Source: Myxococcus xanthus
GTDB taxonomy: Bacteria > Myxococcota > Myxococcia > Myxococcales > Myxococcaceae
Direction: 5' to 3'
NCBI RefSeq assembly: GCF_006402735.1
Contig: NZ_CP017174.1
Location: 7,978,001 to 8,042,000, forward strand
Length of the DNA stretch: 64,000 bases
The position numbers were made by a program, and so were the translations under genes. This document shows positions 1 through 64,000 of this stretch, piece after piece. Within the stretch, counting starts at the first letter, position 1, and the number at the start of each line of letters is the position of its first letter. Under the pieces are notes generated by a model. It made no database searches. It was not told the DNA's origin and saw only the letters and a program-made list of their open reading frames with translations.

Positions 1-1782
1 CGAAAGACGTGGCTGGTGTTGACGCTGACCGTGGCGGGACTCCTCGCGGGGTGTTCTCCGGAAGCAGGCCCCACGGAAGAGGACGCGGACGGGGACGGGG
101 TCGCGGACGCGGTGGACTGCGCGCCCGGCGATGCGAGCCGGTGGCGGCTCCTGGAAGGCTCCGTGGACGATGACCGCGACGGTGTGGGCGCTGGCGCGAT
201 GCGCGAGGTCTGCGCCGGCGAGCGCCTCCCCGAAGGCTGGAGTCAGCAGAGCGGCGACTGCGCTCCGGGCGACGCGACCCGCTGGCGGGAGCGGGCCGGG
301 CTCTATCCTGACCAGGATGGAGACGGAGCGACCGCGGAAGGCCCGGTGACGGGCTGTGTGGGAGAGCCGCTCGTGGGCTACCGCGAGCAACCCGGCGCGC
401 CGGACTGCGACGACAACGACCCCCGCTTCGCCGCCTCCACCCAGCTCTGGCCGGACGCGGACTTCGACGGCATCGGCAACGGCGAGCCCATCTCCCACTG
501 CGCGGGCAGGGACCTGCCCCGGGGCTACGCGGCGGTCGACGGCGACTGCGCGCCCGACGACCGCGCGCGCTCGACGTGGCGCGACTACGCCCACCGGGAC
601 GCGGACGGCGACGGCTTCACCGTGCCCGAGGAAGGCCGGGTCTGCTCTAGCATGACACTGCCCGCCGGCTATGCCCTGGAGGCGCGCGGCCTGGACTGCG
701 ACGACACGAACGCCGCATGGTGGCAGGAGCGCACCGTCTACGCGGATGTGGACGGAGACGGCTTCGGCAGTGGTGCCCCCGTCATGCGGTGCACGGGCCG
801 CACGGCGCCTCCCGGCTACGCGCTGGACTCCGTTGACTGCGCGCCGGAGGACGCCACGCGGTGGCAGTGGCGCTCTTATGCCCACCGGGACTCGGACGGT
901 GACGGCGACACCGTGCCCGAACAGGGCGTGACCTGCAGCGGCGCGGAGCTTCCTGCGGGCTACGCCCAGTGGCCCACCGGTCATGACTGCGACGACCGCG
1001 ATGCCACCGTCATGGTGACCTGGCACGTGTACTCCGACGATGACGGGGACGGCTTCGGCGCGGGCACGCGGCAGACCTTCTGCGCGGGCCGGCAGATTCC
1101 CTTTGGGTACTCGGCGGTGAACACCGACTGCGACGACACGGACACCCACCGCTGGAGGTTCCTGGCCTACTCGCACCGGGATGCGGACGGGGACGGCTTC
1201 ACCGCGCCGGAGGCAGGCACGGTGTGCTCGGGCACGGCGCTGCCGTCTGGCCATGCCACCTCGCCTCGAGGGAACGACTGCGACGACGCGGACCGGAGCG
1301 TCCACACCACGGTCCAGGGATGGACGGATGCGGACGGGGACGGCGTGGGCGCGGGAGACGCGGTCGCGCTGTGCACGGATGGCACGGTGCCCGCGCCGTG
1401 GTCGGCCCAGGGGACGGACTGCGCGGCGGAAGACGCGGCGCGCTGGCGGCAGGTGGTCTACGCGCATGTGGACCGGGACGCGGATGGACACACCCAGCCC
1501 GAGGCCGGAACCCTGTGCACCGGTGCGTCACTGCCCTTGCCCTACTTCACCCAGGCCACGGGCAATGACTGCGATGACACGGACGCCGCGCGCTACCGGA
1601 GGGTCGTTCTCTACCCCGACGTGGATGGCGACGGCGTGGGGACCTCGCCCCGCACGATTCCCTGCATCGGCGCACAGACGCCCCTGGGCTTCTCCCTCAA
1701 GGGCTACGACGTGGACGACTCGGACGCGTCCATCCAGGAGGACCCCGAGGACGACCTGATGGTGGAGCTCATCCTCGACTAG
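1..1782 (+). CDS. MopE-like metal-binding repeat lipoprotein (5' end outside window)
   Basis: The reading frame is open from base 1, and the residues before the GTG at 16 (RKTWL) read as the start of a signal peptide, so the true start lies left of the window. The hydrophobic stretch ends in a lipobox (LLAGC), giving a lipid-anchored, surface or periplasmic protein. The rest is about eleven imperfect repeats of roughly 47 residues. Each combines a DxDGDG loop, a Cys followed by a PxGY motif, and a DC(D/A)(D/P)xD loop. These resemble the repeats of proteins annotated as putative metal-binding motif or MopE-like, and thrombospondin type 3 calcium loops. Binding of Ca or Cu is inferred from the acidic loops. 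No enzymatic domain is visible. The protein ends with an acidic tail. The next gene is also a lipoprotein. Confidence 0.8.
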   Translation, partial: RKTWLVLTLTVAGLLAGCSPEAGPTEEDADGDGVADAVDCAPGDASRWRLLEGSVDDDRDGVGAGAMREVCAGERLPEGWSQQSGDCAPGDATRWRERAGLYPDQDGDGATAEGPVTGCVGEPLVGYREQPGAPDCDDNDPRFAASTQLWPDADFDGIGNGEPISHCAGRDLPRGYAAVDGDCAPDDRARSTWRDYAHRDADGDGFTVPEEGRVCSSMTLPAGYALEARGLDCDDTNAAWWQERTVYADVDGDGFGSGAPVMRCTGRTAPPGYALDSVDCAPEDATRWQWRSYAHRDSDGDGDTVPEQGVTCSGAELPAGYAQWPTGHDCDDRDATVMVTWHVYSDDDGDGFGAGTRQTFCAGRQIPFGYSAVNTDCDDTDTHRWRFLAYSHRDADGDGFTAPEAGTVCSGTALPSGHATSPRGNDCDDADRSVHTTVQGWTDADGDGVGAGDAVALCTDGTVPAPWSAQGTDCAAEDAARWRQVVYAHVDRDADGHTQPEAGTLCTGASLPLPYFTQATGNDCDDTDAARYRRVVLYPDVDGDGVGTSPRTIPCIGAQTPLGFSLKGYDVDDSDASIQEDPEDDLMVELILD

Positions 1783-1925
1783 ACGCAGACGCTGGCAACG
1801 CCAGATGCCATTTGAATTACAATTCCCAGTCGGCGACAGGTGGCTGCCACAGGCACTCTTCCGTGTCGAAGGCCTCCACCTCCGGCCCGAGGAGTGCCTC
1901 CCCCGCACACACTGGAGTCCCGCCG

Positions 1926-3392
1926 ATGCGTCTCGCAAGAACGTCATGGCTCTGGGCCATCCTCCTGGCCCTTTCCGCCTGCACCCCTGACAGTCCCGCC
2001 CCCACGTCCGACGCCGGCACACAGCCACATGACTCCGGGACACAGCTCGGCCGCGTGACGGGGCAGGCCCTCCTCGAAGGGGAGAGCCACCATGAGGGCA
2101 CCACTGTCATCCTCTCCGGCGTGAGCGACAGCGTGACCACGGACGCTCAAGGCCGCTTCACGTTCGACAACGTCCCCGCGGGAACGCACACCGTGGCGGC
2201 CCATCGGAGCAACTACGAGCAGGCCGGGGACACGCTGGAGGTCCAACCGGGTCAGACGACGTCGGTCGACCTGTCACTGAGCCGCCGCCAGGAAGCCCTG
2301 GTGCTCGAGGCACCCGCCCTCACCGTGCAACGGGGCCACCTGAAGCTCACCGGCTCTGGCTTCGGCGAGGCGCGTGGCACCTCCCGCGTCTCCATCGGCG
2401 GCGTGGACGCCGAGGAATACCTGTCCTGGTCGGACACGGAGGTGGTGGTGCGCGTGCCGGGGAGCCTCGTGCCCGGCGAGCAGGAGGTCGTCGTCACGCC
2501 TGGCGTGGATTGGAAGCCCGCCGCCACCGCGTCGCTGCGGGTGCTCCGGCAGCGGACCCTCGCGCATGCGGCCAACTGGGGCATTGGCGTCCTGCCGGAC
2601 AACACCGTCACCGTCTGGGGCTCGGCCGACTCCCTGAATGATGTCACTCCGACTCCCGCGGGGCTTTCCGATGTCGTGAGTGTGGGCGCGGGGATGGCCT
2701 TCGCCGTGGCCCTGCAGGCAGATGGAACCGTCGTCAAATGGGGAGGCCCCGACCCCGTCCCGGTGCCCGCGGGCCTGTCGGACGTGGTGGACATCAGCGC
2801 GAGCGGAGTCCTGGTCCTCGCGCTCAAGCGGGATGGGACGGTCGTGGCCATCGGTGCGGAAATCGACCAGCAGACGCATGTCCCTGAAGGGCTTCAGGAC
2901 GTGGTCGCGGTGTCCGCGGGGGCGTACCACGGCATGGCGCTCAAGGCGGACGGCACCCTCACCGTCTGGGGGCAGGACGTGTTCGACCTCCTCGTCGTCC
3001 CGGCGGGCCTGGACGACGCAGTGGCCATCGCCAACACGAGCAGCAGCGCACTGGCGCTGCGGTCGGACGGGACCGCGGCCGTCTGGGGATTTGGCGCGGC
3101 GTACTACGACCTCGCGCTCACCCCGGACCTCAGCGACGTCGTGGATGTCGCGGGAGGCGAACACCACTACATGGCGCTCCGGTCCAACGGCACCGTCGTC
3201 GCCTGGGGGAACAGCGCCTATGGCCAGACGACGCTCCCCGCGGGATTGACGGATGTCGCCGCCGTCGCGGGCCAGGCCTTCAACAAGAGCCTGGCGCTCC
3301 GGCGCAACGGCACCATCGCGGCCTGGGGAGACACCACCTCTGCCTGGAGCCTGCCTCCGCCGGGCCTGGTCCTCCGCGTCCCTGCCCGGTAG
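1926..3392 (+). CDS. RCC1-repeat lipoprotein with carboxypeptidase-regulatory-like and IPT/TIG domains
   Basis: I place the start at the ATG at 1926 because it begins a clean lipoprotein signal (MRLARTSWLW, lipobox LSAC). The frame also extends upstream, but without signal character. After a Ser/Thr/Pro linker, residues about 40-120 form a carboxypeptidase-regulatory-like beta sandwich (TDAQGRFTFDNVPAGTH). An IPT/TIG-like domain follows at about 125-205 (GSGFGEARG). The remaining 280 residues are RCC1-type blades with the signature GL(S/D)DVV-VSAG-MALKADGT-VWG repeated about seven times, enough for one beta propeller. A role in surface display or protein binding is inferred; no catalytic residues are seen. 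The gene is followed by an 11-bp stem-loop. Confidence 0.85.
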   Translation: MRLARTSWLWAILLALSACTPDSPAPTSDAGTQPHDSGTQLGRVTGQALLEGESHHEGTTVILSGVSDSVTTDAQGRFTFDNVPAGTHTVAAHRSNYEQAGDTLEVQPGQTTSVDLSLSRRQEALVLEAPALTVQRGHLKLTGSGFGEARGTSRVSIGGVDAEEYLSWSDTEVVVRVPGSLVPGEQEVVVTPGVDWKPAATASLRVLRQRTLAHAANWGIGVLPDNTVTVWGSADSLNDVTPTPAGLSDVVSVGAGMAFAVALQADGTVVKWGGPDPVPVPAGLSDVVDISASGVLVLALKRDGTVVAIGAEIDQQTHVPEGLQDVVAVSAGAYHGMALKADGTLTVWGQDVFDLLVVPAGLDDAVAIANTSSSALALRSDGTAAVWGFGAAYYDLALTPDLSDVVDVAGGEHHYMALRSNGTVVAWGNSAYGQTTLPAGLTDVAAVAGQAFNKSLALRRNGTIAAWGDTTSAWSLPPPGLVLRVPAR

Positions 3393-3406
3393 CCCCCAAG
3401 CCGCGC

Positions 3407-3434
3407 CTCCGGCTCCCCACCTCGGGAGCCGGAG
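3407..3434 (+). terminator. Stem-loop after the RCC1 gene
   Basis: A perfect 11-bp inverted repeat (3407-3417 with 3424-3434, CTCCGGCTCCC arm) encloses a 6-base loop, starting 14 bases after the RCC1 stop codon. No T-tract follows, so it may need Rho or act only as an mRNA 3' stabiliser. Confidence 0.6.
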
Positions 3435-3440
3435 TGACAA

Positions 3441-3456
3441 GTATTCCAAGGAATAC
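3441..3456. promoter_or_regulatory. AT-rich dyad, possible operator
   Basis: Arms GTATTCC and GGAATAC are perfectly inverted around a 2-base spacer. The element sits 67 bases before the next start codon, in an unusually AT-rich patch for this GC-rich DNA. It fits a dimeric regulator half-site pair or a promoter-proximal hairpin. No regulator gene is adjacent. Confidence 0.35.
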
Positions 3457-3523
3457 AGGTTGCACATGGAGCCATGCGGAGGAACACTCCGGCATGCTCG
3501 CAATCCAACGGAGAGACGCGGCG

Positions 3524-3982
3524 ATGACAGCTCCCGTCCAGCTCGACGCGCCCGACATCCAGGACGTGGTGCGGAGCCGGACGTTGGGGCTGGCATATGT
3601 CGGCACGGTGCTGGTGGTGGCGCACAACGCGCAGCCACCGGCCCCCGACGACTGGGCGCGCTACTGCGAGCTCATCGCGCGTCACCAGGGCACGGCCACC
3701 GGGCAGCTCGTCCTGGCCGAAGGGCCCGGGCCCAATGCCACCCAGCGACAACAGGCGCTCAACCAGGTGCCCAAGGACTACGTCATTCCGCCCACGGCGG
3801 TGTTCACCGAGTCCCCACTGGTCCGCGGCGTCGTGACGCTCTTCAACTGGTTCACTCCGCGGGCCATGCGCGCCTTCGTTCCGGGGGACGTCCCGGGCGC
3901 CGCGCGGCACCTGGGCTTGAGCGAAGAACAGGTGCAGCGGCTGGTGGACATCGGCAAGACGGTGCGGCCGGCACTGCAGTGA
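3524..3982 (+). CDS. Small cytosolic protein, possibly STAS/SpoIIAA-like
   Basis: This encodes 152 residues from the ATG at 3524 (GGAG about 10 bases upstream). An in-frame ATG at 3494 with an upstream GGAGGA is a real alternative and would add ten residues. No signal peptide or membrane segment is seen. The first 100 residues alternate hydrophobic strands and helices (TLGLAYVGTVLVVAHNA, GQLVLAEGPGP) in a pattern like STAS/SpoIIAA folds. The C-terminal part (LGLSEEQVQRLVDIGKTVRPAL) is helical. The fold assignment is weak and no function can be named. It stands alone between convergent and tandem neighbours. Confidence 0.6.
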   Translation: MTAPVQLDAPDIQDVVRSRTLGLAYVGTVLVVAHNAQPPAPDDWARYCELIARHQGTATGQLVLAEGPGPNATQRQQALNQVPKDYVIPPTAVFTESPLVRGVVTLFNWFTPRAMRAFVPGDVPGAARHLGLSEEQVQRLVDIGKTVRPALQ

Positions 3983-3992
3983 CGCGCACCGG

Positions 3993-5084
3993 CTACGGCT
4001 GGGTGCCCTGCTGGATGCGCAGCTCCCGGATGCCCTTGAGGATCCGGGGCGCCGTCAGCAGCATGTTCTGGTTGAGGAGCTTGCCGTCCACGGGGATGCA
4101 GCTTCCCGACACACATGCGGTGTACGCGGGGCACGGTGACTCGCACTGGAAGGACTCCGGCGACACCTGGCAGGTCTCCGAGCAGTAACCGGAGAGGCAG
4201 GCCTCGTGCCGCATGCACGGCTGTCCATCTGGAAGCTGGCACAGCCTCGTCGCGCCACACTGCGTGGGCGAATGACATTCGGCGTTGCTGTCACAGCGTC
4301 CGTCATCGCGGTTGCACTTGCGCTCCGCGTTGCAGAAGAAGCTGGCGCAGTCGCGGTCGTTCTCGCAGGCCTCTCCCGGCTCGAGGAGACAGACGGACGA
4401 GCCCAGCACGTCGGCACACGTCAGCGCGCCCGGGCAGTCCTCCGGGGAGGCGCACTCCTTTCCCAGCGGCACCGTGCACCCCACGCCGGGCTCACAGAAG
4501 CCGGTGATGCACTGGGAGCCCGCCTCACAGGGCTGGCCTTGCGAGGCCAGGCACACGCCCCCATCGAGCTGCTTCGCGCACGTCAGCCCCTTGCCACAAT
4601 GCCCATCCGGACAGGGCGCCCCAGGGCTGGGCTGCCGCGCCCTGTCCGCGGCGAGCAGGGAGGCCACCGTCCCCAGTAGGATGAACGTCGCCACCGCCAT
4701 GACAGCCCAGTTCAAGGGGAACGCCCTCGCGGCGGGCGGCGAGGAGGCCACCTCGACGGTGACGGAGGGACCCTGTGCGAACCGCGCGTCGGGGCTGTCG
4801 CAGTCCTCCACTCGCAGGTGGAAGGTGAAGTGACCCGGTGGCGTCCCCGCTGGCACGCGGAGCCGGATGAGGATTCGCTGCGCGCCCGTCGGAGGAAAGT
4901 CGCGCTGGGTATCGCCATCGATGAAGAGCCACTCGCGCCGGGCGCCTGCGTCAGGCACCACCGAGAGGCGCGCGCGCACGGGTGCACGCGAGGCGTTGAT
5001 GACGTGGAAGACGGCCTCCCCCGTCCCGCTGGGGGACAGACGAAGGGTGTCCGTGACTGCGGAGATATCGAAGACGCGAGACAT
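3993..5084 (-). CDS. Membrane protein: N-terminal Ig-like domain, one TM helix, Cys-rich C-terminal repeats
   Basis: The protein has 363 residues. Residues 1-115 are a beta-sandwich-like domain without a signal peptide (MSRVFDISAVTDTLRLSP, ending PSVTVEVA). A single hydrophobic helix follows at about 125-148 (LNWAVMAVATFILLGTVASL). Then come about 200 residues with roughly 30 cysteines in repeats of the type C-x(5-7)-C-x(5)-CxxxxDxxxC, like EB/Dickkopf-type modules common in myxobacterial surface proteins. The Cys-rich half should be exported and disulphide-bonded. It is the last gene of a minus-strand set with the DAW-repeat and Pvc16-like genes (gap 113 bases). A link to a contractile-injection-type apparatus is inferred only from that context. 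Confidence 0.7.
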   Translation of the reverse strand: MSRVFDISAVTDTLRLSPSGTGEAVFHVINASRAPVRARLSVVPDAGARREWLFIDGDTQRDFPPTGAQRILIRLRVPAGTPPGHFTFHLRVEDCDSPDARFAQGPSVTVEVASSPPAARAFPLNWAVMAVATFILLGTVASLLAADRARQPSPGAPCPDGHCGKGLTCAKQLDGGVCLASQGQPCEAGSQCITGFCEPGVGCTVPLGKECASPEDCPGALTCADVLGSSVCLLEPGEACENDRDCASFFCNAERKCNRDDGRCDSNAECHSPTQCGATRLCQLPDGQPCMRHEACLSGYCSETCQVSPESFQCESPCPAYTACVSGSCIPVDGKLLNQNMLLTAPRILKGIRELRIQQGTQP

Positions 5085-5197
5085 CGACCTGCTCTCTTGG
5101 AGGACCGTGCGGCATTGAGCGAGTCAGGCCAGCGCTCCCGCCTCAAGCCCGGCGGTTCCCCCATCGCCCGGCCTGTCGCGGAAGGCTGTCCGTTCCA

Positions 5198-5722
5198 TCA
5201 TTCGCCTCGACGTCGCGTCCCCGCGGTGGCCACGGGTGGAGGCTCGCTCCGATCCCAGTCCTCCGTCGTGGCCGCCCGAAGGCCCCGAGCCGCCAGGCTC
5301 AGCGCATGAACCGCGAGCAGCTCTGGCCCCACGCCCCACGCATCAGGCGCTGTCGTCTCCTGCCCCGGGCTCCGCGCAGCAAGCGCAGCAGGGACAATCG
5401 ACACCCGCCCTGCGTCCCACGCGTCGAGCGTGGCGGAGACAGTCTCCTCCCCCCCTGCGCCCCACGCATCGGAGACACCGGGAATGGAAGCCACAGGGCC
5501 CACGCTCCACGCATCGGGCGCACCGGAGACGGACGCCTTCAGCCGCGCGCTCCACGCATCGGGGAAGGACGCCTCGGGCGCCATGCCCCATTCATCAATC
5601 CAGGACGTCTCCAGCGTCCCGTGAGCAGGGTTCGGCGCGGTGGCACTCGGTGACGCGGGAGCGCGCTCGGCGCCGCGTGGCGTCTCCTCGGAGGTGACAG
5701 ACGACGGGTGGCTTTGCGGCAT
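5198..5722 (-). CDS. DAW tandem-repeat protein of unknown function
   Basis: The ATG at 5722 lies one base after the stop of the upstream Pvc16-like gene. A GGAGGAG Shine-Dalgarno is embedded in that gene's last codons, so the two are translationally linked. The 174-residue product has no signal peptide. From about residue 42 to 140 it consists of a 15-residue repeat with the invariant core DAW (PDAWSARLKASVSGA, PDAWSVGPVASIPGV, SDAWGAGGEETVSAT, LDAWDAGRVSIVPAA, one shortened copy, PDAWGVGPELL). The N-terminus is Ser/Pro rich, as in disordered regions. I do not recognise the family. The strong initiation signal and repeat periodicity support a real gene despite its unusual composition. Confidence 0.6.
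   Translation of the reverse strand: MPQSHPSSVTSEETPRGAERAPASPSATAPNPAHGTLETSWIDEWGMAPEASFPDAWSARLKASVSGAPDAWSVGPVASIPGVSDAWGAGGEETVSATLDAWDAGRVSIVPAALAARSPGQETTAPDAWGVGPELLAVHALSLAARGLRAATTEDWDRSEPPPVATAGTRRRGE
5303..5599 (-). repeat. 45-bp tandem repeats encoding the DAW motif
   Basis: Five full copies and at least two degenerate copies of a 45-base unit lie in the DAW-repeat gene. Each encodes (P/S/L)DAW plus 11 variable residues. The DNA copies share a GCGTGG core (seen as CCACGC on the plus strand). Copy number may vary between strains. Confidence 0.7.
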
Positions 5723-5723
5723 G

Positions 5724-6419
5724 TCACTCCTCCTTCAACGGCAGGCGGATGAGCAGCGGCTGGGGCTCGGCGGCAAGCACCTCCGGGTCCAGCTCGAGCA
5801 GCTCCCCCTTGGCGCGCACTTCCAGCCGTCCCAGCGTGGCCACGGGGGGCACGCTGGGAAAACGGAAGCAGCCCTTGGCATCCGTGCGCGTGGTGAGCTT
5901 CAGCGTGGGCAGCTCGACGAGCGCGCCCGGAATCGGCACGTCCCCCGGGCCGACGACACAGCCCAGCAGCGCCTCCGCGGGCGTCGGCGTGGCCTGGGGC
6001 GTGGCGGGAAAGAGCACCCGGTGGATGACGGGCATCGCGCGCTCCCGCCGCACCGGGACGCGCAGGCGGAAGCAGGGACGCGGCGCGGTCCTCAACCCGG
6101 CCCACACCGTGGTGGGCACCGGCGTGAGCTCCACCTCGAAGTCCGCCTCCTCCATGGCCGCGAAGACGAGCTCACCCAGCAGCCGGTGCGCCCGCTCCGG
6201 GGACTCCGCCCCCGCGGTGATGAGGTAGCAGACCGAAATCTGCAGCGGCACGCGCCCCCCGCCCCCGCTCCGGACCGAAGGCGCGGGCCCCAGCTCCAGC
6301 AGGTACAGACAGACGCCTCGCTCGAGCGATTCGCGGTCCGGCACGCCCAGGAACACCGGGACATCACCGGCAATGCGGCCCACCCACGCCTTCAAACGTT
6401 GATCGACTTCGTCGATCAT
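5724..6419 (-). CDS. Pvc16/DUF4255-like protein with C-terminal carboxypeptidase-regulatory-like domain
   Basis: The start is ATG 6419, preceded by a GGGGGG-rich ribosome site; the frame upstream has no coding character. Residues 1-135 (MIDEVDQRLKAWVGRI, VCLYLLELGPAP, PLQISVCYLITAGAESPERAH, LLGELVFAAMEE) match the layout of the DUF4255/Pvc16 family. That family includes the tail-terminator or cap protein of extracellular contractile injection systems and related tails. Residues about 155-231 form a carboxypeptidase-regulatory-like beta sandwich (GAPVPIPGALVELP-like, DAKGCFRFPSVPP). No sheath, tube, spike or AAA+ genes are in the window, so if it belongs to such a system it is separated from it. 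It is followed directly by the DAW-repeat gene. Family assignment is by pattern recognition and only moderately secure. Confidence 0.55.
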   Translation of the reverse strand: MIDEVDQRLKAWVGRIAGDVPVFLGVPDRESLERGVCLYLLELGPAPSVRSGGGGRVPLQISVCYLITAGAESPERAHRLLGELVFAAMEEADFEVELTPVPTTVWAGLRTAPRPCFRLRVPVRRERAMPVIHRVLFPATPQATPTPAEALLGCVVGPGDVPIPGALVELPTLKLTTRTDAKGCFRFPSVPPVATLGRLEVRAKGELLELDPEVLAAEPQPLLIRLPLKEE

Positions 6420-6652
6420 CCGGACCCCCCGTCCTGGGCCGGTCGACCTGGGCCACTCGCAGCCCGGTGCTTTCCGGACTTGCAACGTGTCACCGGCTTC
6501 CAGGTGCAGGTATTGACCGGCGGGGCGGAGCGACGTCCGGCCTTCAACAACCCCCGGCAATCGCAGGGAAAAAGAAGGTACACAACTCCCGGACGTCTGG
6601 GACGGATAATTCCAGGACGCGCCACCCCCACGCGCACCGGGATTCCTCCACC

Positions 6653-8038
6653 ATGGCCACGAAAGTCAGCGACAGCCCGCGTCCTCTCCCCTCACTTTCG
6701 CCGCGCGCCGCCGTGGCGAAGGACGCCCGGGCCCCCGAGTCCCCGGCGAAGCCCGCCAGCGCGCCTCCCGGCTGGAACGCGGACCGCTTCGAGTCGTCAG
6801 CCCGCGCGCCCCGGCCGCTCGTGTGCACCGTGCCCACGCCGCCGCCCACCGCGCCGGTGGAGCCGGCACCCGCGCCGGAGCCGGAGGTGGACAGCGTCGC
6901 GGTGGACTCGGACCCGATGACGCACATCGCGTACCTGTCCTCGGACGAGCTCCAGGGCCGCGACAGCCCGTCGGCCGGTCTGGATGCCGCGTCGCTGTAC
7001 GTGCAGCAGCACGTGCAGAAGTACGGCCTCGTCGGCCCCAACACGAACAACCCGGACAACGCCTTCGAGCAGCGCTTCGACGTGTATTCGTTCGCGGGCC
7101 GGCCCGGAGTGCGCGGCGAGTCGGGCGAGCGTGTCCACACGCCGAACACCTACGGACACGCGCTGTTCGAGGGCGGCTTCTACCTCGACGACAACATGCC
7201 CAAGGAGACGCTCGCGCTGCTCAACCAGAAGTACGAGAAGTCGATGAACGCGCGCGGCCTGCCCCTGGCGCCGCCGCGCGAGGGGGCGCAGCGAAGTGTG
7301 GAGGAGCTGCGCCAGCTGGCCTCCGCGTCCGGACAGGCGGTGAACACCATGGCGCTGCTGCCGGGCTCGGGGCCGAACAAGGACGAGGTCATCGTGGTGA
7401 TGGCCCACCTGGACCACGACGGCGTGGACCGGCGCGGCAACGTCCTCAACGGCGCGGACGACAACGCCTCCGGCAGCGCGGTGCTGATGGCGGCGGTGCC
7501 GGAGCTGGCGGAAGCAGCAAAACGCGGCGAGCTGGACCGCTCCGTGCTCTTCCTGTGGACGGGCGCCGAGGAGAAGGGCCTGGTGGGCTCGCAGTACTTC
7601 GTGGACCACCCGATTCCGGGGCTCGGCATGGAGGAGATTGCCGGCGTCATCAACGTGGACATGGTGGGCCGCTGGGATGACCAGCGCCTGTCGGTGGTGG
7701 ACACCAACTCGCGCGGACAGCCCAACTACTTCCGGGAAGTGCTGGACCAGGCGAACGCGAAGCTCGAGGACCCGTTCGACCGCATCAACCGGGACATCAA
7801 CGTGTTCCGTGACCGGCAGGACGGTGCGTCCTTCGGGCGCAAGGGCGAGGACGTCCTCTTCATGTTCGAGGGCCTGTCCAACCCCAACGGCGGCGGCGAC
7901 CTCATCCCCGAGTACCACCGGGCCGACGACGACATCGACCTCATCGTCCGCGACAACGGCGGCGAGAAGCCGCGCCGCATCAAGGATTTGATGGTCAACG
8001 TCATCGGGCTCGCCGCCAATCGGACGACAGAGCCCTGA
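6653..8038 (+). CDS. M28-family zinc metallopeptidase
   Basis: I chose ATG 6653 (MATKVSDSPRP) because coding character starts there. The first 75 residues are low-complexity Pro/Ala/Ser and no signal peptide is evident, so location is uncertain. The peptidase domain shows the M28 co-catalytic zinc set: His252 and Asp254 (MAHLDHDG), Asp269/270 (GADDNASG), Glu306/307 (GAEEKG, catalytic base plus ligand), Asp336 (NVDMVGR) and His422 (EYHRADDD). The family includes aminopeptidases and glutaminyl cyclases. The GADDNASG and EEKG motifs favour an exopeptidase. It is a single gene, divergent from the Pvc16-like operon across 233 bases in which I saw no obvious operator. Confidence 0.9.
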   Translation: MATKVSDSPRPLPSLSPRAAVAKDARAPESPAKPASAPPGWNADRFESSARAPRPLVCTVPTPPPTAPVEPAPAPEPEVDSVAVDSDPMTHIAYLSSDELQGRDSPSAGLDAASLYVQQHVQKYGLVGPNTNNPDNAFEQRFDVYSFAGRPGVRGESGERVHTPNTYGHALFEGGFYLDDNMPKETLALLNQKYEKSMNARGLPLAPPREGAQRSVEELRQLASASGQAVNTMALLPGSGPNKDEVIVVMAHLDHDGVDRRGNVLNGADDNASGSAVLMAAVPELAEAAKRGELDRSVLFLWTGAEEKGLVGSQYFVDHPIPGLGMEEIAGVINVDMVGRWDDQRLSVVDTNSRGQPNYFREVLDQANAKLEDPFDRINRDINVFRDRQDGASFGRKGEDVLFMFEGLSNPNGGGDLIPEYHRADDDIDLIVRDNGGEKPRRIKDLMVNVIGLAANRTTEP

Positions 8039-8180
8039 ATTACCGGCGGCCCATGGCCGCCAATGTCGGATACCAGCGTGGAAGCGGCCTCTTCCCGTCG
8101 TCATTTTCCCTGACGCCGCTTCTTTTTCCGCCCGGTCGCGCGAATGATGGCCACCGGGCCGGAACACGCTGGAACACGAC

Positions 8181-8807
8181 ATGACGATGGCGACATCCTC
8201 GACGAGACGACGAAGGACATTCCTGCTGGGGCGGCACGGCGCGGCGCTCACGTGCGCCCTGGGCCTGGGGGCCGCGACGCCGGCCCTGGCCGACGGGTCG
8301 GATACCCCTCACCGCTTTGGCCTCATGCTGGACGCGGGCGCGCCGCACGGCGTGGGCCTGTCCGCGGTGCTGCGGCCGCTGCCGTGGCTTCGCTTGCAAG
8401 CGGGCCCCACCACCAACACGCTCAGCTTCGGCTTGCGCGGCGGATTGAGCATCCTGCCGATGCAGACCTTCCTGGCGCCGTCCTTCAACGTGGAGGCGGG
8501 GCACTACTTCGGCTCGAACTACAACGAGGTGGTGGACTGGCTGGGAGCGACACCGAGCCGGGCCAGCGCGGCCGTTCGCGACGTGACGTACAACTACGTC
8601 ACCGGCAGCGTGGGCCTGGAGGTGGGCGCGGCCAGCCGCTTCAACTTCTTCCTGCACCTGGGCCTCAGCTACGTGGACCTGGGCGTGGACGACGCGAGCG
8701 CCCTGCTCCAGGACGCCACGGATGACCCGGACATCACCGCGAGGAACCTGTCCGTGCGCGCCACCATGCCCTCCGTGAAGCTGGGCTTCATCCTCTACTT
8801 CTTCTGA
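8181..8807 (+). CDS. Outer-membrane beta-barrel-like protein
   Basis: The protein has 208 residues. The N-terminus has four arginines followed by a hydrophobic run and an ALA cleavage-like site (about residue 37). RRTFLLG resembles a Tat motif, but the cargo type suggests Sec. The mature part alternates amphipathic strands (RFGLMLDAGAP, GVGLSAVLRP, FNVEAGHYFG, FFLHLGLSYVDLG) and ends in a terminal aromatic (ILYFF), the usual BAM signal of outer-membrane barrels. The size suits an 8-10-strand barrel. It is followed after 18 bases by a small lipoprotein gene, probably co-transcribed. A start six bases later (second ATG) is equally possible. Confidence 0.75.
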   Translation: MTMATSSTRRRRTFLLGRHGAALTCALGLGAATPALADGSDTPHRFGLMLDAGAPHGVGLSAVLRPLPWLRLQAGPTTNTLSFGLRGGLSILPMQTFLAPSFNVEAGHYFGSNYNEVVDWLGATPSRASAAVRDVTYNYVTGSVGLEVGAASRFNFFLHLGLSYVDLGVDDASALLQDATDDPDITARNLSVRATMPSVKLGFILYFF

Positions 8808-8825
8808 GCCAGGAGCCTCAAAACC

Positions 8826-9371
8826 ATGCGAACGACTTCCTTCCGCATCCTGCTCCTCTCCAGCATCGCGATGCTCACCACCGGCTGTGAATCCCTCTTC
8901 TTCATCGAGGCCGAGGCCGAGGAGATCTGCAAGACGGAGCGAGACCTGTCCTTCCCCGCGGCGCTGCCGCTCACCGTCAACGTGGAGCGGAGCATCACCT
9001 TCCCGCTGGGCGACTTCGCCGACCCGCTGCCCGAGGACACGGACATCGAAACCGAGCTCCGGCTGCGCCTCTTCGAGGTGACGGCCGACACGGACCTGAG
9101 CGGCGTGGAGCGCGCCAACGTCTCCGTGCGCCAGCCGGGCTCCAACACCACCCACGTCATCGGTGAGTACACGCGCACCAGCACCGCGCCCACGCGCACC
9201 ATCCAGCTCACCAGCACCGGCCCGGTGGACCTGCTGGACCTGGCCCGGCAGCCCGAGCTCGAGTTCATCTTCGACGCCCGGGGCACGCTGCCTTCCGAGG
9301 ACTGGACCGCCTCGCTGCGCGCCTGCGCGGGCGTGAAGGCGCACGCCAACTACTTCGACCTGGTGTTCTAG
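8826..9371 (+). CDS. Small lipoprotein, unknown function
   Basis: The protein has 181 residues with a lipoprotein signal (MRTTSFRILLLSSIAM, lipobox LTTGC). The mature chain is acidic and mostly beta-strand-like (LPLTVNVERSITFPLGDF, ELRLRLFEVTAD, HVIGEYTRTS). Two further cysteines (EEICK, RACAG) may pair. No domain is recognised. It lies 18 bases after the barrel gene, so the two probably form one transcript and may work together at the outer membrane. Confidence 0.75.
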   Translation: MRTTSFRILLLSSIAMLTTGCESLFFIEAEAEEICKTERDLSFPAALPLTVNVERSITFPLGDFADPLPEDTDIETELRLRLFEVTADTDLSGVERANVSVRQPGSNTTHVIGEYTRTSTAPTRTIQLTSTGPVDLLDLARQPELEFIFDARGTLPSEDWTASLRACAGVKAHANYFDLVF

Positions 9372-9383
9372 GCCGTCCCGCGG

Positions 9384-9944
9384 TCAGCGGAGCCCGGAAG
9401 CCGCCACCGCGCGCTTCCGGGCCTCCACGGGCACCGGCACGGGCTGTTCGACGGGCGCGGGCTGCTTGGACGCGGGAGGCTGCACGTTGAGGAACTCGCG
9501 CCGCGTGCCCAGGACCAGGTCGAAGAACGGGTGCGTCACGCACCAGTTCGCGTTCTGGTCCTTGCCCATGTGGTGGTCGTAGTGCCACGGCAGGTGCTCA
9601 CGCGCCCACTTCGGGTCCAGGTGCGCGCGCCGGTGGACGAAGTAGTAGTTCGCCGCGCAAGCCCACACCGTCCCCACGAAGAAGGGCGCCACCGGCAACA
9701 GCGGCGCGTGGGCCAGCGCCAGCACCGCCAGCCCCATCAGCTCCTTGGTCTGCGCCGACCAGCTCCACAGCGAGCGCATGTACTGGTCATCCACCATGTC
9801 GTGGCGCCGCGACTTCTGGTGGTGCTCGTGCCAGTGGAAGCTCCAGAAGCTCTTCCGGTTCTTCCCCAGGCCGTGCAGGACGGACCTGTGAAGGACCCAT
9901 TCACCGAAATTGGAGTAAACCCAGCCCAGGGGGATGCCGATCAT
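9384..9944 (-). CDS. Fatty acid hydroxylase/sterol desaturase superfamily membrane protein
   Basis: The 186-residue protein carries the His clusters of the di-iron superfamily: HRSVLH (about 19-24), HWHEHH (about 37-42), HRRAH (about 104-108) and HYDHH (about 120-124). Hydrophobic segments lie between them (LMGLAVLALAHAPLLPVAPFFVGTVWA). Members hydroxylate or desaturate lipids or carotenoids; the substrate cannot be read from sequence. It is shorter than sterol desaturases and closer to the carotenoid/fatty-acid hydroxylase size. The C-terminal 35 residues are Pro/Val rich. The gene is divergent from a TetR regulator, with a dyad operator between them, so repression by that TetR and induction by a lipid ligand are likely. 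Confidence 0.85.
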   Translation of the reverse strand: MIGIPLGWVYSNFGEWVLHRSVLHGLGKNRKSFWSFHWHEHHQKSRRHDMVDDQYMRSLWSWSAQTKELMGLAVLALAHAPLLPVAPFFVGTVWACAANYYFVHRRAHLDPKWAREHLPWHYDHHMGKDQNANWCVTHPFFDLVLGTRREFLNVQPPASKQPAPVEQPVPVPVEARKRAVAASGLR

Positions 9945-9990
9945 GGTCGCCTCCGGCGAAGCGCCCGGCCGGCGCTTCGCTGCCCATAAA

Positions 9991-10004
9991 TGACTATTTG
10001 GTCA
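9991..10004. promoter_or_regulatory. TetR-type operator dyad between divergent genes
   Basis: TGAC and GTCA arms surround a 6-base spacer (TGACTATTTGGTCA) in the 98-base gap between the hydroxylase and tetR. The site is AT-rich and about 39 bases from the tetR start and 47 from the hydroxylase start. TGAC/GTCA dyads of this size are typical of TetR-family operators controlling lipid genes. It probably represses both genes. Confidence 0.6.
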
Positions 10005-10042
10005 CTCTTTTTCTACCGCGCAATGGACTGGAGCGCACGGCA

Positions 10043-10771
10043 ATGGCGAGCCGGGATGGCACGCGGGCGGATGACGCCCAGGAGACGGGCAAGCCGCCCG
10101 CACGGCCCGGAGGCCGCCGCGAGGCCCACCGCCGAGAGCGCGAGCAGGCCCTGGAGGACGCCGCGCTGAAGCTGTTCCTGGCGCGGGGCCTGGATGGCGT
10201 CACCATCGACGACATCACCCAGGCGGCCGGAGTGGCCAAGGGGACGTTCTACCGGTACTTCGACGACAAGGCGGCGCTGGTGGACGGCCTGCTGGAGCCG
10301 GTGCGCCGCGAGCTGCTGGCCGGGCTGGAGACGTGCGGCCACTCCCTGGCGGAGGCGCGCAACGTGGAGGCCATGTTCGACGCGTACCGCGCGGTGGCGG
10401 CGGTGATTGCCAGTGCCCTCCTCCAGTACCCGGGCGTGGTGCGGCTGTACCTCCAGGAGTCCCGGGGGCCCGCCGTGGGGGCGCGGACGAAGGTGGCGGA
10501 GCTGGCGCGGCTGGTGGCGCGTCACGCGGTGGACATCACGCAGAAGGCGCACACCAGCGGGCTGCTGCGCCCCATCCGTCCGGCGGTGAGCGGACTGGCG
10601 GTGGTGGGCGCCGTGGAGCGGCTGCTGCTGGCGGTGCTGAGCGAGGAGGACATCGGCAACCCGCTGGAGCTGCCGGACGCGCTGACCACGCTGGTGCTGG
10701 ACGGGCTGCGCCTGCCCCCAGAGGTCCGTCCCCGTCGCCGGAAGTTGGACGGAGGCCCCAAGCGCCCCTAA
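10043..10771 (+). CDS. TetR-family transcriptional regulator
   Basis: The protein is 242 residues from ATG 10043. A TTG at 9998 would extend the frame but lies inside the operator, so I reject it. After a charged N-terminal tail, the HTH lies at about residues 45-85 (DGVTIDDITQAAGVAKGTFYRYFDDKAAL), a textbook TetR helix-turn-helix. The C-terminal ligand domain is helical and leucine-rich. It lies 10 bases before a lytic transglycosylase gene, so the two may share a transcript. The adjacent divergent lipid hydroxylase is the likely regulated target. Confidence 0.92.
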   Translation: MASRDGTRADDAQETGKPPARPGGRREAHRREREQALEDAALKLFLARGLDGVTIDDITQAAGVAKGTFYRYFDDKAALVDGLLEPVRRELLAGLETCGHSLAEARNVEAMFDAYRAVAAVIASALLQYPGVVRLYLQESRGPAVGARTKVAELARLVARHAVDITQKAHTSGLLRPIRPAVSGLAVVGAVERLLLAVLSEEDIGNPLELPDALTTLVLDGLRLPPEVRPRRRKLDGGPKRP

Positions 10772-10781
10772 GGGTGGAGGG

Positions 10782-11513
10782 GTGGGACGCAAGCGGGCGG
10801 CACGGCGTGAGGGGATGACGGTGCCCGGGTGGGCGTGGTGGCTGCCGTGCGTGCTCGCGCCGGTGGTGCTGCTCAACGTCGCGGTGGCCTGGTTCGGTAA
10901 CAGCTTCGTGTCGCCGCTGTCCTTCTCGTTCCTGGAGGCCAAGGCGGGTGCGCTGCGCGCGTATCTGGCGCACCGGCCGTCGTGCCTGGTGGAGGGACAC
11001 GCGCCCCTGGAGCCCGTCATCGACGCGGCCGAGCGCCGGCACCGCCTTCCCGCGGGGCTGCTGCGCGCGCTGGTGCAGGTGGAGTCGGAGACGCGCGTGC
11101 ACCGCATCTCCCCGGCGGGGGCCATGGGGCCCGGACAGCTGATGCCCGGCACCGCGGCCATGCTGGGTGTGAAAGACCCGTTCGACCCGGAGCCGGCGAT
11201 TGACGGCAGCGCGCGCTATCTGGCCCAGCAACTGCGGCGCTTCGGTGACGTGCGGCTCGCGGTGGCCGCGTACAACGCGGGCCCAGGCTCCGTGAATGGC
11301 CGCGTGCCACGCAATGGCGAGACGGAGTTCTACGTGCCGAAGGTGCTCGCGGCGTGGGAGCTGACGCGCCCGCCTCCGCCCCGGAAGGCGCCGCCCGCGG
11401 TGAAGCCCGTGGCGAAGCCGAAGCCGGTGGCTCCGGCACGCTCGAGGGCACCGGCGTCCGCGGCGAAGGAGCCGAAGAAGCCCGCCGCGCCCGAGGCGAA
11501 TGGCCGGAGCTGA
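10782..11513 (+). CDS. Membrane-anchored lytic transglycosylase (SLT domain)
   Basis: The protein is 243 residues from GTG 10782; ATG 10815 is an alternative. One N-terminal transmembrane helix (WWLPCVLAPVVLLNVAVAWF) anchors a periplasmic SLT domain. The catalytic Glu lies in VQVESET, followed by SPAGAMGPGQLMPGTA and AYNAGPGSV, the standard family-1 lytic transglycosylase motifs. It cleaves the MurNAc-GlcNAc bond of peptidoglycan to give 1,6-anhydro products. The last 45 residues are Lys/Pro/Ala rich, probably an extended wall-binding tail. The neighbouring nagB (convergent) would handle amino sugars, but a functional link is only suggestive. Confidence 0.9.
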   Translation: MGRKRAARREGMTVPGWAWWLPCVLAPVVLLNVAVAWFGNSFVSPLSFSFLEAKAGALRAYLAHRPSCLVEGHAPLEPVIDAAERRHRLPAGLLRALVQVESETRVHRISPAGAMGPGQLMPGTAAMLGVKDPFDPEPAIDGSARYLAQQLRRFGDVRLAVAAYNAGPGSVNGRVPRNGETEFYVPKVLAAWELTRPPPPRKAPPAVKPVAKPKPVAPARSRAPASAAKEPKKPAAPEANGRS

Positions 11514-11528
11514 GGCAGGCGCAGCGCC

Positions 11529-12257
11529 TTACAGCGCGCGGGCCGCCGCGGGGTCCAGCCACACCTCGACGTCCGGGTGGAGCTGGAGGAAGGAGGCGGG
11601 ACACCGGGGGGACACCGGGCCCTCCACCATGCCACGCACCGCATCCGCCTTGGCTTCGCCGAAAGCCAGCAGCAGCGCCTGCCGTGCCTGGAGGATGCTG
11701 GCCATTCCCAACGTGAGGGCCTCCATCGGCACGCGCGACGGGTCATCCCCGAAGAGCATGAGGTTGGCCTCGCGCGTCTGGCGGCTCAGCCGCGTCCGGT
11801 GACACCGCGCGCGCAGTCCGTCCGCCGGCTCGTTGAAGGCCAGGTGCCCATTCGAACCGAGCCCCAGCAGCACCAGGTCCAGTCCGCCCGCTTCGGCCAG
11901 CCGGGCCTCGTAGCGCGCGCACTCCGCCTCCGCGTCTTCCACCGCGCCATTCAGGAACTGGATGTGCGCGGGCGACAGGTTGACGTGCTGGAAGAGGTGC
12001 CGCTCCATGTAGGCGCGGAAGCTGCCCGCGTCGTCCGCCGACACACCCAGAAACTCATCCAGGTTGAAGGTGCGGACCTGGGCCCAATCCAAACCGCCGC
12101 GTGTGAACAGTTCCACCAGCTCCCGGTACACGTTGAGCGGCGTGCGCCCCGTGGGGAGCCCCAGCACCAGGGAGGGGCGTGCCGTCACCGCTCGGGCGAT
12201 TCGCTGGGCGCACGCGGCGGCGGCCTCCCGCTCGGAATCGAAGACGCGGATGCGCAT
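11529..12257 (-). CDS. nagB: Glucosamine-6-phosphate deaminase
   Basis: The protein is 242 residues from ATG 12257 (MRIRVFDSEREAA); the longer open frame upstream is noncoding. NagB converts glucosamine-6-phosphate to fructose-6-phosphate and ammonia in the cytosol. Family motifs are present: LGLPTGRTP (phosphate loop), FNLDEFLG (catalytic Asp region), LLGLGSNGHLAFNEPAD (catalytic His/Glu loop) and LTLGMASIL. Length is typical of short NagB forms without the C-terminal allosteric extension. It is monocistronic in appearance; its promoter would lie in the region of the decayed amidase. Confidence 0.93.
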   Translation of the reverse strand: MRIRVFDSEREAAAACAQRIARAVTARPSLVLGLPTGRTPLNVYRELVELFTRGGLDWAQVRTFNLDEFLGVSADDAGSFRAYMERHLFQHVNLSPAHIQFLNGAVEDAEAECARYEARLAEAGGLDLVLLGLGSNGHLAFNEPADGLRARCHRTRLSRQTREANLMLFGDDPSRVPMEALTLGMASILQARQALLLAFGEAKADAVRGMVEGPVSPRCPASFLQLHPDVEVWLDPAAARAL

Positions 12258-12300
12258 GGGCCCGGAACATAGGCATGCACCGGGTGCGATTCCAGGTCGC

Positions 12301-12745
12301 GTGAACCAGGAGGGCCACCCGCTCACCCACGGCGCGCGCTTCGGGAAGGACGACGTTCCAGACCAGGACAGCGAGCTGGTGAAGCGCCACCGGCGCAGCG
12401 GCCTGGTGGTGCTGGGCAAGTCGAACACGCCAGAGATGGGGCTGCGCCCCACCACGGAGAGCGAGCTGCACGGGCCCTGCCGCAACCCCTGGGACACCTC
12501 GCGCTCTCCGGGCGGGGCCATGGCCCCGCAGCTCCGTGCGGCCGCCTTCGCCTCCTACTGCCCGATGGCCAACACCGCGGGGCTGCCCACCATGAGCATG
12601 CCGCTCCACTGGAGCCCGGACGGCCTGCCCGTGGGCGTTCAAGTTCATGGGGCGCTTTGGAGATGAAGCCACCCTGTCCCAGCTCGCCGCCCGGTTGGAG
12701 GCTGCCCGCCCCCGGGCCCAGCGTCGTCCGGCGGTGTTCGGGTAG
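12301..12745 (+). pseudogene. Decayed amidase-signature-family gene
   Basis: In one frame 12301-12530 reads as an amidase segment (VNQEGHPLTHGARFGKDD, DSELVKRHRRSGLVVLGKSN, TPEMGLRPTTESELHGPCRN, then SRSPGG). Normally the Gly/Ser-rich catalytic stretch with the Ser-cisSer-Lys triad follows. Here the sequence jumps directly to the C-terminal motif MANTAGLPTMSMPLHWSPDG. A frameshift near 12640 then moves the end of the protein (FMGRFGDEATLSQLAARLEA) into another frame, stopping at 12745. The central part of the domain (in the order of 250 residues) and the N-terminus are missing, so no active enzyme can be made. Confidence 0.85.
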
Positions 12746-12825
12746 ATGGCTGGAAGGTCCCCGGGTGAGCGCTCGGGCAAACTTGAACATCGCGTCTGGC
12801 GCCGGGCGCGATAGAACGTTTCTCC

Positions 12826-13863
12826 ATGAAAGTCGCCGTGCTCACCGGCGGGGGCGACTGCCCCGGCCTGAACGCCGTCATCCGCGCCGTCGTCCGCCGC
12901 GCCAACGCCCACGGCTTCGAGATGATGGGCCTCCGAGATGGTTGGAAGGGGTTGTTGGAGGACAACCACTTCCGCCTCACGCGTGAAACCACGTCCGGCA
13001 TCCTCCACCGGGGCGGCACCATCCTCGGCACCTCGCGCGTCAACCCATTCAAGGTCGAAAACGGGCTGGAGCGCGTCAAGCGCGCCATCGAACGCAACGG
13101 CATCCACGCCATCATCGCCATTGGTGGTGAAGGCACGCTGTCGGCCGCCACGCGCATGTCGCAGGAAGGGCTGCGCATCGTCGGTGTGCCCAAGACCATC
13201 GACAACGACATCAACGCCACGGACTTCACCTTTGGCTTCGACACGGCCGTCGCCATCGCCACCGAGGCCATTGACCGGCTGCACTCCACCGCGGAGTCGC
13301 ACAAGCGCGTCATCGTCTGCGAGGTGATGGGCCGTCACGTGGGCTGGATTGCCACCTACGCGGGCATCGCTGGCGGCGCGGACGTCATCCTGGTGCCGGA
13401 GATTCCCGCCGACCTGGCGAAGGTGGCCGAGCACATCCAGCGCCGCCACGCGGGCGGGCGCACCTTCTCCATCGTCGTGGTGGCGGAGGGTACGCGCATC
13501 AAGCTGTCCGCGGACCAGCAGGAGCAGCTCGTCACCAGCGGCGCGCTGGACGAGGCAGGCAGGCCGCGGCTCGGTGGCGTGGGCACCATCCTGGCGCACG
13601 AAATCGAGCGGCGCACCGGCTTCGAGACGCGCGTATCCGTGCTGGGCCACATCCAGCGCGGCGGCGCCCCCACCGCGCATGACCGCGTGCTCGCCACCCG
13701 CTACGGCGTCCACGCCTGCGACATGGTGGCCCGCGGCGAGTTCGGGAAGATGGCCGCGCTGCGAGGCAACGACATCATCAGCGTGGACCTGGCGGACGCC
13801 ACCCGCGAGCTCAAGCGCGTCCCGCAGGAGTTCTTCGAAGTCGCCCAGGTCTTCTTCGGCTGA
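12826..13863 (+). CDS. pfkA: 6-phosphofructokinase, group III-like
   Basis: The 345-residue cytosolic enzyme phosphorylates fructose-6-phosphate to the 1,6-bisphosphate, committing sugar to glycolysis. Motifs: LTGGGDCPGLNA (nucleotide loop), GGEGTLS (the Gly after Glu favours ATP over pyrophosphate), PKTIDNDI (catalytic Asp; Lys here is the residue typical of PPi enzymes and of group III ATP enzymes of actinobacteria), EVMGRHVGW and GHIQRGGAPTAHDR. The mixture GGEGT plus PKTIDND marks the group III or mixed-substrate class, so the phosphoryl donor should not be assumed without assay. It is followed by a stem-loop. Confidence 0.93.
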   Translation: MKVAVLTGGGDCPGLNAVIRAVVRRANAHGFEMMGLRDGWKGLLEDNHFRLTRETTSGILHRGGTILGTSRVNPFKVENGLERVKRAIERNGIHAIIAIGGEGTLSAATRMSQEGLRIVGVPKTIDNDINATDFTFGFDTAVAIATEAIDRLHSTAESHKRVIVCEVMGRHVGWIATYAGIAGGADVILVPEIPADLAKVAEHIQRRHAGGRTFSIVVVAEGTRIKLSADQQEQLVTSGALDEAGRPRLGGVGTILAHEIERRTGFETRVSVLGHIQRGGAPTAHDRVLATRYGVHACDMVARGEFGKMAALRGNDIISVDLADATRELKRVPQEFFEVAQVFFG

Positions 13864-13879
13864 CGCGACGCAGCATCGT

Positions 13880-13910
13880 GGAGCGCGGATGAAGCACGGG
13901 GCCGCGCTCC
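13880..13910 (+). terminator. Stem-loop after pfkA
   Basis: A perfect 9-bp inverted repeat (GGAGCGCGG with CCGCGCTCC) encloses a 13-base loop, 17 bases after the pfkA stop. It has no clear T-run, so intrinsic termination is possible but weak. Confidence 0.5.
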
Positions 13911-13954
13911 GTTAGCATCGGCACCTCCTCACGCCGTCACAAGGAAGGGTGCCG

Positions 13955-15598
13955 ATGCTGCCAGGCCGCATGATGGATTTCCCGCTCACGCTGAGCCACT
14001 TGATGGAGCGTGCACGGACGTTCTACCCGCGCTCGGAAATCGTCAGCCGCAACCCGGACAAGTCGCTGCACCGCTACACGTACGCGGACTTCTACGCGCG
14101 CACGTGCCGGCTGGCCAACGCGCTGACGCGGCTGGGCGTGAAGGCGGGGGACCGGGTGGCCACGCTGAGCTGGAATCACTATCGGCACCTGGAGATGTAT
14201 TACGGCGTGCCGTGCATGGGCGCGGTGGTGCACACGCTCAACCTTCGCCTGCACCCCAATGACCTGGGCTACATCGCGCGGCACGCGGAAGACTCCGTGG
14301 TGGTGGTGGACCGCTCGCTGCTGCCGCTGTTCGAGAAGTTCAAGGACGCGGTGCCCAGCATCCGCCACGTCATCGTGGTGCCGGACGCGGGCCCCGCGCC
14401 GGAGGGGACGCTCGACTACGAAGCGCTGCTGGCGGCCGAGTCCCCGGACTTCGACTTTCCCCAGCTCGATGAGAACTCCGCGTCGATGCTCTGCTACACG
14501 TCGGGAACCACGGGCAATCCGAAGGGCGTGCTCTACAGCCACCGCTCCACCGTGCTGCACGCCCTGGCGTGTTGCATGACGGACGTGACGGGCATGCGCG
14601 AGGCGGACGCGGTGATGCCGGTGGTGCCCATGTTCCACGCCGCCGCGTGGGGTCTGGCCTTCGACGCCGTCCTCACCGGCGCGAAGCTGGTGCTTCCCGG
14701 GCCGCACCTGGACCCGCCCTCCCTGCTGGACTTGATGGCGGCGGAGAAGGTCACGATGGCGGGCGGCGTGCCCACCATCTGGATTGGCATCCTGGCGCTG
14801 CTGGACCAGTCACCGGCCAGGTGGGACCTGAGCAGCATGCGGTCGATGCTGATTGGTGGCTCGGCGGCGCCTCCGTCGCTGATTGAGGGCTTCCAGCAGC
14901 GGCATGGACTGGAAGTGGTCCACGCGTGGGGCATGACGGAGATGAGCCCCGTTGGGACCATGGCGAAGGTCAAGGGACCGCTGCGGCAGGCGGCGCCAGA
15001 GACGAAGTCCTCGGCGCGGGCGTCCCAGGGGTTCGCGCTGCCGTTCGTGGAGACACGCGTCGCCAGCGACGACGGCACGCTGCTGCCCTGGGATGGGGAG
15101 ACGATGGGCGAGTTGGAGGTCCGGGGGCCCTGGGTCGCGTCTTCCTATTTCAGCGACGAGGGCGAGGACCGCTTCACGAAGGACGGCTGGTTCAAGACGG
15201 GCGACGTGGTGACCATCGACTCGCAGGGTTACGTGCGCATCTGCGACCGCAGCAAGGACGTCATCAAGTCGGGCGGTGAGTGGATCTCCTCCGTGGCGCT
15301 GGAGAACGCGCTGATGGCGCACCCAGCGGTGCTTGAGGCGGCCGTCTTCGCAGGGAAACATCCGAAGTGGGATGAGCGCCCGCTGGCCGCGGTGGCACTG
15401 AAGGAGGGGCAGCAGGCCACGAAGGAGGAGCTGACCGCGCACCTGGCGGGCCAGTTCGCGAAGATGTGGCTGCCGGATGACTATGTCTTCGTCCCGCAGG
15501 TGCCGCGCACGTCCACCGGCAAGTTCCTCAAGACGAAGCTGCGTGAGGACTACGGCGACCACCTGCTGAAGAATCCGAAGGCGGACGCAGCGACGTAG
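13955..15598 (+). CDS. Long/medium-chain acyl-CoA synthetase (AMP-binding)
   Basis: The protein is 547 residues from ATG 13955, which has an AAGGAAGG ribosome site 6 bases upstream. It adenylates a fatty acid and transfers it to CoA. ANL-superfamily motifs are in order: LCYTSGTTGNPKGVLYSH (P-loop, about 180), the A4 region PMFHAAAWG, HAWGMTEMSP (A5), GWFKTGD (A7), DRSKDVIKSGGEWIS (A8, hinge) and TSTGKFLKT with the catalytic Lys near the end. The long-chain-type GGEWISS motif and size favour medium/long acyl substrates. It appears to be a single gene; no beta-oxidation genes are adjacent. Confidence 0.92.
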   Translation: MLPGRMMDFPLTLSHLMERARTFYPRSEIVSRNPDKSLHRYTYADFYARTCRLANALTRLGVKAGDRVATLSWNHYRHLEMYYGVPCMGAVVHTLNLRLHPNDLGYIARHAEDSVVVVDRSLLPLFEKFKDAVPSIRHVIVVPDAGPAPEGTLDYEALLAAESPDFDFPQLDENSASMLCYTSGTTGNPKGVLYSHRSTVLHALACCMTDVTGMREADAVMPVVPMFHAAAWGLAFDAVLTGAKLVLPGPHLDPPSLLDLMAAEKVTMAGGVPTIWIGILALLDQSPARWDLSSMRSMLIGGSAAPPSLIEGFQQRHGLEVVHAWGMTEMSPVGTMAKVKGPLRQAAPETKSSARASQGFALPFVETRVASDDGTLLPWDGETMGELEVRGPWVASSYFSDEGEDRFTKDGWFKTGDVVTIDSQGYVRICDRSKDVIKSGGEWISSVALENALMAHPAVLEAAVFAGKHPKWDERPLAAVALKEGQQATKEELTAHLAGQFAKMWLPDDYVFVPQVPRTSTGKFLKTKLREDYGDHLLKNPKADAAT

Positions 15599-15991
15599 AC
15601 CGCGACGAAGGCATGATGCGCGAGGCGACACGCTCGCCGAAGCAGCCTCACGCATCCGCTGTGTGAGTCGCGACCTGGTGCGCGGCGCGCTGCCGTACAG
15701 GTCGTAGGCAGGTCGGAGCGGCGGCCTCCGATGCCGCTTCATGCATCCACCGCGTGCGCGACAACGCCCTGTTGCGCAGCGCGCTTCCGCGCAGACCGGG
15801 GTCAAGGCGCAGCGGCATCCTCCGCCGCCGCCTCGTCTATCCTCCCGGTGTACACGGCACAGGGGACAGCGCACCTCCGCACAAGTCGTTCGCGGGGCGG
15901 AGCCGCATCTGCCCCTTGAGCATGGCATCAGGAGCCGGCGTTACCTCCACGCGTCCGCCGCTGACGCGCGGAGGTAACTTCTGGCCCTGCG
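15599..15991. other. Intergenic region, 393 bases, with one imperfect hairpin
   Basis: No convincing coding sequence is seen. An imperfect inverted repeat (15615-15626 with 15645-15656, 11 of 12 positions paired) lies just after the acyl-CoA synthetase stop and could end its transcript. The rest is between two convergent genes and I see nothing else in it. Confidence 0.4.
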
Positions 15992-18052
15992 CTAGTTGCC
16001 ACCCAGGCAGATGCCGTCGCAGGTGACCTCCACCTGCCCGCCCGGACGCAGGAAGCGGTCCACCTGCTCCCGTCCGTCGTCGTCCCGGCGCACGCCTTCG
16101 TGAACGGCATTGTCGGCGGCCGGCAGGTCCGCCACGGTGCCGGGCAGCGGCGGCGGTAGCCCGAAGTCGAACTGCACCAGCGCCGAGCCCTCCACCGTTC
16201 CCTCTTCCGCGGGCAGCATGGGCACGCGCCAGGTGGAGGGCAGTTGCTGCGTCAATCCCATGGCGCGGGCATGCAGCTCGGTGGCCACGTTGGGAACCTG
16301 TGCATCCCCCAGGCCGTACTGCACCAGCACCCGGCGCGACGCGGGCGCTCCGGGATACAGGTCGCCGAGCACGTGCTGCGCATAGGTGAGCGGGTCGATG
16401 CGGTCGAAGGACGTCTGCGTCAGCGCCGCGAACTTCTGCTGGTCGAGCGCGTCCGGCACCGTCTGGGCAATCGCATCCAGGAACATGCCGAAGGGCCGGG
16501 CGCGGAACATCATCAGCGAGAAGTCCGCCCCGCCCACGCTGAACACGGCCCGTGAGACGTGCGGCGACAGCGCGACGTACGTGCCGCCCAGGATGTGGCC
16601 CTGGCTGATGCCGTAGAAGTACGTCTGCTCCGGATCAAAGACGCGCACGCCGTCGTCCTGCAGCTCGGTCAGCGCCCCCAAGGTCGTCCGAGCCGCGTAC
16701 GTCACGGCGAGCTGGTTCACCATGCCTTGGTGGACGCGGTCGGTGAAGCGCATCGTCTGGCCGGGGTTGCCCGCCATCGCCTGGAGCACGCCCGGCGCGT
16801 CCGTCTGCGACATGCCCCACCAGTCCACCGTCAGCACCACCATCCGCGTGGCCTGGATGAAGGGCCGGACGAAGGAACCATCCGCCTCCGCCTGCCGACC
16901 GAAGAAGCCGTGGCCGTACTGGAGGAAGCGCACCGGCGCCACGGACTGCCCCCAGACGCTGTGAGGAATCTGGAGCGTGAAAGGCACCTCCGCGTCGCCA
17001 TTGCGCCGCACACGACCTTCCTCGTCACGGGCGAGCAGCGCACCGGGCTGGTCGCTCTCCAGGAAGAGCGGGACCCGCAAGGTGCCGGTAATGCGCCGGG
17101 CGACGTTGGCGTCCACGTCATCTCGCACGTCCGTCACCGTGACGGCGGGGGGCGTGGCCTCCAGCGCCTCCATCGCCAGGCGGCGCACCTGGAGCATGTC
17201 CCGCGTGACGCCCTCTTGTGACTCGGTGGTGAAGTCCCACGCGAGCTGGAGCTCCGCGCGCGGCACACCCGCGGCCTCCAGCGCCGGGAAGATGTCCGCT
17301 TCGTACCTGGCGGCCAGGGGCGCCAACAGCGGGTCTCCCGCCGTCTGGCCATCCCGGATGCGCCGGAAGCCCTCGGGCACCGGCACGGGCGTGCCGTCCT
17401 CCGCCGTCAGCCCGCGCAGCGCGATGATGTAGCGGGCCGTGTTGCGCAGCCGCACCACGGGCCGCAGCAGCAATGCGCGGCGCGCGTCGTCCGGAGCCCT
17501 GGGGTCCAGCTCCGCGAAGTGGAGCACGCCCTCGCCGCGCTCCGCGTCGAGGAACACCGTGTTCCCGTTCGTCGCGGCGGTAGGGCTCGTCACCGACGGC
17601 AGGCGCGCGTCATCCACGCCGTCCGGGAAGAGCGCGAGCACCTGCGTGCCATGGGAGTAACCGTCCGCCGGGTGGAGGTCCGTGAAGTCGAACGCGGCGC
17701 CGTCCGGTGCCTTCAGCTTCGCCGCATCGGAGAGCCGCACCCGGTGACCGGACGGCAGCGCCGCATCCTCCTCGAGGAAGTAGTCGGAGGGGTATGGCAG
17801 GAGGCAGTCATGCTCGGAGGCCAGCGGGTTGCAGCCCGCGGGTACCATCAGCGGAGGCAGCTCCTCACCCGCATCGGGCGTGCCGCTGTCTCCCGCATCC
17901 GGAATCCCACTGTCGCCTGCGTCGGGCCGCCCCGCGTCGGGCAATCCCGCATCCGGTGGCGCGCCTTCATCCGAGTCGCCGCAGGCGGGAGCCACCGCCA
18001 GCAACCCTGCCGTCAACAGTCCAGCGCCATACCGCTTCATCCGCATCATCAT
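15992..18052 (-). CDS. Large lipoprotein with alpha/beta-hydrolase-like core
   Basis: The protein has 686 residues. The signal (MKRYGAGLLTAGLLAV) ends at lipobox APAC. The first ATG of a run (MMMRM) is taken as start; the fifth codon is an alternative. Residues about 28-62 are a low-complexity PDAG/DSG linker typical of myxobacterial lipoproteins. The rest resembles secreted hydrolases: an N-terminal beta-rich region (about 65-330), then an alpha/beta-hydrolase-like part with QYGHGFFG, VLTVDWWGMSQ and a nucleophile-elbow-like GISQGHILGG (Ser about 485), and VLVQYGLGDAQVP near the usual acid position. Substrate is unknown; lipase, esterase or peptidase activity is possible. It has its own promoter region facing an FHA gene. 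Confidence 0.75.
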   Translation of the reverse strand: MMMRMKRYGAGLLTAGLLAVAPACGDSDEGAPPDAGLPDAGRPDAGDSGIPDAGDSGTPDAGEELPPLMVPAGCNPLASEHDCLLPYPSDYFLEEDAALPSGHRVRLSDAAKLKAPDGAAFDFTDLHPADGYSHGTQVLALFPDGVDDARLPSVTSPTAATNGNTVFLDAERGEGVLHFAELDPRAPDDARRALLLRPVVRLRNTARYIIALRGLTAEDGTPVPVPEGFRRIRDGQTAGDPLLAPLAARYEADIFPALEAAGVPRAELQLAWDFTTESQEGVTRDMLQVRRLAMEALEATPPAVTVTDVRDDVDANVARRITGTLRVPLFLESDQPGALLARDEEGRVRRNGDAEVPFTLQIPHSVWGQSVAPVRFLQYGHGFFGRQAEADGSFVRPFIQATRMVVLTVDWWGMSQTDAPGVLQAMAGNPGQTMRFTDRVHQGMVNQLAVTYAARTTLGALTELQDDGVRVFDPEQTYFYGISQGHILGGTYVALSPHVSRAVFSVGGADFSLMMFRARPFGMFLDAIAQTVPDALDQQKFAALTQTSFDRIDPLTYAQHVLGDLYPGAPASRRVLVQYGLGDAQVPNVATELHARAMGLTQQLPSTWRVPMLPAEEGTVEGSALVQFDFGLPPPLPGTVADLPAADNAVHEGVRRDDDGREQVDRFLRPGGQVEVTCDGICLGGN

Positions 18053-18250
18053 GTCGTCGCTCCTGGAGGGCTTCGCGGAAGGGGTTCAGCTGCCCCAACG
18101 CGATGAAAGCGGACGCATTCCCCCCCGGAAAGGTCGCGCGCGTCATGGAACAGAAGGACGGCGCGGCTCCCGACAGACGGTGGACACTCCGCGAGGGAGG
18201 GCGGCAGTCCTGCGCCAACTTCCCGCAACGCGGTTTAAGGTGCGGGCACC

Positions 18251-18784
18251 ATGCCGTCCGTCAAGCAACTGCGCCCGTTCGCCCTGGCAACCCTGGAGGC
18301 CTTCCTCGAAGCATCCGGCCGCGTCGTGCTGGTCCAACAACCTCCCGAGCCCGTCTTCCAACAGGTGGCCATGCGGCTCGGTGAGGCACGCACCGTGGGC
18401 ATGGCCCACCGGACACGGCTCGTGGACCGGCTGTTCGTCATGCTGCGCGGGTTCGATGCCCTGGAGGTCCACTTCCTCCGGCCAGAAACGGAGGGGGAGG
18501 AGTTCTCCGTGGGACGCATCGAAGGATGCTCCCTGGTGGTACCCGACCCTTCCGTGTCCAAGAACCACGCGACCCTGCGGTGGCACGCACAGGCCGGTGA
18601 CTGCTCGGTGCGCGACCTGGGTTCCATGAATGGCACCTGGGTCAACGCCTCGGCGCTGGGACCGGACCAGGAGCGGATGCTCAACGACGGCGATGCCCTG
18701 GCCTTTGGCGATGCCCAGTTCCTCTACCTGCGCACGGAGACGCTCCACGCCCACCTGCGGATGGCCAGTCCCAGCCGGGACTGA
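18251..18784 (+). CDS. FHA-domain protein
   Basis: The 177-residue cytosolic protein has an N-terminal helical part (residues 1-75). The FHA domain spans about 85-165: FSVGRIEGCSLVVPDPSVSKNHATLRW and DLGSMNGTWVN carry the conserved Gly-Arg, Ser-x-x-His and Asn-Gly phosphothreonine-binding residues. FHA proteins bind phosphothreonine peptides, usually products of Ser/Thr kinases, which are abundant in myxobacteria. No kinase is adjacent, so the partner is unknown. It is divergent from the large lipoprotein hydrolase. Confidence 0.9.
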   Translation: MPSVKQLRPFALATLEAFLEASGRVVLVQQPPEPVFQQVAMRLGEARTVGMAHRTRLVDRLFVMLRGFDALEVHFLRPETEGEEFSVGRIEGCSLVVPDPSVSKNHATLRWHAQAGDCSVRDLGSMNGTWVNASALGPDQERMLNDGDALAFGDAQFLYLRTETLHAHLRMASPSRD

Positions 18785-19152
18785 GGGGCCCGGGGACGGA
18801 ACGTTCCTTCCACGCACCAGGCTCGTCCCCGGGCAGGGGCCGCGTGGACGGAACGTTCCTTCCACCAGGTCAGCGGGCCGCACCCTCAGGTGGGAGTCCC
18901 TGCGAGATGAAACGTCTCTTCCAACTTGGAGGAGGCCTGCCTCGACAGGCGGACGTGCTGAGGAATGGGACACCCACTCCAAGCGTAGATGGGCCATCCA
19001 GGGGAGCGGCCCGGCAGCGGGCCTCTCCACCGCATGCTTCCCCACACGCCCGCCAGATGACTGCCCTGCCCCTGTCCTCCAGCCACTTCATGCGGCGCAT
19101 GTCGCCCGCCCCAGCTATGACTGCTCCCCTTCACGCCAAGGGAGCACCGTAA
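18785..19152. other. Intergenic region, 368 bases, with iterated motif
   Basis: No gene is supported here; short frames exist but lack initiation signals. The main content is the iterated GACGGAACGTTCCTTCCAC element described separately, followed by about 225 bases of ordinary sequence leading to the metallophosphoesterase gene. Confidence 0.5.
18795..18925. repeat. Three iterations of a GGAACGTTCC-containing motif
   Basis: Two identical 19-base copies (18795-18813 and 18847-18865, GACGGAACGTTCCTTCCAC) contain the perfect palindrome GGAACGTTCC. A third diverged copy lies at 18906-18925 (GATGAAACGTCTCTTCCAAC). Spacings are 52 and 59 bases, about five to six helical turns. It could be a multi-site operator for the phosphoesterase downstream or a member of a dispersed intergenic repeat family. 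Confidence 0.65.
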
Positions 19153-20379
19153 ATGGGCAGGCTGCTGTTCCTCCTCGTCTTCAACGTCGGCGCCTGGGCC
19201 GTGCTCCGGTCGCTGTGGCCCGGCCTGCTCCGGAAGTGGCGCCTGGGCGTCTTCGCGCTGGGGACGTTCCTGTCCCTGGTGGCGTGGCTCTACTCCGCGG
19301 TGGCCGGACGGCACGCGCAGCTTCCCGTGGGGGATGCGGCCCTGCGCGTCTTCTCCGTGGGCTGGTCCGTCGCCATCATCATGATTGTCCTCACTGGCGC
19401 GCCCTTCCTCCTGCTGCGCAGGTGGCTGGACCGGCCCGCCCGTAGGGAGCCGCCCCTCACCGCGCCCGAGGCCAACCCCGCCCCGCCGGTGAACATGGCG
19501 CGCCGCAACCTGCTGACGAACGCCGGCCGCGCGGTGCCGCTGCTGGCGGCCGGGACGAGTTCGGTGGGGCTCGCCAACGGCTACACGCAGTTCTCCGTCC
19601 GCGAGGTCGACATCCACCTCCCCGGCCTGCCTCCGGCGATGGACGGGTTCCGCATCGGCCAGATTACGGACGTCCACGTCGGCACGTTCATCGACACCCA
19701 GTACCTGCAAGACGCCGTGCGGGCGATGAACGACGCCAAGGTGGACCTCCAGGTGATGACGGGAGACCTCATCGACGACCTGGACCAGCTCGACGGCACC
19801 ATGGCGGCGCTGTCGGAGTGCAAGGCCCGCCACGGCATGCTCGCCATCCTGGGCAACCACGAGCACTGGCGCGGCCTGGGGGCCATCCGCCAGGCCTACG
19901 CCGACGTGGAGGCGCGAGGCGGCCCCGTGCGCCTGCTGGTGGACACGTCCCATGCCTTCGAGCACGCCGGCCAGCGCGTGCGCGTGGTGGGCGTGGACTA
20001 CCCCATGTCCGGCCGCAGTCACCGTGTGAAAGCGGAGCGCATGCAGCAGTCCGCGGAAGCCGGCTTCCGCGACGTGGCGCCCGAAGAGGTGGTGCTCTGC
20101 CTGACGCACCATCCTGACTTCTTCCCGCTCGCGGCTGAGCGCGGCGCCCGGCTGACGCTGGCCGGTCACACCCACGGCGGACAGGTGGCCTTCCTGGGCG
20201 TCCCGGCCTTCTGGTTCGCCTTCAAGTACATGCTGGGCCGCTACCGCCAGGGCGACCACCAGCTCTACGTGTCCGGCGGAACGGGGCACTGGCTGCCCTT
20301 CCGCATCGGCGTGCCGACAGAGGTGACGGTCCTCACCCTTCGCGCGACGGGGGCGTCGGCTGCTGGCCGTACGTCTTGA
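19153..20379 (+). CDS. Membrane-anchored calcineurin-like metallophosphoesterase
   Basis: The protein has 408 residues. The N-terminal part holds about three hydrophobic helices (LLFLLVFNVGAWAVL, VFALGTFLSLVAWLYSAV, SVAIIMIVLTGAPFLLL), then an RRNLLTNAG stretch. The catalytic domain begins near residue 165. Di-metal ligands are visible in order: ITDVHVG (Asp, His), VMTGDLIDD, LGNHEHW, CLTHHPD and LAGHTHGG, the full YkuE/calcineurin-like set. The substrate may be a phospholipid head group or UDP-sugar derivative, but this is not decided by sequence. Its last 47 bases overlap the 3' end of the convergent aldolase gene. Confidence 0.9.
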   Translation: MGRLLFLLVFNVGAWAVLRSLWPGLLRKWRLGVFALGTFLSLVAWLYSAVAGRHAQLPVGDAALRVFSVGWSVAIIMIVLTGAPFLLLRRWLDRPARREPPLTAPEANPAPPVNMARRNLLTNAGRAVPLLAAGTSSVGLANGYTQFSVREVDIHLPGLPPAMDGFRIGQITDVHVGTFIDTQYLQDAVRAMNDAKVDLQVMTGDLIDDLDQLDGTMAALSECKARHGMLAILGNHEHWRGLGAIRQAYADVEARGGPVRLLVDTSHAFEHAGQRVRVVGVDYPMSGRSHRVKAERMQQSAEAGFRDVAPEEVVLCLTHHPDFFPLAAERGARLTLAGHTHGGQVAFLGVPAFWFAFKYMLGRYRQGDHQLYVSGGTGHWLPFRIGVPTEVTVLTLRATGASAAGRTS

Positions 20380-21004
20380 ACTTCTCCAGGACGCGCGCCA
20401 TCTCCGCGCCGTCCAGCAGCACCGGTTCACCCACCTGGAGCGCCCGCCAGTACATGGCGGCCAACGTCTCCACTTCGACGGCCAGCTTGAAGGCCGCCGG
20501 CAAGTCCCTGCCCACCGCCACCATGCCGTGGTTCGCCATCAGGCAGGCCTTGCGGCCCTCCAGCGCGGCCAGCACATGGGCCGCGAGCTCCGCCGTGCCG
20601 AACGTGGCGTAGGGCGCGCAGCGCACGTCCGTGCCGCCCGCCGCGGACACCATGTAGTGGAAGGCGGGAATGTCCCGGTGCAGGCACGCCAGCGTGGTGC
20701 AGAACATGGAGTGCGCATGCAGCACCGCGCCCACCTCCGGCCTGGCGGCCAGGATGTCCCGGTGGAGCTGCCACTCCGACGACGGACTCCGGCGGCCCTC
20801 GTGGCTGCCGTCGAAGCGCATGAGGACCAGGTCCTCCGGCACCAGCGAGTCGTAGTCCATGCCGGTGGGCGTCAGCAGGAAGCCGGCCTCCACCCGCACG
20901 CTCAGGTTGCCGGAAGTGCCCTGGTTGAGCGCGGACGCATTCATCCGCCGCGCGGTGGCAATCATCGACTCGCGCAGGGCGAGGTGCTCGCACGCACCGC
21001 TCAT
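20333..21004 (-). CDS. Class II aldolase/adducin-family protein of methylthioadenosine salvage
   Basis: The protein is 223 residues from ATG 21004, whose ATGA overlaps the mtnA stop by 4 bases; the frame upstream belongs to mtnA's territory. Class II aldolase motifs: [11 protein letters not shown] (phosphate loop), [21 protein letters not shown] (zinc His pair) and [10 protein letters not shown] (third His region). In the universal salvage pathway the same fold is MtnB, dehydrating methylthioribulose-1-phosphate. In the DHAP shunt the fold is Ald2, cleaving it to DHAP and methylthioacetaldehyde. No mtnC, mtnD or mtnE is next to it, which favours Ald2 but does not prove it. Fuculose-1-phosphate aldolase is a less likely alternative. 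Confidence 0.82.
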
Positions 21005-22107
21005 TCCGCCCTCCCGCGCCGCTCCGGGAAGAGCGACAGCAGCCCGTCGTGCGAAGCCGGGCACACACCGCGCTCGGTGATGAGCGCCGTCACCAGCCTC
21101 GCGGGCGTCACGTCGAAGGCGTAGTTCGCCGCGGGGCTCCCCTCCGGCGTAATCCGCACCGTGGCCACCTCGCCCGACGCCAACCGTCCGGTGACGTCGC
21201 TCAGCTCCGCGCCGTCGCGCTGTTCAATCGGAATCTCACGCACCCCATCCCGCAGCGTCCAGTCGATGGTGGGCGAGGGCAGCGCCACGTAGAAGGGCAC
21301 GCCGTTGTCCTTCGCCGCCAGTGCCTTGAGGTAGGTGCCAATCTTGTTCGCCACGTCGCCCTGGGCCGTGGTGCGGTCCGTGCCGACGATGCACAGGTCC
21401 ACCTGCCCGTGCTGCATCAGGTGGCCCCCCACGTTGTCCGCGATGACGGTGTGCGGGACGCCGTGCTGCCCCAGCTCCCAGGCCGTGAGCTGCGCGCCCT
21501 GGTTGCGCGGGCGTGTCTCGTCCACCCAGACGTGCACGGGGATGCCCGCGTCGTGCGCCTGGTAGATGGGCGAGAGCGCAGTGCCGAAGTCCACCGTGGC
21601 CAACCAGCCGGCGTTGCAGTGCGTGAGCACCTCCAGGCGGCCCTGGCGCCCCTTGCGCGCCCAGGCGTCCTCCAGGAGCTTCAGGCCGTGCGCACCGATG
21701 GCGCGGTTGATGGCCACGTCCTCGTCGCTGATGGCCTCCGCGCGGCGAAGCGCGGCAGCCACCCGTTCAGCGGGAGGCAGCGGCGCCAGGAGCTGACGCA
21801 TGTCATCCAGGGCCCAGTGCAGATTCACGGCGGTGGGGCGCGTGCCCCGCAGCACCGCGAGCGCGTGCTCCAACGCGCCGTCCGAGGCATCCGCGCGCAA
21901 AGCCAGCCAGACGCCATAGGCCGCGGTGGCACCGATGAGGGGCGCGCCGCGCACCTGCATGCTCCGGATGGCATGAGCGGCTTCATCCAGCGTCGTCAGC
22001 CGCACGGTGACGAGCGCATGCGGCAGCCGCGTCTGGTCAATGGCCTCCGCGGCCTGCGCGTCCGGCGCCAGCCAGATGGAGCGCATCGGCTTGCCATGGA
22101 CCTTCAT
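21001..22107 (-). CDS. mtnA: S-methyl-5-thioribose-1-phosphate isomerase
   Basis: The 368-residue enzyme isomerises methylthioribose-1-phosphate to the ribulose-1-phosphate. Conserved landmarks: [27 protein letters not shown] (catalytic Cys) and [20 protein letters not shown] (catalytic Asp and sugar-phosphate loop). The C-terminal [17 protein letters not shown] is also family-typical. The ATG overlaps the mtnP stop by 4 bases and its own stop overlaps the aldolase start by 4, so the three genes are one translationally coupled operon. The related eIF2B-like proteins lack this Cys/Asp pair. Confidence 0.95.
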
Positions 22108-22988
22108 CGGCGCAGCACCCGGCCCGCCACCGCGGACAGCTTCTCCACCATCGCGGCGTCCCAGGCCGTGGGCGCGGTGATGATGGCGTGGTCCAGCGCC
22201 TTGTGGCAGCCCTGGGCACAGGGGCCGGTATGCGCCCCGAGCAGCGGCACCACGTTCTTCACCAGCCCCTTCGCCTTGCCCGCGTTGCCCAGCAGCACGG
22301 AGACAACCTGGTCCACCGTGACGGCGTCATGGTCCGGATGCCAGCAGTCGAAGTCGGTGACCATGGCCACCGTCGCGTAACAGAGCTCCGCCTCCCTCGC
22401 GAGCTTGGCCTCCGGCATGTTCGTCATGCCGATGACGTCACAGCCCCAGCTCCGGTACAGGTGGCTCTCCGCGATGGCGGAGAACTGCGGCCCCTCCATG
22501 GCCAGGTATGTGCCGCCCCGGCGCGCGACGACGCCCAGGCCCTCGCACGCGGAAATCACCGCGTCCCCCAGCCGCGAGCACACCGGCTTCGCCATGGAGA
22601 CGTGCGCCACCAGTCCCGTGCCGAAGAAGCTCTTGTCCCGGGCGAAGGTCCGGTCGATGAACTGGTCCACGACGACGAAGGTGCCCGGTGGGTATTCCTC
22701 GCGCAGGCCACCCACGGCGGACAACGACAGCAGGTCCGTCACCCCGCTGCGTTTGAGCGCGTCGATGTTCGCGCGGAAGTTGATGTCCGTCGGCGCCAGC
22801 CGGTGGCCTCGCCCGTGACGCGGCAGGAAGACGACGCGGTGCCCTCCGAGCGTGCCGAAGCACAGCTCGTCCGAAGGCTCACCGAAAGGGGACGTCACCT
22901 TCTTCCATTCGACGTCCGTCAGGCCATCCATCTGGTACAGGCCACTGCCACCAATGATGCCGATGACGGGCGAGGTAGGGTTGGACAT
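22104..22988 (-). CDS. mtnP: S-methyl-5'-thioadenosine phosphorylase
   Basis: The protein is 294 residues from ATG 22988 ([18 protein letters not shown]). It phosphorolyses methylthioadenosine, a by-product of polyamine and other SAM-dependent chemistry, to adenine and methylthioribose-1-phosphate. Motifs: [20 protein letters not shown] (phosphate binding), [19 protein letters not shown] and [20 protein letters not shown], followed by VTDFDCW. These match MTAP rather than purine nucleoside phosphorylase (Asp in TDFD reads the 6-amino group). It is first gene of the salvage operon; about 250 bases upstream contain its promoter, in which I saw no riboswitch-like element. Confidence 0.93.
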
Positions 22989-23239
22989 GTGGCGGGCTCC
23001 CGGTGGACGCCGGCACAAGGACTGCGCCGGCGGCAGGGAGCGTAGGAGTCGCGGCGGACTCGAGCAAGCCAGAGCGCGGTCCTGTCCAAGCGCTCATGGG
23101 GCCGTGCGCCCGGTCCCCTTCGACACCGCCCCGGTGCGGCGCCATGTCGCCATGTGTCGACATTGAAGCCAGACAGCCGCGAGCCGCTGCCTGACCGGAG
23201 ACAATGACAGACAGCGTCAAATCCACCCGACTCCGCCGC

Positions 23240-24049
23240 TCAGGGCTCTCCCAGCGCGAATGACGCCATCCGGTGTCTGTAGACCTTTCCGGGGTCCTCG
23301 AGGACGTCGTTGTGCCCCGCCCCGGCCACCGTCTCCACCTCGGCCTGGGGGAAGAGCGTGCCCAGCCGGCGCCCCATGTCCACGGGGATGAGGGTGTCCT
23401 CCTCGCCGTGGATGATGAGCACGGGGAGCTTCACGGCGGCGGCCTTGGACGCGGTGTCATACCGGTCCCGGGCCAACAGGCGGACGGGCAGGAAGGGAAA
23501 GGCCGTGGCCCCGATGTCCGGGATGGACGTGTACGGACTCACGAGCATGACCCGGGAACCGTGCCCGCGCCGCGCCATCTCCACCGCGACGCCCGTCCCC
23601 AGACTGCGGCCACTGAGCACCGTCTGCTCGGCGCTCACACCCTTCGCGCGCAGCCAGACGAGCGCCGCCTCCGCCGCGGCGTAGATGCCTTCCTCCGTGG
23701 GACGCCCCGGTGACGCGCCATAGCCCGGGTACTCGACGGTAAGGAAGCCCAGCCCCCGCGCTTGCATCAAGTTGCCCAGGCCAATCTGCGTCAGCACCTC
23801 CTCTCCGTTGCCGTGGAAGTGCACCACCGTGGGCGCGCCCGGAGGCGCCGGCAGGTGGAACAGGTCCACGTACAGGCCGCCCTCCAACGGGAGGCGGCTG
23901 AAGCCGTCACCTTCCGCCAGCGGCGGCGTGCCCTTGGGGGCCGGGTAGAGCAAGGAGCGCTGCAGCGCGAACACCGCCACACACAACACGAGGTAGATGG
24001 ATCCGAAGGTGGTCAGGATGAGGATGAGCATGCGGCGCAGCCGAAGCAT
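23240..24049 (-). CDS. Membrane-anchored alpha/beta hydrolase
   Basis: The protein is 269 residues from ATG 24049 (MLRLRRML), chosen because a basic tail and one transmembrane helix follow (ILILTTFGSIYLVLCVAVFA). The hydrolase domain has VVHFHGNGEE (oxyanion region), LSGRSLGTGVAVE (nucleophile Ser), IIHGEEDTLIPV (acid Asp) and VAGAGHNDVL (His), the complete triad. It resembles the BEM46/ABHD13/ABHD17 group of membrane-tethered hydrolases. The substrate is unknown; depalmitoylase or lipid esterase activity is possible by analogy. It is divergent from lanM across about 208 bases. Confidence 0.88.
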   Translation of the reverse strand: MLRLRRMLILILTTFGSIYLVLCVAVFALQRSLLYPAPKGTPPLAEGDGFSRLPLEGGLYVDLFHLPAPPGAPTVVHFHGNGEEVLTQIGLGNLMQARGLGFLTVEYPGYGASPGRPTEEGIYAAAEAALVWLRAKGVSAEQTVLSGRSLGTGVAVEMARRGHGSRVMLVSPYTSIPDIGATAFPFLPVRLLARDRYDTASKAAAVKLPVLIIHGEEDTLIPVDMGRRLGTLFPQAEVETVAGAGHNDVLEDPGKVYRHRMASFALGEP

Positions 24050-24257
24050 TGGCCCAGTGTGCCGCAGTTCGCAACGCGGTGCGACGGCGAGTGGCGTCAC
24101 GCCCGTGATGGACAGAACCCGTCATCCCCACCCCGCCCAGCCAGGACCACTGGCATCCGAACCGACGGCAATGCCACGATAGCGTTCGGAAGCCCTATCA
24201 CAGACACGCCGCAGGACGACTCGGACACCCCAGGCCGCTGCCTGGATTGGAGAAGGC

Positions 24258-27200
24258 GTGACGTCTCGTTGGGTGCTGGGTCATGCCCTGGAAGAACGGC
24301 TGCCATCGCTCCGGATGCGCGGCACTCCGGAGGCGGTGGACGAGGCACGCGCGCGGCGCAGGCTGGAGCGCTGGCGCAAACAAGAGCCCCTCACGCGGGA
24401 CTCGCTCTGGGCCCAGCGCCTGCGAGCCTCGGGGCTGACGGAAGCGGAGCTGCACACCCTCCTGGGGGAACCCGCGGAGGCGCTGCATGCACGCATGGGA
24501 GCGCCTCCGCCGTGGCAACGCGTCATCGAACAGGCCTACACGTCAGAGGTATCGCCGCCCTTCTCCTGGCCGGAGCCCACGCCACCGGGCGCGGCCCTGC
24601 TCGGACTGGTCGAGCCACTTGTCCACGAGGCACACGCACGGCTCGTCTCCGCCCTGGACACCTGCCTGCGTGACATGCCCGCAGCGCCGTTCGAGCCAAA
24701 GCACGCGGCTCGCATGCTGCTCGCGCCGCTCCCGCGGATGTTGATGCCCTTGCTGGGACGGACACTCGCGGTGGAGCTGCGCATCGCTCAGCTCGAAGGA
24801 CGGCTCCAGGGAGACACGCCCGAAGCGCGCTTCCAGGACTTCGCCCAGCACCTCCGGCGACGCGACGTGGCGCTCGACATCCTTGCCCGCTACCCGGTGC
24901 TCGCGCGGCAAGCCGTGGAGTACATCACCGCGTGGGAAGCCACGGGCGTGGAGCTGATGCAGCGGCTGGCTCGCGACGCCGCCGCGCTGTGGCACCGCTT
25001 CCACTACGGCGTTCCTCCCGGCCCGCTGGTGGAGGCCCAAGGCGGTCTGTCAGACCCGCACCGAGGTGGACGCACCGTCTTCCTGCTCCGCTTCGCCTCG
25101 GGACTGCGGCTCGTGTACAAGCCGCGCCCGCTCACGGCGGAAGCCGCCTTCCAGCAACTCCTCTCCTGGCTGAACGCGCGCGGCCTCACGCCGCCGCTGC
25201 GCACGGTGGAGGTCCTCTCCTCGGACGGCTACGGGTGGATGGAGTACGTGGAGGCCGCGCCGTGCCAGTCGGCCGAGGAAGTGCGGCGCTTCCATCTGCG
25301 GCAAGGCGCCCTCGTCGCACTGCTCTACGCGCTGGACGTCACCGACATCCATTACGAGAACCTCATCGCGGTGGGCGAGCACCCCGTCCTGGTGGACCTG
25401 GAGACGCTCTTCCATCCGCACACGCTCGCCGCCTCCATCCGGGACGTGGAGAAGCAACCCGGTGCGGTGCTGAACGGTACGGTGCTCAAGAGCGGGCTGC
25501 TGCCCCAACCCGCCTGGCGCGCGAAAGACGGCACGGAGGTGGACTTCAGCGCCCTGGGCGCCAGCGAGGGACAGCTCACGCCACTGGGCTACCTGGTGGC
25601 GACGGCGCACGGCACGGACCAGCTCCGCTTCGAGCGGCGGCGGATGGAGATTCCAGGCGCGGCGAACCGTCCTCGCATGGAAGGACAGGACGTCTCCGTG
25701 GCGGTGCAGGCGGACGCGCTCGAGCAGGGGTTCTCCACCCTGTACCGGCTGCTCGCCGAGCACCGGGACGCGCTGCTCGCCCCTGAAGGGCCGCTCGCGG
25801 CTTTCGAGCACGCGCCCGTGCGAGTGCTCTTTCGCGGCACGGCCAGCTACGACGCCCTTCTGCACGAGAGCATGCACCCCCATGCGATGGGGGATGCGCT
25901 GGACCGGCAGCGCTTCTTCGACCACCTCTGGCTCGCCGTGAAGGAGCGCCCGTACCTGGCGGCCCTCATCCCTTTCGAGCAGGAGGAATTGCAGCGCGGC
26001 GACATCCCCCGCTTCACCGCCCTGCCCGGCTCGAAGGACCTGTGGTCAGGCGCGGGCCGCCACCTCCCTGGCTTCTTCGACGACTCCGGCTTGGAACGAG
26101 CGCGACGGCGCCTGGCGGAGCTGTCGCCGGATGACCACGAGCGGCAGCTCGGCTTGCTGCGAAACGCGCTCGACCGGGTCCGGTTGGCGGCAAGCCCCGG
26201 CGCCCGCCCCCGCTATCCGTTCCACGAGCCACCCGAGCCCGCGCATCCAGACACGCTGCTGGCGGCCGCACGGCGCGCGGGAGAGCGATTGGTGGCCCTG
26301 TCGTTCTCCGGCGCGGGACATTCCCACTGGCTGTCGCTCGAAAGGTCCGACACGGAGGAGTGGCGGCTCGTCCAGGTGGGGACAGACTTCTACCAGGGGC
26401 TCTCAGGCATCGCGCTGGTGCTGGCGCAGCTCGGTGCCCTGACGGGCGAAGCACGCTTCACGCAGGCGGCCCGAGGCGCATTGCGCCACCTGACCTGGCG
26501 CCTGGAGGCCGCGCCAACACAGGTCCGTGGCGTGGGCATCCTCAATGGCTGGGGCGGCATTCTCTACGCCCTGACCCACCTGGGGGCACTGTGGGGGGAA
26601 CGCGCGCTGTTCGCGACCGCCGAGTCCTTCGTGGACGCCATGGCTTCCCGTGTGGAGCAGGACGAGCACCTGGACCTGGGCAGTGGCTGCGCGGGCGCCC
26701 TGCTCGGCCTGCTGACGCTCGTGGGGCAGCATCCTTCCGAGCGAGCGTCACGACTGGCGCGCGTCTGTGGGGAGAAGCTGCTCCAGACGGCCACGCCCCA
26801 GTCCCAGGGTCTGGGCTGGCTTTCACCCGCGACCGGCGGACAGGCGCTGTGCGGACTGGCACATGGAGGAGCGGGCATCGCGCTGGCGCTGCTGAGGCTG
26901 GCCTCCGTCACGGGAGAGTCCCGCTTCCACACTACGGCAATGGAGGCGCTGGCGTACGAGCGTGGCCAGTTCTCGCCCGAGGCCGGCGACTGGCCCGACC
27001 TCCGCGCCGACGCAGGGATGCACGGCGGTGATGGGCCGGCCTTCATGTGTGGCTGGTGCAATGGCGCACCCGGCATCGGGTTGGCGCGCATCTCCGGACT
27101 GCCGCTGCTCGATGACCACCGGGTGCGCGAGGAAATCGCAGCGGCGGTCCGCGCCACGCTCGCGGGAGGCCTGGGCTACAACCATGGCCTGTGTCATGGC

Positions 27201-27455
27201 GACCTGGGCAACGTGCTCTTCCTGCTGGAGGCCGCGCGCGCACTGCACGATGACACGCTGCTGCGGCGCACCTATCAGCTCGCGGGCGGCATCCTCCAGG
27301 GCATCGAGTCGCACGGCTATCAGCATGGCCTGCCCGACAGCATCGAGACACCGGGGCTGATGGTGGGGCTCGCGGGCATCGCCCACGGCCTGTTGCGGCT
27401 CGCGGCGCCGGAGCGGGTGGCGGACGTGCTCTCCGTGGCCCCTCCCGTCTCGTGA
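24258..27455 (+). CDS. lanM: Class II lanthipeptide synthetase
   Basis: The protein is 1065 residues from GTG 24258, with GGAG at 24249. The N-terminal two thirds form the dehydratase: GLRLVYKPRPL (nucleotide-binding Lys) and LDVTDIHYENLIAVGEHPVLVDLETLFH, the kinase-like LanM motif that phosphorylates and eliminates Ser/Thr. The C-terminal cyclase has GSGCAGALLGL, LAHGGAGIALAL, GWCNGAPGIGLAR and LCHGDLGN; zinc ligands are Cys934, Cys979 and His980. Length is typical for bifunctional LanM. It should act in the cytosol on the precursor encoded 87 bases downstream. No LanT peptidase/transporter, immunity gene or regulator is adjacent, so export and leader removal must occur elsewhere. Confidence 0.95.
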   Translation: MTSRWVLGHALEERLPSLRMRGTPEAVDEARARRRLERWRKQEPLTRDSLWAQRLRASGLTEAELHTLLGEPAEALHARMGAPPPWQRVIEQAYTSEVSPPFSWPEPTPPGAALLGLVEPLVHEAHARLVSALDTCLRDMPAAPFEPKHAARMLLAPLPRMLMPLLGRTLAVELRIAQLEGRLQGDTPEARFQDFAQHLRRRDVALDILARYPVLARQAVEYITAWEATGVELMQRLARDAAALWHRFHYGVPPGPLVEAQGGLSDPHRGGRTVFLLRFASGLRLVYKPRPLTAEAAFQQLLSWLNARGLTPPLRTVEVLSSDGYGWMEYVEAAPCQSAEEVRRFHLRQGALVALLYALDVTDIHYENLIAVGEHPVLVDLETLFHPHTLAASIRDVEKQPGAVLNGTVLKSGLLPQPAWRAKDGTEVDFSALGASEGQLTPLGYLVATAHGTDQLRFERRRMEIPGAANRPRMEGQDVSVAVQADALEQGFSTLYRLLAEHRDALLAPEGPLAAFEHAPVRVLFRGTASYDALLHESMHPHAMGDALDRQRFFDHLWLAVKERPYLAALIPFEQEELQRGDIPRFTALPGSKDLWSGAGRHLPGFFDDSGLERARRRLAELSPDDHERQLGLLRNALDRVRLAASPGARPRYPFHEPPEPAHPDTLLAAARRAGERLVALSFSGAGHSHWLSLERSDTEEWRLVQVGTDFYQGLSGIALVLAQLGALTGEARFTQAARGALRHLTWRLEAAPTQVRGVGILNGWGGILYALTHLGALWGERALFATAESFVDAMASRVEQDEHLDLGSGCAGALLGLLTLVGQHPSERASRLARVCGEKLLQTATPQSQGLGWLSPATGGQALCGLAHGGAGIALALLRLASVTGESRFHTTAMEALAYERGQFSPEAGDWPDLRADAGMHGGDGPAFMCGWCNGAPGIGLARISGLPLLDDHRVREEIAAAVRATLAGGLGYNHGLCHGDLGNVLFLLEAARALHDDTLLRRTYQLAGGILQGIESHGYQHGLPDSIETPGLMVGLAGIAHGLLRLAAPERVADVLSVAPPVS

Positions 27456-27542
27456 AGCGGCTTCGTTCCCGACGAACTCCGGCACCGCGAGGGTTGGCGG
27501 TCCGTTGGCAGTACCCCCCAACAACCCAAGAGGAGCAGCACC

Positions 27543-27785
27543 ATGAGCCACAGCGACAAGAACCACATCCTCCGCGCCTGGCGTGACGCCGACTACTACG
27601 ACAGCCTCTCCGACGCGGAGCGCGCCGCGCTTCCGGCCAGCCCCGCGTCCGTCATGGAGCTGGAGGATGCGACGCTGGCGTTCATCACCGGCGGCGATGC
27701 CGAGGCCTCCTGCCCCGCCACCCCCACGCCCAACGAGCTCACCTGTCTCTATACGAACTGCGGGCGCATTGCCTGCTGCCGCTGA
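27543..27785 (+). CDS. lanA: Lanthipeptide precursor, mersacidin/lichenicidin-like leader
   Basis: The 80-residue precursor has a GAGGAG ribosome site 8 bases upstream. The leader (residues 1-51) starts with NHILRAWRDADYYDSL, has an acidic helix ending MELEDATLAFITGG, and closes with the double-Gly cleavage motif (Gly50-Gly51). This pattern is seen in mersacidin/lichenicidin-family precursors. The core, residues 52-80, has exactly five Cys (57, 68, 73, 78, 79) and five Ser/Thr (56, 60, 62, 67, 71), so up to five (methyl)lanthionine rings are possible. It lacks the exact CTxTxEC lipid II motif; CLYTNC occupies a similar place. Activity is unknown. It is the direct partner of the LanM upstream. 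Confidence 0.92.
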   Translation: MSHSDKNHILRAWRDADYYDSLSDAERAALPASPASVMELEDATLAFITGGDAEASCPATPTPNELTCLYTNCGRIACCR

Positions 27786-27851
27786 GCGACGAGACGTGAG
27801 CTGACGCGGAAGGGCCGTGGCGGCTCGACGTGAATACGGACGTGGTCTGCG

Positions 27852-27883
27852 CAGGGGAGCGGCGGAGGAATGCCGCTCCCCTG
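27852..27883 (+). terminator. Strong stem-loop ending the lanthipeptide operon
   Basis: A perfect 12-bp stem (27852-27863 with 27872-27883, core AGGGGAGCGGC) encloses an 8-base loop and is followed by TTTG. It lies between lanA and the convergent DUF1501 gene, so it may terminate in either direction. Confidence 0.75.
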
Positions 27884-27986
27884 TTTGCCCCGGACGGAGT
27901 TGCCGTGACGCGCCCACAGCGACTTCACACGGCATGAACAAGCCGCAGGAGCTGTCATCTTGGCGCCGAGAAGCTGAGCGCAGCGC

Positions 27987-29222
27987 CTATCCAAACAGGC
28001 CCAGTGACGGAGGCGGAGTGAAGCCAGGGAACACCCTCGCCAACTCCACACCGGGCCGACAGGCACGCAGGGCTTCCGCCAACGGCGCGCGCACGTCCGT
28101 CCATGCAGGCACATCGCGCCCGTCCTGCAAGCGCTCCGGCACCAGCGAATCGAAGCGTCCGTACACCCTGCCGCCCTTCACGCCGCCGCCCAGCACCAGC
28201 ATCGCGCTGCCCACACCGTGGTCCGTTCCGCGGCTGCCGTTCTCCCGCACGGTGCGGCCGAACTCCGTCAACACCACCACCATCACCTGCTCCAGCCGAG
28301 GCCCCAGGTCCGCGGCAAAGGCCGCGAGCGCACCTCCGAGTTCCTGACAACGGTTGGCGAATGCCCCTGTCGCGGCACCCTGGGCGGCATGCGTGTCCCA
28401 GCCGCCCGACTCCGTCGCCGCCACCTCCAGCCCCACTTCTCCGTGGATGAGCCGCGCGATGTCCCGCAGCCGCTGCCCGAGCGGCCCCTTCGGATACACC
28501 ACCGTCGCGCGCGAAGGCAGCTTCGCCAGCCGGTCCTCGTCCAGCAGGGCCATCGCCTCGAATGCGCCCTGCCCTGTCGTCCGCAGCGCCTCGTCCACGG
28601 CGCCCGCGTAGAGCGCACTGAAGCCTCGGGTGGCTTCCTCCCCTCGGCGTCCGCCTCGCAACCGGAACTCCTCCAGCCGCCCCATGGCCAGCGCCCCCGC
28701 GTCTCCGAACAACGCTCGGGGCAGCGTGGGTTGCAGCGCCACGGCGCGCAGCGCGGCGCCCTCCTCTTCCTCCAGCGCGCGGTTGAGCCAGCCATCCGGC
28801 GTCGACTTGCGCCCTGGCGTTCCGGACTCCACGAAGTCCTGCGCGTCGAAGTGGGAGCGGACCGGCTCCGGCAGTCCCACGCCATGCAGCACCGCCAGCC
28901 GGCCGTCGTGCCACAGCGGCATCAGCGCATCGAGCCTCGGATGCAAACCGAACGGCCCTGACAGCTTCAGCGCGGCATCCGGCCCGCTTTCCCGCAGTGC
29001 CAGCGAAGGGCGCGCCCGGTGGTACGCCGCATCCTCGATGGGCGGCACCAGCGAGAGCCCGTCCACGCCTCCGCGCAGGAAGACTGTCACCAGCGTGCGG
29101 CGAGCGACTGACGCTGGACTGGCGGCGAGCGCCCGCCCCAGGAACCCCGGAGCACAAACGAGCCCCGCGCCCGTCACTCCCAGGGCGCGCAGCAGATGGC
29201 GGCGAGTCAGCGGTGCGGTCAT
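27987..29222 (-). CDS. DUF1501 protein with Tat signal
   Basis: The protein is 411 residues from ATG 29222. The frame stays open far upstream, but that part overlaps the riboswitch and has no coding character. The N-terminus MTAPLTRRHLLRALGVTGAG is a twin-arginine signal with RRHLLR, followed by AGLVCAPGFLGRALA. The body has the DUF1501 landmarks TLVTVFLRGGVDGLSLVPP, SGGWDTHAAQG, VVVLTEFGRTVRENGS and GTDHGVGSAMLVLGG, reminiscent of the alkaline-phosphatase fold (sulfatase-like). DUF1501 proteins are usually paired with DUF1800 proteins; here the DUF1800 gene is about 26 kb away. Function is unknown. Confidence 0.9.
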   Translation of the reverse strand: MTAPLTRRHLLRALGVTGAGLVCAPGFLGRALAASPASVARRTLVTVFLRGGVDGLSLVPPIEDAAYHRARPSLALRESGPDAALKLSGPFGLHPRLDALMPLWHDGRLAVLHGVGLPEPVRSHFDAQDFVESGTPGRKSTPDGWLNRALEEEEGAALRAVALQPTLPRALFGDAGALAMGRLEEFRLRGGRRGEEATRGFSALYAGAVDEALRTTGQGAFEAMALLDEDRLAKLPSRATVVYPKGPLGQRLRDIARLIHGEVGLEVAATESGGWDTHAAQGAATGAFANRCQELGGALAAFAADLGPRLEQVMVVVLTEFGRTVRENGSRGTDHGVGSAMLVLGGGVKGGRVYGRFDSLVPERLQDGRDVPAWTDVRAPLAEALRACRPGVELARVFPGFTPPPSLGLFG

Positions 29223-29377
29223 GACGTCTGGAGCTCCGGAGTCGCGGCCCGTCTCCAGGCAGGAACACGCATCTCCACGAGAGGTTAACTCGCTCAACAC
29301 CTCCAGCGGCCTTCCCTCGCGGCGCGTCCGCGCGCCTTGACAGTCCAAGAAGGCCGACAGTACATACGGCCCCATGT

Positions 29378-29556
29378 TGGTGCCTGGGCCTTGGCCTGGG
29401 CTTAAAAGGGAACCCGGTGTGAATCCGGGGCTGCCCCGCAGCGGTAAGTGAGAACGAACCTCGTCACACGCACTGGCTCCCCCTGGGAGCTGGGAAGCGA
29501 CGAGCAGTAGGAACCCGGCTCCGGCCGGAGTGCTCACGAGCCCGAAGACCTGCCCG
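29378..29556 (+). promoter_or_regulatory. Cobalamin (B12) riboswitch
   Basis: The conserved cobalamin-aptamer blocks appear in order. GGTGCCTGGG starts the element, AAAAGGGAACCCGGTGTGAA and TCCGGGGCTGCCCCGC lead into AGCGGTAAGTGAGAACG, CACTGGC follows at 29470, and a near-consensus B12 box (GAGCCCGAAGACCTGCC) spans 29538-29554. The strand and position place it in the leader of the aminotransferase operon that starts at 29840. Riboswitches of this class bind adenosyl- or methylcobalamin and usually turn expression off. Confidence 0.93.
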
Positions 29557-29559
29557 CAT

Positions 29560-29589
29560 CCGTTCGTGGGAGAAATCCACGGACGGTTT
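29560..29589 (+). terminator. Terminator-like expression platform of the B12 riboswitch
   Basis: Five bases after the B12 box, a 10-bp stem (29560-29569 with 29577-29586, one G-U pair) with loop GAGAAAT is followed by TTT. This is what an attenuation platform should look like: ligand-bound aptamer allows the hairpin and transcription stops. Confidence 0.65.
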
Positions 29590-29839
29590 CGACCTGGAGC
29601 CGCGTGGGACGGCCGGAAGGTCCGAGCAGCGCTGGAGCCTCCAGCCAGTCTTCGCGCGCGCCTCGGCTTTTCCGACCCAACCCCGCTCGTGTGTCCAGTC
29701 GCCCGTGGGGGCGAAGGTCGGTCCGTGGGCTCCTCCGGGGCCTGGTGTGCGCCGACACGCGTGCATCGTGACAACCCTTCTTCCACGCGGGAGCCCTGTC
29801 GGGCGACCTCGGTCGTCCGCGCTGCGTGGAGGACGGACG
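29590..29839 (+). other. Leader between riboswitch and aminotransferase gene
   Basis: These 250 bases separate the riboswitch platform from the first gene. The aminotransferase frame extends back to 29705 but without an acceptable start or domain similarity. I found no remnant of a TonB receptor or cobalamin gene. Nothing else is seen. Confidence 0.45.
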
Positions 29840-31204
29840 ATGCGGGACGAAGGCAGGCAGGGCGTGCGCTACCCGCAAGGGAATGTGCTGCTGCGCAACC
29901 TCGCGCGCGATTTCCCCGTGGTGACACACGGCCAGGGCGTCCACCTCTTCGACGCCACCGGCAAGCGCTACCTGGACGCCTCCGCGGGCGCGCTCGTGGC
30001 CAGCGTGGGCCATGGCAACCGCGAGGTAGTGGACCGCATCCACGAGCAACTGCTGCGCGTCGCCTACGTCAACGGCACCCACTTCACCACCGAGGTGACG
30101 GAGCAGCTCGCCTCCCGTCTGTGCGCGCTCGCGCCACCGGGCCTGGAGCGCGCCGCGTTCCTGGGCTCGGGCTCCGAAGCGGTGGAAGCCTCGGTGAAGT
30201 TCGCCCGGCAGCTCTGCGTGGAGCGCGGGCAGCCCCAGCGCACGAAGGTCATCACGCGCGTGCCCGGCTACCACGGCAACACGCTCTATGCCCTCTCGCT
30301 GTCGGGGCGGCCCCACTACAAGCAGTTCTTCGGCCCCATGCTGGCGGAGGTCGTCGCCACGCCCGCGCCCTACCCGTATCGCTCCGGCCTGGAGGACTAC
30401 ACACGCGACGGCGCGGAGCACTACGCGCGGATGTTGGAGGAGACGCTCCTCCGCGAGGGCCCGGACACCATCGCGGCCTTCATCGCGGAGCCGGTGATTG
30501 GCTCCTCCGCCGGAGCCTCCCCGCCACCGCCGGGATACTTCGAGCGCGTGAGCGCGCTGTGCCGGAAGTACGGCATCCTCACCATCGCCGACGAGGTCAT
30601 GTGCGGCTGCGGACGCACCGGCCGATTCTTCGCCAGTGACGTGTTCGACTTCACCCCGGACCTGCTGGTGCTCGGCAAGGGCATCAGCGGTGGCTACGCG
30701 CCGCTGAGCGCACTGCTCGTGCGGCAGGCGCACCTGGAGGAGATGCGGCAGGGCTCTGGCGGCTTCATGCACGCGCAGACCTACCTCCAGGCTCCGTCGA
30801 TGACGGCAGCCGGGCTGGCGGTGCTCGACTACTACGAACGGCACGACCTGGTGGCGCACGCCGCGCGCGTGGGCGCCCACTTCCAGCGGCGCCTGCGCGA
30901 GACGCTGCTGCCCCTGCCCTACGTGGGCTCGGTGCAGGGCGTGGGACTGATGGCGGGCGTCGAGTTCGTGGAGGACATCGAAAGCCGCCGCCCCTTCCCC
31001 CGTTCGCGCAAGGTGGTGGAGGGACTGATGGCCGAGCTGTTCGAGCGTGGCCTCGTCCTCTGGTCCAACACCGGCCACGCGGACGGAACGAACGGGGACC
31101 TGCTGATGCTGGGTCCCCCGCTGGTCATCACCGAGGCCGAGGTCGACGCGCTGGTCGACACGCTCGCGCAGGGCATCAACCACTACTTCCGGAGGGAGCC
31201 ATGA
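29840..31204 (+). CDS. Class III PLP-dependent aminotransferase
   Basis: The protein is 454 residues from ATG 29840, with GGAGG six to seven bases upstream. It is cytosolic and of fold type I. Motifs: FLGSGSEAVEASVKFAR (phosphate cup), IADEVMCGCGRTG (PLP ring and pyridine-N Asp) and LVLGKGISGGYAPLSA with the Schiff-base Lys. The family transfers the amino group of omega-amino acids, diamines or similar compounds to a keto acid. It is first gene of the operon behind the B12 riboswitch. Its stop overlaps the aldehyde dehydrogenase start by 4 bases (ATGA), so the semialdehyde it makes is probably passed on to that enzyme. The substrate is not determined. Confidence 0.9.
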   Translation: MRDEGRQGVRYPQGNVLLRNLARDFPVVTHGQGVHLFDATGKRYLDASAGALVASVGHGNREVVDRIHEQLLRVAYVNGTHFTTEVTEQLASRLCALAPPGLERAAFLGSGSEAVEASVKFARQLCVERGQPQRTKVITRVPGYHGNTLYALSLSGRPHYKQFFGPMLAEVVATPAPYPYRSGLEDYTRDGAEHYARMLEETLLREGPDTIAAFIAEPVIGSSAGASPPPPGYFERVSALCRKYGILTIADEVMCGCGRTGRFFASDVFDFTPDLLVLGKGISGGYAPLSALLVRQAHLEEMRQGSGGFMHAQTYLQAPSMTAAGLAVLDYYERHDLVAHAARVGAHFQRRLRETLLPLPYVGSVQGVGLMAGVEFVEDIESRRPFPRSRKVVEGLMAELFERGLVLWSNTGHADGTNGDLLMLGPPLVITEAEVDALVDTLAQGINHYFRREP

Positions 31205-32760
31205 GTTTCCGCATCACCTACTCGGTGCTGGACGCAGACATGTCCACGCTGCACGCGCGCTTCGATGAGGCGCTCACCACCGTGCGCGGGCGCCTGGGCG
31301 AAGCGCTGCCGTCGTGGATCGCCGGCGAGGCATACCGGAGCGACGACCTCCTGGAGAGCCGCAACCCTGCGAGGCCGGATGAGCTGCTCGCCACCTTCCA
31401 CCGCACGCCCGTCAGCGAGTTGGACCGTGTGGTGCGCGTGGCGCGAGACGCCCAGCGCGGCTGGGGCGCCACGGCCTGGGAGGAGCGGGTGCGCATCCTC
31501 CGCCGGGCCGCGGACCTCATCTCCGAGCGCAGCCTGGAGTTGTCGGCACGGATGACGTTGGAAGTGGGCAAGAGCCGGCTGGAGTCGCTGGGTGACGTGG
31601 AGGAGTCCGCGGACCTGCTGCGCTACTACGCCGGCCAGCTGGAGCAGGCGGAGGGCTTCGTCCGTCCCATGGCGCGCCTGTCGCCCAACGAGGACACACG
31701 CAGCGTCCTGCGGCCATATGGCGTCTTCGCCGTCATCTCGCCCTTCAACTTCCCACTGGCGCTCGCGGCGGGCATGAGCGGAGGCGCGCTCCTGGGTGGC
31801 AACACCGTCATCCTCAAGCCCAGCGAGGAGGCCCCCTGGTGCGCGGAGGGCCTGTACCAGGCGCTCGCGGACGCGGGCCTGCCCCCGGGTGTCTTCCAGG
31901 TGGTGCACGGCGAAGGTGAGGCGCTGGGCGCGGCGCTGGTGCGGCACCCCGGCGTGGACGGCGTGTCATTCACCGGCAGCAAGGCCGTGGGCATGAACCT
32001 CCACCAGGTGATGTCCACCGGCCGCGTGCGTCCGTGCTTCCTGGAGCTGGGTGGGAAGAACCCGGCCATCGTCTGCCGCGACGCGGACCTGGAGGCCGCC
32101 ATTGATGGCTGCTTCCGCTCCGCCTTCGGCCTGTCGGGCCAGAAGTGCAGCGCGCTGTCCCGCATCTACGTGCACGAATCGCTGCTGAACGACTTCACCG
32201 ATGGGCTGGCGAAGAAGGCCCGGGACGCGGTGGTGGGAGACCCGTCGCTGGCGTCCGTGTTTACCGGCCCCGTCATCAACGCGGCGGCGGTGCAGCGCTT
32301 CGAGCGCGCGGTGGACGAGGTGCGCCGCGACGGCGCCATCATCGCGGGTGGAGAGCGGCTGCGGCTGGAGGGCGCGCTCGCCAAGGGCCACTTCGTCGCC
32401 CCCACCGTGGCGGCGCTGTCGCACGGGCACCGGCTGATGCGGGACGAGCTGTTCCTGCCCTTCGTCGGGGTGACGGGCTTCAGCACGCTGGACGAAGCCC
32501 TGCGGATGGCGAACGACTGTGAGTACGGCCTCACCGCGGGCATCTTCAGCCGCGACGCCGCGGACGTGGAGCGCTTCATGGCCGAAGCCGAGGCCGGCGT
32601 CCTCTACGCCAACCGCCGCACCGGCGCGACGACAGGCGCGTGGCCCGGTGTGCAGTCGTTCTGTGGATGGAAGGGCAGCGGCGCGTCCGGCAAGGGCGGC
32701 TGCGGCCCCTACTACGTCGCCCAGTTCATGCGCGAGCAGGCGCAGACCCGGATGGGCTGA
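31201..32760 (+). CDS. NAD(P)-dependent aldehyde dehydrogenase, semialdehyde type
   Basis: The protein has 519 residues. Motifs: ISPFNFPLALAAGMSGGALLGGNTVILKPSE (cofactor region and catalytic Asn), FTGSKAVG, CFLELGGKNPA (general base Glu) and GLSGQKCSALSRIYV (catalytic Cys). The overall pattern is close to 1-pyrroline-5-carboxylate and amino-adipate/succinate semialdehyde dehydrogenases. It oxidises a semialdehyde to an acid in the cytosol. It sits between two aminotransferases, overlapping the first gene by 4 bases, with a 21-base gap to the next gene. That strongly suggests a transaminase-dehydrogenase relay for a diamino or amino acid. Confidence 0.92.
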   Translation: MSFRITYSVLDADMSTLHARFDEALTTVRGRLGEALPSWIAGEAYRSDDLLESRNPARPDELLATFHRTPVSELDRVVRVARDAQRGWGATAWEERVRILRRAADLISERSLELSARMTLEVGKSRLESLGDVEESADLLRYYAGQLEQAEGFVRPMARLSPNEDTRSVLRPYGVFAVISPFNFPLALAAGMSGGALLGGNTVILKPSEEAPWCAEGLYQALADAGLPPGVFQVVHGEGEALGAALVRHPGVDGVSFTGSKAVGMNLHQVMSTGRVRPCFLELGGKNPAIVCRDADLEAAIDGCFRSAFGLSGQKCSALSRIYVHESLLNDFTDGLAKKARDAVVGDPSLASVFTGPVINAAAVQRFERAVDEVRRDGAIIAGGERLRLEGALAKGHFVAPTVAALSHGHRLMRDELFLPFVGVTGFSTLDEALRMANDCEYGLTAGIFSRDAADVERFMAEAEAGVLYANRRTGATTGAWPGVQSFCGWKGSGASGKGGCGPYYVAQFMREQAQTRMG

Positions 32761-32781
32761 AGCCCCCGCCAGGAAGACCTC

Positions 32782-34161
32782 ATGACCATGCTCTATCCCG
32801 AAGTGAAGGTGGCTCCTCCGGGGCCAAACGCGCAGGCCATCATCGCGGTGGACCAGCGCTACAGCTCACCCTCGTACATCAAGGAGTACCCGCTCGTCGT
32901 CGAACGCGGCGAGGGGCCATGGGTGTACGACGTCGACGGCAACCGCTTCCTCGACTTCATGGCGGGCATCGCCGTGGCGTCCACCGGCCACTCCCACCCC
33001 GCCGTGGTGAAGGCCATCCACGAGGCCGCCGACCGCTTCCTGCACATCTGCGGCACCGACTTCTACTACGACGCCTTCTCCCGGCTGTGCGAGCGGCTCG
33101 CCAGCTACCTGCCGGAGATGGGGCCCAAGCGCGTCTTCCTGACGAACTCCGGCACCGAGGCGGTGGAGGGCGCGCTCAAGCTGGCGCGGCACCACACGCG
33201 CCGCCAGTACGTGGTGGCCTTCAAGGGCGGCTTCCACGGCCGCACCATCGGCGCCATCTCCCTCAACTCCTCCAAGGTCGCGCAGCGCGCCTTCTTCGGG
33301 CCGCTGCTGCCCGGTGTCATCCACATCCCCTACGCGAACCCGTACCGTTGTCCCAACGGCTGCGCGCCCAACACGTGCGGCGACGCGTGCAACCCGGCGC
33401 TGATGCTGGAGCGGGAGTGGTTCGTCAACCACGTGGACCCGCGAGAGGTGGCCGCCATCTTCGTGGAGCCCATCCTGGGTGAAGGCGGCTACGTCATCCC
33501 GCCGGCTTCGTTCCTCCAGCACCTGCGCCGCATCTGCGACGCCCACGGCATCCTGCTCGTCTTCGACGAGGTGCAGTCGGGCATCGGCCGCACGGGGAAG
33601 ATGTTCGCGGCGGAGCACTTCGGCGTGATGCCGGACATCCTCCTGTCCGCCAAGGGCATCGCCTCCGGCATGCCGCTGGGCGCCATCATCGCCCGTGAGT
33701 CGGTGATGACATGGCCGCGCGGCTCGCACGGCAGCACCTACGGCGGCAACCCCGTGTGCTGCGCGGCGGGGTTGGCCACGCTGGACGTGGTGGAGGGGCT
33801 GCTCGACTCCGTGCGCGACACTGGCGAGCACCTGCTGCGCGGCCTGCGCGAGCTCCAGGCCCGCTTCCCCGTCATTGGCGACGTCCGGGGCGTGGGCCTC
33901 ATGGTGGGCGCGGAGTTCGTGGACCCGGCGACGCGCGAGCCCGCCAGCGCCTACGTGGCCGAGCTGGAGCAGCTCGCCTTCCGCAAGGGACTGCTGCTGC
34001 TGTCATGCGGCAAGTCCACCATCCGCTTCGCGCCGCCGCTCGTCGTGGGCCGGCACGAGGTGGACGTGATGCTGCGCATCCTCGAGGAGTGCCTGGTCGA
34101 GCTGGCCCTCCCGCGTGCGTCCCCTCTCCCGCAACCCGCCGCAGCGGGTGTGAAGCTCTGA
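32782..34161 (+). CDS. GabT/acetylornithine-type aminotransferase
   Basis: The 459-residue PLP enzyme has NSGTEAVEGALKLAR, FKGGFHGRTIGAISL, VFDEVQSGIGRTGKMFAAEHFGV and SAKGIASGMPLGAI (Schiff-base Lys). It belongs to the acetylornithine/4-aminobutyrate/aspartate-aminotransferase family of class III. An unusual insert has four cysteines, Cys190-x3-Cys194-x4-Cys199-x3-Cys203 (CPNGCAPNTCGDAC), which could bind a metal. Its N-terminus (SSPSYIKEYPLVVERGEG) resembles archaeal and deep-branching homologues. It is third gene of the riboswitch operon, and the substrate probably is an omega-amino acid or amine intermediate. Confidence 0.9.
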   Translation: MTMLYPEVKVAPPGPNAQAIIAVDQRYSSPSYIKEYPLVVERGEGPWVYDVDGNRFLDFMAGIAVASTGHSHPAVVKAIHEAADRFLHICGTDFYYDAFSRLCERLASYLPEMGPKRVFLTNSGTEAVEGALKLARHHTRRQYVVAFKGGFHGRTIGAISLNSSKVAQRAFFGPLLPGVIHIPYANPYRCPNGCAPNTCGDACNPALMLEREWFVNHVDPREVAAIFVEPILGEGGYVIPPASFLQHLRRICDAHGILLVFDEVQSGIGRTGKMFAAEHFGVMPDILLSAKGIASGMPLGAIIARESVMTWPRGSHGSTYGGNPVCCAAGLATLDVVEGLLDSVRDTGEHLLRGLRELQARFPVIGDVRGVGLMVGAEFVDPATREPASAYVAELEQLAFRKGLLLLSCGKSTIRFAPPLVVGRHEVDVMLRILEECLVELALPRASPLPQPAAAGVKL

Positions 34162-34170
34162 GGCCGCGAG

Positions 34171-35079
34171 ATGAACAAGCTCTGTTCCATGAAGGAAGCC
34201 ATCGCCGAGTCCGTGAAGGACGGCAGCTCGCTGGTGATTGATGGCTTCACGCACCTCATCTGCTTCGCGGCGGGCCATGAAATCATCCGCCAGGGACGCC
34301 GGGGCCTCACGGCCATCCGCCTCACGCCGGACCTCGTCTATGACCAGCTCATCGAGGCGGGCGCGGTGCGCAAGCTCGTCTTCAGTTGGGCGGGCAACCC
34401 GGGCGTGGGCAGCCTCCACGCGCTGCGCCGGCGCAGCGAGGCGTCGTCTCCCGAGCGCCTGGAGTTGGAGGAGTATTCCCACTTCGGGCTGCTGTCCCGC
34501 CTGCTCGCGGGCAGCGCGGGTCTGCCCTTCTGGCCGCTGAACAACTACGCCGGTGGCGACATCGCCCGCGTGAATCCGTCCATCAAGGCGGTGACCTGCC
34601 CCTTCACCGGGCAGGAGCTGGCCGCCGTCCCCGCGCTCCGGCCCGACGTGGCCATCATCCACTGCCAGCGCGCCGACACGGAAGGCAACGCGCAGGTGTG
34701 GGGCCTGCTGGGCTCCCAGAAGGAAGTGGCCTTCGCCGCGAAGAAGGTGATTGTCGTCGCGGAGGAGATTGTCTCCACCGAGCTCATCCGCAAGGACCCC
34801 AACCGCACGCTGGTGCCCGGCATCATCGTCAGCCACGTGGTGCACGAGCCGTGGGGCTGCCACCCCAGCTTCGTGCAGGGGTTCCATGACCGCGACAACG
34901 ACTTCTACGTGAAGTGGGAGGACATCTCCCGCCAGCCGGAGACGTACCGCGCCTGGCTGGAGGAGTTCGTCTACGGCGTGAAGGACCGGCAGGGCTATCT
35001 CGCGCGGCTCGAAACAGGGCTGCTCGACAAGCTGCGCGCGAAGGCGCGCGTCTGCGAGGGAGTGGACTATGGCTACTGA
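34171..35079 (+). CDS. CoA-transferase subunit A
   Basis: The 302-residue protein of the class I CoA-transferase alpha type (KEAIAESVKDGSSLVIDGFTHL, AGNPGVGSLHALRRR, PFTGQELAAVPALRPDVAII) is like GctA/PcaI-group subunits. It forms the complex with subunit B, whose start overlaps its end by 11 bases. The enzyme moves CoA from a donor such as succinyl-CoA or acetyl-CoA to a carboxylic acid. In this operon the acid produced by the aldehyde dehydrogenase is the natural acceptor. Whether it is glutarate-, adipate-, 3-oxo-acid- or short-chain-specific cannot be read. Confidence 0.88.
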   Translation: MNKLCSMKEAIAESVKDGSSLVIDGFTHLICFAAGHEIIRQGRRGLTAIRLTPDLVYDQLIEAGAVRKLVFSWAGNPGVGSLHALRRRSEASSPERLELEEYSHFGLLSRLLAGSAGLPFWPLNNYAGGDIARVNPSIKAVTCPFTGQELAAVPALRPDVAIIHCQRADTEGNAQVWGLLGSQKEVAFAAKKVIVVAEEIVSTELIRKDPNRTLVPGIIVSHVVHEPWGCHPSFVQGFHDRDNDFYVKWEDISRQPETYRAWLEEFVYGVKDRQGYLARLETGLLDKLRAKARVCEGVDYGY

Positions 35080-35842
35080 GCTTCCGGCGACGCCCACCGC
35101 CTCCGAGCGGATGGCCTATCGCGCCGCGCAGGAGTTGCGGGACGCGGACGTTGTCTTCGTGGGCATCGGCCTGCCCAACCTCGCGTGCAACCTGGCGCGG
35201 GAGACGCACGCCCCGGGCCTGTTCATGATCTACGAATCCGGCGCGGTCGGTGCCATTCCAGAGCGGCTGCCGGTGTCCATTGGCGACCCGTCACTGGTGA
35301 CGGACTCGCTGGCCGTCGTCGGGCAGGCAGACATCTTCCAATGCATGCTCCAGCGGGGGCTCATCGAGGTGGGCTTCCTCGGCGGCGCGCAGGTGGACCG
35401 ATGGGGGAACATCAACACCACCGTCATCGGTGACTACGCGAACCCCAAGGTGCGGCTGCCCGGCAGCGGAGGAGCGTGTGAAATCGCCGTCCACGCGCGG
35501 CGGCTGCTCATCGTCATGCGGATGAGCAAGCGCACCTTCGTGGAGACGTGCGACTTCGTCACCAGCCCGGGCCACCGGGTCCATGGGAAGAGCCGCGCGG
35601 AGCTGGGCATGCCCGGCGGTGGCCCCACCCGCATCATCACCGACCTGGGCGTACTCGACTTCGACGCCACCGGCGAGGCGGTGCTCGCCGAGGTGTACGC
35701 CGGCGTGACGGTGGACCAGGTGCGCGCCGCGTGTGGCTGGCCCCTGCGCGTCGCCGATTCCCTGCGGATGGCGACCGAGCCCGACACGGCCGTGCTGCGC
35801 CTGCTGCGCGAGAAGCTCGACCCGAAGCGTCTCTACCTCTAG
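35069..35842 (+). CDS. CoA-transferase subunit B
   Basis: The 257-residue beta subunit starts inside the last codons of subunit A. LFMIYESGAVGAIPERLPVSIGDP contains the ESG motif whose Glu forms the gamma-glutamyl-CoA thioester in class I CoA-transferases. GFLGGAQVDRWGNINTTVIGDY and PGSGGACEIAVHARRLLIVM are family-typical. It acts with subunit A in the cytosol. 21 bases separate it from the thiolase, so thioester formation and thiolysis are probably consecutive or coupled by CoA recycling. Confidence 0.88.
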   Translation: MATELPATPTASERMAYRAAQELRDADVVFVGIGLPNLACNLARETHAPGLFMIYESGAVGAIPERLPVSIGDPSLVTDSLAVVGQADIFQCMLQRGLIEVGFLGGAQVDRWGNINTTVIGDYANPKVRLPGSGGACEIAVHARRLLIVMRMSKRTFVETCDFVTSPGHRVHGKSRAELGMPGGGPTRIITDLGVLDFDATGEAVLAEVYAGVTVDQVRAACGWPLRVADSLRMATEPDTAVLRLLREKLDPKRLYL

Positions 35843-35863
35843 CGAACGACCCACGGAGCCTTC

Positions 35864-37066
35864 ATGAACGACGCCTTCATCGTCGACGCGGTCCGTACTC
35901 CCATTGGCCGGTTCCGAGGCGCCCTCAAGGGTGTCCGGCCGGACGACCTGGCCGCCCACGTCCTCCGCGCGCTGCTCCAGCGCAACGCCCTGGACGGCGC
36001 GCGGGTGGACGAGGTGTTCCTCGGCTGCGCCAACCAGGCGGGCGAGGACAACCGCAACGTGGCGCGGATGGCGCTGCTGCTGGCCGGGCTGCCCGACACG
36101 GTGCCCGGCGTCACCGTCAACCGGCTGTGCGCCAGTGGCCTGGAGGCCGTCATCCAGGGCTGCCGCATGATTCAGGTGGGCGAGGCCGACATCGTCCTCG
36201 CGGGCGGCGTGGAGTCCATGACGCGCGCGCCGTGGTCCATGCCCAAGCCCGAGGAGGGCTTCCCGTCCGGCAAGTGGGAGACGTGGGATACAGCACTGGG
36301 CTGGCGCTATCCCAACCCGCGCCTTGCCGCCCGCTTCCCGCTGGAGCAGATGGGCGAGACGGCGGAGAACGTGGCGGAGCAGTACGGCATCTCCCGCGAG
36401 GCGCAGGACGGCTTCGCGCTCGCCTCGCACCGCAAGGCCGTGGCGGCCCAGGCGGCGGGCTGCTTCGCGAACGAGCTCGTCCCCGTGGAGGCGCCTCAAG
36501 GCAAGGGCGCGGCCCTGCGCGTGGACACGGATGAAGGGCCCCGCGCGGACACCTCCCTGGAGCGGCTGTCCACGCTGAAGCCGGCGTTCCGACAGGGCGG
36601 CAGCGTGACGGCGGGCAACGCTTCCACCCTCAATGACGGCGCGTCCGCGGTGCTGCTGATGAGCGGGAAGGCCCTGCGCGCCACCGGAGCCACACCGCTG
36701 GCGCGCTACGTGAGCAGCGCGAGCGCGGGCGTGGACCCTCGCTACATGGGCATGGGCCCCGTACCCGCGTCGCGCAAGGCGCTGGAGCGCGCGGGATGGG
36801 CCGTGGATGCCGTGGACCTGGTGGAGCTGAACGAGGCGTTCGCCGCGCAGGCGCTTGCCTGCATCCAGGAGCTGACGTTGCCGCCGGAGCGCGTCAACGT
36901 CCACGGAGGCGGCATCGCCCTGGGGCACCCGCTGGGCTCCAGTGGCGCTCGCATCGTCACCACGCTGGTGCATGCGATGAAGCGACAGGACGTCCGGCGC
37001 GGGATGGCGACGCTCTGCGTGGGAGTCGGCCAGGGGCTCGCGCTGACGCTGGAGCGCGGCTCGTGA
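35864..37066 (+). CDS. Thiolase (acetyl-CoA/3-oxoadipyl-CoA acyltransferase type)
   Basis: The protein has 400 residues. Catalytic Cys89 ([12 protein letters not shown]), the [10 protein letters not shown] motif, [16 protein letters not shown] (His) and the C-terminal TLCVGVGQG (second Cys) make a complete degradative-type thiolase. [23 protein letters not shown] is similar to 3-oxoadipyl-CoA and acetyl-CoA acetyltransferases. It splits a 3-oxoacyl-CoA with CoA to acetyl-CoA and a shorter acyl-CoA. Missing from the operon are acyl-CoA dehydrogenase, hydratase and 3-hydroxyacyl-CoA dehydrogenase, so the 3-oxo group may arise directly from the amino-acid skeleton or from enzymes encoded elsewhere. 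Confidence 0.92.
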
Positions 37067-37398
37067 GCGCGCACGGCTCGAACGGAGCGCTCCGCATCTT
37101 CCTCGACACGGAGGCCGCGCCCCGCACCTGGGGCTACCGCATCACGGGCACCGGCCCAGAATCGGGCGTCATCGACTCGCTGGATGCGCTCGCCGATGTC
37201 CTGTCACGCCATGGCGACCTGCTGACGGACCTGCCCTGGACCGAGCTGCCGACCTTCGGCGGGCCGCCGCCTCCCCACACCACCGACGTGTGGAGCTGGG
37301 ATGCACAGCGGCTGCTGGTCGGCACGCGCCCTGACCTGCTGCGGCTCATTCCTCGCGACAGCCCGGATGTCCCACGCCGCGAACTTCCTTCCCTCTGA
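37063..37398 (+). CDS. Small protein of unknown function, in operon
   Basis: The GTG at 37063 overlaps the thiolase stop (GTGA), a coupling arrangement repeated in this window. The 111-residue product has no signal peptide or membrane segment. It begins [28 protein letters not shown] and ends with a Pro-rich stretch and [21 protein letters not shown] do not recognise it. Because of its position it may be an accessory factor for the pathway or simply a passenger. Confidence 0.6.
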
Positions 37399-37413
37399 AC
37401 CCCAGGACCCTGC

Positions 37414-37845
37414 ATGACACCCGAGCCCTCCCCCAAGCAGCGCATCGAAGCGGGACACATCACCGAGGTCAGCCTCATCGAGATGGTCTTCCCGGAGCAG
37501 ACGAACCACTACGGCACCCTCTTCGGCGGACAGGCCCTGGCCCTCATGGACAAGGCCGCCTTCATCGGGGCCTCGCGCTACGCACGGCGCACCGTCGTCA
37601 CCGCCAGCAGCGAGCGGGTCGACTTCCATGTCCCGGTGCGGCAGGGCCAGCTCGTGGAGCTGGAGACCCGCATCGTCGCCACGGGCCGCACGTCCATGAC
37701 GGTGGAGGTGGACCTCTACGCGGAGGACCTGCTCACCGGGGACCGTCAGCTCGGAACGAGGGGCCGCTTCGTGCTCGTCGCGCTCGACGCCCACGGCAAG
37801 CCCACAGGCGTTCCGCCATTACAGCCTCCGGCGACGACGGAGTAG
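37414..37845 (+). CDS. Acyl-CoA thioesterase, hot-dog fold (YciA/BFIT type)
   Basis: The protein has 143 residues. EMVFPEQTNHYGTLFGGQALALMDKAAFI is the signature of the acyl-CoA hydrolase family, with the Asn/His/Asp surroundings used in YciA-type enzymes. TASSERVDFHVPVRQGQLVELETRI follows. It hydrolyses acyl-CoAs in the cytosol as a homo-oligomer. It is last gene of the riboswitch operon (15 bases after the small unknown) and could drain a dead-end CoA ester and return free CoA. Confidence 0.88.
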   Translation: MTPEPSPKQRIEAGHITEVSLIEMVFPEQTNHYGTLFGGQALALMDKAAFIGASRYARRTVVTASSERVDFHVPVRQGQLVELETRIVATGRTSMTVEVDLYAEDLLTGDRQLGTRGRFVLVALDAHGKPTGVPPLQPPATTE

Positions 37846-37890
37846 GAGCACACCGCGCCCGCCCCGTGACGCTGGCCGCCCCCGGCCGCC

Positions 37891-38826
37891 TCAGCGCAGC
37901 CCGTCCAGGAGCGTCGCGAGCTTCTCCGGCTGCGACGCGAAGGGCGAGTGCGAAGCCTCCAGCGATTCAACGGTGAAGGCGTTTCCGGGCGTGAAGGCGT
38001 TGGCCTCGCGAATCATCAGGTCCTGGAGAGCGGGGGCCAGAGCACGGTCCTGAGCGCAACGGATGTAACTGCGAGGAATGCGCCCCCAGCGCGCCTTCGT
38101 CACGCCCACCTTGGACGTCCAGAGTGACAAGGGGAGGTCCGGCGTCAGGGAGAGCGCGAAGGGCAGGAAGTCCGCCATGGGCACATCCTGGTAGTACGCC
38201 GCGCGCAGGGCCTCCAGATACTCCGGCCCGCCGCGCGGGTTGATGCGCACCGCGCCCAGCTTTCCTGGGTCGCCGACGAAGAGCGTCTCCCCATAACCGG
38301 TACGCGCCTCCGTCAGTGCGCCATAGCCGCTGGCGCTCCCCATGCGCACTGGACAATATGCGCTCAGGTAGACGAGCCGGCCGATGAGCTGCGGCGCCAG
38401 CTCGCCTGCCCGGGTGATGACGGTGCCACCCGCGCTATGGCCCACGAGTACGGGCTTTGCCCCTCCTGCCCTCGGCTGCAGCTTCTGCAGCGCGGCCACC
38501 ACGGAGGCGGCGCAGTCCTCCAAGGTGACGTCCGCCTGCGGGGAGCGCTCCTGGGCGAAACCCGCCGCATCGCCTGACACATAGGCCGAGGGGAAGCGCG
38601 CGTTGAGGCCATGCCCGGGCAGGTCGATGGCCACCACCTGGTGACCTCTTCCGGAGAGCGCCTCGGTGACACGCGTCCAGTGCAGGGCGTTGTGCCACGC
38701 GCCATGCACCAGGAGGAAGGTGCGCCGGGACGACTTGCCTCGCGCGGGCGATGCCGCGAGAGCGCCCTGCATCGACAGCAGGCCCGACCCTACGAGGGCC
38801 GTCTTCATCACGTCGCGCCGGTTCAT
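37891..38826 (-). CDS. Exported alpha/beta hydrolase
   Basis: The 311-residue protein starts with a Tat-like signal (MNRRDVMKTALVGSG, then MQGALA). The fold motifs are FLLVHGAWHNALHW (oxyanion), VLVGHSAGGTVI (nucleophile Ser) and SLEASHSPF near the end (catalytic His). This resembles the salicylate-esterase/hydroxynitrile-lyase-like hydrolases found in many bacteria. The ATG overlaps the stop of the upstream MerR gene by 4 bases, so regulator and hydrolase form one transcript. The substrate is unknown, and autoregulated induction by a small molecule is likely by analogy with MerR pairs. Confidence 0.85.
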   Translation of the reverse strand: MNRRDVMKTALVGSGLLSMQGALAASPARGKSSRRTFLLVHGAWHNALHWTRVTEALSGRGHQVVAIDLPGHGLNARFPSAYVSGDAAGFAQERSPQADVTLEDCAASVVAALQKLQPRAGGAKPVLVGHSAGGTVITRAGELAPQLIGRLVYLSAYCPVRMGSASGYGALTEARTGYGETLFVGDPGKLGAVRINPRGGPEYLEALRAAYYQDVPMADFLPFALSLTPDLPLSLWTSKVGVTKARWGRIPRSYIRCAQDRALAPALQDLMIREANAFTPGNAFTVESLEASHSPFASQPEKLATLLDGLR

Positions 38827-39194
38827 GCGGACCTCACACGGTCAAGGGGATGGGCATTCGCGTCGAGCGCCCGAGCGAGCCGCTCCCGGCGCCCCGAGAG
38901 CTCCAGGAGCTGCTGATCGAACTCCGCCAGCCGCTTGCGGTGGAGCGCGAGCGCCTGCGGGCAGATGGCGCGCGTGACCTCACGGAGCATGCAGCGCGGA
39001 AAGGTGTTGATGTCCTCCAGGGAGAAGCCCAGGCGGATGAAGTGGGCCACCTGCATCACCCGAGGCACCGACTCCGCGTCGAAATCCCGGTAGCCATTCG
39101 CGCGCCGGCTCGAGAAGAGGAGCCCCGCCTTCTCGTAGTGGCGGATGGAGCGCGCACTGCAGCCCGTACGCCGGGCGAGTTCTCCGATGTTCAT
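38823..39194 (-). CDS. MerR-family regulator
   Basis: The 123-residue protein opens with the winged HTH MNIGELARRTGCSARSIRHYEKAGLL, then NGYRDFDAESVPRVMQVAHFIRLGFSLEDI, the MerR effector helix region. A coiled-coil dimerisation helix forms the end (LALHRKRLAEFDQQLLELSGRRERL). One or two cysteines (RCMLREVTRAICPQ) could be a sensor, but the classic metal-binding Cys set is absent. It is translationally coupled to the exported hydrolase downstream. It should bind an elongated-spacer promoter upstream of itself. Confidence 0.9.
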   Translation of the reverse strand: MNIGELARRTGCSARSIRHYEKAGLLFSSRRANGYRDFDAESVPRVMQVAHFIRLGFSLEDINTFPRCMLREVTRAICPQALALHRKRLAEFDQQLLELSGRRERLARALDANAHPLDRVRSA

Positions 39195-39240
39195 CCGACC
39201 TCCTGGAGACGAACGCTAGTCCCTGCCACCAGTGTCAAGG

Positions 39241-39363
39241 TCAAGGCCCGCTGCGCTTGGGCGGGTACTCGAAGGACTCCTTGGCGACGACCTGCGCGGA
39301 GGCGGCCCAAGGTGCCGTCAGCATCGCCACACAGCAGGGAAGCATGCGCTTCATCGCGTTCAT
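39241..39363 (-). pseudogene. Truncated secreted-protein remnant
   Basis: From ATG 39363 a normal Sec signal (MNAMKRMLPCCVAMLTAPWAASA) is followed by QVVAKESFEYPP and then a stop after 40 residues. KESFEYP is the usual mature N-terminus of larger secreted LamG-like proteins, so this looks like the 5' end of such a gene that lost the rest. A genuine small secreted peptide cannot be excluded. Confidence 0.35.
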
Positions 39364-39486
39364 GTCGAGACCTCGGGGAGACAGGGCATGTCCCACCGCA
39401 TCAACCCTGGCCGTCGCAAGGGGTGGCGTCAAGCCACGTCAGGTGGCGAAGCTCCTCACTTCGCGCAAGGTTTGCGATGACAGCCG

Positions 39487-40131
39487 TCAGTGGCCGAGGT
39501 CGAACACCAGCTCTGCCTCGATGTGATCCCCCTGACAGGGGCCTTCGCTTGGGACGTCGGCCCGGAGCGAGAGACGGCCCCGGAGTTTCGGAGGATCATC
39601 GAGCACCAGCTCCCCACGCATCTGCTGGGGCGTCTGTTCGATGAACTGCGACGCCTCGTCACAAACCGTCCATGTCCACGCCGAAACGATTGCCGGTGCG
39701 TTTCCCTCTTGCGCGGTGAACTCGGCGGTTCCGATGGAACCGTACGCCAGGGGGATTGCGGTGCCCGCGATGGTCAGTGTCACGGGGCCGGTGCCCAGGG
39801 CCGTGGGGTCGAGTCGCACTTCCATGCAGGACTGGGAGGTGCCGTCGGCGTCGGAACCCGTCTGCCCATGGAATCCGCACACGGTCATCTGCTTGAGCCC
39901 CGCGCTGCCCGCACCGTCTTCGGTGATGACATGCGAGCCAGGGTCTGCAGTGAACTCCTTCCAGGCTTCGCCATGGCGGGCGCGCATGGTGAGGTTCCAG
40001 ATCGGGTCCTCCCCACCACAAGCCGGCGTGAAGAAACGGGACGACTGGGCGACTGGGGTCATGTCGGAAGACATGGCTAGCACGACGTCTTGCGTTTGAG
40101 CCGCGAAGCAGAGACTCAGCGCGCCACCCAC
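39487..40131 (-). CDS. Hypothetical exported protein
   Basis: The protein is 214 residues if GTG 40131 is used; the next Met codons are at residues 20 and 24. The N-terminus is weakly hydrophobic (GGALSLCFAAQ), so the start and signal are uncertain. Six cysteines in the mature part (ACGGEDP, TVCGFHG, SQSCMEV, TVCDEAS, GPCQGDH) and a strand-rich pattern suggest a disulphide-bonded secreted domain. I do not recognise the family. It faces the large KS operon divergently. Confidence 0.55.
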   Translation of the reverse strand: MGGALSLCFAAQTQDVVLAMSSDMTPVAQSSRFFTPACGGEDPIWNLTMRARHGEAWKEFTADPGSHVITEDGAGSAGLKQMTVCGFHGQTGSDADGTSQSCMEVRLDPTALGTGPVTLTIAGTAIPLAYGSIGTAEFTAQEGNAPAIVSAWTWTVCDEASQFIEQTPQQMRGELVLDDPPKLRGRLSLRADVPSEGPCQGDHIEAELVFDLGH

Positions 40132-40249
40132 GCAGTCACTGCGCCAATCCTGAGTTCCGAGAAACCAACCACGTCAGCCCAGGCTCCCAACCTATCCGGC
40201 GATGTCAGAGGGCTCCGCTACGTTGGCTTTTCAACACCAGGAGAAGCGG

Positions 40250-40561
40250 ATGCAACTCGACAGCACGGAATTGAAGAACGGCCTCAAGGCCATGATCGTT
40301 GACCGCCTGCGGCTGGACATCGACCCCGCGAGCATTCCGGACGGGGCACCGCTGTTCGGGAGCGACGCTCAGGATGGTGAGGCCGGTGGCCTGGGTCTCG
40401 ACAGCGTCGAGGCCTTGGAAATCGTGGTCGGCATCGAGGAGAAGTGGGGCGTCGTCATCGCGGATGACAGCGTCGCCAAGGAGTTCCACTCCATCGACAC
40501 GCTCGCGGCGCTGGTCAGCCGGCTCATCGCTGAAGGTGGGAAGAAGGCCGCCTGTGCCTAG
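40250..40561 (+). CDS. Acyl carrier protein
   Basis: The protein is 103 residues from ATG 40250 with an AGGAG ribosome site; earlier in-frame Met codons lack one. The phosphopantetheine site is Ser52 in [11 protein letters not shown], followed by the recognition helix ([15 protein letters not shown]). An insert before the site ([16 protein letters not shown]) is like ACPs of dissociated polyene and ladderane-type systems. It is the only ACP in the operon, so all KS/KR/DH partners below probably use it. It overlaps the FabZ-like gene by 8 bases. Confidence 0.92.
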
Positions 40562-41036
40562 CCAGCAGGCAGCAACGCCCGCCAAGCTCGGCATCCAGGA
40601 GCTTCTCCAGCTCCTGCCGCATCGCTATCCGATGCTCATGGTCGACCGGATTGACGGCTTGGAACCCGGCGTGTTCGCCGAGGGAATCAAGTGCGTCACG
40701 GCGAACGAGCCCTTCTTCCAGGGGCACTTTCCCGAACACCCCATCATGCCCGGCGTGCTGATCGTCGAATCCATGGCCCAGGTGGCGGGCGTCATGCTGC
40801 GCACGAGGAGCCGTCCGGACCTTGTGCCCGTGGAGCCGGCGGAACAGAAGCCAGCGCGGCCGGGCGTGATGGCCAACATCCACCGGATGCGCTTCCGTCG
40901 CCCTGTCGTTCCGGGCGATCAGCTCCGTGTCCGGGCCACGCACCTCAAGAGCCTCGGCACCATCCATCACGTGAAGGTCGAAGCGCGGGTGGGCGAAGAG
41001 CTGGTCGCCGACGGCGAATTGATGCTGGGCGCCTAG
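40554..41036 (+). CDS. FabZ-like 3-hydroxyacyl-ACP dehydratase
   Basis: The 160-residue hot-dog protein has a GTG start inside the end of the ACP gene. [11 protein letters not shown] and [23 protein letters not shown] are the FabZ signature. Catalytic His58 and Glu72 are both present with the normal 14-residue spacing. It should dehydrate 3-hydroxyacyl-ACP to the trans-2-enoyl-ACP. A second hot-dog protein (44047-44496) in the same operon has lost these residues, so a heteromeric dehydratase is possible, as described for ApeI/ApeP of aryl-polyene systems. Confidence 0.92.
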
Positions 41037-41056
41037 CCCCAAGGAAACCCATCACC

Positions 41057-41827
41057 ATGTTCTTGAATGTGCTGCTCCAGGGGAGCGGCTTTCCACGGCT
41101 GCGCTCCACTGTCACCCTCGTGCAATCCCAACAGCGAAACATCCTGGTGGACAGCGGTCTGTGCGACGACGCGGAACGCTTGGTGCTGGCACTCAAGGAA
41201 CGCGGCCTGACACCGGATGACGTGGACGTGGTCGTCGCCACCCACCTTCACTACGACCACTGCGGCAATCACCTGCTGTTCCGCAACGCGCGGTACGTCG
41301 TGGGTGCCAAGGACTTCGTCGAGAACGCGCACTTCATCGAGGCGTATCACCAGGACCACACCCCTGGGAAAGCCGCGACCTCGGAGCTGCTGCGCGAGCA
41401 TTACCAGACGGTGAAGGAGTTCTATGTCCGGTCCATCGTACGTGAGGTGACTCGAAACATCGGATTCTACAACCGCGTGCTCGAACGTGACTCGCGCTTC
41501 GTCCCTGTCGACGGCAGCCATTGGCTGACGGAGGAGGTCGAGGTGCTGCCCACGCCGGGCCATACCCATGGACATATCTCCGTCGTCGCGCACCGCGCCC
41601 GCACGGACGATGAGGGCACGCCGCGAAAAATTCTCATCGCGGGGGATGCGCTCTTCACACGGAAGACCTTGGTGGAGAACGCCGAGCGGGAGCTCCAGCT
41701 CGCGCAGGACACCGAGCTCTACAGCCACACTCGCCGCAAGCTCCTCCGCGAATACCGCCACATCATCCCGGGTCACGACTGTCTGGTGGACACGGCGCCG
41801 TCCGAGCCACTGGAGAAGCTCTCGTGA
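41057..41827 (+). CDS. Metallo-beta-lactamase-fold hydrolase
   Basis: The protein has 256 residues. The HxHxDH motif is at His63-His68 (THLHYDHCGNH), with PTPGHTHGHISVV, LIAGDAL and HIIPGHD as the later metal ligands. It belongs to the MBLAC1/glyoxalase-II-like part of the superfamily. Embedded in a type II FAS/PKS-like operon, it most likely hydrolyses a thioester or lactone of the product or intermediate. Its stop overlaps the first ketosynthase start by 4 bases (GTGA). Confidence 0.85.
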   Translation: MFLNVLLQGSGFPRLRSTVTLVQSQQRNILVDSGLCDDAERLVLALKERGLTPDDVDVVVATHLHYDHCGNHLLFRNARYVVGAKDFVENAHFIEAYHQDHTPGKAATSELLREHYQTVKEFYVRSIVREVTRNIGFYNRVLERDSRFVPVDGSHWLTEEVEVLPTPGHTHGHISVVAHRARTDDEGTPRKILIAGDALFTRKTLVENAERELQLAQDTELYSHTRRKLLREYRHIIPGHDCLVDTAPSEPLEKLS

Positions 41828-43035
41828 GCCCCCATCGCGTCGTCATCACGGGCCTTGGCGTGACGGCCGCCAATGCGCTGTCCGCCGACGAGCTCGCCCA
41901 GGCCCTGGCGAACCGCCGCAGCGGCATCCGGCGGGCCGCCCCGTTCGACATCGAAGGCCGGACGTACTCCGCGGGCGTGGTGGACCTGCCAGACAAGGCG
42001 CCCGACGACGGGGTGGACCGGGTGTCGAAGCTGGCCCTCCACGCCGCGGAGCAGGCCCTTCACGACAGTGGGCTCGAAGCCCAGGGGAACTGGCGGGAGG
42101 AGACGGGGGTCATGCTGGGCACGAGCCGTGGGCCCGCCTTGTCCCTCGAACAGGTCATTCGCTCCGGAGGTGATGAGGACGCTCGCCGAAGACACTTCGG
42201 GGAGGTTCCCTTCTCCTCCATCGCGCGGAACGTCGCGGACCGGTTCGGACTGGGCGGCATCCTGTCCACCGTCACCATGGCCTGCGTGTCCAGCAGCCTC
42301 GCCATGGGCCGGGCACTGGACGAAATCCGTCAGGGCCGGGCCTCCGTGATGCTGGCGGGAGGGGCGGATGCACTGACCCTGCTCAGCTTCAGTGGCTTCT
42401 CCGTCCTGCGTGCCATGACGCCCACGGTGTGCCGCCCCTTCGACCATCGGCGCAATGGGATGGTGCTCGGCGAGGGCGCGGGCATCCTCGTGCTCGAGGA
42501 GTTGGACCACGCGCGCCAGCGGGGCGCTCGAATCCATGCGGAGCTGTGCGGCTGGGGAACGGCAGGCGATGCCCATCACCCCACCAGCCCACACCCCGAG
42601 GGCCGGGGGCTCCAACAGGCGATGACGCTCGCCTTGCGACAGGCGGGACTGACGACGGAGCAGATCGACTTCGTCAACCTCCACGGAACCGGGACGCCGG
42701 CCAATGACCCCGCGGAGTGCCACGCCCTACGAGGTGTCTTCGGTGCGCGAGCCACGTCGGTGCCGGTCAACTCCCTCAAGCCCTACTTCGGCCACACGCT
42801 GGGGGCCTCCGGCGCACTGGAGCTCATCGGCTCCGTGCTGGGCATGGCTCGTGACTTCCTCCCGCCTACCCTCAACTGCGAGGAACTGGACCCGAAGTGC
42901 GACGTCGACGTGGTGCGTGGCGAGGGCCGCGCCCAACGCATCGACACGCTGATGAGCACCAAGTCCGCGTTCGGCGGGGCGAACGTCGCCCTCATTGCCC
43001 GGCGCTTTCCAGGAACAGGGAGGACGGCACGATGA
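41824..43035 (+). CDS. Beta-ketoacyl-ACP synthase, intact (KS1)
   Basis: The 403-residue FabF-type thiolase-fold protein has the complete Cys-His-His set: Cys154 (VTMACVSSS), His287 (NLHGTGTPAND) and His324 (YFGHTLGASG). It carries out decarboxylative Claisen condensation with malonyl-ACP. The following gene, overlapping by 4 bases, encodes a KS-fold paralogue with both His replaced, so KS1 probably works as a KS/chain-length-factor-like heterodimer. It is closer in layout to aryl-polyene and dissociated PKS KS than to housekeeping FabF. Confidence 0.93.
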   Translation: MSPHRVVITGLGVTAANALSADELAQALANRRSGIRRAAPFDIEGRTYSAGVVDLPDKAPDDGVDRVSKLALHAAEQALHDSGLEAQGNWREETGVMLGTSRGPALSLEQVIRSGGDEDARRRHFGEVPFSSIARNVADRFGLGGILSTVTMACVSSSLAMGRALDEIRQGRASVMLAGGADALTLLSFSGFSVLRAMTPTVCRPFDHRRNGMVLGEGAGILVLEELDHARQRGARIHAELCGWGTAGDAHHPTSPHPEGRGLQQAMTLALRQAGLTTEQIDFVNLHGTGTPANDPAECHALRGVFGARATSVPVNSLKPYFGHTLGASGALELIGSVLGMARDFLPPTLNCEELDPKCDVDVVRGEGRAQRIDTLMSTKSAFGGANVALIARRFPGTGRTAR

Positions 43036-44054
43036 GCCGGCGCATCGTCATCAGCGGGCTCGGCGCGGTGTGTCCCCGGGCCACGGGACCTACAGCACTC
43101 TGGGAGCTCTTCTCCCGAGGCGACGCGGGCCCACCGTCCTCCTTGGCGGAGCGCATTCCCGACGCGGCGTTCGTGAAGCAGTCTTCCCAGCTGCGACACA
43201 TGGACCGGCTCGGGCGCATCGCGCTCACCGCGACCACGCTTGCCATCGAGGATGCCGGGCCCGGCAATCCCCTCCAGACAGGCATCGCGTTCGGCTCCGG
43301 CTACGGCTGCCTGCCCACGAACGAGGAGTACCTGGAAGGCATCCTGGAGCGAGGCGGCCGCTATGGAAACCCGGTGGTGTTCCAGAACACCGTCACCAAC
43401 GCGGCGACTGGCTACATCTCCATGGTGCACGACCTTCGCGGTCCCACCGCGACCCTGTGCTCGGGCCACGCCGCGGGGCTGGAGGCGCTTCGCTTCGGCT
43501 GCCAGCAAATCGAGGAGGGCCAGGCGGAGCGGATGGTGGTGGTGGGCGCGGACACCCTGAGCCCCATGCTCCTGGCGGGCCTCGCCCTGCCTGAGGCCAC
43601 ACGGGTGAGTGAAGCGGCGTGCGCCCTGGTCCTGGAGGAGCACACGCGGGCCCTGACGCGCGGCGCACACCGCCACGCGGAAGTCCTGGGCACCGGGCAC
43701 CGGGGAGGCTCGCTCACGAACCAGGCGCACACGCTGGCTCGCGCGGTGCGGGACGCGATGCACATGGCACGAATCGAGCCCGAGCAACTGGGCGCCGTCT
43801 TCTCCTGTGCTAGCGGCCGAGGAGACTTCGACGGATGGGAGCAGCGTGGGCTGCACGAAGCCCTCGGGGCGCACGCGGCGAAGGTGCCCGTGAGCTGTCC
43901 CAAGGACGTGCTTGGAGAGACGTTCAGCACGGCGGGCATGCTGGCGGTCGTGCTGGCCACGCGGGCCCTCGATAAGGGATGCGCGCTGGTCACCGCCCTG
44001 GGGGGTGAGGGCTGCGCCCTGGCCGTGGTGCTGCGCGGGGGTGCTCATGACTGA
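43032..44054 (+). CDS. Degenerate ketosynthase (KS2), chain-length-factor-like
   Basis: The 340-residue protein is about 60 residues shorter than KS1. The nucleophile position keeps Cys143 (TATLCSGHAAG). The first His motif is replaced by SCASGRGDFD (His to Ala), and GHTLGA reads GETFSTAG (His to Glu) while the preceding Lys is kept. Without both His it cannot decarboxylate malonyl-ACP normally. It begins inside the KS1 stop codon (ATGA), which supports a 1:1 heterodimer. Retention of Cys distinguishes it from classical CLFs, where Gln replaces it. Confidence 0.88.
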   Translation: MSRRIVISGLGAVCPRATGPTALWELFSRGDAGPPSSLAERIPDAAFVKQSSQLRHMDRLGRIALTATTLAIEDAGPGNPLQTGIAFGSGYGCLPTNEEYLEGILERGGRYGNPVVFQNTVTNAATGYISMVHDLRGPTATLCSGHAAGLEALRFGCQQIEEGQAERMVVVGADTLSPMLLAGLALPEATRVSEAACALVLEEHTRALTRGAHRHAEVLGTGHRGGSLTNQAHTLARAVRDAMHMARIEPEQLGAVFSCASGRGDFDGWEQRGLHEALGAHAAKVPVSCPKDVLGETFSTAGMLAVVLATRALDKGCALVTALGGEGCALAVVLRGGAHD

Positions 44055-44496
44055 GCACCCCATGGCCCGCATCTACAGCGGGACACCGCACCGGTTCCCC
44101 ATGCTGCTGGTCGACGCGGTGGAGGCGCTCTCACCGGGCTTTGGCAGGACGTTCAAGCAGGTCTCCGGCAACGAGATGATGTTCGAGCGTTTCGGAGACG
44201 CGCCCCCCGCCCTGCCCTCCTGCCTGCTGGTGGATGCCCTGGGACAGGTCGCCATCATGCTCCTGCGCGAGCCCGACGAAGTCACACCGTCGGTCTGGTA
44301 CCTCGGCGGCATCGAGGCAATGACATTTCACACACCCATCCCGGCCGGCAGCGTCCTGCGGATGGAAGCCAACATTCTCAAGCGGTGGCGGACCACGGTG
44401 CGCGTCGAGGTCAAGGCATGGGCCGACGCTGTCCCGGCCGCCAGCGGCGTCATGGTGCTTTCCCAGAGAGGTTCGAAATCACATGAGTCACCCTGA
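44047..44496 (+). CDS. Degenerate FabZ-like hot-dog protein
   Basis: The 149-residue protein overlaps KS2 by 8 bases. HRFPMLLVDAVEALSPGFG and CLLVDALGQVAIMLL align with FabZ. The catalytic His position is Phe (FERFGDAPPALP) and the catalytic Glu is Asp. The fold and dimer interface look intact, so it may be a structural partner of the intact dehydratase (40554-41036). In aryl-polyene synthesis the dehydratase is a heteromer of two FabZ-like proteins. It overlaps the next gene by 14 bases. Confidence 0.85.
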   Translation: MTEHPMARIYSGTPHRFPMLLVDAVEALSPGFGRTFKQVSGNEMMFERFGDAPPALPSCLLVDALGQVAIMLLREPDEVTPSVWYLGGIEAMTFHTPIPAGSVLRMEANILKRWRTTVRVEVKAWADAVPAASGVMVLSQRGSKSHESP

Positions 44497-45232
44497 AACA
44501 AACACACCCTTCCTGAACGGCTTGCTCCACCAGCAGGTGGTGCTGGTCACCGGAGCGGGACAGCCCATCGCCAATGCCATTGCACGGCGCCACGGGAAGG
44601 CCGAGGCACGTCTGGCCCTGGTGTTCCTACCAGAGCACGAGGCGGCGGCAACGGCACTCGCCAGGGAGCTGAGCGCGGAGCTGGCCCTGGCCTGCGAGTC
44701 TTCTGACGCACAGGCGGTGGGCACGGTGGTCCGCCGCGTCGCCACGGAATTGGGCCGCATCGACCTGCTCATCAACGCGTCATTGAGCCGCGCGGCCGGT
44801 CGACTCAGCGACTTGTCCGCCGAGCAGTGGAAGGCCGTGCTCGACCGCCAGTTGAGTGGGACAACGTGGTTCTGCAAGGAGGTCATCCGCCCGATGATGC
44901 GCAAGCGCTCGGGGCGCATCATCAACCTGCTGGATGCCGCTTCCGGAGGCGCGAGCCGAGTGGCCGCCGAAGGCATCACCGCGATGACGCGCGCGCTGGC
45001 GAACGAGGTGGCCCGGCAGGGCATCTCCGTGAACACGCTGGCGGTCCAACTCCTGGAAGAAGAGACAGCACACCTCTCCCCGGCGCAGCGCGAGCGGCTC
45101 GATGGCGAGCTGGGTCCTCTGGGGAGGCTCGGGAGCGCGGAGGAGATTGCGGAGGCCGTGCTCTTCCTCGGCTCGAGCGCGGCGAACCTCACGACGGGTC
45201 AGCGCCTGTCTGCCACCGGAGGTCTGTGGTGA
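44483..45232 (+). CDS. Degenerate short-chain dehydrogenase/ketoreductase-like protein
   Basis: The 249-residue Rossmann SDR resembles FabG overall (VVLVTGAGQPIANAIA, GRIDLLINASLS, GRIINLLDAASGG, NTLAVQ). The cofactor motif TGxxxGIG has become TGAGQPIA, NNAG has become NASL, and the YxxxK active site is replaced (Tyr to Ser, Lys to Ala in ASRVAAEGITAM). It is therefore unlikely to reduce anything. It directly precedes, with a 4-base overlap, an intact FabG-type reductase and may form a heterotetramer with it. Confidence 0.85.
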   Translation: MSHPETNTPFLNGLLHQQVVLVTGAGQPIANAIARRHGKAEARLALVFLPEHEAAATALARELSAELALACESSDAQAVGTVVRRVATELGRIDLLINASLSRAAGRLSDLSAEQWKAVLDRQLSGTTWFCKEVIRPMMRKRSGRIINLLDAASGGASRVAAEGITAMTRALANEVARQGISVNTLAVQLLEEETAHLSPAQRERLDGELGPLGRLGSAEEIAEAVLFLGSSAANLTTGQRLSATGGLW

Positions 45233-46002
45233 GTGAATCCCAGGCAACACGTCAGCGGTTCCAGCAGCAGACGGTCATCATCACGGGCGGCTCGCGTGGC
45301 ATTGGCAAGGCCATTGCCCTCGCCTTCGCCGCGGAGGGCGCGGACATCGTCCTCAACTACGGGAGCAACGCGGAGGCCGCGCGTCAGGCCGCCGCGGAGG
45401 TCGAATCACAGGGCCGCCGCTGCGTGCTGGTCCCCGGCTCGGTCGCCAGCCCCGACGTGCCGGGGCAGCTCCGGGAGGCGGCGCTCGCGAACTTCGGCCG
45501 CATCGATGTGCTCGTGAACAACGCCGGCATCAGCCGGGATGGGCACCTGATGATGCTCCAGGCCGCGGCCTGGCGGGAGACGGTGGACGTCAACCTCTAC
45601 GGCGCGCTCGCATGCTGTCAGGCGGTCATCCCCACCATGGTGCAGCAAGGCCGTGGCGCCATCATCAACATGTCCTCCTCCGCCGGAATCCGGGGACGCG
45701 CGGGACAGGTGCCCTACGCCGCGACCAAAGGGGCCTTGATTGGGCTGACGCAGGCGCTGGCGGGGGAGCTGGGGCCGCATGGCATCCGGGTGAACTGCGT
45801 GGCGCCTGGCTTCGTGGAGACGGAGATGGTCGCGGGACTGATGAACCGTCCCGGCGTCCGTGAGGGCTTCATCCAGGCCACCCCCATCCGCCGGCTTGGC
45901 ACCGTGGAGGATGTCGCCAACGCCACGCTCTTCCTGGCGTCGCCAGAGAGCGCCTACGTGGTGGGCGACGTGCTGCGCGTGAATGGCGGGCTGGTGCTGT
46001 AG
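45229..46002 (+). CDS. 3-oxoacyl-ACP reductase, intact (FabG-type)
   Basis: The protein is 257 residues from GTG 45229, overlapping the degenerate SDR (GTGA). TGGSRGIG cofactor loop, NNAG, Ser150 (NMSSSAG), Tyr163 and Lys167 (YAATKGAL) give a complete active site. It reduces 3-oxoacyl-ACP to 3-hydroxyacyl-ACP with NADPH. Together with KS1/KS3 and the FabZ-like dehydratase it can run a complete unsaturated two-carbon extension cycle. No enoyl reductase is present in the operon, so the product should keep its double bonds (polyene-like). Confidence 0.92.
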   Translation: MSESQATRQRFQQQTVIITGGSRGIGKAIALAFAAEGADIVLNYGSNAEAARQAAAEVESQGRRCVLVPGSVASPDVPGQLREAALANFGRIDVLVNNAGISRDGHLMMLQAAAWRETVDVNLYGALACCQAVIPTMVQQGRGAIINMSSSAGIRGRAGQVPYAATKGALIGLTQALAGELGPHGIRVNCVAPGFVETEMVAGLMNRPGVREGFIQATPIRRLGTVEDVANATLFLASPESAYVVGDVLRVNGGLVL

Positions 46003-46064
46003 CGCGCCGTCCGCGTTCGTCTGTCTTTTCAAGGAATCGCGCAACACGGGCTGAGAGGAACAGG

Positions 46065-47300
46065 ATGAGCAACAAAGTCGTCGTTACCGGCATTGGCGTT
46101 CTCACGCCCATTGGCAACAACCTGGCGGAGTTCTCCGAGGGGCTGCGCTCGGGGAGAGACGGCATCGCGCCCGTCACCCATTTCGATGCCAGCAAGCATC
46201 GCTGTCAGTCCGCTGGCGAGCTGAAGAACATCGATTTCTCGGCGCACTTCAGCCCCGAGGAACTGCCCTACCTCAGTCGCGGCGCCCAGATGATTCGCGT
46301 GGCGGCGGCGCAAGGGCTGGCGGCATCCGGGCTGGACCTGGAGGTCGAGGATCGCTCGCGCGTTGGCGTGGTGCTTGGAACCAACCTGGGAGGGATGCCG
46401 GCGAGGAAGGAGGGCTACGCCGCGCTGCACTACCCCTACCGGCGCGGACGGGCGGGTCCAAAGGAGTCGTGGCGCGCCCTGGTGCTCGACAGCTTCATCT
46501 GCGCCATGAGCGACCACGTCGCCAGCCAGTACCAACTGGGGGGACTCAGCCTGGTCATGTCCACCGCGTGCAGCGCGGGCCTGCATGCCCTGGGTGTGGC
46601 GATGGATGCGATTCGCTCCGGGCGGTCCGAGGTGATGCTCGCGGGCGGAGTCGATCCGCTCAGTGAGATGCCCCAGGCCGGCTTCGGCGTCCTGCGCTCC
46701 CTGGCGAGCGACAAGCTGCGGCCCTTCAGCAAGGACCGGGATGGGACGCTGCTGGGCGAGTCCGCCTCCCTGTGGGTGCTGGAGAGCGAGGCCCACGCGA
46801 AGCGCCGCGGAGCGAACATCCTGGCGGAGCTCGCGGGCTACGGAGGCTCCACGGACGCCTACCACATGACCCGGCCCGACGAGACGGGGCGCGGCCCCGC
46901 GCGGGCCATGCAGGCGGCGCTCGCGAGCGCGGGCATGAAGCCCGAGCAGATTGGCTATATCAAGGCGCACGGCACGGGCACGCCGGCCAATGACGTCATC
47001 GAGACACGCGCCATCAAGCATGTCTTTGGCGAGCAGACCCGGGTCCCCGTCAGCTCCATCAAGGCGATGGTCGGCCACAGCCTCGGTTCCAGCGGCGCCA
47101 TGGAGGCGGCCGCCGCGGTGGTGGCGCTGAACGGTGGCTTCCTGCCGCCCACGCTGCACCTGGATACGCCAGACCCCGAGTGCGACCTGGACTACGTGCC
47201 CCATCACAGCCGGCCCGCGAAGCTGGAAGCGGTGCTCTCCAACGCGTTTGGCTTTGGCGGCAACAACGCCGCGATGGTCTTCCGCCGCTGGGAGGGCTGA
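46065..47300 (+). CDS. Beta-ketoacyl-ACP synthase, intact (KS3)
   Basis: The 411-residue FabF-type enzyme has Cys169 (MSTACSAGLHAL), His302 (KAHGTGTPAND) and His338 (MVGHSLGSSG). It starts 62 bases after the ketoreductase, the largest gap in the biosynthetic part, so an internal promoter is possible. It is clearly different from KS1, suggesting a separate step (initiation or a later extension). The next gene overlaps by one base and is a catalytically dead KS paralogue. Confidence 0.93.
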   Translation: MSNKVVVTGIGVLTPIGNNLAEFSEGLRSGRDGIAPVTHFDASKHRCQSAGELKNIDFSAHFSPEELPYLSRGAQMIRVAAAQGLAASGLDLEVEDRSRVGVVLGTNLGGMPARKEGYAALHYPYRRGRAGPKESWRALVLDSFICAMSDHVASQYQLGGLSLVMSTACSAGLHALGVAMDAIRSGRSEVMLAGGVDPLSEMPQAGFGVLRSLASDKLRPFSKDRDGTLLGESASLWVLESEAHAKRRGANILAELAGYGGSTDAYHMTRPDETGRGPARAMQAALASAGMKPEQIGYIKAHGTGTPANDVIETRAIKHVFGEQTRVPVSSIKAMVGHSLGSSGAMEAAAAVVALNGGFLPPTLHLDTPDPECDLDYVPHHSRPAKLEAVLSNAFGFGGNNAAMVFRRWEG

Positions 47301-48556
47301 TGGAACACAAGGGGAAACGCATGGCAGGCGGTACGCAAATGACAGACGAGATGCGAGTGGTCATCACCGGCATGGGCGCGGTGTCCCCCTACGGGGCCGG
47401 CGTCCCTACCTTGCTGGACGCACTCGCCCAGGGACGCAGCGCCATCCGCCCCATCGACGACTTCGATGTGTCCGGGTGCGGCTGCAAACACGGGGCGCGC
47501 GTCCCGCAAGGGAGCCTCGCCGCGCTGACAGGCTCCAACAACCTGCGGCGGGCGCCTCGAGGGACGCAGTACACGATGCTCGCCACGGAGGAGGCGCTCC
47601 AGATGGCGGGGCATGGGCCCTCCACCTGGAACCCGGAGCGGGTGGGCGTGTTCCTGGGCACCTACCGGGCCATGGCGGAGGTCAGTCAGGACATCTGGCA
47701 CCGCATCATCACCAGCGAGCCCCGCTTCGTCCAACCGCTGCTGTTCCAGGAGACTGTGACGAACGCGGTGGCCAGCGCGCTCAGCATCCGCTGGGGCTGG
47801 CGCGGCACCAACTACGCCATCAGCGCGGGTAACGCCTGCGGCTTTCAGGTGCTCGCCCTGGCGGCGCAGGCGCTGCGCAGCGGACGGGCGGACGCCCTCA
47901 TCGCGGGCACGTTCGACCTGTTCACCACTGCCACCCACTTCGACATGGATGACATTGGCGTGCTAAGCGACACCAACGTGAGCCGCCCCTTCGACAGCAG
48001 GCGAGATGGCTACATCATGGGCGAGGGAGCGGCGGTGGTGGTGCTGGAGACGCTCGCCTCCGCGCGGGCGAGAGGCGCCACCCCGCTGGCGGAGATCGCG
48101 GGCCTGGGCGTGGCGCACGACGGGCACGCCTTCGGCATCCATCATCCGGAGGGCCGAGGACTGGCCTCCGCGATGAGCCAGGCGCTTCGCGACGCGGAGG
48201 CCTCGCCCGAGGCCGTGGACTACATCGCAGCCGCGAGCAACTCCACGCAGTCGTTGGATAGGGCGGAGGTGGCCGCGCTGAAGACGGTGATGGGCGCCGC
48301 GGCGCGCGCCATTCCCCTCAGCAGCGTGAAGGGGCTCATGGGCGAGGCGGAGTCCGCCAGCGACATGTTCAACCTGCTCGCCTGTATCAGCGCGGTTCGG
48401 GGTGGCGGGTTGCCAGTCCAGGGCGGCACCGAGCAGCCGGAGTTCGAGCTCAATCTGGTGCGCCAACCGCGGCCACACCGGTCCGTCCGGGCGGCCCTGG
48501 CGCACTCCTACTCGTTCGGGGGCAACGCCGGCGCGGCGTTGGTCCGGGCGCTCTAG
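47300..48556 (+). CDS. Degenerate ketosynthase (KS4), chain-length-factor-like
   Basis: The protein is 418 residues from ATG 47300 (TGATG junction with KS3; GGGAGGG upstream); a later ATG at 47339 is possible. The nucleophile Cys is replaced by Asn178 (SAGNACGFQV, with an off-register Cys180), the first His by Ala (IAAASNSTQSLD) and the second by Glu (KGLMGEAESASD). All three catalytic residues are gone, so it should be a structural or chain-length partner of KS3. KS2 and KS4 share the His-to-Ala and His-to-Glu changes, which argues for a common CLF-like role. Confidence 0.9.
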   Translation: MEHKGKRMAGGTQMTDEMRVVITGMGAVSPYGAGVPTLLDALAQGRSAIRPIDDFDVSGCGCKHGARVPQGSLAALTGSNNLRRAPRGTQYTMLATEEALQMAGHGPSTWNPERVGVFLGTYRAMAEVSQDIWHRIITSEPRFVQPLLFQETVTNAVASALSIRWGWRGTNYAISAGNACGFQVLALAAQALRSGRADALIAGTFDLFTTATHFDMDDIGVLSDTNVSRPFDSRRDGYIMGEGAAVVVLETLASARARGATPLAEIAGLGVAHDGHAFGIHHPEGRGLASAMSQALRDAEASPEAVDYIAAASNSTQSLDRAEVAALKTVMGAAARAIPLSSVKGLMGEAESASDMFNLLACISAVRGGGLPVQGGTEQPEFELNLVRQPRPHRSVRAALAHSYSFGGNAGAALVRAL

Positions 48557-48573
48557 CATCGAGGACGACAGAC

Positions 48574-49302
48574 ATGGCCAACTTGGAAGGGACAGCGGCA
48601 AGCACGGCGAACGAGGACGTGCTCCTGTCTCTGAACGACATCCGGCGCGACTACGTCCTGGGAGAAGCACGGGTCGAAGCCTTGAAAGGCGTCTCCCTGC
48701 GCATCCACCGGGGAGAGTTCGTCGCCATCTGGGGTCCGTCGGGCAGCGGCAAGTCCAGCCTGATGAACATCCTGGGGTTGGTGGACGCGCCCACCTCGGG
48801 TGAGGTGTCGCTGGAAGGCACGCCCATCGCGAAGCTGACGGACAACGCGCTCTCCGACTTGCGCAGCCGCAAGGTCGGCTTCGTCTTCCAGAGCTTCAAC
48901 CTCATCCCCGTGCTCAGCGCCCTGGAGAACGTCATGGTGCCGCTGCAGATTCAGGGCGTGGGCGCCGCCGAGGTACGCGAGCGCGCCAGTCAGGCGCTCA
49001 AGGACGTGGGCCTGGAGAATCAAGCCAGCGCGCGCCCGGACAAGATGAGTGGCGGTCAGCGCCAGCGCGTGGCGATTGCCCGCGCGCTCGTCACGTCGCC
49101 GTCCATCGTCGTGGCGGATGAGCCCACGGCCAACCTGGACTCGGAGAACAGCTACATGGTGGTCAAGCTCATGCGTGAGCTCAACCGCTCCAAGCGCGTC
49201 ACCTTCATCTTCACCACCCATGACCCGCGGCTCCTGGACCTGGTCGACCGGAAGCTCCTGCTCAAGGACGGTCTGCTCCAGGCGGACGAGGCTGTGCGAT
49301 GA
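48574..49302 (+). CDS. ABC transporter ATPase, LolD/MacB type
   Basis: The 242-residue cytosolic ATPase has Walker A (GPSGSGKSS), the Q-loop (FVFQSFNLIPVLSALENV), signature MSGGQRQRVAIARAL, Walker B plus Glu (VVADEPTANLD) and H-loop (FTTHD). It is highest in likeness to the LolD/FtsE/MacB group, which energises extrusion of lipids or lipoproteins. It overlaps the FtsX-like permease gene by 4 bases. In this operon it probably drives release or transport of the lipid or polyene product. Confidence 0.93.
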   Translation: MANLEGTAASTANEDVLLSLNDIRRDYVLGEARVEALKGVSLRIHRGEFVAIWGPSGSGKSSLMNILGLVDAPTSGEVSLEGTPIAKLTDNALSDLRSRKVGFVFQSFNLIPVLSALENVMVPLQIQGVGAAEVRERASQALKDVGLENQASARPDKMSGGQRQRVAIARALVTSPSIVVADEPTANLDSENSYMVVKLMRELNRSKRVTFIFTTHDPRLLDLVDRKLLLKDGLLQADEAVR

Positions 49303-50525
49303 ACTACTTCTCCATTGGCTTCCGCAACATCCTGAAGAATCACCGGCGCAGCCTCGTCACCCTTCTCTCGGTGGGCTTCGGCTTCGCCTCCATCAGCCTC
49401 TTCGCGGGATACATCAAGTATGTGTACGGCGGGCTGGCCAAGCAGGCCATTCATGGAGAACTGCTGGGGCACCTGACGGTGATGAAGCAAGGCCTGCGCA
49501 CCGAAGGCCGCCTCCATCCGGCGCAATACATGTTCTCCAAGGAGGAGCTGGACCGGGTGATGCCCATCCTCCGGCAATACCCTCACACGCGGCTGGTGAC
49601 GCCGCGCATGTCGCTCAGCGGAATGGTGTCCAACGGCACCGCGTCCACCGTCTTCGTGGGCGAGGGCATGGTCCCCGAGGATGTCAAGAAGCTCCAGGGT
49701 GACTTCCAGCGCAAGCTGTCAGGTGACTTGAAGGCGGACAACCCCATCGGGGTAGCGACGGCGGAGGACCTGGGCAAGATTCTCAACCTGAAGCCCGGCG
49801 ACTCGGCCGCGCTGCTGGTGAGCACGGTGACAGGTCAGGCCAATGCGCTAGACGTGGACATCGTGGACCACTTCAACACGGGCAACGTCGGCACCAATGA
49901 CAAGTTCCTGTACCTGCCCTTCGACCTGGCGAAGTCCCTGTATGACTTCGACGGCGCCGAGCGGCTCATCGTGCTGCTGGATGACAAGGCCTTCACCGAG
50001 CAGGCGCGGACGGAGCTCACGGCACAGCTCAAGCAAGCGGGCTTCGACGTGGAGCTCAAGACGTGGCTGGAACTGTCGAGCTTCTACTCACAGGTGAAGC
50101 GCCTGTTCGACATGATTTTCGCCTTCATCTTCAGCAACGTCTTCATCGTGGTGGTCATGAGCATCGTGAACTCCATGAGCATGACGGTGGTGGAGCGGAC
50201 GCGGGAGATTGGAACGCTGCGCGCCATGGGGCTGCGCCGCTCGGGCATCTTGCGACTCTTCACCACCGAGGCCTTCATGCTCGTGGTGCTGGGATGCGCC
50301 GGAGGGTTGCTCTTCACGTTGCTGGTGCGACTGGCCGTCAACAGCGCGGGCATCACCTATACCCCGCCCAACTCCTCCAACGTGGTCAGCCTCATGGTCG
50401 ACCTCGACATGCCCCGGATGGCGAGGACGTTCGTCATGCTCTCGCTGCTGGGCATCGCCGCGGCCTTCTTCCCGGCGCGTACCGCCGCGCGCAAGTGCAT
50501 CACCGATTCGCTGGGCCATGTCTGA
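49299..50525 (+). CDS. FtsX/LolCE-type ABC permease
   Basis: The 408-residue inner-membrane protein has one N-terminal transmembrane helix (TLLSVGFGFASISLFAGYI), a periplasmic domain of about 220 residues, then three C-terminal helices (FAFIFSNVFIVVVMSIVNSM, EAFMLVVLGCAGGLLFTLLV, FVMLSLLGIAAAFFPA). RTREIGTLRAMGLRRSGIL is the cytoplasmic coupling helix of the FtsX family. A homodimer with two LolD-like ATPases is the likely complex. Mechanotransmission rather than channel-like transport is established for this fold. Confidence 0.92.
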   Translation: MNYFSIGFRNILKNHRRSLVTLLSVGFGFASISLFAGYIKYVYGGLAKQAIHGELLGHLTVMKQGLRTEGRLHPAQYMFSKEELDRVMPILRQYPHTRLVTPRMSLSGMVSNGTASTVFVGEGMVPEDVKKLQGDFQRKLSGDLKADNPIGVATAEDLGKILNLKPGDSAALLVSTVTGQANALDVDIVDHFNTGNVGTNDKFLYLPFDLAKSLYDFDGAERLIVLLDDKAFTEQARTELTAQLKQAGFDVELKTWLELSSFYSQVKRLFDMIFAFIFSNVFIVVVMSIVNSMSMTVVERTREIGTLRAMGLRRSGILRLFTTEAFMLVVLGCAGGLLFTLLVRLAVNSAGITYTPPNSSNVVSLMVDLDMPRMARTFVMLSLLGIAAAFFPARTAARKCITDSLGHV

Positions 50526-50544
50526 CGGAAAGAGAGACATCACC

Positions 50545-51288
50545 ATGAAACACATCCTGGCGCTCATCATCGGACTGCTGCTCTTGCACACCGGAACAGC
50601 GCGGGCGGCGGAGCCAGACGCGGCGGAGATTCTCAGGGCTTCGGACCGCTCGCGGGGCGGAGGACTTCCTGGCATCCGCTGGACGGTCCGCATCCGTCCC
50701 GAAAGCGGCGTGGACAAGGAGCCCGAGCGGCTGCTCACCCTGAAGGCCAATGCCACCGCCAGCCTCGCGGAGACGCGAGAGCCCGTGCGCTTCAAGGGCT
50801 CCAAGCTGCTCCAGGTGGACCGGAACATGTGGATGAGCCGTCCCGGCCTCCGCAAGCCCATCCCCATCTCACCGAGGCAGAAGCTCTCCGGTCAGGCGTC
50901 TCAAGGCGACATCGCGTCGACGAACTACGCCGTCGACTACCAGGGCAAGTTGCTGCGCGAAGAGGACATCAACGGCGAGACCAGCTACGTGCTGGAGTTG
51001 AAGGCCATCAACACGTTCTGCACCTATGACCGCATCACCTACTGGGTCTCCAAGGAGCGGCAGGTCGGCGTCAAGGCGGAGTTCTTCTCCCTCTCCGGCA
51101 AGCTGCTGAAGTCCGCCACCTTCGAGTACGGCAACCAGCTCACCCACGAAGGCAAGACGTTCCCCTTCGTGAGCAAGATGACCATCCAGGACGCGCTCAC
51201 GCCCGCCAGGACGACGCTGGAGTACGCCGACGTGCAGGTGACGGAGCTGGCGCGCGGGACGTTCGACGTCAACCGGCTTGGGAACTGA
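50545..51288 (+). CDS. LolA-like outer-membrane lipoprotein-sorting protein
   Basis: The 247-residue periplasmic protein has a Sec signal (MKHILALIIGLLLLHTGTA, cut before AEPDAAE). The rest matches the outer-membrane lipoprotein-sorting protein family of LolA/LppX fold: LKGSKLLQVDR-like strand, PGLRKPIPISPRQKLSGQAS, IASTNYAVDYQGKLL and NTFCTYDRITYWVSKE. These proteins hold hydrophobic cargo in a beta-shell. Next to an FtsX-like permease and an outer-membrane barrel, it probably shuttles lipid-like cargo across the periplasm. Confidence 0.87.
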   Translation: MKHILALIIGLLLLHTGTARAAEPDAAEILRASDRSRGGGLPGIRWTVRIRPESGVDKEPERLLTLKANATASLAETREPVRFKGSKLLQVDRNMWMSRPGLRKPIPISPRQKLSGQASQGDIASTNYAVDYQGKLLREEDINGETSYVLELKAINTFCTYDRITYWVSKERQVGVKAEFFSLSGKLLKSATFEYGNQLTHEGKTFPFVSKMTIQDALTPARTTLEYADVQVTELARGTFDVNRLGN

Positions 51289-51293
51289 GCCGC

Positions 51294-52625
51294 ATGCGTT
51301 CCAAGCGAATCGCTGTCTTCCCGCCAGCCGGCCTGTCATTGCTCATGGGCCTGCTGGCGGGAGGGCTGGGCACGAACGCGAAGGCCCAGGCGATCCAGGA
51401 GCTGCTGGAGCAGGGCTCCGCCGGCCTCCAGGTGCTGGCTCTGGACAGTGAGCGAGGACTCCGTGAGAACAGCCTGCTCAATCCTGGCAACCGCATCGCC
51501 CATCTTCCAGCAGGGCAGACGGAGGTGGAGGGCCGGCTTGATTTGAAGCTCGTCACGGACACCTTCGAGGCGAGCCTGAAGCCCCGGGCCCGCTTCGAGT
51601 GGCGGCGCTTCGGGGAGACGGGACCGGAGACACGGCTCGACGCCTGGGTGAACCAGGGTCTGGTGACGCTCTACCCGGTGCAGTCGCTCGCCGTGTCCCT
51701 GGGCAGGGACGTGCTCATGTGGGGGCCCTCCAATTTCCGTTCGCCCAGCAATCCCATCTACTTCGAGAACGGCCGGAACAACCCCATGCGCGAGCTGCGC
51801 GGCGTGGACGTGGCCCAGGCCACCTGGTCCCCTACGCAGGCGCTGGCCCTGTCGCTGCTGCACCAGTTCGGCGACGGACGCGGAGACTGGCAATGGGAGA
51901 AGGAGGACGGATTCAAGGCCCTGTCGTTGCTGAAGGTGGACTACACAGCCGAGGCCTCCGTCGTGGGACTAAACGCCTCCAAGCGGTGGGCCCACGAACG
52001 TCCGCGCTTCGGTGCATTCGGGCAGACCACCGTCGGCGAGGCGCTGCTCCTCTACGCGGAAGGTGGCCTGCGACAGGGGACGGCCGCGCTCTACCCCGAG
52101 CGGCTCCCCAACGCCGTGGGAGGCGCCTTCCTGCCTCGCCATGCGCGGGACCACCGGCTCCTCTATTCCGCGCTCGCTGGCGGCGGGTACACGCTGGACT
52201 CCGGCCACACCGTCTACCTGGAGTACCTGAGCAACAATGAAGGCTACCGGTGGGCAGATGGCGCGCGGTACTTCGACATCGCTAGTCGTGCCTCCTCGGT
52301 CCTGGCCATCCCCTCCCCGGATGCCGCGCTCGCGGGCCAGACGCTAGGGGCGGCGCTCAACAATGGGCTGGCGCTCCTCGGGCGCCACTATCTGTTCTTG
52401 CAGGTGCAGAACAACCCCACCGACACCGGGCCCACCTGGCAGCTCCGCTATTCGCTCAACCTGGTGGACGGCAGCGGACAGGCCTCCGCCTATGCCGAGT
52501 GGAACATCTGGAGCCGACTGGCGCTCTTCGCGGTAGGCGTCATGCACCACGGAGGCAACCGCACCGAGTTCCACTCATTGCTGAGCCAGTCGATACTCGT
52601 GGGAGCCAAGGGCTACGTCCTGTAG
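51294..52625 (+). CDS. Outer-membrane beta-barrel protein of the transport module
   Basis: The protein is 443 residues with signal-like N-terminus (RIAVFPPAGLSLLMGLLAGG, cut near AKAQA). Long amphipathic strands follow (VEGRLDLKLVTDTFEASLKPRARFEWR in parts, LAVSLGRDVLMWGPSN, ALALSLLHQFGDG, LLLYAEGGL, YTLDSGHTVYLEYL, LFLQVQNNP, LALFAVGVMHHGG). It resembles barrels annotated as alginate-export-like or DUF1302-like. It starts 5 bases after the LolA-like gene and closes the operon. It probably is the outer-membrane end of the export path. Confidence 0.78.
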   Translation: MRSKRIAVFPPAGLSLLMGLLAGGLGTNAKAQAIQELLEQGSAGLQVLALDSERGLRENSLLNPGNRIAHLPAGQTEVEGRLDLKLVTDTFEASLKPRARFEWRRFGETGPETRLDAWVNQGLVTLYPVQSLAVSLGRDVLMWGPSNFRSPSNPIYFENGRNNPMRELRGVDVAQATWSPTQALALSLLHQFGDGRGDWQWEKEDGFKALSLLKVDYTAEASVVGLNASKRWAHERPRFGAFGQTTVGEALLLYAEGGLRQGTAALYPERLPNAVGGAFLPRHARDHRLLYSALAGGGYTLDSGHTVYLEYLSNNEGYRWADGARYFDIASRASSVLAIPSPDAALAGQTLGAALNNGLALLGRHYLFLQVQNNPTDTGPTWQLRYSLNLVDGSGQASAYAEWNIWSRLALFAVGVMHHGGNRTEFHSLLSQSILVGAKGYVL

Positions 52626-52670
52626 CCGCACAGACATGGGCATGCACCCACGTTCAACGTGAGATGGACC

Positions 52671-54245
52671 TCACCGGGAGCCCAGCTTCTCCAGCATCTT
52701 CACCGCGTTGTCGTTCTGGGGGTTGAGCTCCAGCGACTTCTTGTAGCGCATGACAGCGTCATTCTTGCGGCCTGCCTCGGCGTAAGCCTCCCCGAGGCTG
52801 TCGTGCGCATTGGCATCGTCGGGATAGAACTCGACATTGGCCTCGAACACCTTCACGGCGTCCGCGAGCTTCTGCTGGCGTAGGAGCCCATAGCCGATGT
52901 CGTTGAGGATTCCCGGGGACAATCCAGCGTCCGCAGCCCGCCCCTGTTTGCGGTCCTTGAACCAGGCAATGGCGGCGTCCACGCCCTGGAGCCGGACCAG
53001 CAAGTCCACCGTCATGAAGGGGCTGTCCGGCTGGGTCTCCTCCATGCCCTTCCAGCCATACTCCGCCGCCGCGCTTGCGAGGAGCCGCTCGAAGAGGCGC
53101 GAGCCGTCATCCGAGTTCGTCATGACGGCGATACCGCTCCCGGACTCCGCCAGGGCCATGAGGAAGGCGCGGTAACCCTCGTTGGCGCCGCTGTGTCCGA
53201 ACCATTCCTTGCCCTCGCGGCGCATGAAGCCAATGCCGAAGTCCGAGGACTGACGCGTGAGCATCTGCTTCGCCATCGACGGGGAGACGATGCGCCGGGA
53301 CTTGCCGTTCCAGGTCTTGGAGACCTCCAGGGCGATGTGCGCCAGGTCGGAAGGCGTGGTCCACAGTCCCGCGGGGGCCATCTCCGGGTAGGTATGCCAA
53401 CGCCCCTCGACGCTCGTGCCACCTGAACGGGTCCCGATGGCGGCGCGTGCTTCCAGGGCCTTGGGGAGCGGCTGCTCGAAGGTGCTGTTCTTCAGGCCCA
53501 ACGGAGCGAAGACCGCCTCCTTCATGATGCGCGGGAACGGCTGCTGGAGTTGGTCGACGAGCATCTGCTGGACGACGACCGTGCCCCCACCGCTGTAGCG
53601 CGTCCGCGTTCCCGGCACGGTGTCGACCCGCACGGCGCCGCTGTTCGCGGGCGCCGCACCGTCGAGAATCTGCTGCGTCGTCGGCACGGCCGCTCCCGGC
53701 GAGTAACCCGCGAAGCCATGCACCGTCGTGCCCGCGTTGTGCGCGAGCAACCGGCGCAGGGTGACCTTCTGCTCCTTCGTGAAGTCGTTCTCCGGCACCT
53801 TCCAGGAGACGAGCGCGTCATTGATGTCCGCGTCGAGCGACCACTTGCGCTTCTCCGCGTGGCGCATGGCCGCGAGCGCCGTGACGGGCTTGCTGATGGA
53901 GGCCGCCTGGAAGAGCGTGTCGACGGTGACGGGCTCGATGCCGCCCGCCTGCTTCACGCCATAGGTCTTCGCCCAGACCAGAGTTCCCTTGTCGAAGACG
54001 GCGATGCTCAGCCCAGGCACCGCATACAGCTCCATCCATTGCTGGAGCGACAGGCGCCTGGGCGCCTCACCGGGAAGCGCGATGGGTGCGAGTCCCGCCT
54101 CCACCCGTGTGATGCGTGCGGCCTCCGAAGGCCGTGCGAGCCACTCAGTGACGGGGCGCCGCGGGGCAGCGGCGGTGAGCAGCACGAGGGCGGCGAGGCC
54201 GGCCAGTGCCGTGGCGACGAAGCGGGAAGGACGCATTCGGGGCAT
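52671..54245 (-). CDS. Serine beta-lactamase-family hydrolase with C-terminal TPRs
   Basis: The protein is 524 residues from ATG 54245 (or 54236). It has a hydrophobic N-terminal signal or anchor (FVATALAGLAALVLLTAAA). The class C beta-lactamase/DD-peptidase motifs are SISK (FQAASISKPVTALAAM), YSG (RYSGGGTVV) in place of YxN, and HSG (WFGHSGANEGY) in place of KTG, typical of esterase-like members. The last 100 residues contain TPR-like pairs (DIGYGLLRQQKLADAVKVFE, HDSLGEAYAEAGRKNDAVMRY). Substrate is probably a peptide or ester. It is convergent with the export operon. Confidence 0.9.
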   Translation of the reverse strand: MPRMRPSRFVATALAGLAALVLLTAAAPRRPVTEWLARPSEAARITRVEAGLAPIALPGEAPRRLSLQQWMELYAVPGLSIAVFDKGTLVWAKTYGVKQAGGIEPVTVDTLFQAASISKPVTALAAMRHAEKRKWSLDADINDALVSWKVPENDFTKEQKVTLRRLLAHNAGTTVHGFAGYSPGAAVPTTQQILDGAAPANSGAVRVDTVPGTRTRYSGGGTVVVQQMLVDQLQQPFPRIMKEAVFAPLGLKNSTFEQPLPKALEARAAIGTRSGGTSVEGRWHTYPEMAPAGLWTTPSDLAHIALEVSKTWNGKSRRIVSPSMAKQMLTRQSSDFGIGFMRREGKEWFGHSGANEGYRAFLMALAESGSGIAVMTNSDDGSRLFERLLASAAAEYGWKGMEETQPDSPFMTVDLLVRLQGVDAAIAWFKDRKQGRAADAGLSPGILNDIGYGLLRQQKLADAVKVFEANVEFYPDDANAHDSLGEAYAEAGRKNDAVMRYKKSLELNPQNDNAVKMLEKLGSR

Positions 54246-54417
54246 GTCGAGAGCGCTACGAAGGAGTTCGCAGTGGATTGCACCCGCGCAGGAGATTTCG
54301 AGCGGGCGCCTGCATTCCGCCGGGCACTGACAAACCGTGGGCCCCATCCCGACCTCCAGCGTCTGGGTCGCTCCGGATTGACGTCAGTCACGCCACGTTG
54401 TCCCGTAAAGGGCTGGC

Positions 54418-54966
54418 ATGCCATTGCATCGCTATCCCTATGTGGGTCCGGAGGAGATACGCCTCGCGGTCGCAACGTCGCCAGCCGGAGTCCCCATCCT
54501 GGCGGCACGAGACGTCGAAGCGTGGCTCCAAGCGACACCGGATGCCCTCATCGAGGGAGCCACATATATCGTCGACCTCCAAGGGCGGCTTCGCCTGGCC
54601 CCACGAAGGTCCGAGCACGTCGCGTGTGCGGAAGGCGAGGACGTGCTCGCCGCAGGCGAGATTCGCTTCCAGCGAGACACCCACGGCGTCACGGTGGCCG
54701 AAGTCTCGAATCAGTCCACGGGGTACTGTCCGGACACGACGTGTTGGACCGCCGTCGAGCGGGCCCTCGCACATGCGGGCCTGAATGCTCCCGCCGGATT
54801 CACGCACGAAGCCATTTTCCGGCGCTGCCTCCGGTGCGGCGAAGTCAACCTCGTGAAGGAGGGCTGGTTCGTCTGCGTGTTCTGTGAGGCCGACCTGCCC
54901 CAGGAGTGGAACATCTCCCCTACTGCTTCTGGAACTCCGGCGAGCCCAGCAACAACCCGGCGATGA
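54418..54966 (+). CDS. Zinc-ribbon-containing protein of unknown function
   Basis: The 182-residue soluble protein has a C-terminal ribbon CLRCGEVNL-x7-CVFCEADLP (two CxxC pairs spaced by about 12 residues), which should bind one zinc. An upstream YCPDTTCW pair may contribute. The N-terminal part (GPEEIRLAVATSPAGVPI, DALIEGATYIVDLQGRLRLA) looks like a small alpha/beta domain. I do not recognise the family. Its last 47 bases overlap the 3' end of the convergent DUF1800 gene. Confidence 0.7.
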   Translation: MPLHRYPYVGPEEIRLAVATSPAGVPILAARDVEAWLQATPDALIEGATYIVDLQGRLRLAPRRSEHVACAEGEDVLAAGEIRFQRDTHGVTVAEVSNQSTGYCPDTTCWTAVERALAHAGLNAPAGFTHEAIFRRCLRCGEVNLVKEGWFVCVFCEADLPQEWNISPTASGTPASPATTRR

Positions 54967-56536
54967 GCGGGACATCCACGGGGCGAACTTCTCCCACGGC
55001 GCTGGCGGCCTCGGCGCGCTTTGACAGCGCGTCGAGGATGGTCGCTCGCGTCTCCTCCGACGGAGGCGCGCCTAGCAGCGCCTGGCCCAGCGCGTCCACC
55101 CAGGCGCGCTCGGTGGGCTCGGCCGGCGCGGCCAAGGACTTCAGCGTCACCTTCGTCCCCGGCATCCGCCCGGACACCAGTTCCAGGCTGAAGTTGAGCC
55201 GGGCCACCAGGGAGCCGCTGTTCACCCACGGAGCCGTCCCTTCCGGAAAGCCCGTGGGCGCCGGGGCCCGGAAGAGCGGCTCGCCCATCTTCGCCAGGGA
55301 CTGCACCAGCCGGGGGCGCACCGTCACCTCCGCTTCGGTGGCCCGCAGCGCGGACACCACGAACTCGAAGGGCGTCTTCACCTTCACCGCCCGCGCCTCG
55401 GGGGCCCAGAACTCCGGTGACTGGAAGAGCGCGCGGTACACGGTGGGCAAGTCCCCGCCCGAGTCGAGGAACACCTTCGCCACCCGCTCCACCAGCGCCG
55501 GCGGCGGCGTGTCCGAGACGAAGCGCCGCGCCAGCTTGCTCGCGACATGGCGCGCGGTGGAGGGGTGTCGCGCCAGCAGGTCCAACACCTGCTCCCCATC
55601 CGCCACACTCCGCTGTCCGGGGATGCGCTGTCCCAGCACCCACTTGTCGTCCGGGTCATGCGCCCGGCGACGGAAGTAGAACGCGGGCTCCTGGCGCGGC
55701 TTGCGGATACTCCAGCCCGTGAAGCAGCGGGCCACCTCACGCACGTCCTGCTGCGTGTAGCCGCCCTCCACGCCCAACGTGTGCAACTCCAGCAGCTCGC
55801 GCGCGTAGTTCTCGTTGAGGCCGCGCTTCAGCTCGGCGGGCTCCGGTGCGTCGTCATCCTCTGACAGCGCTTCGCGTGACACGCGCTCCGGCATGCCGTC
55901 ACGGACGCTGCGCCAGTTGTCCAAGTAGAAGAGCATCGCTGGATGACGGGCCGTGGCGCCCAGCAGCTCCCGGAAGCTGCCGAAGACATGTGGGCGGATG
56001 ACATCGCGCTCGTAGGCCGTCACCATCCACCGCACCGCGCCTTTGTCCGCGGACACGTTGAAGTGGTTGAACCAGAAGTCCACCAGCACCTCTTCGAGCT
56101 GGTTGGGACTCTCCACCGCCCGCAGCAGCTTCGCCGCGGATTGCTCCATGCCGATGAGGGCGGGACGCTGTGGCTCACGCCCGTCCATCAAGGCTTCGTC
56201 CCGCTGGCGCTTCGGCGGGTACTCCCGCACCAGCTCCGCCATGGACATCGCCAACGTGGGCAGCGCTTGGAGCTTCGCCTCCAGACCGGCTGGCAGCGGC
56301 GCACCGGGACGGGAGAGCTGTGACGCCATCCATTCCTCCACCCCCTGGCGCCGCAGGTCCGCCAGCGCCTGTCGCGAAGGTCCGAAGGCCATGCGCCGCA
56401 GGACGTGGACCGCGCGTGCCTCGTCGAAGGTGGGCTCGGCCGATACAGGCTCGGACGCCACCACGGTCGTGGGGTGCGGCCCGCTCGCACATGAGAGCAC
56501 GAAGGCCACCAGGAATCCGACAGACAGAAGTCGCAT
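54920..56536 (-). CDS. DUF1800 lipoprotein
   Basis: The protein is 538 residues from ATG 56536 (MRLLSVGFLVAFVLSC, lipobox VLSC); the frame runs much further upstream but overlaps the deiminase gene and is noncoding there. DUF1800 marks: AVHVLRRMAFGPSR, EVLVDFWFNHFNVSADKG, NYARELLELHTLGVEGGYTQQDV and CFTGWSI, HDPDDKWVLG. DUF1800 proteins are secreted or lipid-anchored and typically co-occur with DUF1501 proteins; one is at 27987-29222. Biochemical role is unknown. Confidence 0.92.
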   Translation of the reverse strand: MRLLSVGFLVAFVLSCASGPHPTTVVASEPVSAEPTFDEARAVHVLRRMAFGPSRQALADLRRQGVEEWMASQLSRPGAPLPAGLEAKLQALPTLAMSMAELVREYPPKRQRDEALMDGREPQRPALIGMEQSAAKLLRAVESPNQLEEVLVDFWFNHFNVSADKGAVRWMVTAYERDVIRPHVFGSFRELLGATARHPAMLFYLDNWRSVRDGMPERVSREALSEDDDAPEPAELKRGLNENYARELLELHTLGVEGGYTQQDVREVARCFTGWSIRKPRQEPAFYFRRRAHDPDDKWVLGQRIPGQRSVADGEQVLDLLARHPSTARHVASKLARRFVSDTPPPALVERVAKVFLDSGGDLPTVYRALFQSPEFWAPEARAVKVKTPFEFVVSALRATEAEVTVRPRLVQSLAKMGEPLFRAPAPTGFPEGTAPWVNSGSLVARLNFSLELVSGRMPGTKVTLKSLAAPAEPTERAWVDALGQALLGAPPSEETRATILDALSKRAEAASAVGEVRPVDVPLIAGLLLGSPEFQKQ

Positions 56537-56713
56537 GACGATGGAGGAACCCCACACGGTACCTGAAGTTACGCGGTGAGCTGTGGGCTCGAAGTCAAAT
56601 GACGCTTTCCTGGCGCAAAGGACTCCCGGGCCACTGCATCGTGACTTGCTGCGGGGCGCACGATGTCGTTCCACCGGGACTGGGGCTGCCCGTCGGCGCC
56701 CCCGGAGAGCGCC

Positions 56714-58576
56714 ATGCCGCCGTCCCCGCCCGCCCGAGCACGACTCCTGCCGCTGTTGCTCGCCTGCCTGTTGGCCAGCGCCTGCGGGCCCCTGGCCGAT
56801 GACGAAGGGGGACGCCCCGGAAGCGAGGATCCACTCGAAGGGCCCTTCAATCCGGTGGTCGACCTGCGCGCGGATGTGAATCGCAATGGCATCGTCGAAC
56901 TCGACAACCCCACGGAGGACGAGGGCGAGGACACCTGGACGGCGGAGCGCGGCGCCATCTTCCTGGCCAACCTGGACGACGACGAGGACGCCTGCCCCTT
57001 CTCCATGGACCCCCACCGCATCAGCGATGACGCGCTGACGCAGTGCCATGACGCCATGGACGCGGTGGTGAATGGCGAGTCGGACCTGGAGGACCTGGCC
57101 CGGCTGCGCACGGCGCCCTGGCCCGAGGCGCCCGCGGGCACGGTGGGCTCCGTCATCGTGTCCGGGGCCGCGGGCAAGAAGGTGCGCCTGTTCAAGCGCG
57201 TGCGGGGCAACTTCGTCTCGAGCGGCTTTCCCGACACCGTGTTCCTGACGACCGCCGAGGTGCGGCGCGGCGTGGTGCTCGCCATCGAGGGGCGCGACAT
57301 CGTTCGCGACCCCGAGGAATGGGATGGCTTCGCGGACGTGGTGCTCACCATCGGCCGGAACAACCCGCACGACCCGGTGTTCACCGACACCGTCCGCATG
57401 CGCGTGGCACCCGTGGTGCTCTTCCACCACATGACGCCCGCGTGGAACGTCTTCGTCTCCAAGCCCGCCGCCAGCATCGAAGCCAACCAGTTCCGGCAGG
57501 CGCTGGGCGGCGTGCTCGCGGATTCAGGAGAGCGGATGGTCTACTCCGAGTTCGCGGTGGATGACTTGTGGCCGCAGGACTACTTCGAGCCCGCGTACAT
57601 GTCGATGCCCGCCACAGGCGGCCGCCAGCACGTCATGCGCGTCAACTACCGCGCGCCGCACGTCTACAACACCGACGAGAACGCGCCCCTTCGCGCGGCC
57701 GGCCGCATCGCGTTCTGGCTTCGCGGCCCCGACAATGCCGCCATCCAGCAGTACCAGCAGGGCATGTCCATGGCCTCCCAGACGCTGAACTCCTTCGGCA
57801 ACACGGAGGTCATCCCGCCGTACGAGAAGGACGGTGTCACGTATCCCCTGGGCCGGCTGTTCCGGGGCCGGGGGCCGGACTCGCGGCCGGACTATCAGCC
57901 CGACCCCAGCTTCACGAAGATGCTGGAGGCGCAGGCCGTGCAGCCTCCCATCTACGTAGACACCTCGTGGCTGTTCGTGGACCACGTGGATGAGACGTTC
58001 ACCTTCCTGCCCGCACCCACGCCTCGGGGCTGGATTGCCCTGGTGGCCGACCCGGCGCTCGCGCGGCGGATGCTCCAGGACGCGCAGGCCCGGGGGCACG
58101 GAGACGCGAAGCTCTTCGCCGGCCTGTCCTGGGCGTACTCCATTCCCGCGGAGGCGAGCATCGCCGAGGTGCTCGACAACTCCGGACTGATGGACGCCAG
58201 CGCCGTGGCGGCACTGGAAATCGACACGCAACTCTCCATCCTCCGCGAGGAGACGGGCCTCACGGACGCCGACATCATCCGCTTGCCCTTCCTCTTCCAG
58301 AACGCTTCAGACGGCGTGACGGCGTACCAGCCCGCCACGTTGAACCTGCTGTCGTTGACGCCCACGCAGGTCATCGCGCCAGACCCGCACGGACCGCTCA
58401 TCGATGGGAAGGACCCGTTCAAGACGCGGTTCGAGGATGCGCTCGGAGCCTATGGCATCCGCGTGCACTGGGTGGATGCGTGGGCGCCGTTCCACATCGC
58501 CCAGGGCGAAGTCCACTGCGCCACCCAGAGCGCTCGGCAGGTACCCGACGTGAAGTGGTGGGAGGGTGGACGATGA
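56714..58576 (+). CDS. Secreted protein-arginine-deiminase-family lipoprotein
   Basis: The protein is 620 residues from ATG 56714 (GGAGAG six bases upstream; lipobox LASAC). Residues about 45-75 hold an acidic DVNRNGIVELDNPTED loop that looks calcium-binding. The C-terminal half fits the peptidylarginine deiminase catalytic domain: Asp289 (LWPQDYFEP), His424 and Asp426 (VDHVDETFTFLP), and nucleophile Cys602 (GEVHCATQSAR). All four catalytic residues of vertebrate PADs have counterparts in order. It should convert Arg to citrulline outside the cytosol, perhaps on prey or self proteins. It overlaps the next gene by 4 bases. Confidence 0.88.
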   Translation: MPPSPPARARLLPLLLACLLASACGPLADDEGGRPGSEDPLEGPFNPVVDLRADVNRNGIVELDNPTEDEGEDTWTAERGAIFLANLDDDEDACPFSMDPHRISDDALTQCHDAMDAVVNGESDLEDLARLRTAPWPEAPAGTVGSVIVSGAAGKKVRLFKRVRGNFVSSGFPDTVFLTTAEVRRGVVLAIEGRDIVRDPEEWDGFADVVLTIGRNNPHDPVFTDTVRMRVAPVVLFHHMTPAWNVFVSKPAASIEANQFRQALGGVLADSGERMVYSEFAVDDLWPQDYFEPAYMSMPATGGRQHVMRVNYRAPHVYNTDENAPLRAAGRIAFWLRGPDNAAIQQYQQGMSMASQTLNSFGNTEVIPPYEKDGVTYPLGRLFRGRGPDSRPDYQPDPSFTKMLEAQAVQPPIYVDTSWLFVDHVDETFTFLPAPTPRGWIALVADPALARRMLQDAQARGHGDAKLFAGLSWAYSIPAEASIAEVLDNSGLMDASAVAALEIDTQLSILREETGLTDADIIRLPFLFQNASDGVTAYQPATLNLLSLTPTQVIAPDPHGPLIDGKDPFKTRFEDALGAYGIRVHWVDAWAPFHIAQGEVHCATQSARQVPDVKWWEGGR

Positions 58577-59496
58577 GACGCGCACTGCTTCGCGGCATCA
58601 GCGCCGCCTTGATGCTGGTCTCCCTGAGCGCGGGTGGGACGCAGACGCCCCGCCCGGGTGATGACTGGAGGGCCGGCTTGAAAGCAAACATCTCCCGGGC
58701 CCGCCGGGAGAATCCAGCGGCGTTCATCCGGTTCGACACGGCCGCCGCCCAGGTGGACGCGCTGGACGCGAAGAAGCGGGGCACCCTGGCCGCGGTGTCA
58801 CCGGGGCTTCGTGCGCTGGGGCCGGAGGCGCTGTGGCCCATGGTGGAGCGGCTCGCCTTCCCGCCTCAGGAGACGCCGCGGCTCCCCTCGCGCGAGTCCG
58901 CGCGGCTGGCCTTCAAGGTGGGCCTGGTGGAGGCCACGGGGGCGCTGCGTGACCCCCGCCTGGCCCCCTTGTGGAAGAGCCTTCTCGAAAGTCCGGACAC
59001 CCAGCCCCAGGTCCTTCGCCCGGTCGCTGGAGCGCTGGCACGCCTGGAGACATTGGACGCGGCGAACACGCTCATCGCCATGTCGAAACAGAAGGACGCC
59101 CGGGGCGAGGCCGCGATGGAGGCCTTGGGCCTGTGCCGGCGGCTCGTGGCGACACGGGCGTTGGCGGATGCACTGGACGCCCGGCCGGAGCGCGAAGTCA
59201 TGCGACAGTTGGCCAAGGCCCTGGGGGATGCCGGGTCCGCGTGGGCATGGAAGACGTCCGGCGTAAAGGCGCGCTCGGAGGAAGGCGCCATCCGCCGCGT
59301 GGCGGCCGAGGCGCTGGTGCGGGCGTACCTGGACACGGACGGTGACGTGCGGCGCGCCGTCTCCAACGCCCTGCTGCGCGTGGATGCGCCCCAGACGCCC
59401 ACGCTCATCGACGCGGCCCGGCTGAGCGCCCCGCCCTCCCAACAGGCGGCGCTGGACGCCCTGGCCGACCGGCTGCGCCACAGCCCGCTGCGCTGA
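58573..59496 (+). CDS. Exported HEAT-like repeat protein
   Basis: The 307-residue protein has a signal-like N-terminus (RRALLRGISAALMLVSLSAG). The rest is helical with HEAT/ARM-like pairs (RLAFKVGLVEATGALRDPRLAPLWKSLL in parts, LRPVAGALARLETLDAANTL, AIRRVAAEALVRAYLDTDGDVRRAVSNALL). It starts in the stop codon of the deiminase gene (ATGA), so both are made together. It could be a substrate-presenting or inhibitory partner of the deiminase. That link is inference from coupling only. Confidence 0.75.
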   Translation: MRRALLRGISAALMLVSLSAGGTQTPRPGDDWRAGLKANISRARRENPAAFIRFDTAAAQVDALDAKKRGTLAAVSPGLRALGPEALWPMVERLAFPPQETPRLPSRESARLAFKVGLVEATGALRDPRLAPLWKSLLESPDTQPQVLRPVAGALARLETLDAANTLIAMSKQKDARGEAAMEALGLCRRLVATRALADALDARPEREVMRQLAKALGDAGSAWAWKTSGVKARSEEGAIRRVAAEALVRAYLDTDGDVRRAVSNALLRVDAPQTPTLIDAARLSAPPSQQAALDALADRLRHSPLR

Positions 59497-59498
59497 CG

Positions 59499-60200
59499 TC
59501 AGGCCGCTTCGATTTCCATCCGGTACCCCACACCGCGCACCGTCTGGATGGCGAAGCGGGACGTGCTGTTCCAGCCCAGCTTCTTCTTCAGGCTGGAGAC
59601 GAAGTTGTCCACGGTGTGAGGGTCCACGACGACGTCCCGGCCCCACACCGCGTCCAGGATTTCGTCGCGGCGCAGCACGCGCTCGCGCTCCCGCACCAGG
59701 AACGCGAGCAGGTCGAACTCCGTCCGCGTCAACTCCACCGCGACTCCAGCAGGTGTCTCCACCTTCCGGCGGTCCAGGTCCATCCGGAAGCCCGCGAAGC
59801 GCAGGCCCTTCACCGGAGCCGCGCCGGAGCGGCGCACCAGCGCGCCCACGCGCGCCAGCAGCTCGCGCAGCCGGTAGGGCTTGCCCAGGTAGTCCTGCGC
59901 GCCTGATTCGAAGCCCCGCACCACGTCGTCCTCCAGGGTGCGCGCGGTGAGCATCAGGACGGGCGTCGCCACGCCTTCTTCGCGCAGCGCGCGGCACAGC
60001 GTGTAGCCGTCACCGTCCGGCAGCATGACGTCCAGCAGGATGAGCTGGAAGTCGCGCCGGCCCAGGTGCTCGCGCGCCTCCCGCACGCAGGTGGCTTCCT
60101 CCACCGCGTAGCCGCCCTGGTTCTCCAGGTTGTCGCGCAGCGCGAGCCGCAGGTTGGCGTCGTCCTCCACCAGGAGGAGCGCCGGAACGGATGAGGTCAT
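59499..60200 (-). CDS. OmpR-family response regulator
   Basis: The protein is 233 residues from ATG 60200, overlapping the kinase stop by 4 bases. The receiver domain has acidic pocket EDD (11-14), phospho-acceptor Asp57 (LLDVMLPDG), Thr switch (LMLTART) and Lys (LGKPYRL). The winged-helix output domain spans about 130-233 (VELTRTEFDLLAFLVRERERVLRRDEIL, HTVDNFVSSLKKKLG, IQTVRGVGYRM). It binds direct repeats as a dimer when phosphorylated. A perfect 8-base direct repeat with 11-base period lies upstream of this operon and may be its own site. Confidence 0.94.
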   Translation of the reverse strand: MTSSVPALLLVEDDANLRLALRDNLENQGGYAVEEATCVREAREHLGRRDFQLILLDVMLPDGDGYTLCRALREEGVATPVLMLTARTLEDDVVRGFESGAQDYLGKPYRLRELLARVGALVRRSGAAPVKGLRFAGFRMDLDRRKVETPAGVAVELTRTEFDLLAFLVRERERVLRRDEILDAVWGRDVVVDPHTVDNFVSSLKKKLGWNSTSRFAIQTVRGVGYRMEIEAA

Positions 60201-62020
60201 GTCGTCACCGTATGAGGAAAGCGAAGCTCGAAAGTGGTGCCCTCGGAGCTGGAGGCAGCCACGCGCAGGGTGCCGCCGTGCACGCGCATGATGCGGCGGC
60301 ACAGGGCCAGCCCCAGACCACTGCCGGGTGCATCGTGTCCCTGCCCGGGCAGGCGCACGAACTCCTCGAAGGCGCGCTCCCACTGCGCCTGGGGAATGCC
60401 CACGCCGTTGTCGGAGAAGCGCACGCGGCCATCTGACAGCGCCTCGATGCGCAGGCGCACCGGGCTGCGGGTGTTGTAGGCACAGGCGTTGCGCGCCAGG
60501 TTCGAAAGCAGCAGGCGCAGGAGCTGTCCGTCCGCGCGCAGGGAGAACTCCCCCACGTCCGCCTCCAGCTCCACGGGCACCTTGGACCAGAACTCCAAGT
60601 CCCTGCGCAGCTGGGCCACCAGCTCGTCCAGGCGCACCGGCTCCAATTTCGGGACCCAGCGCCCCTTGTCGATGCGGTTGAAGGACAGCAGGTTCTCCAC
60701 CAGGAAGCCCAGGCCGTCCGCTTCCCGGACGATGCGCGCCGGGTAGTCGCGCGCGTCCGTGCCTTCCGCCAGGCGCCACTCCAGCGTCTCCGCCAGCAGC
60801 CGGATGGAGGCCAGTGGCGTGCGCAGCTCGTGCGACACGGTGGCCACGAAGTCGCTCTTCAGCTCCACGAAGCGCAGCTTGCGGTGCTGGGCCACGAAGG
60901 CCAGCGCGGCGATGCCCAGCGCCAGCACCGCGCACGCGGCCACCATGCCCGTCTTCAGCCGGTAGCGCCGCTCCAGCGCGCCCTGGGCCCGCGCCCACTC
61001 TGGCGTGTCCACCGACAGCGGCAGGTCGGCCAGCGGCAGCACCTCCGCGTCCGCGAGCAGCCGCACCTGTCCGTCCGCTTCCAGCAACCCGCGCTCGCGC
61101 ATCTCCCGTGTCAGCGACTGGAGCAGCGCGCCCGAGTCCACCGCCACGCCCCGCACGTGATTTCCGCCACGCGGCTCCAGGTACCACCCCGCTCGCACCA
61201 GCGCGGGGCCCGGAAGCGTCCTGGGCAACGGCAGTGGCTCGGAAGCGAGCTCGGCGGCGCGGGCCTCGAAGTCCGCCGCCGGAACGCCCGCCTTCGTGGA
61301 GAGCGCCACGATGCGCTCGCGCAGGAAGTCGAAGTCCTCCTTCGTGAAGCGCGCGCGGCGCAGCAGGAGCAGCCGCTGCAATCCATCCAGGCGCCCGCTG
61401 CGCCCGTCCGCCAGGCCGTCACGCACCAGCGCGTGCATCAACTGGGGCACGGGGTCGCCCCGCTCCGCCAGCGACTCCAGCACCACCAGGAAGCCCGGCA
61501 CATCGCGCGTGGAGGCCAGCACGTACTGCGAGCGGTGCTGGAGCAGCGCCATCAGCGCCACGGTGGACGCGCGGCGGTCGCCGCGTGACAGCGCCCGGTC
61601 CACCTCGCGAATCAGCGCGAGCCGCTCCGCCCAGGGGTCCTCCGCCTCGTCCGCCCGCTCCGTGCCGGCACGCAGGCCCGCGTAACGCGCCTTCGCCAGC
61701 GCGTCTTCGCCGGTGTCGTGGAGCGCCAGCCGAGGCAGCAACTGCGTGCCTCGCTCGCGCAGGTAGAGCCCCGTTGCCGGGGCGAGCGGATCCAACGCGG
61801 CAGCCTCCAGCGAGGGGCGCGCCGCTTCCAGGCGGTCTCTCAGGGACTGCGCCAGTGAGGCACGCGCGTACTGCTCCAGGGCCTCCCGGCGGGAGTCGAG
61901 CGAGGCCTGCGCGTCATCCCGCTCGGCGGCGAAGATGCGCTGGAGCGAGCCCAGGCCCCAGGCCAGCCCGGCGAAGCCCAGCAGGAGCGCGATGAGGGTG
62001 GGCAGCAACCGGCGGAGCAT
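60197..62020 (-). CDS. Sensor histidine kinase
   Basis: The protein is 607 residues with an N-terminal transmembrane helix (LLPTLIALLLGFAGLAWGLG), a long extracytoplasmic sensor region (about 30-350, helical), and a second transmembrane helix (MVAACAVLALGIAALAFVA). HisKA follows with His397 (TVSHELRTPLAS), then the ATPase domain (N box NLARNACAY, G1 DNGVGIP, G2 GSGLGLALC). It phosphorylates the coupled OmpR-type regulator. It is preceded by a VWA-family-like gene 9 bases upstream, suggesting that protein is part of the signalling input or output. Confidence 0.94.
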   Translation of the reverse strand: MLRRLLPTLIALLLGFAGLAWGLGSLQRIFAAERDDAQASLDSRREALEQYARASLAQSLRDRLEAARPSLEAAALDPLAPATGLYLRERGTQLLPRLALHDTGEDALAKARYAGLRAGTERADEAEDPWAERLALIREVDRALSRGDRRASTVALMALLQHRSQYVLASTRDVPGFLVVLESLAERGDPVPQLMHALVRDGLADGRSGRLDGLQRLLLLRRARFTKEDFDFLRERIVALSTKAGVPAADFEARAAELASEPLPLPRTLPGPALVRAGWYLEPRGGNHVRGVAVDSGALLQSLTREMRERGLLEADGQVRLLADAEVLPLADLPLSVDTPEWARAQGALERRYRLKTGMVAACAVLALGIAALAFVAQHRKLRFVELKSDFVATVSHELRTPLASIRLLAETLEWRLAEGTDARDYPARIVREADGLGFLVENLLSFNRIDKGRWVPKLEPVRLDELVAQLRRDLEFWSKVPVELEADVGEFSLRADGQLLRLLLSNLARNACAYNTRSPVRLRIEALSDGRVRFSDNGVGIPQAQWERAFEEFVRLPGQGHDAPGSGLGLALCRRIMRVHGGTLRVAASSSEGTTFELRFPHTVTT

Positions 62021-62029
62021 CGGAGCGGC

Positions 62030-63361
62030 TCAGTTTCCCAGGGAGGGCACGTCGTCGAAGTCCGAGCTTCCACTGGGCATGAGGCGCTCGAAGCGCTCCT
62101 TGCGCGTGTCCAGCGACTGGGCCTTGCGAATGAGCGCCCCGAGCTGCGCCACGTCCTTGCGGGCTCGCAGCGGCTCGCCGATGCCCTCCCACAGCGCCAG
62201 CAGCCGGGGCCAGTCAAGGGCTCGCGTCCAGAAGGAGCCTCGCAACTTCTCCGCGAACGCGGAGGCCACGTAGGCCAGGCGCGTGGATGGGGCGGCGCGG
62301 GCATAGTCGGAGCGCAACGTGCTGGAGGGCATCAACATCTGCACCCGGCGCCAGATGCTCGAGTTGCTCTGCTCGTAACGCACCCGGAGCATCCCGAAGG
62401 CGATGGAGGGCCCACGCAGCTTCACCTCGTGGATGGTGGTGACGGATTGGCCGGCGGCCAGCGGGAACAGCGCCGTGTCGTCTCCCGGGTCGAGCGGCTC
62501 CGGGTTCGGAGACAGGTACTCGTAGCCCAGCAGCCGGTAGCGGGCGACGGCCTGCCGGCTGAACTCCACCTGGACGCCCACCTCGCGGACCGGTTCGCGA
62601 GCCTTCACCGTGATTCGCACCACGTGGTAGCCCTTGCGGCTGGGCGAAGGAAAGCCCTCGACGTAGAGCAGGAAGGGGCCATACGGCTCGCCTTCGTCCC
62701 CTGAGTTGAAGCTGTTGATGAAGGCCTCCGTCCGCACCGCGCCCTCCGCGGGGAAGACGTCGCGGGACAGGTGGTCGCGCGCCACCGCATAGGCGCTGGT
62801 GTCCACGGCCACGGGGAACTCCGAGACGCGCGACTCCTCCGTGTCGATGGTGGGGTTCACCCCGAAGCCCCGCGTCTCGATGCCAGAGCCCGGCTTGCCC
62901 AACGACGCGCGATAGACGGTCTGCCACGCCCCATCCGGCACGAGCACGGGCAGGTGCTGCAACGCCCAGGCGGGTGCCCGCCCCCGGTCATCGTCCACCG
63001 GCGCGGGGGCCAGCACGGAGGGGCGCGTCAACAACGCAGCCAAGAGCGCCACGTCCACGGGGGGCGCATGCCCGGCCTTCACCGTGATGTCCGTCCGGAT
63101 GAGCGCCTGGAAGGACTCCTTCTCGAAGCGGAGTGAATAGACGCCATCCTCCAGTTGGGGAAAGCGGAAGGCGCCATTCGCGTCCGTCACCGTGGAACGG
63201 GGCTCCGGCAGGACGGGCGAGGTCGCGGTGACGCGCACCTCCGGAATCGCGCTTCTGTCACTGGCACGCACGACGGTGCCGGAGAGGCCTCCGGCCGCCA
63301 GCGCAGGCGCGGACAGCACCAGGAGGACGACACAGAGGGCATTGCAGAGGGTGGGCTTCAT
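62030..63361 (-). CDS. Secreted YfbK/VWA-family-like protein lacking the VWA domain
   Basis: The protein is 443 residues from ATG 63361 (signal MKPTLCNALCVVLLVLSAPA). Residues about 25-110 are a carboxypeptidase-regulatory-like domain (GLSGTVVRASDRSAIPEVRV, TDANGAFRFPQLEDGVYSLR). Then the N-terminal region of YfbK-type VWA proteins follows (FPVAVDTSAYAVARDHLSRD, AVRTEAFINSFNSG). Normally about 170 residues of VWA domain with a DxSxS metal site come next. Here the sequence moves directly from HVVRITVKAREPV to the C-terminal DUF3520-like part (VEFSRQAVARYRLLGYEYL, DPGDDTALF). No MIDAS can exist. It is first gene of the kinase/regulator operon. Confidence 0.8.
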   Translation of the reverse strand: MKPTLCNALCVVLLVLSAPALAAGGLSGTVVRASDRSAIPEVRVTATSPVLPEPRSTVTDANGAFRFPQLEDGVYSLRFEKESFQALIRTDITVKAGHAPPVDVALLAALLTRPSVLAPAPVDDDRGRAPAWALQHLPVLVPDGAWQTVYRASLGKPGSGIETRGFGVNPTIDTEESRVSEFPVAVDTSAYAVARDHLSRDVFPAEGAVRTEAFINSFNSGDEGEPYGPFLLYVEGFPSPSRKGYHVVRITVKAREPVREVGVQVEFSRQAVARYRLLGYEYLSPNPEPLDPGDDTALFPLAAGQSVTTIHEVKLRGPSIAFGMLRVRYEQSNSSIWRRVQMLMPSSTLRSDYARAAPSTRLAYVASAFAEKLRGSFWTRALDWPRLLALWEGIGEPLRARKDVAQLGALIRKAQSLDTRKERFERLMPSGSSDFDDVPSLGN

Positions 63362-63439
63362 CGTGGGTGCCATCCCGGGCCACGCACGCCGTGACCACCC
63401 TGGGGAGGTGCCTGCAGCGTGCCGCACGCGGGCCCTCCG

Positions 63440-63458
63440 TTCATCATGGTTTCATCAT
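63440..63458 (-). promoter_or_regulatory. Direct repeat, candidate OmpR-type binding site
   Basis: On the minus strand ATGATGAA occurs twice with an 11-base period (63458-63451 and 63447-63440), about 79 bases before the start of the VWA-like/kinase/regulator operon. Perfect tandem half-sites one helical turn apart are the normal target of OmpR/PhoB-type regulators, so autoregulation is plausible. Confidence 0.45.
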
Positions 63459-63459
63459 G

Positions 63460-64000
63460 TCATGGCGAGGAGAAGGGCACGTCCAGCACGGGGCGCGTCT
63501 TCGCGTCCGGCAAATCGTAGTGCCACCACTCCATGCGGTTGCGCTTGAAGCCCGCGCCTTCCATGGCCTCGCGCAGGATTTCGCGGTGCTTGCGCGACGC
63601 CTCGGTGCCGCCCTCGTACCCATGGTGCGCGGCGCGGCTGAAGGTGTCGAAGGGGGTGGGCATCTCCACCTCCTTGCCTTCAAGCGTCGTCAGCGTGAGG
63701 TCCACCGCCCCGCCCCGGTTGTGGTTGGAGCCGGTGCGCGGGTTGGCGACGTAGCCGGGCACCGGCATGATTTCCCACATCTGGTACTGCACCGCGCGCG
63801 GCCGGTAGCAGTCGTACACCTTCAGCCGGTAGCCCTGGGTACGCAGCACGTCCGCGGCCTTCTTCAGGCGCTCGGCCGACTCGGGCAGCAGCAGGCAGCG
63901 CGCCGTGTCCGGGTACACCTTCCGCTTCAGGAAGTTGTCCGCCGTCGCGTAGCGCAGGTCCACGACCAGGTCCGACACCACCGTGGTGGCGTCCACCAGG
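63460..64000 (-). CDS. D-alanyl-D-alanine dipeptidase-like M15D peptidase (5' end outside window)
   Basis: The frame is open through the right edge, so the N-terminus is missing; the GTG near 63996 is probably internal. The VanX/DdpX fold is clear: DLVVDLRYATADNF, VYDCYRPRAVQYQMWE, SNHNRGGAVDLTL (zinc His and Asp) and MEWWHYDLP (catalytic Glu and third zinc His). Members cleave D-Ala-D-Ala, for peptidoglycan recycling, prey wall digestion or glycopeptide resistance. There are no vanH or vanA-like neighbours in the window, so resistance is less likely than recycling. Confidence 0.88.
   Translation of the reverse strand, partial: LVDATTVVSDLVVDLRYATADNFLKRKVYPDTARCLLLPESAERLKKAADVLRTQGYRLKVYDCYRPRAVQYQMWEIMPVPGYVANPRTGSNHNRGGAVDLTLTTLEGKEVEMPTPFDTFSRAAHHGYEGGTEASRKHREILREAMEGAGFKRNRMEWWHYDLPDAKTRPVLDVPFSSP

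What the first reader, a model, noticed from the sequence alone, without database searches (positions are those of the whole stretch)
24258..27883. Minimal class II lanthipeptide locus in a myxobacterium
A complete LanM and a precursor with GG leader, core of 29 residues, five Cys and five Ser/Thr, closed by a strong terminator. There is no transporter, protease, immunity or regulator nearby. Myxobacterial lanthipeptides are little studied, and the core lacks the exact lipid II-binding CTxTxEC motif, so a different target is possible.
Basis: partly seen in the sequence, partly recalled or inferred. Interest (0 to 1): 0.75.

Follow-up and report, generated by a model that had tools for sequence, protein, structure and literature searches.

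The report
Transporter-less mersacidin-family lanthipeptide locus
A soil predator bacterium (Myxococcus) carries an intact two-gene kit, one enzyme and one small peptide, for making a ring-stapled antibiotic-like peptide of the well-known mersacidin family; the export gene missing here is probably borrowed from a sister kit elsewhere in the same genome.

Summary
Window 24258-27455 encodes a full-length class II lanthipeptide synthetase (LanM) with its catalytic and zinc motifs; 27543-27785 encodes an 80-residue precursor (51-residue GG leader, 29-residue core, five Cys, five Ser/Thr); a strong hairpin follows at 27851-27884. The leader is a clear member of NCBI's mersacidin/lichenicidin family, so the kind of system is known; the core is new.

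The locus is intact and in the same place in nine Myxococcus species. All five Cys and three core Ser/Thr positions (5, 16, 20) are kept in all nine, while the rest of the core changes fastest.

The genome explains the missing transporter. A sister locus 4.7 Mb away has the closest paralogous LanM, three precursors and a C39-ABC transporter (LanT); all nine genomes with the window locus have it, against 2 of 18 without. Export and cleavage in trans is the best explanation, inferred and not shown. The sister locus corresponds to the published MXAN_2853-2857. A third copy in this genome is decayed.

No ortholog core has the lipid II motif CTxTxEC, so a mersacidin-like target is not supported. 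Myxococin comes from a different type of cluster. Verdict: new member of a known kind.

The parts
24258..27455 (+). lanM, class II lanthipeptide synthetase (1065 aa), N-terminal DUF4135 dehydratase, C-terminal LanC-like cyclase
   Evidence: TIGR03897 974 bits; PF13575 and PF05147; aligned over 908 residues to LicM2 structure 6st5; YKPR 287-290, DIHYEN 363-368, VDLET 379-383, WCNG 933-936, CHGD 979-982 kept in all nine orthologs apart from D[IM]H
27472..27513 (+). conserved intergenic block between lanM and lanA, with an invariant GG-N10-GC (27496-27497 and 27508-27509); candidate second promoter or regulatory element, function unproven
   Evidence: nearly invariant in nine orthologs and in the decayed paralog; spacing is that of sigma-54 promoters (own knowledge), hexamer match poor
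27543..27785 (+). lanA, precursor peptide, 80 aa
   Evidence: TIGR03898 74.0 bits, cut-off 23.5; nine orthologs
27543..27695 (+). leader peptide, residues 1-51, ending ITGG; L-12, L-7, I-4 before the cut
   Evidence: TIGR03898 match at residues 8-51; invariant apart from a few substitutions; the three hydrophobic positions are those named for C39 recognition in PMC10885120
27696..27782 (+). core peptide DAEASCPATPTPNELTCLYTNCGRIACCR
   Evidence: invariant Cys 6, 17, 22, 27, 28; Ser/Thr 5, 16; Thr 20; Pro 7, 10, 12 in all nine
27851..27884 (+). transcript-end hairpin, 14-pair stem, 6-base loop
   Evidence: fold of 27786-27900 z -4.8; stem kept in all nine orthologs

Best explanation
This is an intact two-gene class II lanthipeptide locus of the mersacidin/lichenicidin leader family. 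LanM binds the leader, dehydrates core Ser/Thr and closes thioether rings onto Cys; the likeliest rings are a C-terminal overlapping pair (Thr16 to Cys22, Thr20 to Cys27 or Cys28) plus one from Ser/Thr5 and one or two from the Thr/Ser of the proline-rich stretch. The modified peptide is then cut after GG and exported in trans by the C39-ABC LanT of the sister locus at 3.29 Mb, whose own three precursors have the same leader type. Shown: genes, families, catalytic motifs, conservation, sister locus and LanT. Inferred: modification, ring pattern, trans export, biological role (secreted peptide used against competitors or prey, or in the extracellular matrix).
For: LanM and leader family matches. 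Nine species keep the pair at one chromosomal site beside mtnA-mtnP-hydrolase. Purifying selection: LanM dN well below dS (0.02-0.20 vs 0.10-0.70); leader dN 0-0.035. All five Cys and Ser/Thr 5, 16, 20 invariant while the rest of the core diverges. Sister locus with LanM 54% identical, three TIGR03898 precursors and a LanT of about 730 aa with C39, membrane and ATPase domains. LanM tree puts orphan and sister LanMs as sister groups (100/99) with matching species order. LanT locus in 9 of 9 genomes with the window locus, 2 of 18 without (Fisher 1.2e-5, ancestry-confounded). Both leaders have L-12, L-7, I-4 and GG (GA in one sister precursor); a sister precursor also has Asp after the cut (GG|DFC). 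In M. xanthus DK1622 two lantibiotic-synthesis genes of the sister operon are down in sgmT and digR mutants, so that LanT-bearing locus is expressed (PMC3509222).
Against: No expression, mass or activity data for this locus. Co-occurrence may reflect shared descent only: most of the nine are close relatives. A second C39-containing ABC protein at 2.15 Mb, beside an ORF resembling a membrane fusion protein, could be the exporter instead. No immunity gene is known.
Confidence: 0.72

Rival explanations
1. Same peptide and enzyme, but another protease or transporter matures it: the C39-ABC protein at 2.15 Mb with its neighbouring fusion-like protein, or a general secreted protease after release by lysis.
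For: The 2.15 Mb protein has C39 and ABC domains and is widespread in the genus. Mersacidin and lichenicidin need a second, separate protease (PMC10885120), and the stretch GDAEAS/T-C resembles premersacidin GDMEAA-C.
Against: Its C39 match is weak (60 against 126 bits for the sister LanT) and similar proteins occur in many genomes without any TIGR03898 precursor.
Confidence: 0.22
2. A relic: the locus lost its transporter and is no longer used.
For: A third copy in the same genome is decayed: only the last about 160 LanM residues remain and the precursor core is frameshifted.
Against: The window pair is intact in nine species with purifying selection on LanM and leader, invariant catalytic motifs and Cys, conserved intergenic block and hairpin.
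Confidence: 0.05
3. A lipid II-binding mersacidin-type antibiotic (a rival on the target only).
For: Leader family, short N-terminal Ser/Thr-Cys, C-terminal TCLxTxC followed by Cys, loosely like the mersacidin C and D rings.
Against: The motif CTxTxEC (PMC3857288) or TxTxEC (PMC7268733) is absent, and none of the nine orthologs has an acidic residue in that ring (CLYTNC, CLNTAC, CLFTPC).
Confidence: 0.12

Closest known systems
Mersacidin/lichenicidin family type 2 lantibiotics (TIGR03898)
   Same: Leader family well over cut-off; LanM class; GG-type cut; GDxE[AS]x-C junction like premersacidin GDMEAA-C
   Different: No CTxTxEC; no lanT, immunity, regulator or LanD at the locus; proline-rich middle and CC near the C-terminus
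Sister locus MXAN_2853-2857 of M. xanthus (PMC3951391, PMC3509222) and its counterpart at 3.29 Mb here
   Same: Closest LanM paralog group; same leader type
   Different: Has LanT and three precursors here; cores end in CTPCPPxHC, unlike the window core
Myxococin (MfuM/MfuC/MfuP; J. Am. Chem. Soc. 2023, cited in PMC10885120)
   Same: Myxococcus class II lanthipeptide
   Different: Needs a stand-alone LanC and an M61 peptidase (own knowledge); no stand-alone LanC exists in the window's genome; the matching cluster in another Myxococcus (L063, M61 protein like PDB 7xyo) has an unrelated precursor

Membership tests
Class II lanthipeptide synthetase (LanM) | TIGR03897 over cut-off, DUF4135 plus LanC-like domains | tested here: met
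   974.3 bits against 304; PF13575 and PF05147
Class II lanthipeptide synthetase (LanM) | Dehydratase motifs and Cys/Cys/His zinc ligands present | tested here: met
   Motifs present and conserved in nine orthologs; aligned with LicM2; residue roles from own knowledge of CylM/LanC
Mersacidin/lichenicidin family precursor | TIGR03898 leader over cut-off | tested here: met
   74.0 bits against 23.5
Mersacidin/lichenicidin family precursor | Double-glycine-type cleavage site | tested here: met
   ITGG at residues 48-51, L-12/L-7/I-4
Mersacidin-type lipid II binder | CTxTxEC / TxTxEC core motif | tested here: not met
   Absent in all nine orthologs; motif from PMC3857288 and PMC7268733
Class II lanthipeptide | Thioether rings in the product | not testable with these tools
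   Needs mass spectrometry
Myxococin-type cluster | Stand-alone LanC in the genome | tested here: not met
   PF05147 finds only two LanMs and one LanM remnant

The most novel reading that the evidence does not exclude
Two paralogous lanthipeptide loci in Myxococcus, separated long ago, still share one C39 transporter in trans, so that one exporter secretes two unlike peptide families, one of them a core with a new ring pattern and a target other than lipid II.
Probability: 0.35. Interest if true: 0.5.

Novelty: new member of a known kind. Interest (0 to 1): 0.33.

Why it matters
It adds an intact, conserved lanthipeptide with a new core to a group of predatory bacteria with few characterised ones. 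It lies in a place that mining by transporter gene (as in PMC3951391) would miss, and gives a simple test of transporter sharing between paralogous RiPP loci. If active it would be a mersacidin-leader peptide without the lipid II motif.

Tried and rejected
Core against PDB sequences: no match up to E 10. Sigma-70 promoter scan: none found. DigR-type binding site upstream of this lanM: only 4-mismatch matches, expected by chance in 82% of shuffles, and not conserved in all orthologs; rejected. Intergenic RNA structure: no better than shuffles (z 0.6); rejected as an RNA element. Neighbouring alpha/beta hydrolase as part of the locus: present in all 27 genus genomes, with or without the locus; rejected. 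Myxococin identity: rejected. Genes between lanA and DUF1501 in two genomes (G060, G067): opposite strand, by eye no transporter. The 2009 LanM-mining paper was not held.

Full report
Observation. lanM runs from a GTG at 24258 to a stop at 27453-27455 (1065 aa), with GGAGAAGG just before it; lanA runs from 27543 to 27785 (80 aa) behind GAGGAGC. LanM scores 974 bits against TIGR03897, cut-off 304, has DUF4135 and LANC_like domains, and aligns over 908 residues with the solved LicM2. LanA scores 74.0 bits against TIGR03898, the mersacidin/lichenicidin family, cut-off 23.5. The core has 29 residues with 5 Cys and 5 Ser/Thr. A 14-pair hairpin lies at 27851-27884; it is kept in all nine orthologs, though its U-tract is poor and the simple scan did not call a terminator.

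Neighbourhood. Flanking genes are housekeeping: class II aldolase, mtnA-like, mtnP-like and alpha/beta hydrolase upstream; DUF1501, two class III aminotransferases and an aldehyde dehydrogenase downstream. The hydrolase occurs in all 27 genomes of the genus searched, with or without the locus, so it is not a part. The same order is found around the locus in the related genomes; in two of them (G060, G067) about 3 kb of unrelated opposite-strand genes lie between lanA and DUF1501.

Distribution and conservation. Window-type precursors occur in nine Myxococcus genomes at 78-100% identity, and in no other of 195 genomes of the phylum. Named records among them are Myxococcus sp. CA023, M. vastator, M. 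xanthus AM003 and a record labelled Comamonas that groups with Myxococcus. Between species LanM is under purifying selection (dN 0.02-0.20 against dS 0.10-0.70), the leader hardly changes (dN 0-0.035), and the core changes fastest (dN up to 0.42; short, so rough). Yet all five Cys, Pro 7, 10 and 12, Ser/Thr 5 and 16, Thr 20, Leu 18 and Gly 23 of the core are invariant. That is the pattern expected of a ring-bearing core whose ring positions matter. LanM motifs YKPR, D[IM]HYEN, VDLET, WCNG and CHGD are kept in all nine; their roles are from own knowledge of CylM and LanC enzymes.

The missing transporter. The genome is one contig of 9.32 Mb. A second LanM (54% identical) lies at 3.29 Mb with three TIGR03898 precursors and a C39-ABC transporter of about 730 residues with its domains complete. 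By its gene content this is the counterpart of MXAN_2853-2857 of M. xanthus DK1622, described by LanT-based mining (PMC3951391); in that strain two lantibiotic-synthesis genes of the operon are down in sgmT and digR mutants (PMC3509222). In the LanM tree the window group and the sister group are each other's closest relatives (100/99) with the same order of species, so both are old and passed down together. All nine genomes with the window locus have the sister locus with LanT; of the 18 without it, two have it (Fisher 1.2e-5). Descent explains part of that. Both leaders have Leu at -12, Leu at -7 and Ile at -4, the residues named for C39 recognition (PMC10885120), and a sister precursor, like LanA, has Asp after GG. 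Export and cleavage in trans by the sister LanT is therefore the best explanation; it is inferred. A rival exporter, a C39-ABC protein at 2.15 Mb, cannot be excluded.

Processing and rings. The junction GDAEAS-C (GDAEAT-C, GDTEST-C, GDTEAT-C in relatives) resembles premersacidin GDMEAA-C, where a second protease trims the remnant (PMC10885120); a two-step trimming is possible here, untested. Ring predictions are inference from invariant positions.

Target. The lipid II motif CTxTxEC (PMC3857288) or TxTxEC (PMC7268733) is absent; the corresponding stretch is TCLYTNC, TCLNTAC, SCLFTPC or TCLFTPC, with no acidic residue. A mersacidin-like mode of action is not supported; the target is unknown.

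Known relatives. Myxococin needs a stand-alone cyclase and an M61 peptidase. The window's genome has no stand-alone LanC-like gene. A cluster with LanM, LanC, C39 transporter and an M61 protein closely matching PDB 7xyo exists in G060, with an unrelated precursor. The description of myxococin itself rests on own knowledge and on its citation in PMC10885120 and PMC11251773. No held paper on the window locus was found.

Verdict. Ordinary in kind, sound in detail: a new, intact, conserved member of a known family, whose only unusual feature is the probable use of a transporter encoded 4.7 Mb away.

Noticed in passing
L062 6260-7070 (G000:C1 about 6.833 Mb): A third, decayed copy: only about the last 160 residues of LanM survive, and the precursor keeps its leader and GG while the core is frameshifted after TCPNTPP.
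   Followed up: partly
window 27472-27513: The lanM-lanA intergenic block is nearly invariant in nine species and in the decayed copy, with an invariant GG-N10-GC spacing as in sigma-54 promoters; no RNA structure beyond chance.
   Followed up: partly
G004, G003, G007 (for example L024, L025, L038): Genomes of a related genus (g3) hold up to 13 mersacidin-leader precursors scattered over many contigs with very different cores, suggesting wide use of enzymes or transporters in trans.
   Followed up: no
L063 5672-16546: Myxococin-like cluster (LanM, LanC, C39 transporter, M61 peptidase) in another Myxococcus genome (G060), with a likely precursor at 10326-10514 minus.
   Followed up: partly
L047: Record titled Comamonas sp. 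KCTC 72670 carries this Myxococcus locus and synteny; it looks mislabelled.
   Followed up: no
L024, L025, L026, L027, L028 and the sister locus L061: A separate core family ending in CTPCPPxxC is shared by sister-type loci across several Myxococcaceae genera.
   Followed up: no

Follow-up and report, generated by a model that had tools for sequence, protein, structure and literature searches.

Gene Content of the Operon

The window analyzed, a stretch of 64,000 nucleotides from Myxococcus xanthus, carries between positions 40250 and 52625 of its + strand a polyene-synthase-like operon of 14 genes, and every gene named in the original prediction was recovered at its position. The operon encodes a single ACP, two pairs of ketosynthases (KS1/KS2 and KS3/KS4), two FabZ-like and two FabG-like proteins, a metallo-beta-lactamase (MBL)-fold hydrolase, which the original gene list had omitted, and a four-gene putative export part. 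The biosynthetic genes mostly overlap their neighbors, by 4 to 14 bases between KS1 and KR. The features are as follows.

40201 to 40249, + strand: conserved 5' element, ATGTCAGA ... ACGT ... CAACA, then a ribosome-binding stretch
40250 to 40561, + strand: ACP with GLDSVE serine motif (PF00550, 23.4 bits; cut-off, 20.8)
40554 to 41036, + strand: DH, FabZ-like dehydratase, His58/Glu72 intact (NCBIfam FabZ models above cut-off)
41057 to 41827, + strand: MBL-fold hydrolase, HLHYDH motif (PF00753), between DH and KS1
41824 to 43035, + strand: KS1, intact ketosynthase, Cys154/His287/His324
43032 to 44054, + strand: KS2, dead ketosynthase resembling a chain-length factor (His or Trp, then Cys or Gly, then Glu at the three sites)
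44047 to 44496, + strand: DH', hot-dog protein, Phe49 and Asp63 replacing His and Glu
44483 to 45232, + strand: KR', SDR lacking both the catalytic tetrad and an intact glycine motif for the cofactor
45226 to 46002, + strand: KR, intact FabG-like ketoreductase (start at 45226 or 45229)
46065 to 47300, + strand: KS3, intact FabF-like ketosynthase
47300 to 48556, + strand: KS4, dead ketosynthase, Asn/Ala/Glu (alternative start at 47339 or 47351)
48574 to 49302, + strand: LolD-like ABC ATPase (best match TIGR02211, 238.7 of 307.75 bits)
49299 to 50525, + strand: FtsX/LolC-E-like permease (PF02687 and PF12704 above cut-off; lolCE, 74 of 362.45 bits)
50545 to 51288, + strand: LolA-like protein (PF17131)
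51294 to 52625, + strand: 443-aa protein matching no family, by visual inspection a candidate outer-membrane barrel (N-terminus hydrophobic, pattern strand-like)

The three blocks of the 5' element are invariant before the ACP gene in the 10 operons for which upstream DNA was available, and a search of the 9.3-Mb genome for a regulon returned this single copy only.

Family searches of the operon returned ACP, FabA/FabZ, ketoacyl synthase, SDR, ABC ATPase, FtsX, and LolA_like matches; the best NCBIfam match of the ACP, PRK09184, fell under its cut-off. KS1 and KS3 obtained their top scores from FabF models, KS3 passing the FabF-type cut-off. KR and KR' match PF13561, whose name mentions enoyl reductase, yet the top scores of both come from FabG-type models, and KR' lacks the Tyr and Lys with which it could act. 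As originally predicted, no enoyl reductase or ligase was recognized among the 14 genes by these searches; the nearest AMP-binding gene lies elsewhere in the window (14048 to 15151), about 25 kb from the operon. Likewise, nothing in the operon was recognized as a lipid-anchoring acyltransferase, an isomerase, or a starter-loading gene.

Loss of Catalytic Residues in One Member of Each Pair

Alignments of the 11 known copies of the operon were used for all residue calls, and they bear out the gene complement first proposed, with one dead member in each of the two ketosynthase, the FabZ-like, and the FabG-like pairs. The Cys/His/His residues of KS1 and KS3, the His/Glu residues of DH, and the Asn/Ser/Tyr/Lys residues of KR are kept in all 11 copies. 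KS4 has Asn/Ala/Glu at the three catalytic sites and DH' has Phe/Asp in place of His/Glu, again in 11/11 copies, as had been read from the single sequence. For KS2, the reported loss of both His residues was correct (the first replaced by Cys in seven copies or Gly in four, the second by Glu in all 11), but the implied intactness of the catalytic Cys was not, the residue being His in four copies and Trp in seven. An invariant Cys (C143) lies three residues upstream of the catalytic position of KS2. Rescue of the dead proteins by a shifted register was rejected, C143 being three residues off and both His residues lost; the KS2-like half of a Streptomyces fusion protein (see below) has no Cys at the place matching C143.

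Loss of Tyr and Lys from KR' was likewise verified, whereas the replacements initially given (Ser and Ala) were not: Tyr is replaced by Arg (9 copies), Lys (1 copy), or Gln (1 copy) and Lys by Glu. The replacing letters at Tyr are less sure than the loss itself because an alignment gap lies beside this position. In addition, the catalytic Asn of KR' is replaced by Gln (10 copies) or His (1 copy), Ser by Asp, and the second Asn of NNAG by Ala, and a Pro lies inside the TGxxxGxG motif.

Distribution and Selection

A genome search based on KS2, in which up to 14 first-look candidates were scored per genome (up to 8 or 20 in the other genome searches, depending on the search), covered 146 other genomes of the class and detected the operon, with its gene order preserved, in 10 of them. 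All 10 relatives have the same 14 genes in identical order, except for one copy that lies at a contig start and lacks the ACP gene. The remaining 136 genomes gave no comparable KS2 match, the next best having an E value of 9e-19. A KS2 pattern search of the genome contigs gave 15 pattern matches, of which four were confirmed as loci.

Median dN/dS ratios, computed on tblastn-bounded sequences with the ACP taken from 10 of the 11 operons, were 0.29 (KS2), 0.15 (KS4), 0.31 (DH'), and 0.29 (KR') for the dead members and 0.19 (KS1), 0.11 (KS3), 0.18 (DH), and 0.14 (KR) for the live ones. The median ratios of the degenerate genes, 1.4 to 2 times those of their partners, are what would be expected if KS2, KS4, DH', and KR' were pseudogenes in the course of being lost. 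This explanation is almost certainly wrong: all 11 operons carry the four genes, which contain no stop codon in any copy, have lost identical sites in 11/11 copies, and are under purifying selection. The dead sites common to all copies, the absence of stop codons, and dN/dS ratios of 0.15 to 0.31 indicate that the degenerate members are kept subunits and not decaying genes. The MBL gene is also present in 11/11 operons, with a median dN/dS ratio of 0.13.

Relationships of the Dead Ketosynthases

Two trees were constructed, both with 5 of the 11 copies per gene. KS2 and KS4 cluster with the dead ketosynthases of other clusters, separately from every active KS row (support, 98/99 and 99/99). The second tree left out the long chain-length factors (CLFs) together with spare KS rows from the aryl polyene (APE)-like clusters (Ecoli_ApeC, G093_CLFa, G122_CLFb, G122_KSa, G122_KSb, G087_KSa, and G087_KSb). 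According to a program warning, the rows of KS2 and of Streptomyces fusC are long branches joining each other. Dead ketosynthases outside the KS2/KS4 group were E. coli ApeC in the first tree and Streptomyces KSb proteins in the second. A recent duplication of KS1 into KS2, or of KS3 into KS4, is unsupported by the trees. In KS2 and in KS4, the 25 most conserved residues lie in a shared region ahead of the active site, which is not the case in KS1 and KS3. The fold prediction for KS2, made from five sequences, was too poor for use (mean pLDDT, 36.7).

A Streptomyces plasmid cluster encodes a fusion of an active ketosynthase and a KS2-like half, the latter carrying His/Asn/Glu at the three catalytic positions, and a similar-sized fusion is present in a second cluster, these being the two clusters opened of eight listed among 529 plasmid records with a KS2 match. 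The active half resembles KS3 (234 bits) no less than KS1 (223 bits), and the fusion therefore does not favor KS1 over KS3 as the KS2 partner. Both dehydratases of the fusion cluster keep His and Glu and its single SDR is intact; the cluster thus gives no support to pairing of DH' or of KR'. The sequences suggest that KS1/KS2 and KS3/KS4 form heterodimers in M. xanthus.

Comparison with Known Systems

No one-to-one match to a characterized cluster was found within the sequences and literature searched. The proposal of an undescribed pathway is supported in this respect, but the combination of KS/CLF pairs with two dehydratases is not new: in published descriptions, type II PKSs of the cinnamoyl type combine two or three KS/CLF pairs with two DHs, a single KR, and a single ACP (PMC9321520, PMC9381841). 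The cinnamoyl PKSs compared by description (youssoufene, kitacinnamycin, epoxinnamide, and the gla cluster) share with the operon the KS/CLF pairs, two dehydratases, KR, ACP, and a polyene intermediate, whereas they have one KR, an isomerase, and tailoring genes, come from Streptomyces, and, in the passages covered, are not described with a dead KR', an MBL hydrolase, or an exporter of the Lol type. The shared core of two KS/CLF pairs, two DHs, and one ACP raises the alternative of a cinnamoyl-lipid-like pathway, in which a polyene would be isomerized and then closed into a benzene ring; a DH/DH' dimer would contain a FabA-like His/Asp site that might carry out the isomerization. We consider this quite unlikely, since no isomerase family or ring-closing gene was recognized among the 14 genes.

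Aryl polyene synthases provide the other close comparison, and the original analogy with their KS-CLF and DH heterodimers is supported. The DHs are already paired in these clusters, ApeI and ApeP forming a heterodimer with one active site (PMC8041823). ApeP of E. coli has Phe at the His site, as does DH'. The ApeA-R cluster of E. coli CFT073 shares with the operon KS-CLF, paired DHs, a LolA-like carrier, and a proposed outer-membrane destination, but it differs in having an aryl ligase, two ACPs, an MMPL exporter, acyltransferases, a third KS, and only one KR. A polyene capped by an aryl group and bound to a lipid of the outer membrane would agree with the presence in the operon of KS-CLF, two DHs, KR, and a LolA-like protein and with the lack of an enoyl reductase. 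Moreover, APE-like clusters occur in three other genomes of the family, where they were assigned by eye and by tblastn searches using the E. coli Ape proteins as queries (ligase, UbiA-like, MMPL, and acyltransferase genes near loci in other genomes were named by eye only). An APE pathway is nevertheless very unlikely, because an aryl ligase, a hot-dog thioesterase, acyltransferases, an MMPL exporter, and a second ACP went unrecognized in the operon and because identity to the E. coli APE proteins is only 20 to 37% (35 to 37% for KS1 and KS3 with ApeO and ApeR).

The ishigamide PKS has a single KS-CLF pair. This Streptomyces enzyme (Iga11/Iga12; PDB 6kxd) is likewise a polyene-making KS-CLF; KS1, KS3, and KS4 match its chain A, and KS2 matches both of its chains. 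The best solved relative of KS1 (272 bits) is a structure with two different 3-oxoacyl-ACP synthase chains (PDB 9s5h/9s5i), for which a literature search found no paper; the dead KS of genome G085 finds its best match in chain C of this structure.

For the ketoreductases, the live SDR gene adjoins the dead one in 11/11 operons, the two being conserved together. BbsCD is reportedly an SDR heterotetramer containing inactive subunits. It also combines live and dead SDRs in one enzyme (PDB 7pcs) and offers a precedent for KR/KR', but it is a catabolic CoA-ester dehydrogenase, and the best matches of KR' are FabG proteins rather than the BbsCD chains. By analogy, KR and KR' may pair in one heteromer. 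No paper on heteromeric or inactive ketoreductases was found in the literature covered, which lacks most subscription journals. A dead KR' conserved beside a live KR, together with an MBL hydrolase and Lol-type export, had no match in the material searched and is the unusual part of the operon. For ketosynthases and dehydratases a live/dead arrangement is already known; for ketoreductases it may be new.

Putative Export Module

The predicted Lol-type module is present in the form of Lol-like genes, although the NCBIfam equivalog scores for LolD and LolC/E were not reached. These genes belong to the same transporter and carrier superfamilies as LolCDE/LolA of lipoprotein sorting, from which the operon differs by its one permease gene, its extra barrel-like protein, and its adjoining PKS genes. 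The 443-aa barrel-like protein and three related proteins had no Pfam match at E values up to 5, and its fold prediction, made from five sequences, was too poor for use (mean pLDDT, 27.5). With a profile built from 10 of the 11 operons (that for DH' was built from 9 of the 11), relatives of the barrel-like protein were found adjoining exporter genes in genomes G066 and G017, the export module of G066 lying downstream of modular PKS genes. The gene set suggests that the ABC/LolA/barrel proteins export the product to the outer membrane and hints at a polyketide-linked route of this type in myxobacteria.

Proposed Pathway

Type II PKSs typically contain dead KS partners. The operon displays the features expected of the highly reducing type, i.e., a dead KS adjoining a KS and separate ACP, KR, and DH genes without an enoyl reductase in the cluster. 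On balance, and with moderate confidence, we infer from gene content a myxobacterial highly reducing type II PKS in which live/dead heteromers would make a polyene acyl product for the outer membrane, "polyene" and "lipid" being putative labels for this product. Several observations weigh against this reading, among them the top FabF scores of KS1 and KS3 and their low identity to ApeO and ApeR, the dead ketosynthases placed outside the KS2/KS4 group, and the failure to recognize genes for lipid anchoring, isomerization, or starter loading. Malonyl units, presumably loaded by FabD of the cell, would be carried by the single ACP and condensed by two KS/CLF heterodimers (KS1/KS2 and KS3/KS4), one of which probably starts the chain and the other extends it. 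A heteromer of KR and KR' would then reduce the beta-keto group, and DH, alone or with DH', would carry out the dehydration. Since there is no enoyl reductase, the double bonds would be left in place, resulting in a conjugated polyene acyl chain. The MBL-fold hydrolase, whose best family matches are lactonases, every one below cut-off, and whose weak PDB matches include several lactonases, is a candidate product-release enzyme that would free this chain. The LolD/LolE-like ABC transporter, the LolA-like carrier, and the barrel-like protein would then bring the product to the outer membrane.

A more elaborate version, which we regard as possible but doubtful, holds that obligate live/dead heteromers run condensation (twice), ketoreduction, and dehydration, that His58 of DH and Asp63 of DH' form a composite FabA-type site that both dehydrates and shifts the double bond, and that the dead partners jointly set the geometry and length of a polyene exported to the outer membrane, KR' being a pseudoenzyme subunit of the ketoreductase. 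Alternatively, the operon might encode a specialized fatty acid synthase relying on the host enoyl reductase for a saturated or hydroxy acyl membrane lipid. KS3 and DH pass FabF- and FabZ-type cut-offs, the top scores of KR come from FabG-type models, and cispentacin is a described case in which the host FabI is used (PMC10698177). This alternative is unlikely, given the dead KS partners and the lack of an enoyl reductase of the operon's own.

The highly reducing PKS that we favor would offer a compact and conserved test case for why biosynthetic enzymes retain dead partners. Their role is known for ketosynthases (chain-length factor) and partly for dehydratases; a type II synthase that conserves a dead ketoreductase would extend the list to three. 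The question may reach beyond this operon, since two APE-like clusters of the same family also contain degenerate ketoreductases, that of G087 lacking Tyr and that of G122 being largely eroded.

Organization of the operon

Fourteen closely packed genes make up the operon, in the order ACP, DH, metallo-beta-lactamase (MBL)-fold hydrolase, KS1, KS2, DH', KR', KR, KS3, KS4 and export genes, with a 3' part encoding a LolD-like ATPase, an FtsX/LolC-E-like permease, a LolA-like protein and a 443-aa protein. Family searches back the names of 13 of the 14 genes and gave no match for the last, encoding the 443-aa protein. From KS1 to KR, the coordinates place consecutive genes in overlap (KS1/KS2, 4 bases; KS2/DH', 8; DH'/KR', 14; KR'/KR, 7). 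The operon and the features surrounding it are as follows.

Window 40201-40249: 5' element (ATGTCAGA, ACGT, CAACA), invariant upstream of ACP in 10 operons.
Window 40250-52625, + strand: the operon.
Window 52671-54347, - strand: PF00144 beta-lactamase-family protein with TPR-like repeats, immediately past the operon.
Window 54923-57124, - strand: DUF1800 protein.
Window 56663-58576, + strand: protein with a complete protein-arginine deiminase domain (PF03068, E 1.4e-85).

The 5' element occurs only once in the host genome (one contig of 9.3 Mb) and is possibly an operon-specific promoter or operator.

Conservation of intact and degenerate partners

For 11 operons, sequences of all four KS types and of the DH and KR pairs were aligned with those of the E. 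coli aryl polyene enzymes. All catalytic residues examined were intact in KS1, KS3, DH and KR of every operon (11/11). The losses originally predicted for KS4 (Cys and both His), DH' (His to Phe, Glu to Asp) and KR' were borne out in all 11 copies, with Asn/Ala/Glu at the KS4 sites, Phe/Asp at the DH' sites and neither the tetrad nor the glycine motif left in KR'. For KS2, the loss of both His residues was confirmed (the first replaced by Cys in 7 copies and Gly in 4, the second by Glu), but the list was incomplete, since the catalytic Cys is also gone (His in 4 copies, Trp in 7). Partners are only 31-34% identical, indicating that the pairs are old.

The proposed search of other myxobacteria recovered the operon, with unchanged gene order, in 10 of the 146 other genomes of the class searched (147 including the window's own), namely 9 of the 26 genomes in the genus and one in another genus. 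The KS2 search separated these genomes (E 4e-122 for the weakest) from the next one (9e-19). Similarly, a DH' profile run against 195 Myxococcota genomes reached E <= 4e-84 only in the 11 operons, the next match being at 6e-18. Among named records, the operon is carried by Myxococcus sp. CA023, Pyxidicoccus fallax, Hyalangium versicolor and "Comamonas sp. KCTC 72670"; the label of the latter (L061), which bears a myxobacterial operon, looks wrong. In another genome, G098 (L043:3384-5492), the last operon gene, for the barrel-like protein, lies upstream of a second fragment of this protein.

Median pairwise dN/dS was 0.29, 0.15, 0.31 and 0.29 for KS2, KS4, DH' and KR' versus 0.19, 0.11, 0.18 and 0.14 for their live partners KS1, KS3, DH and KR, respectively. 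The dead proteins are under relaxed selection but are kept. Decay of their genes is contradicted by these low ratios, by the lack of any stop codon in the operon copies and by the operon order conserved in 10 genomes.

KS2 and KS4 as putative chain-length factors

In two trees, which carry long-branch warnings and in which some placements are unsure, KS2 and KS4 clustered with dead KSs of other clusters, apart from every active KS row (support of 98/99 and 99/99). E. coli ApeC in the first tree and the Streptomyces KSb rows in the second are dead KSs that fell outside this group. Because of this grouping, KS2 and KS4 look like chain-length factors (CLFs) rather than duplicates of their neighbors. 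Their best-conserved 25 residues (KS2 103-127; KS4 119-143, counted from the start at 47339) lie in the same region shortly before the active site, a region that contributes to the KS dimer interface, while KS1 and KS3 are best conserved in other places.

Natural KS fusions on Streptomyces plasmids suggest that a KS2-type protein and an active KS can act as one unit. In the first plasmid cluster (L098:9239-15062), a 788-aa protein has as its first half an intact KS, which matches KS3 and KS1 about equally (234 versus 223 bits), and as its second half a KS2-like dead KS; this second half is the best KS2 match in that cluster (138 bits), with His/Asn/Glu in the three KS2 catalytic positions. The halves of a 794-aa fusion from a second plasmid (L099:10083-15116) group with those of the first. 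A further KS pair adjoins the fusion in both clusters, with Cys and Ala at the site in the first, which also encodes one intact SDR and two DHs that both retain His and Glu. No DH or KR was found among the annotated genes in the 29 kb covered of the second. In the operon itself, the assignment of a KS partner to KS2 rests on gene adjacency.

The ketoreductase and dehydratase pairs

No dead KR was found described for a type II PKS in the largely open-access literature searched. Outside PKSs, a precedent for a live and a dead SDR, as in KR/KR', is BbsCD, reportedly a heterotetramer with inactive pseudoenzyme subunits. BbsCD chains are among the PDB matches of KR', ranked below many FabG proteins. 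Degenerate KRs also occur in aryl polyene (APE)-like clusters of two other genomes from the same taxonomic family, G087 (L051:9330-10091) and G122 (L052:2735-3316). The former lacks Tyr and the catalytic Asn and lies ~6 kb from a second KR that retains Ser, Tyr and Lys; the latter is mostly eroded, on a contig of 8.5 kb.

According to two reports, hot-dog dehydratase sites combine a His from one subunit with an Asp or Glu from the other, and FabA (Asp) additionally isomerizes, the Asp/Glu difference being suggested as a reason why FabZ does not (PMC10054515, PMC516016). In our alignment, the aryl polyene DHs have His/Asp (ApeI) and Phe/Glu (ApeP), consistent with the heterodimer with one active site reported for this pair (PMC8041823). 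Asp63 of DH' is invariant (11/11), and we predict that a DH/DH' dimer would have a single FabA-like site formed by His58 of DH and Asp63 of DH'.

Comparison with known clusters

By the tests for aryl polyene clusters, the operon falls outside this class, and no isomerase was recognized in it, unlike in cinnamoyl-type clusters. The epoxinnamide and gla clusters are described as having two or three KS/CLF pairs, proposed to act one after another, two DH homologues and one KR (PMC9321520, PMC9381841). The core of the operon is the same, so the original prediction of an undescribed polyene-type pathway holds only for what sets the operon apart from these clusters as so described, namely KR', the MBL-fold hydrolase and the exporter. 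Myxobacterial type II PKSs are rare and mostly singletons, according to a survey (PMC13213394).

The export module adjoins polyketide genes in some genomes but not always. In G066 (L082:2210-11865), LolD-like, LolE-like, LolA-like and barrel-like genes lie downstream of large PKS genes. Of the PKS proteins encoded there, the single one searched against Pfam contains KS and ACP domains and a C-terminal aminotransferase domain. G080 and G078 have a more distant module near a KS pair and, by eye, acyl-ligase-like and UbiA-type-like genes. In G017, ABC, permease and barrel-like genes are present, and no PKS was seen by eye within 18 kb. MlaD/MlaE-type lipid-transport-like genes, also recognized by eye, lie a few kilobases from the permease and barrel-like genes of that genome (L083:3243-5981).
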